Shown here: positions 1-44,183 of the stretch, one piece after another
How the letters are laid out: the number at the start of each line of letters is the position of its first letter
Position numbering within the stretch: the first letter of the stretch is position 1
Assembly (NCBI GenBank): GCA_017548445.1
Contig: JAFYZZ010000024.1
Location: 1-44,183 of the forward strand
Source of the DNA: Bacteroidales bacterium
Lineage (GTDB): Bacteria; Bacteroidota; Bacteroidia; Bacteroidales; UBA932
Length of the DNA: 44,183 bases
Reading direction: 5' to 3'
Program-made: the position numbers and the translations under genes
The notes under the pieces: generated by a model
Seen by the model: only the letters and a program-made list of their open reading frames with translations
What the model was told of the DNA's origin: nothing
Database searches by the model: none

Positions 1-1
1 G

Positions 2-739
2 GCAGGACGCACCGCCGAGGCGCTGCAGGCGCTGGAGCGGGTGACCGCCTTCGGCAACGACGAGGATATCTCCGCCCTGCAGAGCGCCGTCACGCTGGCC
101 CGCGAAGACTACCTGCGCGGCCGGCAGGAACTTGCGACGGAGCGGCTCCGTTCCTCGCGCCTCGCCCTGGCGGCACTGCTGTTCCTGCTGCTCGCCGTGG
201 GCAGCACGGCGCTGTGGTACCTGCGTGCCCGCCGTATCGAGAGCGAAAAGGCGCTCGCCGAAGAACGTGCCGAGACCGAACGCTACATCGGCATCGCCGA
301 GGAACTGCAGGCCCGCCTGGGAGAGACTTCCCGGCGCCTGCGCGACACCGCCGCCGGCAAGAACGAGGTGCTGGAGCGGCTCTGCGAGCAGTACTACGTG
401 TTTGAAGGCACCGACAAACTGCAGAAGAACCTGCTGAAGGAGGTCAAGTCGGCCGTGGAAGGCCTGCGGGAAGACCCGAAGGTGCTTGCCCGGCTGGAGC
501 GCTCCGTGGATGCCTCCCGCGACGGGGCGGCCGCGAAGCTGCGCGCCCAGCTGCCGAACTGCAAGGAAGAGGACGTCAAGCTGTTCGTGCTGGCCGCCTC
601 CGGCTTCAGCCGCACCGCGATGGCCACCCTGATGGACAAGGAAAAAGGCGTGGTGAACAACCGGCTCTGGAGGCTCAAAGGGCGCATTTCCGACTCGGAC
701 GCCCCGGACAGGGAGCTCCTGCTGGCTTGTTTGGACTAA
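2..739 (+). CDS. Membrane-anchored regulator with C-terminal helix-turn-helix, 5' end missing
   Basis: The reading frame is already open at base 2, so the N-terminal part lies outside the window. The visible part begins with an alpha-helical stretch resembling the end of a tetratricopeptide region. One hydrophobic membrane helix follows at about bases 160-222 (LALAALLFLLLAVGSTALWY). After it comes a charged coiled coil rich in Glu, Arg and Ala. The C-terminus (around FVLAASGFSRTAMATLM and NNRLWRLKGRI) resembles a LuxR-like helix-turn-helix. TPR - membrane helix - coiled coil - HTH is a common Bacteroidetes architecture for one-component or partner-dependent regulators. Its target is unknown. 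It ends 8 bp before a 14-bp inverted repeat and is followed by a good terminator. Confidence 0.6.
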   Translation, partial: AGRTAEALQALERVTAFGNDEDISALQSAVTLAREDYLRGRQELATERLRSSRLALAALLFLLLAVGSTALWYLRARRIESEKALAEERAETERYIGIAEELQARLGETSRRLRDTAAGKNEVLERLCEQYYVFEGTDKLQKNLLKEVKSAVEGLREDPKVLARLERSVDASRDGAAAKLRAQLPNCKEEDVKLFVLAASGFSRTAMATLMDKEKGVVNNRLWRLKGRISDSDAPDRELLLACLD

Positions 740-746
740 AATGTAA

Positions 747-825
747 CTAATTGATAATCAAGCACTTGCAATCCGCGAGATTTTTTCGCGGATTGTTTGT
801 TTATAATAGACTGATTATCAATTAG
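747..825. repeat. Perfect 14-bp inverted repeat enclosing a terminator
   Basis: CTAATTGATAATCA at 747-760 is the exact reverse complement of TGATTATCAATTAG at 812-825. The two arms flank the hairpin terminator at 769-795. They can form an outer stem around it in RNA, or a cruciform in DNA. The function is not known. Confidence 0.6.
769..803 (+). terminator. Rho-independent terminator
   Basis: A 10-bp stem CAATCCGCGA / TCGCGGATTG with a 7-nt loop (GATTTTT) is followed by a T-rich tract. It lies 29 bp downstream of the regulator stop codon. Confidence 0.75.
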
Positions 826-863
826 ATATAGATGCCCCGCGAGATTATTTACACGTGCGGAAA

Positions 864-896
864 TTTGGAAAACGCCCCTTCGCGGCCATAACTTTG
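864..896 (+). promoter_or_regulatory. Bacteroidetes-type promoter of the tonB-like gene
   Basis: The -33 box TTTG (864-867), a 21-bp spacer and the -7 box TAACTTTG (889-896) match the Bacteroidetes primary sigma consensus TTTG-n(19-21)-TAnnTTTG. The start codon is 28 bp downstream of the -7 box. Confidence 0.75.
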
Positions 897-924
897 CAAC
901 GGACAATCAAAAACCCCGAAAGTT

Positions 925-1608
925 ATGGAAACGAAGAAAACCCAACGCGCTTCTCTCGAAAACAAGAGAGTCGTCTTTATCGAAATCGGACTCATCGTGT
1001 CCCTGCTCGCCGTCATCGGCGCATTCTCCTACTCCACCGCCGTCCGGAAGGCTCCCGTCCTCCAGGGGACCAGCCAGGCCTTCATCCCCGACGAGATCGT
1101 CCCGATCGTCCGCGACACGCCCCCGGAACCTCCGAAGGCTCCCGCCATCCCGCAGTTCTCGGAAGTCCTGGCCATCGTGGACGACGACATCCAGACGCAG
1201 GACGTCATCACCTTCGACGACACCGACATCGACGTGCCGGTGTATGACTACCGCGAGACGGTCGTGGAAACGACCGTGGAAGAAGAAGACATCCCCTTCG
1301 TGCTGGTGGAACAGAAGCCGAGCTTCCAGGGCGGCGACGCCAACGACTTCAGCCGCTGGATCGCCCAGCACCTCGACTACCCCGAGATTGCCAAGGAGAA
1401 CGGTGTGGAGGGCCGCGTGGTCCTGCGTTTCACCGTAATGAAAGACGGCACCGTAGGCAACCTGACCGTGCTGCGCAGCGTGGATCCTTCGCTGGACCGG
1501 GAAGCCCTGCGGGTGGTATCCACCTCCCCGAAATGGGAACCCGGCCGCCAGCGCGACCGCGCCGTGAACGTCACCTACGAGTTCCCCGTCATCTTCCGGC
1601 TGCGCTAG
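925..1608 (+). CDS. TonB-family energy transducer
   Basis: A 227-residue inner-membrane protein expected to transmit proton-motive energy from ExbB/ExbD to TonB-dependent outer-membrane transporters such as SusC. One N-terminal membrane helix lies at about residues 17-36. A periplasmic linker, rich first in Pro and then strongly acidic, covers about 45-130. A C-terminal TonB domain follows at about 135-227; it contains a YPEIAKENGVEGRVVLRF-type strand and ends in FPVIFRLR. Acidic linkers are usual in Bacteroidetes TonB proteins. Length and layout are complete. The gene is monocistronic with a clear promoter. It could serve the nearby SusC, but such transducers are often shared. Its last 20 bp overlap the convergent esterase-like gene. 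Confidence 0.88.
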   Translation: METKKTQRASLENKRVVFIEIGLIVSLLAVIGAFSYSTAVRKAPVLQGTSQAFIPDEIVPIVRDTPPEPPKAPAIPQFSEVLAIVDDDIQTQDVITFDDTDIDVPVYDYRETVVETTVEEEDIPFVLVEQKPSFQGGDANDFSRWIAQHLDYPEIAKENGVEGRVVLRFTVMKDGTVGNLTVLRSVDPSLDREALRVVSTSPKWEPGRQRDRAVNVTYEFPVIFRLR

Positions 1609-2587
1609 CGGCGAAGCCGTTCGTCTGCATCCAACGGTAGAGGTGCTCCCGCCACGCGCCGGAAGTGGTGCCGCCATCGTCCGGTCCGAAGCCGCCGGTG
1701 CCATCGTCGTAGATATACATCTCGGCGTTGGCGCCGGCCTTTTTCCACTCCAGGAAGAGGGCCAGCATACCGGCCGCCACGTTGTTGTGCCGGGCACGCA
1801 CGGCGATGAAGAGTTTCGGGGCGTTCTCCGGAACCGTCACATCCTCCAGCGAAGGGCCGTAGCAGCTCGCCAGGAAGGCGGGCATCGTCGCCGCGTCGGC
1901 CTTCAGCGTAGCGGAAATGGCCACGCCGCCGCCCGCCGAATAGCCCAGGTAGCCGACTTTCTTCGGGTCGATCCCCCACTCCTGTGCGCGGGCGCGCACC
2001 AGGCGGATGGTCCGAAGCGCATCATCCGCAGCTGCGTCCAGGGTGGGATTGGGCGCCCCCGACTGGTCCGGGTTGCAGTTGGCTTTCTTCAGCTGGTCGA
2101 AACCGGTGATGTCCGGGACGACCAGGCGCATCTGGGGCGCACCTGCCGGGGCGCCGGCCTGCGGCCGGGGACCTGCAGGGGCCGGCCCCTGCGGGCGCGG
2201 CCCGGCTCCGCCCAGATGGTATTTCAGGCCTATCACGGCCACGCCGCGCTCATTCAGCCAGCGGGCCATACTCTCCACGTCGTTGCCCCAGGAATGGAAC
2301 ATCAGTCCGCCTCCGGCCAGGATGATCACGGCCGTGCCGGTGTTGTTGTCCGCCTTCGGCAGGAACACCTTCAAGGCCGGTTCGGTGGTGCCGGAGATGC
2401 CTTGGATGCCTCCCGCGTCGTCATAGGTCACACGGTCGTCCGCGTTCAGCAGCGGGGCCTCATTGCCGTCCAGGTCCAGCGTGAACACACGCGAGGCGAA
2501 AGGATAAGCGGCGGTCTGGGCCGGCAGGGACAGCGGGCACAGCACCAGCAGGCCGGCTATCAAGGTAAAGAGAGGAGTGGTTTTCAT
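1589..2587 (-). CDS. Secreted alpha/beta-hydrolase (acetylxylan-esterase-like), probably degenerate active site
   Basis: A 332-residue protein with a signal peptide (about 1-24, ending PAQ). The family is the alpha/beta-hydrolase group often found in Bacteroidetes xylan loci. It has an oxyanion GGG near residue 92 and the nucleophile elbow GYSAGGG with Ser217. A Pro/Gly/Ala-rich insertion sits at about 126-150. The region that normally carries the catalytic Asp (A-x-D-D type) reads VRARHNN (263-269). The usual GGHGFG His motif reads GTGGFG (296-301), so Asp and His both appear substituted. It may be a non-catalytic binding protein or use other residues. It starts 28 bp after mltG and may be co-transcribed with it. 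It overlaps the convergent tonB-like gene by 20 bp. Confidence 0.75.
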   Translation of the reverse strand: MKTTPLFTLIAGLLVLCPLSLPAQTAAYPFASRVFTLDLDGNEAPLLNADDRVTYDDAGGIQGISGTTEPALKVFLPKADNNTGTAVIILAGGGLMFHSWGNDVESMARWLNERGVAVIGLKYHLGGAGPRPQGPAPAGPRPQAGAPAGAPQMRLVVPDITGFDQLKKANCNPDQSGAPNPTLDAAADDALRTIRLVRARAQEWGIDPKKVGYLGYSAGGGVAISATLKADAATMPAFLASCYGPSLEDVTVPENAPKLFIAVRARHNNVAAGMLALFLEWKKAGANAEMYIYDDGTGGFGPDDGGTTSGAWREHLYRWMQTNGFAASAAGR

Positions 2588-2615
2588 ATACGAAAGTTTC
2601 AGTGTTTTACAGGGT

Positions 2616-3650
2616 CTAGTTGCGGCCGCGTCGGTTCAGCTCCGCCTGGAAGGCAGCCGCGTTGCGGTTGTGCTCGGCGAGCGTCTTCGCGAAAACGTGG
2701 GTGCCGGAGAAGTCGGCGTTGGCGCAGAAATAGAGGTTGCCGGCGCCCCAGGTGCCTCCGAAATCGGGGTTGAGCACCGCGTCCAGCGCAGCGCGCGTGG
2801 GCACGCAGATAGGCCCCGGAGGCAGGCCGGTGTGCGTATAGGTATTGTAGGCGGAGTCCACTTCCAGATGTTTCAGCAGGATACGGTTCAGCTGATAGTC
2901 GTAGCAGAAGGCGATAGTCGGGTCCGCCTGCAGCGGCATCCCGATCTTGAGCCGGTTCAGGTACACGCCCGCAATCTTGGGCATCTCTTCCTCGTTGTTG
3001 GATTCGGCCTTGACGATGGAGGCGAGCGTGGACGCCTGCTGGCGGCTCAGGCGCAGGGCCTTGGCCTTTGCGTCGCGTTCCGGCGTCCAAAATGCATCCC
3101 ACGCGGCTTTCTGCTTGTCGAACACGTCGGTCATCGAAGCGGTCCAGTAGATGTCGTAGGTGTCGGGCAGCAGCAGCGAGAAGACGTTGCGCGGGGTGAA
3201 GCCGTACCCGGCGAGCAGGTGCTCGTCGTTCAGCGCCTTGTACACCGTGGCGGAATCCAGCAGGAGCTGGCTCGAGATCTTGGCGGCGATGTTGCCCTTG
3301 ACGCGCAGGTTGCCGTTCAGGGCCAGTTTCACGGGGGTCTGCCAGCCGTTGTTGAGCATCCGCGCCACATACACGCTCGCGTCGCGCGGCGACACCGTAT
3401 AATGCCCCGGCGTGAGGTATTGCTCCACCTGCTTGGCCTGGAAGCAGCGCTCCAGGCTCTTCCGGCTGATGACCTGCGCCTTGTCGGCAATCATCTCCAG
3501 CACCTTCGAGGCCGTCATCTCCGGATATACGTAGATTTCCGCCTGCTTGCGGAAATTCGGCAGCTTGTTGTCCCGAAGCCAGTTCCAGCCGAGCACGGCT
3601 CCGATCGCGAGCACGACCAGCGCCAGGAAGACATAAACGACTTTCTTCAT
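2616..3650 (-). CDS. mltG: Endolytic murein transglycosylase (MltG/YceG-like)
   Basis: A 344-residue inner-membrane protein that cleaves nascent peptidoglycan strands and terminates glycan elongation. A single N-terminal membrane helix (about 4-22) is followed by a LysM-like segment and the YceG domain. The catalytic motif is ASIVKAESNNEEEMPKIAGV, with Glu216 as the probable catalytic acid. The downstream segment LKIGMPLQADPTI and a GLPPGPICVP motif are typical of the family. The ATG at 3650 is chosen because it directly precedes the hydrophobic helix; an upstream in-frame ATG at 3698 would place charged residues in front and lies upstream of the -7 box. This is a housekeeping gene unrelated to the flanking sugar enzymes. 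Confidence 0.9.
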   Translation of the reverse strand: MKKVVYVFLALVVLAIGAVLGWNWLRDNKLPNFRKQAEIYVYPEMTASKVLEMIADKAQVISRKSLERCFQAKQVEQYLTPGHYTVSPRDASVYVARMLNNGWQTPVKLALNGNLRVKGNIAAKISSQLLLDSATVYKALNDEHLLAGYGFTPRNVFSLLLPDTYDIYWTASMTDVFDKQKAAWDAFWTPERDAKAKALRLSRQQASTLASIVKAESNNEEEMPKIAGVYLNRLKIGMPLQADPTIAFCYDYQLNRILLKHLEVDSAYNTYTHTGLPPGPICVPTRAALDAVLNPDFGGTWGAGNLYFCANADFSGTHVFAKTLAEHNRNAAAFQAELNRRGRN

Positions 3651-3658
3651 ACGAAGAA

Positions 3659-3666
3659 CAAAGATA
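3659..3666 (-). promoter_or_regulatory. -7 box TATCTTTG of mltG
   Basis: On the minus strand TATCTTTG fits TAnnTTTG and ends 8 nt before the mltG start codon, implying a nearly leaderless transcript. No -33 TTTG is evident. Confidence 0.55.
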
Positions 3667-3758
3667 CGAAAAAACCGCACTACTGTGGGGAATTTCACCC
3701 ACAGCAGTCGATTGTTTTTGGAAAAAAGCTAAATTAGTGCATCCAAAAACGCATTTTT

Positions 3759-7289
<3,531 letters not shown>

Positions 7290-7295
7290 CTATTG

Positions 7296-7303
7296 CAAAA
7301 ATA
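7296..7303 (-). promoter_or_regulatory. -7 box TATTTTTG of the CE1 gene
   Basis: On the minus strand TATTTTTG fits TAnnTTTG and lies 24 nt upstream of the CE1 start at 7271. No convincing -33 element is seen. Confidence 0.5.
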
Positions 7304-7317
7304 AACAATCCCTGCGA

Positions 7318-7356
7318 CTTTTTGACGTCCGCGCTTGCGCGGAAAAAGCTTTTTTT
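7318..7356 (+). terminator. Terminator-like hairpin in a divergent intergenic region
   Basis: TCCGCG (7328-7333) pairs with CGCGGA (7338-7343), extended by CTTTTT / AAAAAG, and is followed by a run of seven T. It lies between two divergently transcribed genes, where a terminator of either is not expected. It may act as a leader attenuator for the plus-strand operon or as insulation. Confidence 0.45.
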
Positions 7357-7387
7357 CTAAATTCAAGCCGTAATAGCCAAACCCGGT

Positions 7388-8659
7388 ATGAGAAAATCCC
7401 TCCTGCTTGCCGCCATCGCTCTGGCGGCCCTCTCCTGCGGACGTCCGCAGGCCGACGTGGAACGCATAGACCTCTACACTTCCGTCGGCGACGTCGGGAT
7501 GCAGGTCGACGCCCTGGAAATCACCGTAGCCAACCCCGCCTCCCTGCGCGGCCTGACCGCCAGCGACTTCGACCTCACGGGCAACGCGCCCGCCGGCTAT
7601 ATCGACGTCAAGACCGGGCAGGCCCCCGCGGAGTATGCCGAGGACGGGATCAGCCTCACGCGCGACGGAAACAAACTGCGCATCGAAGCGACTCCCTTCG
7701 CCCTCGAGGGCAAGATGGAGGACTTCTTCAAGCGCGTCCCCTGGGAACTGCGCTGCAGCGCCGATTCCGCCCTGAACGTCACCGCAGCCCAGGCTACGGA
7801 GCGGCACATCGCCGTGCTGGACGACTGCATCACCGGCAGCTTCACCTTCGCCGGGCTCACCCGCGAGTATATGCTGCACCTGCCGAAGGACGCCGACGGC
7901 AATCCCATCCCGAACGTCCCGCTGATGGTCTGGCAGATCGGCGGCGGCGAATATGACAAGGACCTGATGACCGCCGCCACTGCGAACCGCTGCCTGGTTT
8001 CACTGGCCACCGAGGGCATCCCCTGCGCCGCGCTGGTCTTCGCCATCGCCAATCCCAATTACTCCTACAGCGCCTCCCTGTTCCCGGAGAAGATCGAGCT
8101 CATTGACCGCAACAACGCCCTCCAGATGGCCTTCATCGACACGCTCATCGCCGAGGGCAAGGTGGACGGCTCGCGGCTCTTCTGCGCCGGCGCCTCCAGC
8201 GGCGGCGGCTGCACGATGCGTTTTACGATGCAGTTCCCGGACCGCTTCAAGGCGGCCATCCCCTGCTGCCCGATGGATCCCATCGTGCCCATCCACCAGG
8301 TGCAGGAGAAGTACCCCGGCCAGTTCGCGGCCGACCTGGTGAAAGCCTTCCAGGGCAAGGTTTACAAGTGGAACGGCAGCGATATGGAACTCTCCCCCAT
8401 CGACACCAAGGCCTTCACGGCGCTGCCGATGCATTTCGTGCACGCCGCCTCAGACCAGACCTGCAAGATCGCCAGTTCGTATTCCTATATCGAAGCGCGC
8501 AAACGCCTGGGCGCGAAAGACGACCGCCTGCTCGTCTATTCCGACGAGGATATGGCCGCCTGGGGCCTCCCCACGATGCTCGCCCACTTCTCCTGGGTCC
8601 CCCTGCTGGACGACTATTCCGAAGGCAGCGTAATGCGTTGGATGACAGACCAATTCTAG
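7388..8659 (+). CDS. Lipoprotein esterase, CE1 / PHB-depolymerase-like
   Basis: A 423-residue predicted lipoprotein (lipobox ALSC, Cys17). The N-terminal half (about 22-145) is a beta-rich domain of unknown role. The C-terminal half is an alpha/beta-hydrolase of the secreted esterase / polyhydroxybutyrate-depolymerase-like group. Its GASSGGG elbow carries Ser270, the probable Asp is 356 in HAASDQ, and the probable His is 400 in LAHFSW, giving a complete triad. Related proteins occur in Bacteroidetes loci next to GH enzymes and are thought to remove acyl groups. The downstream GH3 gene starts 6 bp after its stop, so the two form an operon. Acyl specificity is unknown. Confidence 0.75.
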   Translation: MRKSLLLAAIALAALSCGRPQADVERIDLYTSVGDVGMQVDALEITVANPASLRGLTASDFDLTGNAPAGYIDVKTGQAPAEYAEDGISLTRDGNKLRIEATPFALEGKMEDFFKRVPWELRCSADSALNVTAAQATERHIAVLDDCITGSFTFAGLTREYMLHLPKDADGNPIPNVPLMVWQIGGGEYDKDLMTAATANRCLVSLATEGIPCAALVFAIANPNYSYSASLFPEKIELIDRNNALQMAFIDTLIAEGKVDGSRLFCAGASSGGGCTMRFTMQFPDRFKAAIPCCPMDPIVPIHQVQEKYPGQFAADLVKAFQGKVYKWNGSDMELSPIDTKAFTALPMHFVHAASDQTCKIASSYSYIEARKRLGAKDDRLLVYSDEDMAAWGLPTMLAHFSWVPLLDDYSEGSVMRWMTDQF

Positions 8660-8665
8660 AAAACT

Positions 8666-10858
8666 ATGCATAAAAGAGTCCTTCTTTTCCTGGCCATCCT
8701 ATCCGCATCTGCCGGACTCCGCGCCCAGGAATTCACCTACCCCTTCCAGAATCCCGTCCTGTCCGAAGACGAACGCCTGGACAACGCCGTGTCGCTGATG
8801 ACCGTGGACGAGAAGATCGCCACCGTCGTGGGCCAGGGCGTGCCCCGGCTCGGGATCGACAATCCCGGTGCCACCGAAGCCATCCACGGCATCGTGCGCG
8901 GCGGCGACTCTGAACTCAAGAGCCTCGGCAACGCCGGCCAGTTCGGCAACTGGCCCGGCTGGACCCCGCCCAAATACCGCAACAGCACCGCCTTCCCCCA
9001 GGCCTACGGCATCGGTGAGACCTGGGACCGGGAAATGGCCTGGACCGTGGGTGACGTGATGTCCTACGAGGCCCGTTTCTATTCCAAGGACAATCCCCGC
9101 AAGGCCCTGGTCCTGTGGGCGCCGAACGCCGACATCGCGCGTGACCCCCGCTGGGGCCGCACCGAAGAAAGCTTCGGCGAGGATCCCTACCTCGTAGGCG
9201 AGCTGGTGGCCGCCGAAGTGAAAGGCATCCAGGGCGACGACCCCACCTACTGGCGCGGCGCCTCCCTGATGAAGCATTTCCTCGCCAACAGCAACGAAGA
9301 CAACCGCTACGGCACCGATTCCCGCTTCGACGAATCCCTGTTCCGCGACTACTACTCCTACGGCTTCTGGAAAGGCGCCAAGGCCGGAGCCAAGTCGCTG
9401 ATGACCGCCTACAACGCCTACAACGGCGTGCCCTGCATCGCGAACGACTTCATCGGGACGATCCTGCGCGACGAATGGGGTATGGACGGCACCATCGTGG
9501 ACGACGCCGGCGCCCTGCGCTATATGGTCGAGCCCCACAAATACGCAAAAGACATCAACGAGGCCGTCAAGCTGGCTCTCGAAGCCGGCCTGACACGGTT
9601 CATCGACTCCAACTTCCAGCAGGTCAAGGCCGCCTGGGACGCCGGACTCATCTCCGAAGAAGTCCTGGACGCACGTACCAAGTGCAACCTCCGGACAATG
9701 CTCAAGCTTGGCCTGATGGACGCCGCCTGCCCTTACGACCAACAGGGATTCGGCTCCGACGAGGACATCCCCTGGGAGCGCCAGGAATTCAAGGACAAGG
9801 CCCGCCTGGTCACGCAGAAATCCATCGTACTGCTGAAGAACGAGGGGGACATCCTTCCCATCGACAAGGCTAAGGTCAAGAAGATCGCCGTGTTCGGCAA
9901 CCGCGCCGAGGCCGTCCTGAAGGACTGGTACGGCGCCCTGCCCACCTACCGCATCAGCCCGCTGGAAGGCATCCGGGCCAAGGTGGAAGGCACCGGCGTG
10001 GAAGTCCGCTTCCAGCGCTGGGATTCCGACGGTTCCGCCCAGGAACTGGCCCGGTGGGCCGACGTGTGCATCGTGTGCGTGGGCAACCATCCCGCCACCA
10101 GCCCCGACTGGGACGACCAGTCCGTCCAGTCCCCCTGGGCCTACGGCACCGTGGCCGGCGACGGCCGCGAGGCGCTGGACCGCCGCTCGCTGCAGCTGGA
10201 AACCGAAGACCTGATCAAGGTCATCTGGCAGGCCAACCACAACACCGTGGCGGTCCTGATCAGCAGTTTCCCCTTCGCCATCAACTGGACGGCCGCGAAC
10301 GTGCCGGGCATCGTCCACCTCACGCAGTGCAGCCAGGAGCTCGGCAGCGCCCTCGCGGACGTGCTCTTCGGCGACTACAACCCCGCCGGGCGCCTCACCC
10401 AGACCTGGGTGAGCGACATCCTGGACCTGCCGAATATGCTGGACTACGACATCCGCCACGGCCGCACCTATATGTATTTCAAAGGCAAGCCCATCTTCCC
10501 CTTCGGCTTCGGCCTCAGCTACACGAGTTTCAAATATTCCGGCCTGAAGGCATCCCGCGACGGCGACGACTTCATCTTCCGCTTCCGGCTCAGGAACACG
10601 GGCGCACGCGATGGCGAGGAAGTCGTGCAGCTGTATGCCAGCTTCCAGGGTGACGACGCGGCCAGGCGCCTGCGCGGCTTCGAACGCATCGCCCTCAAGG
10701 CCGGCGAGCAGAAGGAGGTGGTGATCCGCGTACCCGCGGACGATATGAAGCTCTGGGACGAGGGCGCTCACGCCTTCGCCTTCCGCGGCAGGAAGGCCCG
10801 CATCCAGATCGGCGCTTCCTCCGCCGACATCCGTCTCAGAAAGAGCGTCAAGTTATAA
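8666..10858 (+). CDS. Glycoside hydrolase family 3 (beta-xylosidase/beta-glucosidase-like), secreted
   Basis: A 730-residue GH3 enzyme with a signal peptide (about 1-20, LRAQ) and no lipobox, so probably periplasmic. The N-terminal barrel contains DPRWGRTEESFGEDPYL (about 160-176), K203-H204 and the nucleophile region GTIVDDAGA with Asp280 aligned to the usual VSDWGA Asp. The alpha/beta sandwich domain covers about 370-590. A C-terminal fibronectin-III-like domain (about 630-720) includes the usual EVVQLYASF strand. The DPRWGR and NSTAFPQAYGIGETWD motifs resemble GH3 xylosidases, but GH3 specificity is hard to read from sequence. It is co-transcribed with the lipoprotein esterase, suggesting de-esterification followed by sugar release. 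Confidence 0.87.
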   Translation: MHKRVLLFLAILSASAGLRAQEFTYPFQNPVLSEDERLDNAVSLMTVDEKIATVVGQGVPRLGIDNPGATEAIHGIVRGGDSELKSLGNAGQFGNWPGWTPPKYRNSTAFPQAYGIGETWDREMAWTVGDVMSYEARFYSKDNPRKALVLWAPNADIARDPRWGRTEESFGEDPYLVGELVAAEVKGIQGDDPTYWRGASLMKHFLANSNEDNRYGTDSRFDESLFRDYYSYGFWKGAKAGAKSLMTAYNAYNGVPCIANDFIGTILRDEWGMDGTIVDDAGALRYMVEPHKYAKDINEAVKLALEAGLTRFIDSNFQQVKAAWDAGLISEEVLDARTKCNLRTMLKLGLMDAACPYDQQGFGSDEDIPWERQEFKDKARLVTQKSIVLLKNEGDILPIDKAKVKKIAVFGNRAEAVLKDWYGALPTYRISPLEGIRAKVEGTGVEVRFQRWDSDGSAQELARWADVCIVCVGNHPATSPDWDDQSVQSPWAYGTVAGDGREALDRRSLQLETEDLIKVIWQANHNTVAVLISSFPFAINWTAANVPGIVHLTQCSQELGSALADVLFGDYNPAGRLTQTWVSDILDLPNMLDYDIRHGRTYMYFKGKPIFPFGFGLSYTSFKYSGLKASRDGDDFIFRFRLRNTGARDGEEVVQLYASFQGDDAARRLRGFERIALKAGEQKEVVIRVPADDMKLWDEGAHAFAFRGRKARIQIGASSADIRLRKSVKL

Positions 10859-10863
10859 TGGGA

Positions 10864-10896
10864 AAGCGGGCTGGTCCTCATCGGACCGGCCCGCTT
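10864..10896. terminator. Strong hairpin terminator between convergent operons
   Basis: AAGCGGGCTGGTCC (10864-10877) and GGACCGGCCCGCTT (10883-10896) form a 14-bp stem with one G-T pair and a 5-nt loop. It sits between the ends of the GH3 operon (plus) and the PUL operon (minus) and can serve both. Confidence 0.7.
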
Positions 10897-10915
10897 CCAT
10901 TATCCCGGGGTCTTT

Positions 10916-11584
10916 CTACTGCCCCGCCCACTCGCGGGCGAGGGAAAGGACCTCCTCCACCTTGCTGCCGTCCATTTTCCTGTGCGCGGAGAACCACGCC
11001 TCGATGGCGTCTTTCCCGTCCGGGAAGCACCTTTGGAAATTCTTCTTGGTCAGCGTCAGCACGGCGTCTTTCCGATAGAGGAACGCTTCCTCGCTCAGAC
11101 GGTACGGGACATTCCGGTTCTCATCGAACAGATAGTATTTCGAGTCGGACTGGATGCCCATCACGTTGCTCACGGCCGTGGTCTGGCTTTCCATCCCGTA
11201 ACCGGAAGTCTTGCTGTCCGTCAGCAGGAGCACGTTGCGGCGCACGGCGACAGACACCTCGTCCGTAACCGGAATCAGCCGGAGGAAACCACCGTTATAG
11301 GGTACGAACGTGACGCCGCCGATGACGACGCGCGTCATCGAATCGTCCATCTCCACGGCCAGTTCCGTCCCGTCCTTGTCGTTGTACCGGATGGTGTTGT
11401 CCACCGCGCAGATGTTGAACTTGCCGATGGCCGGAGCCTTGTCCCGGAACTGCACGGAGCCCTGTGCCATTTCGGGCATCAGGTAGAAGACGTCCACCGG
11501 AAGCCCTCCATCCCCGTCCTGCGCCCACAGGGCCGCGGCCGACCCGAACAGGGCGGCGACGGCCAGGGCGAAGAGTCTTTTCAT
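10916..11584 (-). CDS. Secreted protein of unknown function, last gene of the PUL operon
   Basis: A 222-residue protein with a signal peptide (about 1-22, LWAQ) and no lipobox. I do not recognise a family. The body is predicted mostly beta (alternating hydrophobic strands such as TRVVIGGVTFVPYNGGFLRL), followed by a helical C-terminal third with many Lys and Glu residues. No catalytic motif is evident. It starts 21 bp after the GH3 stop and is the promoter-distal gene of the minus-strand operon. The ATG at 11584 is preferred because the signal peptide begins there (MKRLFALAV). It could be a periplasmic accessory factor or a signalling protein. Confidence 0.7.
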   Translation of the reverse strand: MKRLFALAVAALFGSAAALWAQDGDGGLPVDVFYLMPEMAQGSVQFRDKAPAIGKFNICAVDNTIRYNDKDGTELAVEMDDSMTRVVIGGVTFVPYNGGFLRLIPVTDEVSVAVRRNVLLLTDSKTSGYGMESQTTAVSNVMGIQSDSKYYLFDENRNVPYRLSEEAFLYRKDAVLTLTKKNFQRCFPDGKDAIEAWFSAHRKMDGSKVEEVLSLAREWAGQ

Positions 11585-11605
11585 CGTGCGGTCCATAGCA
11601 GCGGA

Positions 11606-13867
11606 CTAGATGGTGACTTCAGCCTGCTGCCGGATGTCGTCAGAAGCGGCGCCAAGCAGGAGCTGCAATTTGCCGTGCTCCAGGTCCCAGGCGTTCTTTT
11701 CGACATTCCAGTAGCGCAGGTCCTTCAGCGGGACTTCCAGCGTCACGGTCTTCTTCTCGCCGGCCTTGAGGCTCACACGGGAGAAAGCCTTGAGTTCCTT
11801 GGCAGGCCATTCGACGGTGGCGCCGGGACGGGCCACGTACAGCTGGACCACCTCATCGGCGTCCATAGCGCCCTCGTTGGCGAGCTCGAAACTGACCGTC
11901 ACGGCGTCCGCGCCGGCGGCGGCCGTCATCTCGCCATAACCGAAGGTCACATAGGAGAGGCCGTGGCCGAAGGCATACATCGGCTTCACCTCCTTGGTGT
12001 CGAACCAACGGTATCCCACCAGCGCACCCTCGGTGTACTTGGAGGTCGGCTTGGGCAGGGCGTCGATGAAGGCCTGGCGCTCCTCGGGCGACATCTTGAG
12101 CACGTCCTCACGGTACATCAGGGTGAACAGGTCGCCGCCCTGGGTCTTGTCCGGGAAATTGCCCAGCGCGAAGGCCGGGGAATCTTCCAGCTTGGCCGGG
12201 AAGGTGAACGGAAGCTTGCCGGACGGGGCGATATCGCCGAAGAGGACCTCGGCGAGCGCCGTACCGCCCTCGGTGCCGTTCCACCAGCCCTGGACGATAG
12301 CCGGGCTGACGGGCTCCAGCTGCCGCAGGTCGGTGGGACCGCCGGAAACCAGCACGGTCACCAGGTTCTTGTTGGCGGCATAGAGGGCCTTCACCACCTC
12401 GTTCTGGCCCACGGGCAGGTCGATGTCAGCTCGGTCACTGCCCTCGGTCTCGATGCTCTTGTTGGTGCCGCCGAAGAAGATCACGACGTCGGCCTGCTTC
12501 GCCAGCTTCACGGCTTCGGCGAGGAGCTTCCTGTCGGCCTTCTCATCGATGGCGGCAGCCTCGAGCGGATCCGGCTTGGCCGGAGCGGGGCCCCAGCGGC
12601 GGCCCGGGAAGTTCTTGTAGCCAGGGGCATAAAGCACTTCCACGCCCGCGCCTGCGCGCTTCCGGATGCCCTCGAGCGGAGTCACCTCGTAAAGGGCCTT
12701 CACGCCGGCACCCATACCGCCGGACTGGGTCTTCAGCACGGCGTTCTGGCCGATGATGGCGATCTTCTTCACGCCGGCCTTCAGCGGCAGGACACCGCCT
12801 TCGTTCTTCAGCAGGACGATGGACTTCTCGGCCACCGCCTTCGCGATCTCCCGGCACTCGGGCTGGGAGGTCTGCTTCGTGTTGGCCACGTCGTCCGGGA
12901 TGGCCTCGACGGCGTAACGGACGCGGAGGATCTGCTTGACCTTGTCGTTCACCATCTGCTCGGTCAGGGCGCCGGTGGCGATGGAGTCGATAACGGGCTG
13001 TCCCAGGTAGTTGTCGCCGGTCATCTGGACGTTCAGGCCGTGGAGCATCGCGCCCATCGTGCTGTGGGTACCGCCCCAGTCGGACACGGTGAAGCCCTTG
13101 AAGCCCCACTCGCCACGAAGGATCTCGTTCAGCAGGTGCTCGTTCTCGGAGCAATAGTCGCCGTTGACCTTGTTGTAGGCCGGCATCACGCTCATCGCAC
13201 CGCCCTCGATGATAGCCCGCTCAAAGGGCTTGAGGTAGATCTCACGGAGGGTCCGCTCGTCCACCTGGGCGTCCACGCTGCCCCGGTTGGTCTCCTGGTT
13301 GTTCACGGCGAAGTGCTTGATGCACACCGCGGTGCCCTGGTCCTGCACGCCCTTGGTATAATACAGCGAGAGGGCTGCGCTGAGGATGGGATCCTCGCTC
13401 AGGTACTCATAGGTGCGGCCGCCCACCGGCAGACGCTGGATGTTCACGGCCGGGCCGAGGATCACGTCCTTGCCGCGCAGGCGGGCTTCGATGCCCATAC
13501 CCTTGCCATACTGGTAGGCCAGGTCCTCCGACCACGTCGCCGCCAGGGCGGATCCCGTGGGGAAATAGGTGGCGGAGTCCAACTGCCAGCCTGCGGACTG
13601 GAAACCGTTGGGCACGCCCTCCTCGCGGATGCCGAAGGGGCCGTCGGCGTAGTGCATATCGGCAATGCCGAGGCGCTCGACGCCGGCGGAAGACATATTC
13701 GTCTTGCTGTGCAGCATCGCGACCTTCTCCTCGAGGGTCATCTGCGCGATGACCTTGTCGATCTGCCTGTCGTTGACGGTAAGCTTGTCCTGCGGCGTTT
13801 TCGGAGCCGGAGTGCAGGCCGCCAGGCAGCAGGCCAGACCGATGATCGTTAAGAATCTTCTATACAT
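11606..13867 (-). CDS. Glycoside hydrolase family 3 lipoprotein (canonical beta-glucosidase architecture)
   Basis: A 753-residue GH3 enzyme with lipobox LAAC (Cys18). The N-terminal barrel has the classic substrate loop HYADGPFGIR near 72-81 and the KHFAVNNQE motif (about 184-192). The nucleophile is Asp263 in GFTVSDWGG. The sandwich domain carries the usual acid/base loop TEGSDR, probable Glu475. A C-terminal fibronectin-III-like domain covers about 650-745. All key residues are present. It lies in the PUL operon 38 bp downstream of a CE1 gene, with its own promoter-like element in that gap. Likely role: release of terminal beta-linked sugars after esterases unmask the substrate. The exact linkage is not determinable from sequence. 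Confidence 0.92.
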   Translation of the reverse strand: MYRRFLTIIGLACCLAACTPAPKTPQDKLTVNDRQIDKVIAQMTLEEKVAMLHSKTNMSSAGVERLGIADMHYADGPFGIREEGVPNGFQSAGWQLDSATYFPTGSALAATWSEDLAYQYGKGMGIEARLRGKDVILGPAVNIQRLPVGGRTYEYLSEDPILSAALSLYYTKGVQDQGTAVCIKHFAVNNQETNRGSVDAQVDERTLREIYLKPFERAIIEGGAMSVMPAYNKVNGDYCSENEHLLNEILRGEWGFKGFTVSDWGGTHSTMGAMLHGLNVQMTGDNYLGQPVIDSIATGALTEQMVNDKVKQILRVRYAVEAIPDDVANTKQTSQPECREIAKAVAEKSIVLLKNEGGVLPLKAGVKKIAIIGQNAVLKTQSGGMGAGVKALYEVTPLEGIRKRAGAGVEVLYAPGYKNFPGRRWGPAPAKPDPLEAAAIDEKADRKLLAEAVKLAKQADVVIFFGGTNKSIETEGSDRADIDLPVGQNEVVKALYAANKNLVTVLVSGGPTDLRQLEPVSPAIVQGWWNGTEGGTALAEVLFGDIAPSGKLPFTFPAKLEDSPAFALGNFPDKTQGGDLFTLMYREDVLKMSPEERQAFIDALPKPTSKYTEGALVGYRWFDTKEVKPMYAFGHGLSYVTFGYGEMTAAAGADAVTVSFELANEGAMDADEVVQLYVARPGATVEWPAKELKAFSRVSLKAGEKKTVTLEVPLKDLRYWNVEKNAWDLEHGKLQLLLGAASDDIRQQAEVTI

Positions 13868-13886
13868 AACGGTTGGATTGAATATG

Positions 13887-13917
13887 CAAAAATACGCTAA
13901 ATATTTTACCGGAACAA
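13887..13917 (-). promoter_or_regulatory. Internal promoter upstream of the GH3 gene in the PUL
   Basis: On the minus strand a -33 TTG (13915-13917), a 20-bp spacer and a -7 box TATTTTTG (13887-13894) match the Bacteroidetes consensus. The start codon is 19 nt downstream. This would allow GH3 and the terminal gene to be transcribed separately. Confidence 0.6.
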
Positions 13918-14991
13918 CGTCGGCGCGAAGGTCGTGAGGTCGGCGCGCCAGGTGGTCCAGCTGTGACCTGCCTGGGCGTTCTCCATATAGTCGAACCGGA
14001 GGCCGAGTTCCTGAAGAGCATTGCGGGTATTGATGCAGTTCTGATAAGCGATGTCGGTGGGGCCGCCCTGCGTGAAGACAAAAGCCTTGTAGGTCTTGTT
14101 GATCTTGTCCGCATTGGCCGCCACGTTCAGCCGCGCCGCCTCGGCGGCAGGGTCCTGCCCCGGCTGGAGGCTGGACGAGAGCACCCAGGCATAGCGGAAC
14201 ATATCAGGCTTGCGGAAGACGACTTCCATCGTCTCCATACCACCCATCGACAGCCCGGCGACCGCACGGGCCTCGGGCTTCGCGATCACGCGGTAATTCG
14301 CCTCCACGAAAGGGATGATGTCGGTGAACATATCGTCCGCGAAGGGCGGGACTTCGTTCGGAACGTCCGTTATGGTGCCGTTGGGCATCACCACGATCAT
14401 CGGGACGATCCTGCCGGCCGCCAGCAGATTGTCAAGGATCCACCCGGCAGCACCCACGGTGGGCCAGGAGGAATCATTGTCCCCGCCCCCGTGGATGAGG
14501 TAAAGGACCGGCAGTTTGGCCTTTGAATTCTCGTACCCGGCCGGGGTCCAGACGTGCATACGGCGCATCGTCCCGAGGGTTTTCGAGTAGTACCAGCGCT
14601 GTGCCAGGGCCCCGTGCGGGACATCCTTGACATAGCTCTCCCCTACGGTTACCAGCGCCGAGGAGTCATCCACCTGCGGGCTTCTGGGGTCCTGTACCGA
14701 CGTGCCGTCCACGATGAAATGATAGCGGAACACGCCTTCACCGAGGCCTTCGCATACTCCCTTCCAGACGCCGTCCGGCATCTCGCGGAAGACGACCGGC
14801 CGGTCCCAGGGCAGGTCTCCCGTCACGGCGACCGTCCGGGCCTTGGGAGCATAGATCTGGAATACCACCTTGCCGTCCGGCAGGACGACGGCGGAGCGGA
14901 GGGTATCGTTGGGCGTGGTCTGCCGCATCCATTGGGCGGACAGCGGCAGACCACAGCTCAAGACAGTCAGGATAAGCAGGAAGCGTCTCAT
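13906..14991 (-). CDS. CE1-type esterase, third in the tandem series
   Basis: A 361-residue secreted CE1 esterase (signal peptide about 1-20, LSAQ). The N-terminal E-set domain (about 30-120) contains GKVVFQIYAPKA. The catalytic domain has Ser248 in GLSMGG, probable Asp313 (QGGPTDIAY) and His343 in AGHSWTTW. It is the most diverged of the three long tandem copies: the Asp loop is altered and the last residues are LFR instead of LFK. Its ATG overlaps the stop of the upstream CE1 gene (ATGA, 4 bp), indicating translational coupling. It probably acts on a different ester or position from its neighbours. Confidence 0.88.
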   Translation of the reverse strand: MRRFLLILTVLSCGLPLSAQWMRQTTPNDTLRSAVVLPDGKVVFQIYAPKARTVAVTGDLPWDRPVVFREMPDGVWKGVCEGLGEGVFRYHFIVDGTSVQDPRSPQVDDSSALVTVGESYVKDVPHGALAQRWYYSKTLGTMRRMHVWTPAGYENSKAKLPVLYLIHGGGDNDSSWPTVGAAGWILDNLLAAGRIVPMIVVMPNGTITDVPNEVPPFADDMFTDIIPFVEANYRVIAKPEARAVAGLSMGGMETMEVVFRKPDMFRYAWVLSSSLQPGQDPAAEAARLNVAANADKINKTYKAFVFTQGGPTDIAYQNCINTRNALQELGLRFDYMENAQAGHSWTTWRADLTTFAPTLFR

Positions 14992-16169
14992 TTGAACAGC
15001 TTCGGGGCGAAAGTGTTCAGATAGAGGCGCCAGTTGGCCCAGGTATGGCCGCCGTCGGAGACGTAGAAGATATGGTCCAGGCCCTGCTCGGTGAGGGTCT
15101 TGTCCAGGGTCTTGGAGCCTTCGAAGAGGAAGTCGGCGTCGCCGCAGGCGAGGAAGTAAAGCTTCACGCCGGCTTTCTTGAGGGTCGCGATCTGCTCGGG
15201 GGTGGCGCTGCCGGCCGCGGAGAGCGGGCAGATATAGTCGAACATCTGCGGATAGAGGATGGAGGCGGTGATGGTATGGCCGCCGCCCATCGACAGGCCG
15301 GCGATGGCGCGGGCCTCGGGCTTCGCGATCACGCGGTAGTTCTTCTCGATGAAGGGGACGATCTCCTCGCAGAGGCTCACCACGTAGCCGTTCATCAGGC
15401 GGTTCCGCTCGGCTTCCGGCATATCCTGGAGTTGCTCCTGCATCCGGCGGTAGTCGGGCTGCGGGGCGGTCGGGATGCCCAGGGTCACGGCGGCCTGCTG
15501 GTTGGCGTTGCCGTTCGGCATCACCACGATCATCGGCTCGGCCAAACCCTTCTCGATAAGGTTGTCGAGGATCTGGGCGGTGCGGCCCATCGAGATCCAG
15601 GCTTCCTCGTCGCCGCCGGCGCCGTGCAGCAGGTACAGCACCGGATACTTCTTCTTGGGATTGCTCTCGTAGCCGTACGGGGTATACACGGTCAGGCGGC
15701 GGTTGATGCCGAGGACCTTGCTGTCATACCAGGGATGGCTGACGGTGCCGCGATGGCCGGCCTCGCCATAGTTCTCGGTACGCTGGCCGGGAACGATGAG
15801 CATATTGAGGAAACGGGTGCCGTCGCGCTGCACCATAATGTTCTGCGGGTCGTTCACGGACACGCCGTCCACCACGAAATTGTAGGTGTAGATTTCCGGG
15901 GCGGGAAGGGGGACCTTCACGGACCAGATGTTGTTCGCGCCGCGGACCATATCGATGCTGTCGCCGTAAGGGTTGGGCATCCAGGAGCCGCTGAGCTTGA
16001 CATAAGTGGCATAGTCGGCGCGGAAGCGGAAGGTCACACTGTCGCCCTGGATATCAGGGGAAACGACCTGGACGCCGCGGCCGCCGAAATTGAAGTTGGC
16101 AAGTTCCTGGGCTTGCAGGGATGCGGCCAGCACGAGGGCGGCCGAGAGGATGGTAACGATTCTTTTCAT
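14988..16169 (-). CDS. CE1-type esterase, second in the tandem series
   Basis: A 393-residue secreted CE1 esterase with a signal peptide (about 1-20, LQAQ). The E-set/CBM48-like domain covers about 30-125. The catalytic domain has Ser293 in GLSMGG, Asp344 or Asp346 in CGDADF and His375 in GGHTWANW. An insertion at about 228-258 (NANQQ through QDMPEAERNR) lengthens the loop before the elbow helix and could shape the substrate pocket. It starts 3 bp after the upstream CE1 stop and overlaps the next CE1 gene by 4 bp. The family includes feruloyl and acetyl xylan esterases. Confidence 0.9.
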   Translation of the reverse strand: MKRIVTILSAALVLAASLQAQELANFNFGGRGVQVVSPDIQGDSVTFRFRADYATYVKLSGSWMPNPYGDSIDMVRGANNIWSVKVPLPAPEIYTYNFVVDGVSVNDPQNIMVQRDGTRFLNMLIVPGQRTENYGEAGHRGTVSHPWYDSKVLGINRRLTVYTPYGYESNPKKKYPVLYLLHGAGGDEEAWISMGRTAQILDNLIEKGLAEPMIVVMPNGNANQQAAVTLGIPTAPQPDYRRMQEQLQDMPEAERNRLMNGYVVSLCEEIVPFIEKNYRVIAKPEARAIAGLSMGGGHTITASILYPQMFDYICPLSAAGSATPEQIATLKKAGVKLYFLACGDADFLFEGSKTLDKTLTEQGLDHIFYVSDGGHTWANWRLYLNTFAPKLFK

Positions 16170-16172
16170 CGG

Positions 16173-17396
16173 TTATTTGAAGAGTAAAGGAACAAATTCG
16201 CTAAGATAGATACGCCAATTGCGCCAGATGTGGCCGCCGTCGGTCTCCATATAGGTATAAGGATAGCCTGCGGCGTCCAGCTTCGCGCGGAACTCGTTGT
16301 TGGACTGGATGAGGAAGTCGGTGCTTCCGATACCGATCCACAGCATCGCGGGTTTCTTGGAGAAGTAGGTGGCGAGCTTGCCGTCGACGTTCTCGTAGAT
16401 CTCCTTGTGGGCGGCAGTCTGCTCGGAACCAGTGCCGATGGCGGCGGAGAACATACCGGAATAGTTGAACATATCCGGGTTGTTCAGCGTGATGTAGAGC
16501 GTATGGAAACCGCCCATCGACAGGCCGCAGATGGCGCGGCCCTGCTTCTTCGCGATGGTCCGGTAGTGGCTGTCGATGAACTTCACGACCTCCGGGAAGG
16601 CGGTCTCGAAGGTGCCCTCCATCGTCTGCGGCAGGTCCATCGTCGGACGGGTATAGCCGGTGGAATTCTCCAGCGGGGCGGCCTCCTGGGAGATGTTGCC
16701 GTTGGTGAAGACGACGATCATCGGCCGGGCCTGGCCGCGGGCGATCAGGTTGTCCAGGATCTGCGTGGCGCGGCCCTGCGTGACCCAGGCGTCCTCGTCG
16801 CCGCCGATGCCGTGCAGCACGTACAGGACGGGATATTTCGCCTTGGGATTGTCATCATAGCCGGCCGGGGTATAGACCGTCATCCGGCGGTCGAAACCCT
16901 CCGTGGCGCTGTGATACCACACTTTGGACACGGTCCCGTGGGGGACGCGGTGGATGGCGTAAAGGTCGCTTCGGGCGCCCGCCTGCGGAACCAGCAGCAC
17001 GCTGGTCAGCGAGGCGATGTCGCGGTTCACGAAAACGTTGTTCGGGTCGATGACCTGGGTGCCGTCCACGGAGAACGTATAGGTATACATCTCAGGCTCC
17101 ACCTTGAAGGGGGTGGTGTATTCCCACACGCCGCCCTGGCCTTCCCGAAGTTCTCCCACGCCGGGTGCGTCATAGCTGACCTTCTGGCCGTTCATTTCGA
17201 ACTCCAGCTTCTGCGTGGGCAGGAAATCGCCGGACACGGTCACGCGCACGGCCTTGGGGGCCACGTAGCGGAAAGTGACGGTTCCGTCCGGATTGATGAC
17301 GGGCGACTCGACGCCGGCCCCGCCGAACAGGGCCTGCTGCGCGAATGCGGTCACGCCCAGCAGGAGCGCCGCCGCAAGGGTCAAGGTTTTTTTCAT
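16173..17396 (-). CDS. CE1-type esterase, first long copy of the tandem series
   Basis: A 407-residue secreted CE1 esterase (signal peptide about 1-20, AFAQ). The E-set domain (about 28-140) is longer than in its paralogues, with an inserted segment KVSYDAPGVGELREGQGG. The catalytic domain has Ser293 in GLSMGG, Asp360 in GIGSTDF and His389 in GGHIWRNW. The ATG at 17396 begins the signal peptide; an in-frame ATG five codons upstream is less likely. It has its own promoter-like element in the 34-bp gap behind the preceding gene. Likely role: hydrolysis of acyl esters on oligosaccharide side chains in the periplasm. Confidence 0.9.
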   Translation of the reverse strand: MKKTLTLAAALLLGVTAFAQQALFGGAGVESPVINPDGTVTFRYVAPKAVRVTVSGDFLPTQKLEFEMNGQKVSYDAPGVGELREGQGGVWEYTTPFKVEPEMYTYTFSVDGTQVIDPNNVFVNRDIASLTSVLLVPQAGARSDLYAIHRVPHGTVSKVWYHSATEGFDRRMTVYTPAGYDDNPKAKYPVLYVLHGIGGDEDAWVTQGRATQILDNLIARGQARPMIVVFTNGNISQEAAPLENSTGYTRPTMDLPQTMEGTFETAFPEVVKFIDSHYRTIAKKQGRAICGLSMGGFHTLYITLNNPDMFNYSGMFSAAIGTGSEQTAAHKEIYENVDGKLATYFSKKPAMLWIGIGSTDFLIQSNNEFRAKLDAAGYPYTYMETDGGHIWRNWRIYLSEFVPLLFK

Positions 17397-17417
17397 ATCT
17401 GCTTTCTTCACTTTTTA

Positions 17418-17447
17418 CAAATATACAATATTAGAAGGTTTCTCCAA
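17418..17447 (-). promoter_or_regulatory. Internal promoter upstream of the tandem CE1 genes
   Basis: On the minus strand a -33 TTG (17445-17447), a 19-bp spacer and a -7 box TATATTTG (17418-17425) lie 21 nt before the CE1 start at 17396. The -33 region overlaps a 7-bp hairpin (GAAGGTT / AACCTTC) at the 3' end of the upstream gene. Confidence 0.55.
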
Positions 17448-18246
17448 CCTTCTGGAGCGCTTTCGGCAGGCACTCCTGCCAGAAGGTCCAGTAATGGATG
17501 CCGGCCCGGGCGATCCATTCGCATTGCAGGCCGTTATCCTTCATATAATTGGCCAGCGCCTCGGCATCGGCGTTGTTGACCGTGGTGTCTTCCGTCCCCA
17601 CCTCGATGGTGAAGGGCGGGAACACCGACTTGCTGGACTGGGCGTCGATCAGCGTCGTGAACCAGTCGGCGACGGCCGGGCTCATCGCATAGCCGTAGGT
17701 GAACTTTTCCGGATACTTCAGCGCGTGGTACAGCGTACCGTATCCGCCCATCGAAAGGCCGGCTATCGCCCGCTTTCCGCTGAACTTGTACGCACTTTCC
17801 ACTTCAGGCATCAGTTCCTCGTGAAAATAGGTTTCGAAGTTCCCCGAGTAGAAAGTCAGCTGGGCGTCCGGCATCACGATGATCATCGGCGTGCCTCCGT
17901 TCTTCACGTATCGGGCCGCGATGGCGGCCGCATTCCCGCCGGAAGGCATCCCATAACTCACTTCCGTGGACAGCCAGGCATCCTGGTTGTCCCCCGCCCC
18001 GTGCAACAGATACAGGAAGGGATAGGCCTTCTTCTCGTCGAAACCCGGCGGCAGCCAGACGTTGTATTTCATCGTCTGCTTCATCGCCGTGCTCTGGATG
18101 GTCCGTCCGCGGACTTCCTGCCCGTTGGGATACAGCAGATCCAGCAGGTTCACGGGATCCGTATCCTCCGGTTCTTCTTTGCCACAGGCACCGAGGGCCA
18201 GGGCCCCCAGTGCCAGTGCAGCAAAAAACTTGAACAAACGTTTCAT
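17431..18246 (-). CDS. Short CE1-type esterase lipoprotein
   Basis: A 271-residue predicted lipoprotein (lipobox LGAC, Cys21) consisting of the CE1 catalytic domain only, without the N-terminal E-set domain of its neighbours. The triad is Ser165 in GLSMGGYGT, Asp220 in GTEDTTV and His251 in GIHYWTFW; the oxyanion loop is LLHGAGDN. Lipid anchoring suggests action at a membrane, possibly the cell surface, before import through SusC/D, while the non-lipidated CE1 proteins would act in the periplasm. Its start codon directly follows the stop codon of the surface lipoprotein gene, with no spacer. Confidence 0.9.
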   Translation of the reverse strand: MKRLFKFFAALALGALALGACGKEEPEDTDPVNLLDLLYPNGQEVRGRTIQSTAMKQTMKYNVWLPPGFDEKKAYPFLYLLHGAGDNQDAWLSTEVSYGMPSGGNAAAIAARYVKNGGTPMIIVMPDAQLTFYSGNFETYFHEELMPEVESAYKFSGKRAIAGLSMGGYGTLYHALKYPEKFTYGYAMSPAVADWFTTLIDAQSSKSVFPPFTIEVGTEDTTVNNADAEALANYMKDNGLQCEWIARAGIHYWTFWQECLPKALQKVGETF

Positions 18247-19908
18247 CTATTCGAACTTGCCCACGAAGGAATAGCCCGTGGAGCCGACGAACTTGAAGGT
18301 GCCGTCCCCGACCTTGGTCACGGTCAGGGTCTCGCCCGGATTGACCAGGACGACGGAGCCGTCCGCCGCGACGTAGCGCGTTCCGCCCATACCCATACCC
18401 CAGGCGCTCAGGTCGTAGCCGTTGCCGAAGGTGTGGTCTTCGTGCGCATATTCCTTGCACACATATTCACCCTCGAAATCGGAGGATCCTTCCGTCAGCA
18501 CCAGCTGGAACCATACGCACTCCTCACCGTCGGCGTTCTTGAGGGTCAGGTTGTGCGTCTTCACGCCGGAGACGGGAGCGAAGGTCTCGTCCACCGGGTC
18601 GGACAGTTCGTCGGCGATGGTATACGCGGCCTCTTCGCCTTCCGAACCGCCGTTGCCGACGATGAAGTCGAAGCCGTTGCCGGAGAACTCATAGATGCCC
18701 TCCGCGAGCTTGGACACGCTGAGGGTCTCGCCGGGATTGATGAGCACCACCGCGCCGTCCTTGAGATAGCGGGAACCGCCCATACCCATACCCCAGGCGC
18801 TCAGGTCATAGCCGTTGCCGAAGGTGTGGTCCTCGTGTGCGTACTCGGTGCAGGTGTAATTGCCGGACAGGTCGGTGACCCCTTCCGTCAGGACGAGGTC
18901 GAACCAGGCCACCTCTTCTCCGGCCTTGTTGATGAAGGCCAGGGAGTGCGTCGTCACGCCCGCGACGGGGGTGAAGGTATTGTCCACGGCGCCGCCCAGC
19001 GTCTCGGTGTAGGTGTAGTCCGGCGTGGGAGCACCGGAGGGGGTAAGGGCCTCGATGGCGCCTTCGAAAACGGCCCAGTGAGGGTACGTGCTCTCTTCGC
19101 CCCAGGTGATGACCCAGTTGGCGCCCTTCTTCTCGACGGTGATCGTTTCGGCGCTGATATGCGTCGCCTCACCGGCGTTCCACCAGCAGGTGCCCCAGTG
19201 CATAATGCCCATTCCCCAGTCGCTCAGGTCGTACTCGTAGCCGGGAGCATACTGCCCCTCGCCCACGGTATCGCCGGTGGCGGCGGTGTAGACACCTTCG
19301 TGCAGATAGCCGTCTGCGCTGTAGACGTCGGCCGTCAGGGTGCAACCGTCTCCGGAAGGAGTCCCCATCGCGTCCACGCTCATTCCTTCGGTACCCAGCT
19401 TGAAGGTCACGGTACCGTTGGCGTTGGCCTGGGCGATCAGCATCTCGGTGAGCCTCACCGGTTCCGGATCCGGATCGAAATGGATGGTGCCGGTCCACTT
19501 GACCTTGTAGGGCGCACCGTCATCGAGGAACAGCACGGCGGAAAGCGTGTAGTTTTCCCCGTCCTGGGTAACCGTGATGGTGCCGGAAGCAACCTGCTTG
19601 CCGTTGACGGAAGTCTGGCCGAGGATGAAGTTACCCTTCCTGGCAGCGCCTGCGACAGCTTCCGTATAGGCGTTGGAGGTCAGATAGTAAGCGTCGCCGA
19701 CAAGCGTGGCGTGAAAGGTGTTCGAACCGTCGGAGAGGTCGAGCGTGAAGAGGCGCTGGCCGTCCACCTTGGCAGCATCGGAACTGATCTGGGTCATCTC
19801 CAGCACGGTCGGAGCCGGGAAGATACCCTTCAGCGGGTCCAGGACCGACTTGTAGCAGGAGGTCAGGCCCAACAGAAGCAGTCCGATCAGAAATATGTTC
19901 TTTTTCAT
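18247..19908 (-). CDS. Surface glycan-binding-type lipoprotein with three repeat modules
   Basis: A 553-residue predicted lipoprotein (lipobox LTSC) at the SusE/SusF position just after SusD. Such proteins usually sit on the cell surface and bind glycan. An N-terminal domain (about 20-150) is followed by three modules of about 130 residues. Modules two and three (about 298-425 and 429-553) are near duplicates sharing EYAHEDHTFGNGYDLSAWG and a NPGETL strand. Module one (about 165-295) is diverged but keeps YDLSDWGMG. Conserved Trp, Tyr and His residues could form repeated binding sites. I do not recognise a named domain. The ATG at 19908 is chosen over an ATG two codons upstream because it directly precedes the Lys residues of the signal peptide. 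Confidence 0.8.
   Translation of the reverse strand: MKKNIFLIGLLLLGLTSCYKSVLDPLKGIFPAPTVLEMTQISSDAAKVDGQRLFTLDLSDGSNTFHATLVGDAYYLTSNAYTEAVAGAARKGNFILGQTSVNGKQVASGTITVTQDGENYTLSAVLFLDDGAPYKVKWTGTIHFDPDPEPVRLTEMLIAQANANGTVTFKLGTEGMSVDAMGTPSGDGCTLTADVYSADGYLHEGVYTAATGDTVGEGQYAPGYEYDLSDWGMGIMHWGTCWWNAGEATHISAETITVEKKGANWVITWGEESTYPHWAVFEGAIEALTPSGAPTPDYTYTETLGGAVDNTFTPVAGVTTHSLAFINKAGEEVAWFDLVLTEGVTDLSGNYTCTEYAHEDHTFGNGYDLSAWGMGMGGSRYLKDGAVVLINPGETLSVSKLAEGIYEFSGNGFDFIVGNGGSEGEEAAYTIADELSDPVDETFAPVSGVKTHNLTLKNADGEECVWFQLVLTEGSSDFEGEYVCKEYAHEDHTFGNGYDLSAWGMGMGGTRYVAADGSVVLVNPGETLTVTKVGDGTFKFVGSTGYSFVGKFE
18383..18843 (-). repeat. Intragenic direct repeat, 68 bp at 18383-18450 and 18776-18843
   Basis: The two segments are almost identical at the DNA level and exactly 393 bp (131 codons) apart. 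They encode the conserved YAHEDHTFGNGYDLSAWG core of modules two and three. Differences are mostly synonymous, suggesting recent duplication, gene conversion or strong constraint. Confidence 0.8.
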
Positions 19909-19930
19909 ATGCATACAATTTTAAGGACGA

Positions 19931-21481
19931 TTAATAACCCGGGTTCTGCTGGATCTCGCTGTTGAGGCGGATTTCCGTGGCAGGATAAGGAAGGCGCTCG
20001 TTCTTGCCGGCCTTGAAGCCGAAAGCAGGGTTGCCGCAGCTCTTGTACTGGACCTGGCCGTTCACCTGGAGTTCAGGATAGGTGTCGCCGTTCTTGGACA
20101 TCTTGCTGCCTTCGCCCCAGCGGAGGAGGTCCTGCATACGGGTACCTTCGCCGAAGAGTTCCAGACGCTTCTCTAGTTTGATGTCGTCCAGCGTGACGGA
20201 GCCCTTGCTGGCAAGCCGGGCACGGTTGCGGACCATATTCACGTATTCGGCAGCCTTGGAAGCGTTGCCTGCGGCCAGATGGGCCTCGGCGCCGCAGAGC
20301 AGCACCTCGGCGTAACGCATCCACAGGGTGTTGGCCATATAGACATAGTCGTTGCCCATACCGCGCTCCTCGGCCAGGATGCGGAGTTTCCACATAAAGT
20401 AACCTTCGCCGATCACCGGGCTCTTGAGGGTGATGCCCAGTTCGCCGGTCAGCTGGTCGAGGGTCTTCAGGGACTCGTTCAGACGGTAGCCGTCGACGCC
20501 TTCGTCCTTGACGAAATCGTCATACAGGCTCTTGGTAGGCACGCGGAAACCCCAGCCCGTGTTCATAATGGGCGTGTCGGCCGGCCAGTTCATCTTGTCC
20601 ATACGCCAGTTGGTCATCAGCGCGTACATCGAGAAGTTCTGCCAGGAATTGTTGTCGTCGTGCACGCGGTTGCTCTCGAAGAGGCTTTCGACGTTGTGCT
20701 TATGGGAGGCACGGTGGATGAGGCTGTAGTCGTCCATCAGCGCATATTTGCCGGAATTGACGACGGCGTCGAACTGCGCGGCGGCCTCGGCGTTCTTCCC
20801 CTGCCACAGATAGACCTTGCCCAGGAGGGCCTGCGCGAACTGCTTGGTCACGCGCCAGGTGGTGTTGTCGTTCAGGCCGGTCTTCTCGGCCAGGGCGCCG
20901 GAAGAGATGGCCTCGTTCAGGTCCTTCTCCATCAGGCCCCAGAGTTCCTCGTCCGTTCCGTTGGGAACGTTATACTCGGACGGAGAAAGCTCGTGGTCCA
21001 CGAGCGGCGGGTTGCCCCACATCGTCTTCAGGTCGAAGTAGGCGAAGGCGCGGAAGACCTTGGCCTCGGCACGGGCCATCTTGGCCATATCGGAAGCCCC
21101 TTCCTCCTCCACGTGGCCCAGGATGACGTTGGCCTTGTAGATCAGCGTATAATAGGTGGTGAACATACTCTGGACGTAATCCTCTTCGGCGTCGAAGGTG
21201 AACTCGTTCAGATGCTCCAGGTTGTTGTTGTCTCCGCGCATCGAACCGCCGGCCCAGAAGTCGTCGGTAAGCATCGCCTTGCAGAGCTTCACATTGTATT
21301 CCCAACCGCGTACTTCCAGATACATAGCCACGTCGGCGGACAGGATCTGGTCATCGGTATTGTAATAGGTATTGTAGTCCAGGACTCCTTTCTGCGGGAT
21401 GTCCAGCATATCGGAGCAGGAAACGGCAGCAAAAGAACAAACGGCTGCCACAACAGACAGAATCAGATTTCTTGTTTTCAT
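19931..21481 (-). CDS. susD: SusD-like nutrient-binding outer-membrane lipoprotein
   Basis: A 516-residue SusD/RagB-family lipoprotein (lipobox AVSC, Cys22) that forms the lid of the SusC transporter and binds oligosaccharide. The N-terminal SusD-like domain contains the family's characteristic start (DMLDIPQKGVL) and TPR helices such as ARAEAKVFRAFAYFDL. The C-terminal part carries AEVLLCGAEAHLAAGN and the closing YPATEIRLN...NPGY motif. Length is typical. It lies 13 bp after the SusC stop, the invariant SusC-SusD order. The ligand cannot be read from sequence. Confidence 0.95.
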   Translation of the reverse strand: MKTRNLILSVVAAVCSFAAVSCSDMLDIPQKGVLDYNTYYNTDDQILSADVAMYLEVRGWEYNVKLCKAMLTDDFWAGGSMRGDNNNLEHLNEFTFDAEEDYVQSMFTTYYTLIYKANVILGHVEEEGASDMAKMARAEAKVFRAFAYFDLKTMWGNPPLVDHELSPSEYNVPNGTDEELWGLMEKDLNEAISSGALAEKTGLNDNTTWRVTKQFAQALLGKVYLWQGKNAEAAAQFDAVVNSGKYALMDDYSLIHRASHKHNVESLFESNRVHDDNNSWQNFSMYALMTNWRMDKMNWPADTPIMNTGWGFRVPTKSLYDDFVKDEGVDGYRLNESLKTLDQLTGELGITLKSPVIGEGYFMWKLRILAEERGMGNDYVYMANTLWMRYAEVLLCGAEAHLAAGNASKAAEYVNMVRNRARLASKGSVTLDDIKLEKRLELFGEGTRMQDLLRWGEGSKMSKNGDTYPELQVNGQVQYKSCGNPAFGFKAGKNERLPYPATEIRLNSEIQQNPGY

Positions 21482-21494
21482 AAGGCAGTCAGTC

Positions 21495-24400
21495 TTAGAA
21501 GGTGATGTTTATACCGAAAACGACCTTCTTGGCGGTCGGATAGGAACCCTTGTCGACGCCCAGGCTGCTTCCCGTACCGGTGATCTCGGGATCGAAGCCC
21601 GGATACTTGGAGAAGGTGAACCAGTCGTCCAGGGAACCATAGATACGCAGATTATCCACCTTGAACTTGCGGGTGAAGCTCTGCGGGAGCGTGTAACCGA
21701 GCTGGATCTGCTTGATCTTGGCGTAAGAGCCGTCAAAGACCACGGCGTCGGAGGTGAGGTACTGCTGCCAGTTGGCGGCGTTGGCGGCCGGGGTGGTGCC
21801 GTTGGTATGCTCCGGCGTCCAGCGGTCCTCCGTGAGGAAGCTCAGGCGGTTGGACGGGTAGTCCACCACGGTGAGGCAGTTGAAGATCTTGCTGCCGGCG
21901 GCGCCGGTGAGGAAGACCACCGCGTCGAGGCCCTTCCAGGCAGCGTTCAGGGTGATACCGTAGTTCACTTTCGGGATACCGGAACCGAGGTCCATCTTGT
22001 CGGCCTGGGTGGCGTCGCCGCTGCCGTCGACGTCTTCGAACATAGCGTTACCGTTGGTGGGATCGATACCCGTGAAATGGTAACCGTAGAAATGCCAGGC
22101 GGGATAGCCTTTCTCGAAACGGGTGATGGTGCCGTAGTTGCGCACGCCGGTGCCGTCGATACCGTCGGAGAGGGTCTCGTGCAGGTACGTCACTTCATTC
22201 TTGAGGGTAGAGAGGTTGCCGCCGATGCTGTAGCTGAAGTCGCCAATCTGGTCTCTCCACTTGAGTTCGAACTCGAAACCGGTGTTGCGCACGTTGCCGG
22301 CGTTCACCGGAGACGCGGTCACGCCCACCACGGTGGACGGGGTGATACCGGTCACGATCAGGTCCTTGGTCATCTTGTTGAACCAGTCCACGCTGAAGGT
22401 CAGGCGGTCGCGCAGGAAGCGCAGGTCCAGACCGAAGTTCAGCTGCTCGGAGGTCTCCCACTTGAGCTCTTCGTTACCGGTGGAGGAAGGGGCGTAACCC
22501 AGCAGATACTCCAGGCCGTTTCCGGTAGGATAGTTGCCCGTCTGGGCGATCACGTTGGCGTAGCGGTATCCGCTCAGGCCGGCGAGGGAACCGTTCTGGC
22601 CCCAGCTGGCGCGGAATTTCGCGAAGTTGACCACGCCCTTGAGCGGGACGAAGAAGGGCTCCTCGGAGATCGTCCAGCCGGCGGATACGGAGGGGAAGTA
22701 ACCCCAGCGCATCGGCTTCGGCAGGATGGAAAGGTCGGCCGCGTCCGCGCGGAAGGAAACCTGCACGTTGTACTTGTTCTGATAGCTCCAGTTGGCACGT
22801 CCGAAGTAGGAAAGCTTGCGGGAGATGTTCGGGGTGGCGCCGCTCACGGAAGGGACGGCGTTGGCCGAAGCGGAACCGAAGTAGTAGAACAGCGGATCGT
22901 TCTGGGTGACGCCCAGGTCGTCGTCGCTGCCGCGGTAGCTTCCGCTCATCGAGAAGCTGCGGGAGCTGGAGAAGGAGTTACCCACCATCACGGTCACGAA
23001 ATGCTTGCCGAAGTTCTGGTTCCAGTTGGCGAAGTTCTCCCACTGATAATACATCGAATTGCTGTCGGAACCGGACAGGCCGATATAGTTCTGGTAGGCG
23101 TTCTGGTTGATGTAGTAGTTGAGGCTGTAGCCGTAGTTGTCGCTGGAGGACAGGCGGTAACCCACGCGGGAAGTGATCGTCAGGTTCTTCCAGGGCGTGA
23201 AGTTGACGGAAGTGGAGCCGTTGATGTTGAATCCGTGGGAATCGCTGTAGGAACGGTCGCGCATAATGCGCGGGTTCACGTTCTCGGACGGGTTGAAATA
23301 AGAAGCGGCGTAGTAGTTTCCGTTCTCGTCCTTGAGCAGGTTGCGGCCGGCGTCCAGATAGGACTGCATATAGGCAGGAAGTGCATCCGGAGCATAGGTC
23401 GGAGGGGTCAGCGGATCCAGCTGCAGTGCGGAGAGCACGGCGGAACCGTAGTCGGAGCCCTCGGAGACGCTGCGGGCCTGGTAGTACTCGACCTGGTTGT
23501 TGGTCTGGATTTCCAGCCAGGGCTTGAACTTCCAGCTGGCGTTCACCATAAAGGTAAGGCGCTTGTAGACGTCTGCGTCGCCCACGAACATACCGTTGTT
23601 GTCCAGATAGGCGGCGGAGACGTAGAGGTTGCCGCGGTCGTTGCCGCCGCTGAACGAAAGGTTATGATGCTGCATCAGGGAATTCTCGTAGGAATAGGCC
23701 AGCCAGTCGGTGTTGGTCTGGAAGTCCCAGTTGGCGTAGAAGTCCTGGATGTTGTAACGGCCGTTCTCGATGAAGTACTGCATATACTGCTCGGAGTTCA
23801 TCACCTTGGGCACGTGGTTCAGGCTCTGGGAAGTCAGCTGGTAGGAGTAGCTGATCCGGCCTTCGCCCTGGCCGCGGCGGGTGGTGATCATCACCACGCC
23901 GTTACCGGCCTCGGCGCCATAGATGGCGGCGGAAGCACCGTCCTTCAGGACTTCCATCGACTCGATGTCGTTGGGGTCGATACCGGCGATGGAATTGGTG
24001 CGGCGGCCGTCCACGACGTACAGCGGGTTGGAGGAACCGTTGGAGGAGATACCGCGGACCTGGATGCTCGGGGAAGCGCCCGGGCGGGCGGAGTTGGAGA
24101 ACACCTGGACACCGGCGGTCTTGCCCTGGAGGGCGGACTCGGGGGAAGTGATGGTTCGGTTCTGGATGTCTTCGGATTTCACCTGGGAGATGGAACCGGT
24201 CACATCCGACTTCTTCTGGACACCGTAGCCCACGACCACGGTCTCTTCCAGCATTTCAGCGTCCACGGCGAGCTTGACGTTGAGCGTACGGGATTCGTTC
24301 ACGACAAACTCCTGCGTGGCGAAGCCGACGGACGAGAACACCAGGGTCGCGCCCGCAGGCACGCTGATGGAATAGTTGCCGTCGAGGTCCGTCACGACGC

Positions 24401-24563
24401 CGTTGGTGGTGCCTTTCTCGAAGACACCGGCACCGATCACCGGCTCGTTCTGGTCATCGACGACTGTTCCGGAGACCGTCACCCGCGTCTGAGCCGCGAG
24501 CGAGAGTCCCATCAAGAGCGACAGCCCGAAAGCTGCCAGTCTTTTCAATGCAGAATTACTCAT
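21495..24563 (-). CDS. susC: SusC-like TonB-dependent outer-membrane transporter
   Basis: A 1,022-residue SusC/RagA transporter importing oligosaccharides using TonB energy. In order: signal peptide (about 1-25, SLAAQ), carboxypeptidase-like regulatory domain (about 28-100, VSGTVVDDQNEPVIGAGV), TonB box (EETVVVGYG), plug domain (about 115-235) with the family signature SNPLYVVDGRR and DPNDIESMEVLKDGASAAIYG, then the 22-strand barrel ending in an aromatic residue (INITF). The ATG at 24563 is chosen because it begins the signal peptide; the longer frame upstream lacks signal-like features. It lies second in the operon, 16 bp after the carboxylesterase. Confidence 0.95.
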   Translation of the reverse strand: MSNSALKRLAAFGLSLLMGLSLAAQTRVTVSGTVVDDQNEPVIGAGVFEKGTTNGVVTDLDGNYSISVPAGATLVFSSVGFATQEFVVNESRTLNVKLAVDAEMLEETVVVGYGVQKKSDVTGSISQVKSEDIQNRTITSPESALQGKTAGVQVFSNSARPGASPSIQVRGISSNGSSNPLYVVDGRRTNSIAGIDPNDIESMEVLKDGASAAIYGAEAGNGVVMITTRRGQGEGRISYSYQLTSQSLNHVPKVMNSEQYMQYFIENGRYNIQDFYANWDFQTNTDWLAYSYENSLMQHHNLSFSGGNDRGNLYVSAAYLDNNGMFVGDADVYKRLTFMVNASWKFKPWLEIQTNNQVEYYQARSVSEGSDYGSAVLSALQLDPLTPPTYAPDALPAYMQSYLDAGRNLLKDENGNYYAASYFNPSENVNPRIMRDRSYSDSHGFNINGSTSVNFTPWKNLTITSRVGYRLSSSDNYGYSLNYYINQNAYQNYIGLSGSDSNSMYYQWENFANWNQNFGKHFVTVMVGNSFSSSRSFSMSGSYRGSDDDLGVTQNDPLFYYFGSASANAVPSVSGATPNISRKLSYFGRANWSYQNKYNVQVSFRADAADLSILPKPMRWGYFPSVSAGWTISEEPFFVPLKGVVNFAKFRASWGQNGSLAGLSGYRYANVIAQTGNYPTGNGLEYLLGYAPSSTGNEELKWETSEQLNFGLDLRFLRDRLTFSVDWFNKMTKDLIVTGITPSTVVGVTASPVNAGNVRNTGFEFELKWRDQIGDFSYSIGGNLSTLKNEVTYLHETLSDGIDGTGVRNYGTITRFEKGYPAWHFYGYHFTGIDPTNGNAMFEDVDGSGDATQADKMDLGSGIPKVNYGITLNAAWKGLDAVVFLTGAAGSKIFNCLTVVDYPSNRLSFLTEDRWTPEHTNGTTPAANAANWQQYLTSDAVVFDGSYAKIKQIQLGYTLPQSFTRKFKVDNLRIYGSLDDWFTFSKYPGFDPEITGTGSSLGVDKGSYPTAKKVVFGINITF

Positions 24564-24579
24564 TTGACTAGATAATTGG

Positions 24580-26055
24580 TTAATATGATAATTTAGATTC
24601 GATATTGAGCAGCATCGTCGCCGGCCTGGCGGCCGTGTAGGGCTCCCAGGCGGGGATGCCATCGGCGGACGGGACGCCCGTCCTGGCGAAGTTCGTCCAG
24701 AGGCGGCTGATGCGATGGCCGAGTTCGACGGCGTCGGCGCCGCCGCCCGTGAAGGTCCGGTGCAGGGCTACGTTGTCGAACACGAAGGGGATCTCGATGC
24801 AGTGCGTGCTGCCCAGTGCGCCGTCCAGCACCGGGGACTCCCAGGTGAACTGGTACAGATACACCGGAGCACAGCCGGCTGCGGCGCGGTCGGCCGCCTG
24901 CTGCACGGCAAGCGGCTTGAAGATGGGATCTTCCCGGTCACGCGTGAATTCGTGATAGGTGGTGCCGATGATGACCGGGATGTCCTTCGACAGGGCCATC
25001 GAGGCCGGCGAACCGGGCTGCTCGGGCAGCACGTCGCCGTCCACCACCGGACGGGTACCGAAAATGATCTGGTTCAGGAAGTTGACGGGCAGTTCGCCGT
25101 CCTGCTCCGCCTCCGCGCGCACTTCGGCGACGGCGGCGTCATAAGCTTCCAGCAGCGTCGCGTACGGGACTTTCGCGATCTCGTCGATGCGGGAAGGGTT
25201 GATGCCCAGGCGGCGCACCGTGGCGGCGCCGATGCGGCGCGACCACTTCTGTGGCAGCGCCTCCAGGATAGAGCCGCTCTCGACGACCGCCTTGCTGAAA
25301 AGGCCTTGCGCAGAGGGCATCGCAAGTAGGGTGCACACCTTGCCGCCACCGCCCGACTGGCCGAAGATGGTCACGTTCGCGGGGTCTCCCCCGAAGGCGG
25401 CGATGTTGTCGCGGACCCACTCCAGCGCCTTCACGATGTCGGTCATTCCGAGGTTGCCGGAAGCCGCGTACTTGGCGCCGAAGCCGGAAAGGTCGAGGAA
25501 GCCGAGGACATTGAGCCGGTGGTTGAGCGACACGACCACGACGCCGTGGTCGCGGGCGAGGTTGGCACCGTCATAGCCGATCTGTTCCTGGCCGGAACCG
25601 GCGCTGAAACCGCCGCCGTGCAGCCACACCATCACCGGACGCTTGCCGCCGTCGCCGATGCCGGAGGTCCATACATTGACGCGGAGGCAGTCTTCGTCGG
25701 GGAATCCGTCGTCCCAGTGCATCGCGAAGGCCTGGTCGTCGTCGTACCAGCCGGTCCGGGCGCCCTGCGGGCAGGTGGGACCGTAAGCCCGGCTTGCACG
25801 GACTTCCGTCCAGGGCTCGGGATCGACGGCAGGCCGGAAACGCTCCGCCCTGGCGTAGGGAATGCCTTTGTAGGTAAAGACCCCGTCTTCGATGTAGCCG
25901 GCTACGGGGCCGGAACCTGTCTGCACCGTGGAGGCCTTGGCGGAAGTCTCCAGGACGTGGAGTTCGCCGCCCTGTCCGGCGTGGCCGGGCCCCTGGCTGC
26001 AGGCCGCCACGAGGAAGGCGGCGGACAACAGGAAAAAGGTTTTTGCGTGTCTCAT
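24580..26055 (-). CDS. Carboxylesterase type B lipoprotein, first gene of the PUL operon
   Basis: A 491-residue carboxylesterase family B enzyme (para-nitrobenzyl-esterase type) with lipobox LVAAC (Cys19). Motifs are the oxyanion loop WLHGGGFSAGSG, the EDCLRVNVW signature, nucleophile Ser234 in FGQSGGGG, Glu369 in GTTYHEF and His418 in GSTHCIE, so the triad is complete. This fold is unrelated to the CE1 genes that follow, giving the operon two independent esterase types. Family members in sugar loci are thought to act on acyl or aryl esters. The ATG at 26055 precedes the signal peptide; an ATG nine codons upstream is in frame. It is the first gene after the divergent promoter region shared with the HTCS regulator. 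Confidence 0.9.
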   Translation of the reverse strand: MRHAKTFFLLSAAFLVAACSQGPGHAGQGGELHVLETSAKASTVQTGSGPVAGYIEDGVFTYKGIPYARAERFRPAVDPEPWTEVRASRAYGPTCPQGARTGWYDDDQAFAMHWDDGFPDEDCLRVNVWTSGIGDGGKRPVMVWLHGGGFSAGSGQEQIGYDGANLARDHGVVVVSLNHRLNVLGFLDLSGFGAKYAASGNLGMTDIVKALEWVRDNIAAFGGDPANVTIFGQSGGGGKVCTLLAMPSAQGLFSKAVVESGSILEALPQKWSRRIGAATVRRLGINPSRIDEIAKVPYATLLEAYDAAVAEVRAEAEQDGELPVNFLNQIIFGTRPVVDGDVLPEQPGSPASMALSKDIPVIIGTTYHEFTRDREDPIFKPLAVQQAADRAAAGCAPVYLYQFTWESPVLDGALGSTHCIEIPFVFDNVALHRTFTGGGADAVELGHRISRLWTNFARTGVPSADGIPAWEPYTAARPATMLLNIESKLSY

Positions 26056-26079
26056 ACTGTGGTTCTGTTTCACTGGATG

Positions 26080-26087
26080 CAAAATTA
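26080..26087 (-). promoter_or_regulatory. -7 box TAATTTTG of the PUL operon
   Basis: On the minus strand TAATTTTG fits TAnnTTTG and lies 24 nt upstream of the first PUL gene. No TTTG is found at the normal -33 distance, as expected for a promoter needing an activator such as the adjacent HTCS. No operator could be defined. Confidence 0.5.
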
Positions 26088-26225
26088 TCCCGAATATGGC
26101 TCTTTCTCTTTCTTACAATTTCAAATGCTTTTCCGGGTGTGCGACAGGGCCTTTTCGTTTGTTCATTTTTATTCTTTTTTGTTCAACAGCCACTTTATTT
26201 GAGAATATTTTCCTAATATAGAGGT

Positions 26226-28082
26226 ATGAAAATGAAACGCTTGGTCTTTCTCCTCCTGCTGGCGGCCTGCAACGGGCCGCGGCCCGTGCCCGGGCCGTCC
26301 CTGGCTGCCGGCGGCACCGTCATCGCCGACCGGCTGTCCAACCAGCGCGTGAACGCATTCGCGGAGGATGCCGACGGCCACATATGGATCGGCACCTTCA
26401 GGGGGCTGGACAAATACACCGTACACGACTATCATCAGTATTTCGCCACAGGCGACACCCTGGGGCTGCCCGACAACCAGGTCACGGCCCTGCACTGCAG
26501 CGCCAACGGGCAGCTATGGGTGGCCACGATGAACGGCGTCGCAACCCGCAGGGACGACGGCCGCTTCCACGTCGTTCTCGCCAGCGGCAGTTTCTCCGGC
26601 ATCTGCGAGACGCGCGACGGGCAGATCCTCTTCAGCGACGGGGCCACCCTGCAGCGCTATGATGCCGACAGCGACCGCATCCGGCCCGTCATCCGGGACT
26701 ACGGCGGCGTCGTCACCCTGATCGGACAGGACGGCAACGTCTGGTCCGTCAGCAACCTGACGGAACTTCGCCGATACGACGCCCGCGACTTCCGGCTGGC
26801 CGGCTCCTGGCCGACGCGGCATCCTGTCTATCACGGCGCATCCGTCCCGACGGGCGAGATCTGGTTGTCGGGTATGGGCGAACTCAGCATCTTCGACCCG
26901 CGCTCTGAAAAATGGCAGGATGTCCCCGAGGCCATCCGGAAAGAGCGCCGGCTGTCCGGCGGCGACATCGACATCCTCTTCGCCAACGGGACGGATATGC
27001 TCCTGCACACCATCACGGACGGGATGTTCTGCTACAACCAGGCCACCGGCCGGCTCCTGCACCAGTCCGACCCCGCATTCCCCTACGACGTCCCGGATTT
27101 CGAGATCCGCACCCTGTTCCGCGACAGCCGCGGCAACCTCTGGTTCGGCTCCACCGACCAAGGCTACAGCGTCTCCTATACCGACCGTAACGGCTTCGAC
27201 AGCAACCGTTTCCTCACCGATTACTTCCGCAACAGATCGGTCGTCTCCCTCTGCCCCGATCAGGCCGGGAACCTGTGGATTTCCACGCTCAACGACGGCC
27301 TGTATGTCTACGAACCCGGGAAGAATACCGTACGCCGCATCGACCTGCGGCGACTCGTCCCCGACAACAACATCGGCTACATCCGCTGCTACGACATCTT
27401 CTGCGACGCCCAGGGTGAGCTCTGGCTGGTGCTGACGGAAAAATACCGCGTCCTGCGGTGCCGCTTCGACGGACGGGAGCTCCGGGCCGTCGACCAGGTG
27501 GACCTGGTCAACCCCGTGACCGTCTCGCAGGACGACCTGGGGCGGATCTGGATCGCCAACTACACCGGGCAGCTGGTCCGCTACGACAAGGACACGCGCA
27601 AGACGGACTGGACCGCGCTCGGCGAGAATGCGCGATTCGCCCCCACCGTCCTTCTCCAGCTGGAACCGGGCCGGATGCTCGCCGCCACCTACGACACCAC
27701 CGTCTGCGAGGTCAACACCAATTCCGCGGAGTTGCGGTTCCGTGCCCCTTCGGATTCCTGGAAGAGCGCCTTCAGGCGGATGCCGGCCAATCCCACCTGC
27801 CTGTTCAAGGACAGCGCCGGCGACATCTGGCTCGGCACGGTGGGCAGCGGCCTGCTGCATTATGATTCCGAGAACCGGGAGACCGTGCGGATGGAAGGCC
27901 TTTCCTGCCAGGACATCTGCGACGTCCGGGAAGACCTGCAAGGCAATGTCTGGATCAGCACGATGAACGGCCTGTGCCGTTACGACCGCACCGTCGGCAC
28001 GTTCACCCAGTTCTTCGAGAGCGACGGAATCGGCGGCAACCAGTTCTGCGACCGCGCCTCCTGCCTCCTGCCTCCTGCCTGA
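26226..28082 (+). CDS. HTCS regulator, N-terminal periplasmic sensor part (upstream of frameshift)
   Basis: 618 codons encoding a signal sequence with a lipobox-like LLAAC, then the periplasmic two-bladed beta-propeller sensor of a hybrid two-component system. Many Reg_prop-type repeats are visible (for example DADGHIWIGTFRGLDKY, SRGNLWFGSTDQG, QAGNLWISTLNDGLYVY, SAGDIWLGTVGSGLLHY). It ends prematurely (LLPPA-stop) inside a 7-bp tandem repeat. Without one repeat unit the frame continues into the downstream part with the family-typical segment LLPDGTLVFGG. It is divergent from the PUL operon, as is common for HTCS activators that sense oligosaccharides. As drawn, the protein lacks kinase, receiver and DNA-binding parts. 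Confidence 0.88.
   Translation: MKMKRLVFLLLLAACNGPRPVPGPSLAAGGTVIADRLSNQRVNAFAEDADGHIWIGTFRGLDKYTVHDYHQYFATGDTLGLPDNQVTALHCSANGQLWVATMNGVATRRDDGRFHVVLASGSFSGICETRDGQILFSDGATLQRYDADSDRIRPVIRDYGGVVTLIGQDGNVWSVSNLTELRRYDARDFRLAGSWPTRHPVYHGASVPTGEIWLSGMGELSIFDPRSEKWQDVPEAIRKERRLSGGDIDILFANGTDMLLHTITDGMFCYNQATGRLLHQSDPAFPYDVPDFEIRTLFRDSRGNLWFGSTDQGYSVSYTDRNGFDSNRFLTDYFRNRSVVSLCPDQAGNLWISTLNDGLYVYEPGKNTVRRIDLRRLVPDNNIGYIRCYDIFCDAQGELWLVLTEKYRVLRCRFDGRELRAVDQVDLVNPVTVSQDDLGRIWIANYTGQLVRYDKDTRKTDWTALGENARFAPTVLLQLEPGRMLAATYDTTVCEVNTNSAELRFRAPSDSWKSAFRRMPANPTCLFKDSAGDIWLGTVGSGLLHYDSENRETVRMEGLSCQDICDVREDLQGNVWISTMNGLCRYDRTVGTFTQFFESDGIGGNQFCDRASCLLPPA
28056..28080 (+). repeat. Heptanucleotide tandem repeat (GCCTCCT) causing the HTCS frameshift
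   Basis: GCCTCCT occurs at 28056-28062, 28063-28069 and 28070-28076, followed by a partial GCCT at 28077-28080 (3.57 copies). A unit of 7 bp shifts the frame by one base per copy. Removing one copy joins frame 26226 to frame 28252 and gives RASCLLPDGTLVFGG across the junction, the sequence expected for the family. Confidence 0.95.
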
Positions 28083-28251
28083 CGGCACCCTCGTCTTCGG
28101 CGGCACTCACGGAATCACCTGGTTCAACCCGCTGGATATCAGGCGCAAGCAGTCCGTTCCGCTGGTCTTCGAGGCCCTGCGCGTCCACAACACCCTCGTC
28201 CTCCCCGGGAAAGACTCCCCCATCGACCGGGAACTCTCCTCCTGTCCGGAC

Positions 28252-30255
28252 GTGACCATCCGCCACGACCAGGACGGCTTCAGCATTTCCTACGCGGCCC
28301 TCGACTACAGCGAATACGCGGCCCCGCGCTACGACTATATGATGGACGGTTTTGACCGCTACTGGGTGGAAGCCGGCACGGCCAACGAAGCCTACTACGC
28401 CAATCTCCCGGCCGGCAGATATACCTTCCGCGTCCGCCTGCAGGACGATCCGGACTCCGAGCGGTCCCTCTCCGTACGCGTCCTCCCGCCCTGGTACCGC
28501 ACCTGGTGGGCTTTCCTCCTGTACGCCCTCGCCGGGGTCGTGCTCGGGATCTTCGTCTGGCAGGCGCTCCGGCACATCCGCCGCGTGCGCAAGGAGGCTG
28601 CGCGGCACATCCGCGAAGTGCGGCGCGAACGCGAGATGGCGGAAGCCGCCCAGGAGCAGGAAAAGCGCCTCAACCGCATCCAGATGGATTATTTCGCCAA
28701 CGTGGCGCACGAATTCCGCACCCCGCTGACGATGATAGCCGGGCCGGTGGAACAGCTCGCCGCCTCGGACAAGATCAGCGGCGAGGACCGCAAACTGCTC
28801 GGCATCGTCCAGCGCAGCTCCACGTGGATGCTCTCGCTGGTGGGCCAGCTGCTCGACTTCAACCGTATCGCCAACAAGAAACTCCAGCTGAAGGTCGCGA
28901 AGGGCGACATCGTGGAGCCGCTGCGCGGCGTGGCCGACCTGTTCCGCTATAACGCCGATATGAAAGGCATCGAGCTCAGTACCTACGGGCTCGAGGACAG
29001 TTTCACAATGTGGCGCGACGCCGACAAGGTCACGAAGATCACGATGAACCTGCTGTCCAACGCCCTGAAATTCACGCCTTCCGGCGGCAAGGTATCCCTG
29101 ACTTTCGACGTGCTTCCGCGCGAGGATGCGGCCCGTGAATTCCCGCTTACCGACACCGATACGGATGCGCAGTATGCCCAGATCTCGGTCGCAGACACCG
29201 GCTGCGGCATCCCCGAGGACCAGCTCGAAGACATCTTCGACCGCTTCTACCAGGCCGGCAACCGGCCCGGCGGCGTGTCCGGCTCGGGCATCGGCCTCTT
29301 CTACTCCCGGGCCCTCGCCGGGCTGCACCACGGCTACATCCACGCCCGCAACCGGGATGAAGGCGGCGCCGTGTTCACCCTGATCCTGCCGGTCAGCGCC
29401 TCGTCCTACTCGGAAGACGAGCGTACGGCCAATGACCCGTTCCAGCAGCCGCTGCCCCAGATGCCGGCCACGCCGGCGCAGGAAGCCGAGCCGGACGGTT
29501 CCAGGCGGCGCATCGTGGTGGTGGACGACGACATCGACGTGGCCAACTACGTCAAGATGCTCCTGTCGCCCCAGTACAGCGTCATCGTCCATTTCGACGC
29601 CGACTCCGCGCTGAAGGCGATGGAGGAGGAGGCGCCCGACCTGGTAATCAGCGACGTGGTGATGCCCGGCCGGAGCGGATACGAGCTCTGCGAGGCCGTC
29701 AAGGGCGACCTCCAGCTCAGCCACATCCCCGTCATCCTGGTCACCGCCGCCGTGGCCGTGGAGAACCAAGTGCAGGGCCTGAACAAGGGCGCCGACGCCT
29801 ACGTGACCAAGCCCTTCAACCCGGCCTACCTGAAGGCTCTCGTAAAGTCGCAGCTGGAGAACCGCGACAAGCTGCGCCAGCGGCTCGGATCCGTGACCAG
29901 CACCGAGGAGATCGGCCCGGAAGAGGCTCTCTCACCGCGCGACAACGCCTTTATGAAGGAACTTTATGAGCTGATGGACAAGGAGTTGGCGAATCAGGAA
30001 CTGGACATCACCCGGATTACCGAGATGATGCGCATCTCCCGGACCAAGTTCTATTACAAGGTCAAGGGCCTGACGGGCGAGAATCCCGGCGTGTTCTTCA
30101 AGCGTTACAAGCTGAACCGCGCCGCCGACCTGCTCAAGGAAGGAAAATACAATATGTCGGAAATCGCCTATATGACGGGCTTCAACACCCTGTCGCACTT
30201 CTCCACCTCCTTCAAGAAACAGTTCGGCGTCCCGCCGTCCGAATTCACAGGTTAA
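28252..30255 (+). CDS. HTCS regulator, C-terminal kinase/receiver/AraC part (downstream of frameshift)
   Basis: 667 codons from the first ATG; the homologous frame is open from about 28081 (DGTLVFGGTHGITWFNP). It holds the rest of the Y_Y_Y domain, a membrane helix (about 86-104), HisKA with His153 in VAHEFRTPLT, HATPase with N box MNLLSNALKF and DTGCGI, a receiver domain with Asp468 in VISDVVMPG and Lys in YVTKPF, and an AraC-type DNA-binding domain at the end. All signalling residues are intact, so the frameshift is the only visible lesion in the 4,030-bp gene. With one repeat unit removed the whole gene would encode 1,340 residues, a normal HTCS length. It probably regulates the divergent PUL. 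Confidence 0.9.
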   Translation: MTIRHDQDGFSISYAALDYSEYAAPRYDYMMDGFDRYWVEAGTANEAYYANLPAGRYTFRVRLQDDPDSERSLSVRVLPPWYRTWWAFLLYALAGVVLGIFVWQALRHIRRVRKEAARHIREVRREREMAEAAQEQEKRLNRIQMDYFANVAHEFRTPLTMIAGPVEQLAASDKISGEDRKLLGIVQRSSTWMLSLVGQLLDFNRIANKKLQLKVAKGDIVEPLRGVADLFRYNADMKGIELSTYGLEDSFTMWRDADKVTKITMNLLSNALKFTPSGGKVSLTFDVLPREDAAREFPLTDTDTDAQYAQISVADTGCGIPEDQLEDIFDRFYQAGNRPGGVSGSGIGLFYSRALAGLHHGYIHARNRDEGGAVFTLILPVSASSYSEDERTANDPFQQPLPQMPATPAQEAEPDGSRRRIVVVDDDIDVANYVKMLLSPQYSVIVHFDADSALKAMEEEAPDLVISDVVMPGRSGYELCEAVKGDLQLSHIPVILVTAAVAVENQVQGLNKGADAYVTKPFNPAYLKALVKSQLENRDKLRQRLGSVTSTEEIGPEEALSPRDNAFMKELYELMDKELANQELDITRITEMMRISRTKFYYKVKGLTGENPGVFFKRYKLNRAADLLKEGKYNMSEIAYMTGFNTLSHFSTSFKKQFGVPPSEFTG

Positions 30256-30288
30256 AAAAAGCGTCCCGGTCTTCGGGGCGCTTTTTTT
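30254..30288. terminator. Bidirectional terminator between the HTCS and LysM genes
   Basis: A run of A, stem GCGTCCCG / CGGGGCGC with a 5-nt loop, then a run of seven T works on both strands. The stop codons of both convergent genes lie inside its A and T tracts. Confidence 0.85.
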
Positions 30289-31252
30289 ATCGGCGGAAAT
30301 ACGGTTTGCTCAACAGGACAGTGTCGCCTTCTTCGAACGGGGCGTCGCCGCGGTAGGCGTTGTACTGCCGGAGTTTCTTGAGCTGGATGCCGAAGAACTG
30401 GGAGATTTCCCAGAGCGTCTCGCCGTCGCGGCGCACCTCGTAGCTGCCGTAGGCGCCTTCCCGCTTCTTGCGCGCCAGATACACGACGTCGCCCGACTCC
30501 AGCGGCTCTTCCTGCTTCAAGTCATTGAAACTCAGGATTTCCCGCAGGAAAAGACCGTGCCGTTCGGCAATCGACGCATACGTGTCGCCCTCAATGGCGT
30601 ACTCGATGGGCACGCCGTTGCGCTCATACACGGGGCGCGACAGGGAAACGCTTACGCGTTCCTTGTATAGCGTGTCGGTGGGCGTCAGCACCTTCTGGGC
30701 GGGCGCCGACGGAAGTTCCGTGACGACCGGAACGGCGGGTTCCTTTTTCGCCGGGATGTCGAAGCGGCCGAGGTCGTAATCCTCGATCAGCTTGATGAGT
30801 TTGTCGGCATAGCGGGGATCGGTGGCGTAACCGGCTTTCCGCAGGCCCTTCGCCCACCCCTTGTAGTCGGTAGGATCCAGTTCGAACAGGCTCTGATACC
30901 ACTCGCGGTCGCGCAGGTAGTCCGAATGAGCCCGGAACGACTCCTCCGCGCTCTCGTACACACGGAAGCATTCCTGCACCTCGTCGTCGTCCTTGTAGAA
31001 CTTCATCCCCTTCCAGTCGTTGTGGCACTTCAGGCCGAAGTGGTTGTTGGCGTGGACCGCCAGCGGCGACTTCCCGGCTGCGGACTCCACGAGCCCCTGC
31101 GCCAGCGTGATGCTTGCAGGCACGCCCGTCCGCCGCATCTCGGAGACCGCCAGGGACGAATACTTCGCGATGTAGTCGGTGAACGCAGGATCCTGCGCGG
31201 CGAGCGGGAGTGCCACCGCGAGGGTCAAAAGGAAGGAGCAAAGGCGTTTCAT
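30287..31252 (-). CDS. Secreted glucosaminidase (GH73-type) with two LysM domains
   Basis: A 321-residue secreted peptidoglycan hydrolase. It has a signal peptide (about 1-20, PLAAQ). The glucosaminidase domain (about 22-160) has the motif ITLAQGLVESAAGKSPLAV, with the Glu as probable catalytic acid, and the family segment NNHFGLKC. Two LysM modules follow: one around EYAIEGDTYASIAERHG, the other around YEVRRDGETLWEISQFFG. These bind peptidoglycan. The ATG at 31252 starts the signal peptide; the open frame continues upstream without signal-like sequence. It follows rnz by 14 bp in an rpsA-rnz-glucosaminidase operon. Confidence 0.9.
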   Translation of the reverse strand: MKRLCSFLLTLAVALPLAAQDPAFTDYIAKYSSLAVSEMRRTGVPASITLAQGLVESAAGKSPLAVHANNHFGLKCHNDWKGMKFYKDDDEVQECFRVYESAEESFRAHSDYLRDREWYQSLFELDPTDYKGWAKGLRKAGYATDPRYADKLIKLIEDYDLGRFDIPAKKEPAVPVVTELPSAPAQKVLTPTDTLYKERVSVSLSRPVYERNGVPIEYAIEGDTYASIAERHGLFLREILSFNDLKQEEPLESGDVVYLARKKREGAYGSYEVRRDGETLWEISQFFGIQLKKLRQYNAYRGDAPFEEGDTVLLSKPYFRR

Positions 31253-31266
31253 CGGATACAAATATA

Positions 31267-32070
31267 TTAAAAATCGATGACATCGCCATCCTGCGCCAGG
31301 ACCGTGTCCGGGAAAATGTCCCGGCACTCCTGCGCCAGCGCCTCGAAATCCGTGATCCGCGAGGAATAATGGCCCACGACCAACCGGCCGGCCCCGGCGT
31401 CGCGGGCGCACAGGGCGGCCTGCTCCGCGGTAGAGTGCCCGCGCGCGCCGGCCTTGTCGGCCATCTCGCTGGGGTAGGTGGCCTCGTGATACAGCAGGTC
31501 CACGCCTTTCACCCACTCCGCTTCCTGCGGGAAGGGAGCCGTGTCGGAGCAATAGGCGAAGGATTTGGAATGATAGGCCGGGTTCTCCTTCCGGTGCCTT
31601 TCGGTCACGATCTCGTCGAAGCGCCAGCCGTAGCACTCGATCTTGTGGTTCAGCGGGAATGCGCTCACGCTTACCCACTTGGACCGGTGCACCACCGTCG
31701 GTTCCTTGCAATCCACCTCCGTGAAAACGATCTCATAGGCCGAGCCGTCCGCGAAGAAACTGCGGTAGAAGTTGAGCACGGAGCCCAGCGCCTGCGGCCC
31801 GTAGACGTACAGGGGGGCCGTGCGGCCGTACATCGCCATCGTGTTCAGCAGGCCGAACAGGCCGAACAGGTGGTCGCCGTGAATGTGGGAGATGAACACC
31901 GCCTCCACCTTCAGGAAGGAGAGGTGGGCGCGCCGCATCTGCTGCTGCGTGCCCTCCCCGCAATCCAGAAGGAACAAGCGCCCGTGCACGGCGAGCACCT
32001 GGGCGCTTGGATTCCTATCAGAAATGGGCATGGCCGAAGCCGTGCCCATTATCGTGAGTGTGAAGTTCAT
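31267..32070 (-). CDS. rnz: Ribonuclease Z
   Basis: A 267-residue metallo-beta-lactamase-fold tRNA 3'-processing endonuclease. The zinc motif HIHGDH lies at residues 62-67. Other ligand segments are LNHKIECYGWRF, CSDTAPF, YHEATY and VVGHYSSR. The N-terminal MGTASAMP and LLDCGEGTQQQM motifs are diagnostic for RNase Z. At 267 residues it is shorter than the roughly 300 of many homologues, but no motif is missing. It starts 6 bp after the rpsA stop, so it is co-transcribed with a ribosomal protein gene, a sensible pairing for tRNA maturation. Confidence 0.92.
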   Translation of the reverse strand: MNFTLTIMGTASAMPISDRNPSAQVLAVHGRLFLLDCGEGTQQQMRRAHLSFLKVEAVFISHIHGDHLFGLFGLLNTMAMYGRTAPLYVYGPQALGSVLNFYRSFFADGSAYEIVFTEVDCKEPTVVHRSKWVSVSAFPLNHKIECYGWRFDEIVTERHRKENPAYHSKSFAYCSDTAPFPQEAEWVKGVDLLYHEATYPSEMADKAGARGHSTAEQAALCARDAGAGRLVVGHYSSRITDFEALAQECRDIFPDTVLAQDGDVIDF

Positions 32071-32076
32071 CGCGGA

Positions 32077-33861
32077 TTACTCGCCTTTCTCGAGCTTCTC
32101 CTTGAGGGCCGCCAGGGCGTCGATGTCGCCGAGGGTGGCCTTCTCGATGCCGGCGTTGACCTTCTTGACGGCCTTCTTGGTGGTCTCGGCCTCCGTGGCG
32201 GCGGCGCGCTCCTTGACCTCCTGGTAAGTGCGGAGGTGGCTCAGGAGAATGCGGCGCGTGGAACGGCGGAGTTCGACAACCTTGAACGGCAGGGTCTCGC
32301 CTGCAACGGCCTGCTTGCCGTCTTCCTTGATGAGCTCGCGGGTGAAGGCGAAACCTTCGGCCTCGCCGTCGAGGGTGATGTTGGCACCCTTGTCGGTGGT
32401 GGAGGCGACGGTTCCTTCCACGGTGGAGCCCACGGGATACTTGGCCTCAACCTCATCCCAAGGATTGCGGGTGAGCTGCTTGTGGCCCAGGCTGAGCTTG
32501 TGGTTCTGCTCGTCGAAGTCGAGGATCTGGACGTCGATCACATCGCCGGGGGCGACCACCTCGGAGGGGTGCTTGATCTTGTTCCAGCTGAGGTCGCTGA
32601 TGTGCACGAGGCCTTCCACACCGTCCTCCAGCTCGGCGAACACGCCGAAGTTGGTGATGTTGCGGACCGTGGCCTTCTGCTTGCTGCCGACCGGATACTT
32701 CTCGCGGATGCTCTCCCAAGGGTTCGGGGTGAGCTGCTTCAGGCCGAGGGAGATCTTGCGGGCGTCGCGGTCGATGGAAAGCACCTGGGCTTCCACCTCG
32801 TCGCCGACCTTCAGGAACTCCTGGGCGGAGTGCAGCCTGGGCGACCAGGACATCTCGGACACGTGCACGAGACCCTCCACGCCGGGCTCGATCTCGATGA
32901 ATGCGCCGTAGTCGGCGATCAGGATCACCTTGCCCTTCACCTTGTCGCCTTCCTTCAGGTTGGCGTCCAGGTTCTCCCACGGGTGCGGGGTGAGCTGCTT
33001 GAGACCGAGGGCGATGCGCTTCTGCTGCTCGTTGAAGTCGAGCACGACCACCTTGATCTTCTCGTCCAGGGCGACCACCTCTTCCGGATGGTTCACGCGG
33101 CCCCAGGACAGGTCGGTGATGTGGATCAGACCGTCCACGCCGCCGAGGTCCACGAACACGCCGTAGTTGGTGATGTTCTTGACCACGCCTTCGAGGACCT
33201 GGCCCTTCTCCAGCTTGCTGATGAGCTCGGCGCGCTTGGCTTCCTGCTCGGCCTCGAGAAGTGCCTTGTGGGAAACGACGACGTTGCGGAACTCCTGGTT
33301 GATCTTGACGATCTTGCAGTCGATGTTCTGACCGACGAACTGGTCGTAGTCGCGGATGGGCTTGATGTCGATCTGGCTGCCCGGCAGGAAAGCCTCGATG
33401 CCGAACACGTCCACGATCATACCGCCCTTGGTGCGGGTCTTCACGAAGCCCTTCACGATCTCGTCGTTCTCGAAAGCCTCGTTTACGCGGTCCCAGGACT
33501 TGAGGGTGCGGGCCTTGCGGTGGGAGAGGACCAGCTGGCCCTTCTTGTCCTCCGCGGACTCCACGTACACCTCCACCTTGTCGCCGACCTTGATGTCGGG
33601 ATCATAGCGGAACTCGGACACGGGGATGACACCCTCGCTCTTGCCACCGATGGTCACGACGACCTCGCGCTTGTTCACCGCGGTGACCTCGCCCTCGACG
33701 ACCTCGTTCTCCACCACCTTGGACAGGGTGGCGCCATAGGCTTCCTCGATGGCCTTCTTGTCTGCACTGCCGTAGACGTCTCCGCCCTCAAAGGCATCCC
33801 AATCGAATTCCTCGGGCTTCACGGAAGCGTTCAGACGAACTTCATTCTTGTTTTCTTCCAT
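32077..33861 (-). CDS. rpsA: 30S ribosomal protein S1
   Basis: A 594-residue protein with six S1 RNA-binding domains. The repeats show the typical GxVxxITxxGxFVxL and GLVHxSxxSW patterns (for example VVKNITNYGVFVDLGGVDGLIH and VEGLVHISDLSWNKI). S1 recruits mRNA to the ribosome, which matters here because most genes lack a Shine-Dalgarno sequence. A short acidic N-terminus precedes the first domain and a Lys/Glu-rich tail ends the protein. The ATG at 33861 is chosen over one six codons upstream because it begins the conserved MEENKNE-type start. It is divergent from recR with a -7 box on each strand in the gap. Confidence 0.96.
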   Translation of the reverse strand: MEENKNEVRLNASVKPEEFDWDAFEGGDVYGSADKKAIEEAYGATLSKVVENEVVEGEVTAVNKREVVVTIGGKSEGVIPVSEFRYDPDIKVGDKVEVYVESAEDKKGQLVLSHRKARTLKSWDRVNEAFENDEIVKGFVKTRTKGGMIVDVFGIEAFLPGSQIDIKPIRDYDQFVGQNIDCKIVKINQEFRNVVVSHKALLEAEQEAKRAELISKLEKGQVLEGVVKNITNYGVFVDLGGVDGLIHITDLSWGRVNHPEEVVALDEKIKVVVLDFNEQQKRIALGLKQLTPHPWENLDANLKEGDKVKGKVILIADYGAFIEIEPGVEGLVHVSEMSWSPRLHSAQEFLKVGDEVEAQVLSIDRDARKISLGLKQLTPNPWESIREKYPVGSKQKATVRNITNFGVFAELEDGVEGLVHISDLSWNKIKHPSEVVAPGDVIDVQILDFDEQNHKLSLGHKQLTRNPWDEVEAKYPVGSTVEGTVASTTDKGANITLDGEAEGFAFTRELIKEDGKQAVAGETLPFKVVELRRSTRRILLSHLRTYQEVKERAAATEAETTKKAVKKVNAGIEKATLGDIDALAALKEKLEKGE

Positions 33862-33938
33862 TGTTGTAAATAAAAACAAACTAGTAGTTTAACATTATTT
33901 CCTGTACCCGCCGGACAGGTGTCCGGATTTCGGGCGCG

Positions 33939-33946
33939 CAAAGTTA
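33939..33946 (-). promoter_or_regulatory. -7 box TAACTTTG of the rpsA operon
   Basis: On the minus strand TAACTTTG fits TAnnTTTG, 77 nt upstream of the rpsA start. The leader between them is AT-rich next to the gene and carries a short GC hairpin (CGGACA..TGTCCG, 33912-33926). Confidence 0.55.
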
Positions 33947-33967
33947 GCAAATAATTCTGATTTTCAC

Positions 33968-33975
33968 TACCTTTG
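33968..33975 (+). promoter_or_regulatory. -7 box TACCTTTG of recR
   Basis: TACCTTTG fits TAnnTTTG and lies 19 nt upstream of the recR ATG. Confidence 0.5.
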
Positions 33976-33994
33976 CTCATCTGATTTGCAAAAA

Positions 33995-34666
33995 ATGTAT
34001 CCGAACGAGAAATATCCCTCCCAGGTGCTCCGGGAAGCCGTCGAGGCCATCGGTTCGCTGCCCGGCGTGGGCTCCCGCAGCGCCCTGCGCCTGGCGCTGC
34101 ACCTGCTCGGCCAGCCCGCCGAGAACATCCGCCATTTCGCCGACGCCGTGGGCCGGTTGGCCGACGACGTGCACTACTGCCGCATCTGCCAGATGATCGC
34201 CGACGGCGACGTCTGCTCCATCTGCGCCGACCGCTCCCGCGACGCGCGCACCATCTGCGTGGTGGAGAGCGTACGCGACGTGATGAGCATCGAGGCCACC
34301 GGGCAGTACCGCGGCGTGTATCACGTGCTGGGCGGCATCATCTCCCCCATCGACGGCATCGGCCCGTCGGACATCCATATAAAGGAACTGGTGGAGCGCA
34401 TCGACCGGATGCACGAGGAAGACGCCGCCGTCACCGACCTGCCCGGCGGGGACGACCTGCCCGCGGGAGACATCGAAATCATCCTGGCGCTTTCCGGCGA
34501 TGTGGAGGGCGAAACCACTTCCCTGTACATCTACCGCCAGATCGAGAACAAAGGCGTGAAGGTCTCCACCCTCGCCCGCGGCCTGGGCTTCGGCGATGAC
34601 CTCGAATACGCCGACGCCCTCACCCTCGGCCGCTCCCTCGTCGCCCGCCAGCCTTTCAAGCCATAG
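33995..34666 (+). CDS. recR: Recombination protein RecR
   Basis: A 223-residue recombinational repair protein that acts with RecF/RecO to load RecA at gaps. The N-terminal helix-hairpin-helix reads GSLPGVGSRSALRLALHLL. The zinc finger has Cys62, Cys65, Cys74 and Cys77 (CRIC...CSIC). The Toprim domain follows with ICVVESVRDVMSIE and ILALSGDVEGE. It is slightly longer than the usual 200 residues because of an acidic insertion around DLPGGDDLPAGD (about 150-163). A TTG three codons upstream could also start the frame; the ATG at 33995 is preferred. It ends 8 bp before a convergent gene. Confidence 0.95.
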   Translation: MYPNEKYPSQVLREAVEAIGSLPGVGSRSALRLALHLLGQPAENIRHFADAVGRLADDVHYCRICQMIADGDVCSICADRSRDARTICVVESVRDVMSIEATGQYRGVYHVLGGIISPIDGIGPSDIHIKELVERIDRMHEEDAAVTDLPGGDDLPAGDIEIILALSGDVEGETTSLYIYRQIENKGVKVSTLARGLGFGDDLEYADALTLGRSLVARQPFKP

Positions 34667-34674
34667 GCGACCGT

Positions 34675-35700
34675 TTATTTCAGTACCCGGAAGGTAAATG
34701 ACTGCGAGCCCAGCAGCCCCGTGCCATCGACGGCCTCGACGAGGCCGATGAACTCCGTATTGACATCGGAAGCGGCGAAGGAGATTTCGGCAATGCCATT
34801 TTCGTCGGTCAAAACGGCAGGGCGCCATTGAAGCAGGTTTCTATAGTCCGGTGTGGGAGAGGCGAGGTCCAAGGCATCGGGCTCGTAGAACTCCCGCTTT
34901 GGATGATATCCCTGCGCCTTCCACATTCCATTCATTTCCAGCAGGTCCTCCTCGCTTAAGTCAGGACCTGTGTATGTAAAATCACGGATGAATTCCGACA
35001 CGACATATACGTCACCGTACCTGCTGTCAGGGTAATGCTCGAATTTTATCAATGCATATTTATGACCGCGTATAGGCTGCATACGTTTACGCCCTTGTCC
35101 AAAATATTCCGTAGCCAGGAATGAGCCCTCAGGATGGTGAGTATAGCCATTATAGTCATTTAAAAAACCCTTGACTCCTTCTTCTGCCCATTCGCAATCG
35201 CAGACCCAGGCTCCTGTAGACATAATCGCAAGACTGTCCAGGTAACCCGTAACTTTGTCCCGGGCAACGGTATTGCCCCGGGCCCTGACGGTAGCCTCGC
35301 TCAGCACCGTCACATCTGGATCGTAGTAAAACGGCTCGTCCTGCTCCACCTCAACGTAATGGTTTTGAGCTAGATAATGCTCTCGCCCCTGCCGAAAAAC
35401 CTCGATGCTGTCGAACGGACTATCCATAGAGAGCTTTGCCTTGGGCTTTGCCGTCATCGGCTTCAAATAGACAATCCCCGGCAACGAGCCCATCACCTCC
35501 GCATCAATCTCGAACCGGCCTAAAGAGTCCGTCATCACCATACAGGTGTCCCCCTGCGGAGAAAAGGCCTGGATGAACAGATACCGTTCCAGACGGTCCT
35601 TCCCGCTGATCCCATCCGTCAGCACCTGCCTTCCCTGCCCCACCGCCGGGACGGCAGCGAGGGCAGTCAGGAACAGCGATATGACAATCCGGCGATTCAT
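34675..35700 (-). CDS. C-terminal half of an MG2/carboxypeptidase-like secreted protein, separate gene
   Basis: A 341-residue protein with its own signal peptide (about 1-22, AVGQ). A carboxypeptidase-regulatory-like beta domain (about 24-90, TDSLGRFEID) follows, and the C-terminus (about 285-341) has WRPAVLTDENGIAEISFAASD. In related Bacteroidetes proteins this segment forms the second half of one roughly 750-900-residue protein whose first half matches the adjacent upstream gene. Here the two are separate, in the same frame, divided by one TAA directly followed by this ATG. Base composition is locally low: 35041-35160 is about 42% GC by hand count. Function is unknown; the family resembles alpha-2-macroglobulin MG2 and TonB-plug-linked proteins. 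Confidence 0.7.
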   Translation of the reverse strand: MNRRIVISLFLTALAAVPAVGQGRQVLTDGISGKDRLERYLFIQAFSPQGDTCMVMTDSLGRFEIDAEVMGSLPGIVYLKPMTAKPKAKLSMDSPFDSIEVFRQGREHYLAQNHYVEVEQDEPFYYDPDVTVLSEATVRARGNTVARDKVTGYLDSLAIMSTGAWVCDCEWAEEGVKGFLNDYNGYTHHPEGSFLATEYFGQGRKRMQPIRGHKYALIKFEHYPDSRYGDVYVVSEFIRDFTYTGPDLSEEDLLEMNGMWKAQGYHPKREFYEPDALDLASPTPDYRNLLQWRPAVLTDENGIAEISFAASDVNTEFIGLVEAVDGTGLLGSQSFTFRVLK

Positions 35701-36984
35701 TTACTCCCAGACATAGCGCCGCCAGCCCTGCGTCATCAGGAGCAGGTCGAGGGCCTGCAGGCGGTCTTCGTTCTTCTCGTCGAAATAGTACGTCGGGTTG
35801 AAGATGTCCCCCCGGATCTGCTCGGACAGATAGGCGTGCGAGAGGATGTTCTCGTGGCCCGGCAGGTAGAGATACGCCTTGTCGAAGATGCTCACGGCCA
35901 GTTCCGCCCGGACGGGATTTCCCGCCGCGTCCGTGACCTGCAGGCGGACCTTCCCCGTGTCGCGCAGCGCGTAGCGCTCCTTGTCCGGCGTGGCCGTGAC
36001 GGTCAGCCGCTGCTCGGCGTTCACGAACACCAGCCGTTCCGCGACCGGCCGGCCGTCACCGTCCGCCAGGGTCAGTTCCACGATGCCCTGGAACGGAAAC
36101 AAGTCCTTGGGCAGCCGGACCAGTTTCTGCCCCGTCACGGTCCCCTGGGCGCTGCCACACGGGATGCCGTGCAGCTTGGCCAAGATGGAGAATGCGTGCG
36201 GAGCGTCGTCCGGCGCGGACACCAGGATGTCGATGCCGGTGGTATTGTTCCGCACGATGCGGAGCGCCAGCCCGTCGCGTTTGATTTCCGGGAGCGGGAA
36301 GGCCCGGCCGTCGCTTAGCAAGACCTCATACGTCTTTCCGGACCGGGGCGTCACGGTGAAGCGCCCCATCCCGTCGTGAAGGCTTTCGAAGGTCGCAATC
36401 TCCCGGCCGTCTTCCAACACCTTGCCGGAAACGTCCTCCGGAAAACCGCCGCCGTAGCTGGCCTTAAAGGCGACCACGGAGCTGACCCCGTCAATCAGGT
36501 CACCCCCCTCCGGGAACAGGTCGAAACGGTGACGGGAAGTCTTGCGCTGCAGGGAATCCTGCCGGATGGCCGCTTCAGTGATCGCTTCCATCTGGTTCAC
36601 GCGGTCCACCACGCGGATCCGCCGCGGGCGGAGCGCCTCCGTGGTGTCGGAGGTGAAGGAGGATTTGGCGTAGCCCTCCAGGAAATACTCGCCCTGCGGC
36701 CAGTTCTCACCGATATAGATGTGGCCGTCGCCCCGGCCGCCGACGAGCGGATACTTCTCGCTCCAGACCAGGCTGTCCCGCTCGCTCCGGATCTCCAGGT
36801 AGAGCGTCCGGCTCCGGTCGGAGAGCGCCAGGGTTTGCCGGTCCATCAGCCAGGCCTTGAAGAACAGGTCCTCGCCCGTCTCCGCGATCTCCTTGCTCGG
36901 CAGCAGGTAGATGAAGTCCTGGGCCGCCAGCGGCAACGCCGCGCAGGCCGCCAGAAGGGCTGACAAGAAAAGCCTGGGCTTCAT
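35701..36984 (-). CDS. N-terminal half of an MG2-domain secreted protein, separate gene
   Basis: A 427-residue protein with a signal peptide (about 1-21, LAAQ). It carries MG2-like beta-sandwich domains: the start FIYLLPSKEIAETGEDLFFKAW is typical, and later domains include FDLFPEGGDLIDGV and VTATPDKERYALRDTGKVRLQV. It ends at LLLMTQGWRRYVWE, a motif that in relatives lies mid-protein and is followed by a carboxypeptidase-like domain. Here it ends with TAA, and the next gene supplies that domain. It starts 1 bp after the TlpA-like gene, so the three genes form an operon. The role is unknown; an envelope or surface function is likely. Confidence 0.72.
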   Translation of the reverse strand: MKPRLFLSALLAACAALPLAAQDFIYLLPSKEIAETGEDLFFKAWLMDRQTLALSDRSRTLYLEIRSERDSLVWSEKYPLVGGRGDGHIYIGENWPQGEYFLEGYAKSSFTSDTTEALRPRRIRVVDRVNQMEAITEAAIRQDSLQRKTSRHRFDLFPEGGDLIDGVSSVVAFKASYGGGFPEDVSGKVLEDGREIATFESLHDGMGRFTVTPRSGKTYEVLLSDGRAFPLPEIKRDGLALRIVRNNTTGIDILVSAPDDAPHAFSILAKLHGIPCGSAQGTVTGQKLVRLPKDLFPFQGIVELTLADGDGRPVAERLVFVNAEQRLTVTATPDKERYALRDTGKVRLQVTDAAGNPVRAELAVSIFDKAYLYLPGHENILSHAYLSEQIRGDIFNPTYYFDEKNEDRLQALDLLLMTQGWRRYVWE

Positions 36985-36985
36985 A

Positions 36986-38152
36986 TTATTTGAAGATTTC
37001 GGCGAGTCTGGCCTCCAGATCCCCTCCCCGCAGGCCTCTGGCGACGATGGTACCCTGCGGATCGATCAGCAGATTGTCCGGGATGCCGTTGACGGAGTAA
37101 ACCCCGGCAGCCACGGACTCCCAATACTTCAGGTCGGAAAGATGGATCCACGGCATATCCCAGTCCTTGATCGCCTTCAGCCAGGCTTCCTTGTCCTGGT
37201 CGAACGACAGGCCCACGATCTCGAAACCTTTGCGATGATACTTCCTGTAGGCGGCGGTCACGTTGGGCATCTCCGCCTTGCAGGGGCCGCACCAGGACGC
37301 CCAGAAGTCCACCAGGACCCACTTGCCCCGGCCCACATACTCGCTCAGTTTGTGGGTTTTTCCTTTCGGATCGGATTCCACGAGGTCCCGGAACTTCTCC
37401 CCGATGAACGCCTGCCGGCGGTCTGCATTCTGCCTGCGCTGGGCGTCGGTGGCGGTCATCCGGCTTTTCAGGTCCACCACATAAGGATGGTCGGCAAGTG
37501 CGGGGTTGGCGGAGAGGATCTCCTCGAGTTTTTGTTCACCCAGGGCCTTGTTCCAGTTGTCCGCCGCCGAAACAACCGAAGGCAGATGCTCCACGAAGGC
37601 AATGGGAATCAGGCTGTTGTTGTTCTCCTCGAGCATCCCCACGAAGAAATCCGCATACTTGTTGATGGCCTTGCGATAGCGGTCCATCATCTCCGCCGCT
37701 TTCTCCTGGGAGACATCCTCCTGAAGGCTTTCCATCTCCTCGATGAGGCTGTAATACTCGGCATACGCCGTCTGGTTCCGCCGGTTGCATTCCGAGAGTT
37801 TCGTGTTGAGTGCGGAGCCGCTCAGCGTGCCGTCGGCGACATTCACTTTCACAGGCTTCCCGTCATTGAAAAGAGGGATCTGTCCCGACCTGAGAAAATG
37901 AAACGGGTCCTGGCCGCCGGGGATGGCGATGGCCAGGAAAGCGTCCTTCCCGGCCTTTCCCTTCATCTGGAAAGATCCGTGGGAAACGACGGCGCTGTCG
38001 ATGCGCGCCAGGCTGATCTGGTCCACCAGGTACACGGTCACCCCGTCCTGCGGGGCGCCGGTCCCCTTGATGTCGTATTTCACATCGTTTGCGGAGCAAG
38101 AGAGCATACCCGCCGCGGCAACTGCCAGCAAAATGGTCATTGGCTTTTTCAT
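36986..38152 (-). CDS. TlpA-like thiol-disulfide oxidoreductase lipoprotein
   Basis: A 388-residue predicted lipoprotein (lipobox MLSC, Cys19). An N-terminal DUF4369-like domain (about 25-130) and a helical linker (about 115-245) precede a C-terminal thioredoxin domain (about 260-388). The redox motif WCGPC has Cys288 and Cys291, and the cis-proline segment NGIPDN is present. Such proteins reduce or oxidise disulfides in the periplasm. The linker is rich in Glu, Lys and Met, typical of this Bacteroidetes group. It is first in an operon with the two-part MG2 protein, suggesting it may service disulfides in those envelope proteins, though this is inference. Confidence 0.9.
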   Translation of the reverse strand: MKKPMTILLAVAAAGMLSCSANDVKYDIKGTGAPQDGVTVYLVDQISLARIDSAVVSHGSFQMKGKAGKDAFLAIAIPGGQDPFHFLRSGQIPLFNDGKPVKVNVADGTLSGSALNTKLSECNRRNQTAYAEYYSLIEEMESLQEDVSQEKAAEMMDRYRKAINKYADFFVGMLEENNNSLIPIAFVEHLPSVVSAADNWNKALGEQKLEEILSANPALADHPYVVDLKSRMTATDAQRRQNADRRQAFIGEKFRDLVESDPKGKTHKLSEYVGRGKWVLVDFWASWCGPCKAEMPNVTAAYRKYHRKGFEIVGLSFDQDKEAWLKAIKDWDMPWIHLSDLKYWESVAAGVYSVNGIPDNLLIDPQGTIVARGLRGGDLEARLAEIFK

Positions 38153-38231
38153 ATCTATCCTTATTTCTGTTTCTTAGAATTCAACTGGAACAGAGAAGCT
38201 TCACCGGGATCGGTCGGCTGATCTGGAAAAC

Positions 38232-38780
38232 CTAGAACAGGATGCTGACGCCGATGCCGATCAGGACCAGGCCGCCGATAATCTCCGCCCAGCGGCCGAA
38301 GCGCCGGCCGATGGCGCTGCCGCCGCGCAGGCCCGCGATGACGGACAGGGCCGTAACGACGAAAACGGATACAAGAAGGGGCAGGAAACCCGCGAAGGAT
38401 ACGTCTTCCATCGACTGCGCCACGCCCACGGCGAGCGCGTCGATGCTCGTGGCCACGCCGCCTACCACGACATTGCGCAGGCCGTCCAGGTTGCGCACCT
38501 CTTCCTTCCCCCGGATGCCTTCGATGAGCATCGAGCCGCCCACGTACAGCAGCATCAGGAAGGCGATGATGTGGGAGATTTTCTCGACCAGCCCCACGAA
38601 GAGATAGCCGAAGGCCCAGCCGACGGCGAGCAGGCCGGCCTGGATGACGGCAAAGGCGAGCGCCACGCCCAGCACGCGTTTCCAGCGAACGTCACGCAGG
38701 GTGACACCGGAGCACAGCGACACGGCGAAACAGTCGGCGCAAAGCGACACCGCCACCAATATGGCTTCCAAAATGCCCAT
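38232..38780 (-). CDS. mntP: Putative manganese efflux pump MntP
   Basis: A 182-residue inner-membrane protein with six hydrophobic helices, the usual MntP length (about 185). Conserved acidic membrane positions are visible in SLCADCFAVSLCSG (helix 1) and VATSIDALAVGVAQ (helix 4), the two-repeat signature of the family. It exports excess Mn2+. The ATG at 38780 gives the standard N-terminus; the upstream open frame is not part of the protein. The -7 box ends only 9 nt upstream, so the transcript is nearly leaderless and no yybP-ykoY-type riboswitch is present. Confidence 0.9.
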   Translation of the reverse strand: MGILEAILVAVSLCADCFAVSLCSGVTLRDVRWKRVLGVALAFAVIQAGLLAVGWAFGYLFVGLVEKISHIIAFLMLLYVGGSMLIEGIRGKEEVRNLDGLRNVVVGGVATSIDALAVGVAQSMEDVSFAGFLPLLVSVFVVTALSVIAGLRGGSAIGRRFGRWAEIIGGLVLIGIGVSILF

Positions 38781-38789
38781 TTTCGTTTG

Positions 38790-38797
38790 CAAAGATA
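38790..38797 (-). promoter_or_regulatory. -7 box TATCTTTG of mntP
   Basis: TATCTTTG on the minus strand lies 9 nt from the mntP ATG. The preceding context TTTTTCG is the same as at the mltG promoter. Confidence 0.55.
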
Positions 38798-38906
38798 CGA
38801 AAAATTTGCCGGCGGGCGGAGTCTTCCAGACGGGCGGACGGAAATTATTTTTCGGACAGGTTTGCCGAAAAACCAATTTCCGCTCCGCTGTCCGCCGCCG
38901 GCAGGG

Positions 38907-38937
38907 TTGTGAATTGAAAATGTTTTTGTTATCTTTG
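38907..38937 (+). promoter_or_regulatory. Bacteroidetes-type promoter of the corA-type gene
   Basis: A -33 TTG (38907-38909), a 20-bp spacer and a -7 box TATCTTTG (38930-38937) match the consensus. The implied transcript starts near 38943, about 80 nt before the start codon. Confidence 0.65.
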
Positions 38938-38940
38938 CAG

Positions 38941-39022
38941 GCTGACTTCTCCGTAATGTCGGCTATCCCGTAAGTTTAACCCCCTTCCGACAAGTGTGCC
39001 GGGACCAACCAGGAAGGAAGCG
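38941..39022 (+). ncRNA. Candidate structured 5' leader of the corA-type gene
   Basis: The leader begins with GCTGAC / GTCGGC (38941-38946 and 38958-38963), a 6-bp stem with an 11-nt loop. TCCCG can pair with CGGGA further on, and CCTTCC can pair with the GGAAGG that forms a strong Shine-Dalgarno (AGGAAGG) just before the ATG. The last pairing would hide the ribosome site, which suggests a switch. A strong Shine-Dalgarno is unusual among the genes here. No known riboswitch class was recognised; an SRP-like RNA was considered and not supported. Confidence 0.35.
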
Positions 39023-39976
39023 ATGATCAAGATTTTCTACAGACGAGGCAGCGACATCGCTGTCTGCCAGTCCGAAACGGAGTTTGCTGCTATCGGCAAA
39101 GAAAACGTCCTCTGGATAGACCTCCTGCAGCCGTCAGGAGAGCAGAAGAGGGCGGTCGAGGCGTTCCTGGGCACGGAAATCCAGAGTCGTGCCGAAGCGG
39201 AGGAGATCGAAAGCTCCTCCCGGTTCTACGAAGAGGGCGGCGCCATCTTCGCCAACACCAACTTCCTCTCCCCTTCCTCCGACGAGATGCTGATGGATCC
39301 CGTGTCCTTCATCCTTGTGGGAAGCATCCTTACGACCGTGCGCGAGATTCCCCTGCGCTCCCTGGACACCCTCCAGCTCAAGATCCAGGCCCTGCCGGAG
39401 CAGTTCCCGGACGGGTTCACCACCTTCGTGGAGATTATGGACAAGCGCGTGGACCTGGACGCCGACATCGTGGAGCTCATCTCCAAGGACGTCTCGCAGT
39501 TCAGCAAGCGCATCAACCAGCAGGAGGACATCAACGAAGAGTTCCTGCTGGATATCAACCAGTTGCAGGAGAACGCGATGACGGTCCGCGAGAACATCGT
39601 GGACAAGCAGCGGCTCATCTCCAACATCCTCAAGAGCAAGCTCTGCCCGCGCGATCCCGAACTCCGGAACGACCTGAACGTCATTTCCCAGGATATCGCC
39701 TCCCTGATCAACCACACCAACTTCACCTTCGAACGTCTGGAATACCTGCAGGACACCGTCCTGGGCATCATCAACCTCGACCAGAACAACATTATGAAGA
39801 TCTTCACCTTCGTGTCGTTGCTGCTGATGCCTGCCACGCTCGTGGCCAGTTTCTACGGAATGAACGTCACCCTCCCCTTCGCCGAGAAATGGTGGGCCTG
39901 GCTCGCGCTCTTCCTGCTGATGGCCTGCCTGGTCGTGAGCATCTGGATCATCTTCAAACGGAAGAAGATGCTCTGA
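39023..39976 (+). CDS. corA: CorA-family divalent cation transporter
   Basis: A 317-residue magnesium/cobalt channel of the CorA family. A cytoplasmic alpha/beta N-terminal domain (about 1-130) is followed by the long stalk helices (about 130-255) and two membrane helices (about 260-278 and 292-310). The signature GMN follows the first helix at residues 279-281 (FYGMNV). The C-terminus is basic (FKRKKML), as expected. The ATG at 39023 is chosen for the Shine-Dalgarno AGGAAGG directly upstream; a GTG at 38996 is in frame but would sit inside the leader structure. It has its own promoter. Confidence 0.92.
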   Translation: MIKIFYRRGSDIAVCQSETEFAAIGKENVLWIDLLQPSGEQKRAVEAFLGTEIQSRAEAEEIESSSRFYEEGGAIFANTNFLSPSSDEMLMDPVSFILVGSILTTVREIPLRSLDTLQLKIQALPEQFPDGFTTFVEIMDKRVDLDADIVELISKDVSQFSKRINQQEDINEEFLLDINQLQENAMTVRENIVDKQRLISNILKSKLCPRDPELRNDLNVISQDIASLINHTNFTFERLEYLQDTVLGIINLDQNNIMKIFTFVSLLLMPATLVASFYGMNVTLPFAEKWWAWLALFLLMACLVVSIWIIFKRKKML

Positions 39977-40011
39977 AATCCTTCTTTCCTTCCCTGATAC
40001 GAAACAATTGA

Positions 40012-40041
40012 TTCCCCGGCCCTATACGGGTTTCCGGGGAA
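40012..40041 (+). terminator. Hairpin downstream of corA
   Basis: TTCCCCGG (40012-40019) pairs with CCGGGGAA (40034-40041), with an inner CCC/GGG stem. It lies 36 bp after the corA stop. There is no proper T run, so it may act as an RNA 3' end stabiliser rather than a true intrinsic terminator. Confidence 0.4.
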
Positions 40042-40235
40042 AGGTTACCTTTACGCCAAGTTTCAGACAAAACGACGTTTATACCTCCGGGGGGACTGCC
40101 AGACCGGAGGCAGGCGAACCACAGAGAGTTGACCCACTGTACAACAATCCCTTTTGTCAATCTGCGTCTGTACGTCCAATGAAGGAGCAATAAACCATCA
40201 TTAATCTGTTTTGTCAAGCTATCTGTCTGGTTCGG

Positions 40236-40267
40236 AGAGGCGGTGCCGTGAGGTTCCGCCTCTTTTT
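40236..40267 (+). terminator. Rho-independent terminator upstream of the hybrid kinase gene
   Basis: AGAGGCGG / CCGCCTCT form an 8-bp stem with a 12-nt loop, followed by a T-rich tract. It is about 260 bp from the corA stop and 92 bp before the next start, so it could end a separate small transcript. Confidence 0.65.
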
Positions 40268-40358
40268 GTCTTTTCAGCCATATCATTGTCATTTCTGTCC
40301 TGTTCTCCATTGTTTTTGCCGGATTATCTTTACTTTGCATATTATAACCTGATCTGTT

Positions 40359-42044
40359 ATGAACCGACTTGCCATACTCGCTTCCACATCAACGCTTACG
40401 CTGCTCATCATCCTGACTCTCTCGATGCTGGTAATCCTGCTCTTCAACGTCATCCGGAGCAGGCAGCGCAAACACAGGATGCAGGTCGAACTCCAAGAGG
40501 CCAAGGACCGCTTCTACACAGGCATCACGCACGAATTCCGGACACCGCTGACCGTCATCCAGTCCGCCGCCCAGAACATAATGCGCCATTCCCCGCCCGA
40601 CTCCGTCATCCACGACGACGCAGCCAACATCATCTGGTACGGGAACATCGTCCTCAATCTGATCAACCGGATCCTGGATACCGCGAAAATGGTGTCCGGC
40701 AACCTGCTGGCGCCCGAATGGAAACACGGGGACGTGGTTCCCTTCATCACGATGATCTGCGAAAGCTACGGGCTCTATGCGGCAGACAAGGGCATCCGGA
40801 TCGTCTACAAACCCCGGGAGGAATCGGTCGAGATGGATTTCGTGCCCGACTACCTGCACAAAGTCCTGCAGAACCTGATCACGAACGGCATCAAATATTC
40901 GCACCGGAATTCCGAGATCGACGTCTCTTCAGAAGTGGCCTCGAACAAGTTCATCCTCTGCGTGACCGACCGGGGCATTGGAATGACGCCGGAACAAAAA
41001 TCCAACATCTTCAAAGCCTTCTACCAGGCCTCGGACGACTGTGGACAATGTGGGACGGGTATCGGCCTGCCTTTGGCGAAACTCCTGCTGGATGCCGTGG
41101 GCGGCAATATCGAGGCCTTCAGTCTGGAGAACGAAGGTACCACCTTTGTCGTGAAACTGCCGCTAAGCCACGGAAGCGGCAGTTTCGAAACGGTCGACAA
41201 GGATGACTGGCGCGAGATGACGATGGTGATGCCAGAGAAACCGGTGCAACTCCAGGATGATGACAGCGAGAACGTCGATGCCGTCCGAATCCTGATCATC
41301 GAGGATTCGATGGCCGTCGCCCGCTATATGTCCGCGCAGCTCAACCCCGACTACCAGTTCTTTTTCGCCGCGAACGGGGAGGAAGGGCTCAGGAAAGCCA
41401 CCGACCTCGTCCCCGACCTCATCATCACGGATATCCTGATGCCGGGCATCGACGGGCTGGCACTCTGCCGCCTCATCCGCTCTTCAGAACTGCTGCACCA
41501 CATTCCCATCGTAATGGTCAGCGCCAAGGTCACCCGCGAGGACCGGATCAAGGGGATTGAAGCCGGCGCGGAAGCCTACCTGGAGAAACCCTTCCACGCC
41601 GACGAACTCAGCATCCGCGTCGACAAACTGCTGGAACAGCGGAACATCCTCCGCGAGAAATACATCCGGGACCTGGAAGACGGAGAGATCGGCAAGACAC
41701 CGGAAGTGGCCAGCGGCGACCGGGCCTTTATGACGCGATTCGTGGACCTGGCGATGAAGCGGATCCAGGACAACGACGTCGACCTGAACACCCTGGCCGC
41801 GGATCTCGGATTCTCCCGGACGCAGCTGAACCGGAAAATCAAGGCCATCTCGGGAATGACCACGACCGGTTATATCGTCAACCTCAGGGTACGCCTGGCC
41901 AAATCCCTCCTCCGCAGCGGCGAGAATCTGACCGTCAATGAAATCTCCTACCGCTGCGGCATCGACGACGTGCCGTATTTCATTACGATGTTCAAAAAAG
42001 CCACCGGGATGACCCCGACTCAATACAGAAGGCGGAGAGGATGA
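40359..42044 (+). CDS. Hybrid histidine kinase / receiver / AraC regulator without a periplasmic sensor
   Basis: A 561-residue protein with the cytoplasmic half of an HTCS only. One membrane helix (about 11-31) leads directly into HisKA with His58 in ITHEFRTPLT. The HATPase has Asn177 (N box) and Asp205 (DRGIG). The receiver has Asp359 in IITDILMPG and Lys411. The AraC-type DNA-binding domain covers about 460-558. All signalling residues are present, but the roughly 700-residue propeller sensor and Y_Y_Y domain are absent, and the upstream 382 bp do not encode them. It may sense through the membrane helix, through a partner, or be constitutively tuned. The GH2 gene starts 38 bp downstream, its probable target or operon partner. 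Confidence 0.9.
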   Translation: MNRLAILASTSTLTLLIILTLSMLVILLFNVIRSRQRKHRMQVELQEAKDRFYTGITHEFRTPLTVIQSAAQNIMRHSPPDSVIHDDAANIIWYGNIVLNLINRILDTAKMVSGNLLAPEWKHGDVVPFITMICESYGLYAADKGIRIVYKPREESVEMDFVPDYLHKVLQNLITNGIKYSHRNSEIDVSSEVASNKFILCVTDRGIGMTPEQKSNIFKAFYQASDDCGQCGTGIGLPLAKLLLDAVGGNIEAFSLENEGTTFVVKLPLSHGSGSFETVDKDDWREMTMVMPEKPVQLQDDDSENVDAVRILIIEDSMAVARYMSAQLNPDYQFFFAANGEEGLRKATDLVPDLIITDILMPGIDGLALCRLIRSSELLHHIPIVMVSAKVTREDRIKGIEAGAEAYLEKPFHADELSIRVDKLLEQRNILREKYIRDLEDGEIGKTPEVASGDRAFMTRFVDLAMKRIQDNDVDLNTLAADLGFSRTQLNRKIKAISGMTTTGYIVNLRVRLAKSLLRSGENLTVNEISYRCGIDDVPYFITMFKKATGMTPTQYRRRRG

Positions 42045-42070
42045 TTTTTTTTAGTATCTTTAGATGCTAA

Positions 42071-44183
<2,113 letters not shown>

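Follow-up and report, generated by a model that had tools for sequence, protein, structure and literature searches.

To our knowledge, phase variation in Bacteroidales is mostly brought about by DNA inversion. Frameshifts by slippage at short tandem repeats are an ordinary kind of mutation, exemplified by the CTGG hot spot of lacI. Three reports describe systems comparable to the locus considered here. The neuO gene of Escherichia coli K1 is phase-variable through a coding heptanucleotide repeat of 3–53 units, which varies among 64 genomes and most commonly has 20 units (PMC13001214), and a survey of Haemophilus influenzae, in which three units were the threshold for counting heptanucleotide repeats, gives 16–23 units for hmw1a/hmw2a in two strains and 1–7 units for a TonB-receptor gene in four strains, and cites about 1e-4 per generation as the rate for tetranucleotide repeats (PMC2651432). 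In mutL of Salmonella, spontaneous conversion is reported at three-unit repeats, where the conversion was shown by experiment, the unit of six bases keeps the frame, and the repeat belongs to the normal gene in the strains that the report presents (PMC2955026). Among the titles and abstracts listed from the open-licence literature, no report of repeat-length control of a hybrid two-component regulator (HTCS) was found, an absence that is no proof.

The window (the whole stretch of DNA that was analysed, 44,183 bases) encodes on its plus strand a sugar-sensing HTCS in two pieces. The first piece (26226–28082; 618 residues) contains the sensor propeller (Reg_prop) and ends at a TGA stop codon (28080–28082), and the second piece (28081–30255) contains Y_Y_Y, HisKA, HATPase_c, Response_reg and HTH_18 and has its earliest start codon, GTG, at 28252, 170 bases past the stop. 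As identified with Pfam, the complete HTCS domain set (propeller, Y_Y_Y, histidine kinase, receiver and AraC-type DNA-binding domain) is thus spread over both pieces, in the order found in the HTCS of Bacteroidales PULs and, as there, beside SusC and SusD genes. Unlike the usual HTCS, which is a single polypeptide (1315–1354 residues, counted from the start of the match, in six of six related loci, L001–L006, all with an unbroken frame), the gene in the window is interrupted by the stop and a change of frame. The first piece terminates ahead of a hydrophobic stretch near 28510–28560, which on our reading of the translation is a putative membrane segment.

The junction of the two frames coincides with an array of GCCTCCT (28056–28080, plus strand), which comprises 3.57 units in the bases and is returned by Tandem Repeats Finder with period 7, 3.6 copies and 100% matches as the highest scoring of 20 rows. 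Nowhere else in the window does a period-7 run reach 2.4 units. The array lies inside the HTCS coding region and is one unit longer than the frame accommodates, its unit of seven bases not being divisible by three. When one unit is omitted, the recomputed translation is a single protein of 1340 residues with one terminal stop, containing DRASCLLPDGTLVFGG, so that the extra unit, alone, explains the split. The sequence-only reading had placed 3.57 copies precisely at the break and had stated that removing one unit joins the frames into this protein, and both statements are confirmed. No inverted repeat was found at the tract among those around the locus, Rfam gave zero matches at the gathering threshold, the search of virus contigs found no relative, and the scan for promoters and terminators scarcely exceeded shuffled sequences.

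The split is probably a fresh loss-of-function frameshift, in which a one-unit slippage expansion has inactivated the HTCS of this strain. In this lineage, A-S-C-L-L-P is encoded by codons that coincidentally spell 2.57 units of GCCTCCT, and the tract is absent from relatives that use other codons for these residues. The longest period-7 run at the site is 25 bases in the window and 18 bases without the extra unit. Among 2000 synonymous-codon shuffles of the HTCS gene, a period-7 run of at least 18 bases (2.57 units) arose in 16 and one of at least 25 bases in none; by these counts coincidence is a plausible source of 2.57 units somewhere in a genome, and the last unit is best regarded as a duplication. 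A strand slip during replication would have added this unit (+7 bases) and shifted the HTCS frame, and a reverse slip could restore the gene at the low rate of a hot spot, as at any short tandem repeat. The proposed event resembles ordinary slippage of the lacI CTGG type, one unit being gained in a repeat that arose from codon choice, with no feature that sets it apart; the mechanism would be that of any slippage frameshift, and there is no sign of an evolved contingency locus. As a counter-point, three-unit heptanucleotide arrays are rare in the lineage, which makes one inside a regulator noticeable and could signal something special about the site.

The nearest protein found, P0001, is encoded on another contig (14,673 bases). 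With 1338 residues and 98% identity it is full length, and it too reads DRASCLLPDGTLVFGG at the site. It is the only near-identical relative known and was compared as a protein. Altogether 715 homologues passed the E-value threshold and 120 were listed, of which 107 fit a single pattern of site length and the other 13 keep the same length as judged by eye. Searches with each HTCS half returned no near-identical broken piece among the matches listed (best identities 78% and 78–82%), where clustering at 90% identity could conceal such a piece within a cluster. A recurrent break at the site was considered and rejected, as the end points of 175 shorter homologues (P0121–P0295) are scattered along the gene. 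Nine of them do begin or end near the site, a point against the preferred reading given above. Of these nine, P0150 ends near the site, and P0222, P0224, P0254, P0255, P0256 and P0259 start at an internal Met located 17–19 residues downstream of it. The other two, the distant homologues P0227 (52%) and P0246 (49%), begin with residues that look out of frame and are followed directly by the conserved DGTLVFGG or FGG, which would fit a break close to the site.

At the DNA level, the site was examined in 41 loci, namely L001–L006, the best 30 places of the genome searches (L007–L036) and five more (L037–L041). Eight of these are repeats (L007 and L037 of L001, L008 of L002, L009 of L003, L038 of L011, L039 of L013, L040 of L012 and L041 of L015), and the site motif is present in 40 of the 41 loci, corresponding to 32 of 33 distinct places. 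The nearest genome found, a MAG of uncultured Bacteroidia RUG10765 (L001), is 82% identical in the sensor half, and relatives of this kind suggest that the host is a rumen bacterium. In all 32 readable distinct loci the peptide length is constant at the site and the reading frame runs through it without interruption, and the longest period-7 run within 66 bases around the site measures 9–16 bases. These short runs indicate that the tract is not conserved, and all 32 lack the array. In L031, where the motif is unmatched, there is an open frame of 1194 residues; the open frame of L016 is short, the locus having just 2,506 bases; and that of L029 is short as well, its upstream part reading as unrelated sequence. 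In L026, a one-base gap near base 801, relative to the 97%-identical L025, breaks the HTCS frame about 930 bases upstream of the site.

The sampling was extended to 400 genomes from the genus to which the L001 genome belongs, in 86 of which the HTCS search matched, and the exact three-unit sequence (21 bases) occurs in none of the 400. Within 400,000 bases of the nearest relative, a single period-7 run reaches 18 bases and no array comprises three units. A further sample consisted of 149 genomes from the genus that includes the L006 genome (Bacteroides; recorded as Bacteroides muris); 30 of them gave 37 matches, and every match traverses the site without a stop. A conserved contingency tract is therefore rejected, being absent from the relatives read (32 loci; 400 genomes).

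The sequence-only reading had proposed that slippage could switch the regulator and its PUL on and off as the array alternates between 2.57 and 3.57 units, and had named relatives with a site of normal length as evidence to the contrary. A normal length is what was found, as far as the site is testable, in 32 of the 33 distinct loci. An evolved or incipient phase-variable switch, toggling HTCS and PUL in the population, is accordingly improbable, and we hold the form in which it would be a young heptanucleotide contingency locus, born of a coding coincidence and flipping to give PUL-responsive and PUL-silent cells, to be just as doubtful. The unit length indivisible by three and the intactness of both HTCS halves are in its favour, and the intact P0001 together with the split window copy means that ON and OFF forms both exist in close relatives. 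Precedents are provided by the heptanucleotide repeat of neuO, which like the array here is a 7-base tandem repeat within coding sequence whose gains and losses of a unit alter the frame (PMC13001214), and by the conversion described for mutL, likewise a chance-like repeat of about three units at which slippage inactivates the gene reversibly (PMC2955026). However, the tract is kept in none of the related loci or sampled genomes, codon choice accounts for it, and the nearest protein is full length. Its 3.57 units, at the lower limit of the threshold of the Haemophilus influenzae survey, are few compared with hmw1a/hmw2a (PMC2651432) or with the variable neuO repeat, from which the array differs further in its absence from related loci, its place in a metabolic regulator and the lack of variation in the single sequence at hand (PMC13001214). 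The mutL repeat differs, too, in that the extra unit in the window is no part of the normal gene (PMC2955026). The proposal of a slippage switch is thus unsupported, and because the relatives that could be compared are unbroken and repeat-free, an ordinary recent mutation is the more likely reading.

The extra unit might instead come from metagenome assembly or polishing, with the cells themselves carrying 2.57 units. The site is a tandem repeat, the window may be a metagenome record, and the one-base gap in L026 breaks an HTCS frame in another genome; moreover, predicted proteins often include HTCS copies that are interrupted at one position or another, and such an artefact is the more likely for it. 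Against it, 25 bases are easily covered by one read, and no further broken gene was found in the checked coding regions of the window, so that we regard an artefact as unlikely and infer that the allele is present in actual cells. It is very improbable that the split is bypassed or harmless, either because ribosomes shift by +1 at the stop or because two separately translated proteins cooperate. The stop is a TGA followed by C and in this resembles the shift site of prfB, which is also TGA then C, but the purine-rich, Shine-Dalgarno-like stretch is absent before the stop, the first start of the second frame lies as far downstream as noted above, and none of the related loci read is split at the site.

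A recent frameshift mutation, the reading preferred here, is also consistent with the state of the gene. Between the window copy and P0001, 23 of the 614 residues of the sensor half and 6 of the remaining 724 differ. The two are nearly equidistant from three outgroups (L001, P0002 and P0003); the window copy has 14 derived changes and P0001 has 8, a gap too small to mean much. Relative to L001, the two HTCS halves have dN/dS values of 0.21 and 0.11, the esterase has 0.14 and SusC 0.08. From these ratios and the near-equal outgroup distances, the break is probably recent, and a long-decayed pseudogene is rejected on the same grounds. The earlier statement that the remainder of the HTCS is intact and not decayed is borne out by these data and by the Pfam domains.

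The checked coding regions of the window are single open frames, with no other broken gene, as judged by Pfam and frame periodicity and, for some, by comparison with a homologue. The idea of an error-ridden contig is unsupported, as the odd-looking open reading frames at 33977–35700 and 42064–44183 are normal genes on other frames by frame periodicity and open ends. The plus-strand frame at 33986–34666 has a translation that we take to resemble RecR, and the larger minus-strand frame over it is a shadow according to frame periodicity; the plus-strand gene at 42083–44183, which runs off the window end, presumably encodes a protein resembling GH2 beta-galactosidase. A second hybrid kinase (40359–42044, plus strand; 561 residues) contains HisKA, HATPase_c, Response_reg and HTH_18 without a propeller, and it looks naturally short rather than like a broken HTCS, since a hydrophobic stretch is located at its start.

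The HTCS adjoins SusC and SusD genes, the location of a PUL regulator, and its placement beside a PUL in the sequence-only reading agrees with the Pfam matches of the neighbours. Divergent from it is a carboxylesterase gene (COesterase by Pfam; 24580–26082, minus strand), which is followed on the same strand by genes for a SusC-like TonB-dependent receptor (21495–24662) and a SusD-like protein (19931–21481) of the adjacent PUL, a 555-residue gene in the post-SusD position with no Pfam or NCBIfam match (18247–19914), four successive genes that each encode PF00756, a putative esterase domain (13906–18246), a glycoside hydrolase family 3 gene (11606–13867) and, after it, a gene without family match. 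A carboxylesterase gene adjoins the HTCS in all six loci L001–L006, with SusC next in four of them (L001, L004, L005 and L006) and esterase genes in its place in L002 and L003. The same type of neighbourhood in these loci indicates that the HTCS is a conserved regulator of the PUL type. The four PF00756 esterases and the carboxylesterase beside the HTCS suggest an ester-decorated polysaccharide as substrate of the PUL.

As a consequence of the frameshift, the product would end after 618 residues and so lack its kinase, receiver and DNA-binding domains. Export of the sensor half may still take place, but this half would be unable to signal, and the kinase half would have neither a nearby start codon nor its sensor; given that the first start of the second frame is at 28252, a kinase joined to its sensor would not be expected. 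The esterase-rich PUL has in this way probably lost its dedicated activator, and loss of PUL induction is likely on the evidence of the sequence.

If the array were after all a true switch, it would give gut Bacteroidales a new means of varying the use of glycans among the cells of a population. On the preferred reading of a recent slippage mutation, the locus is a warning against inferring a switch from a single assembled sequence, and it would provide a clean example of how a coincidence of codons makes a short tandem repeat at which slippage then disrupts a regulator.
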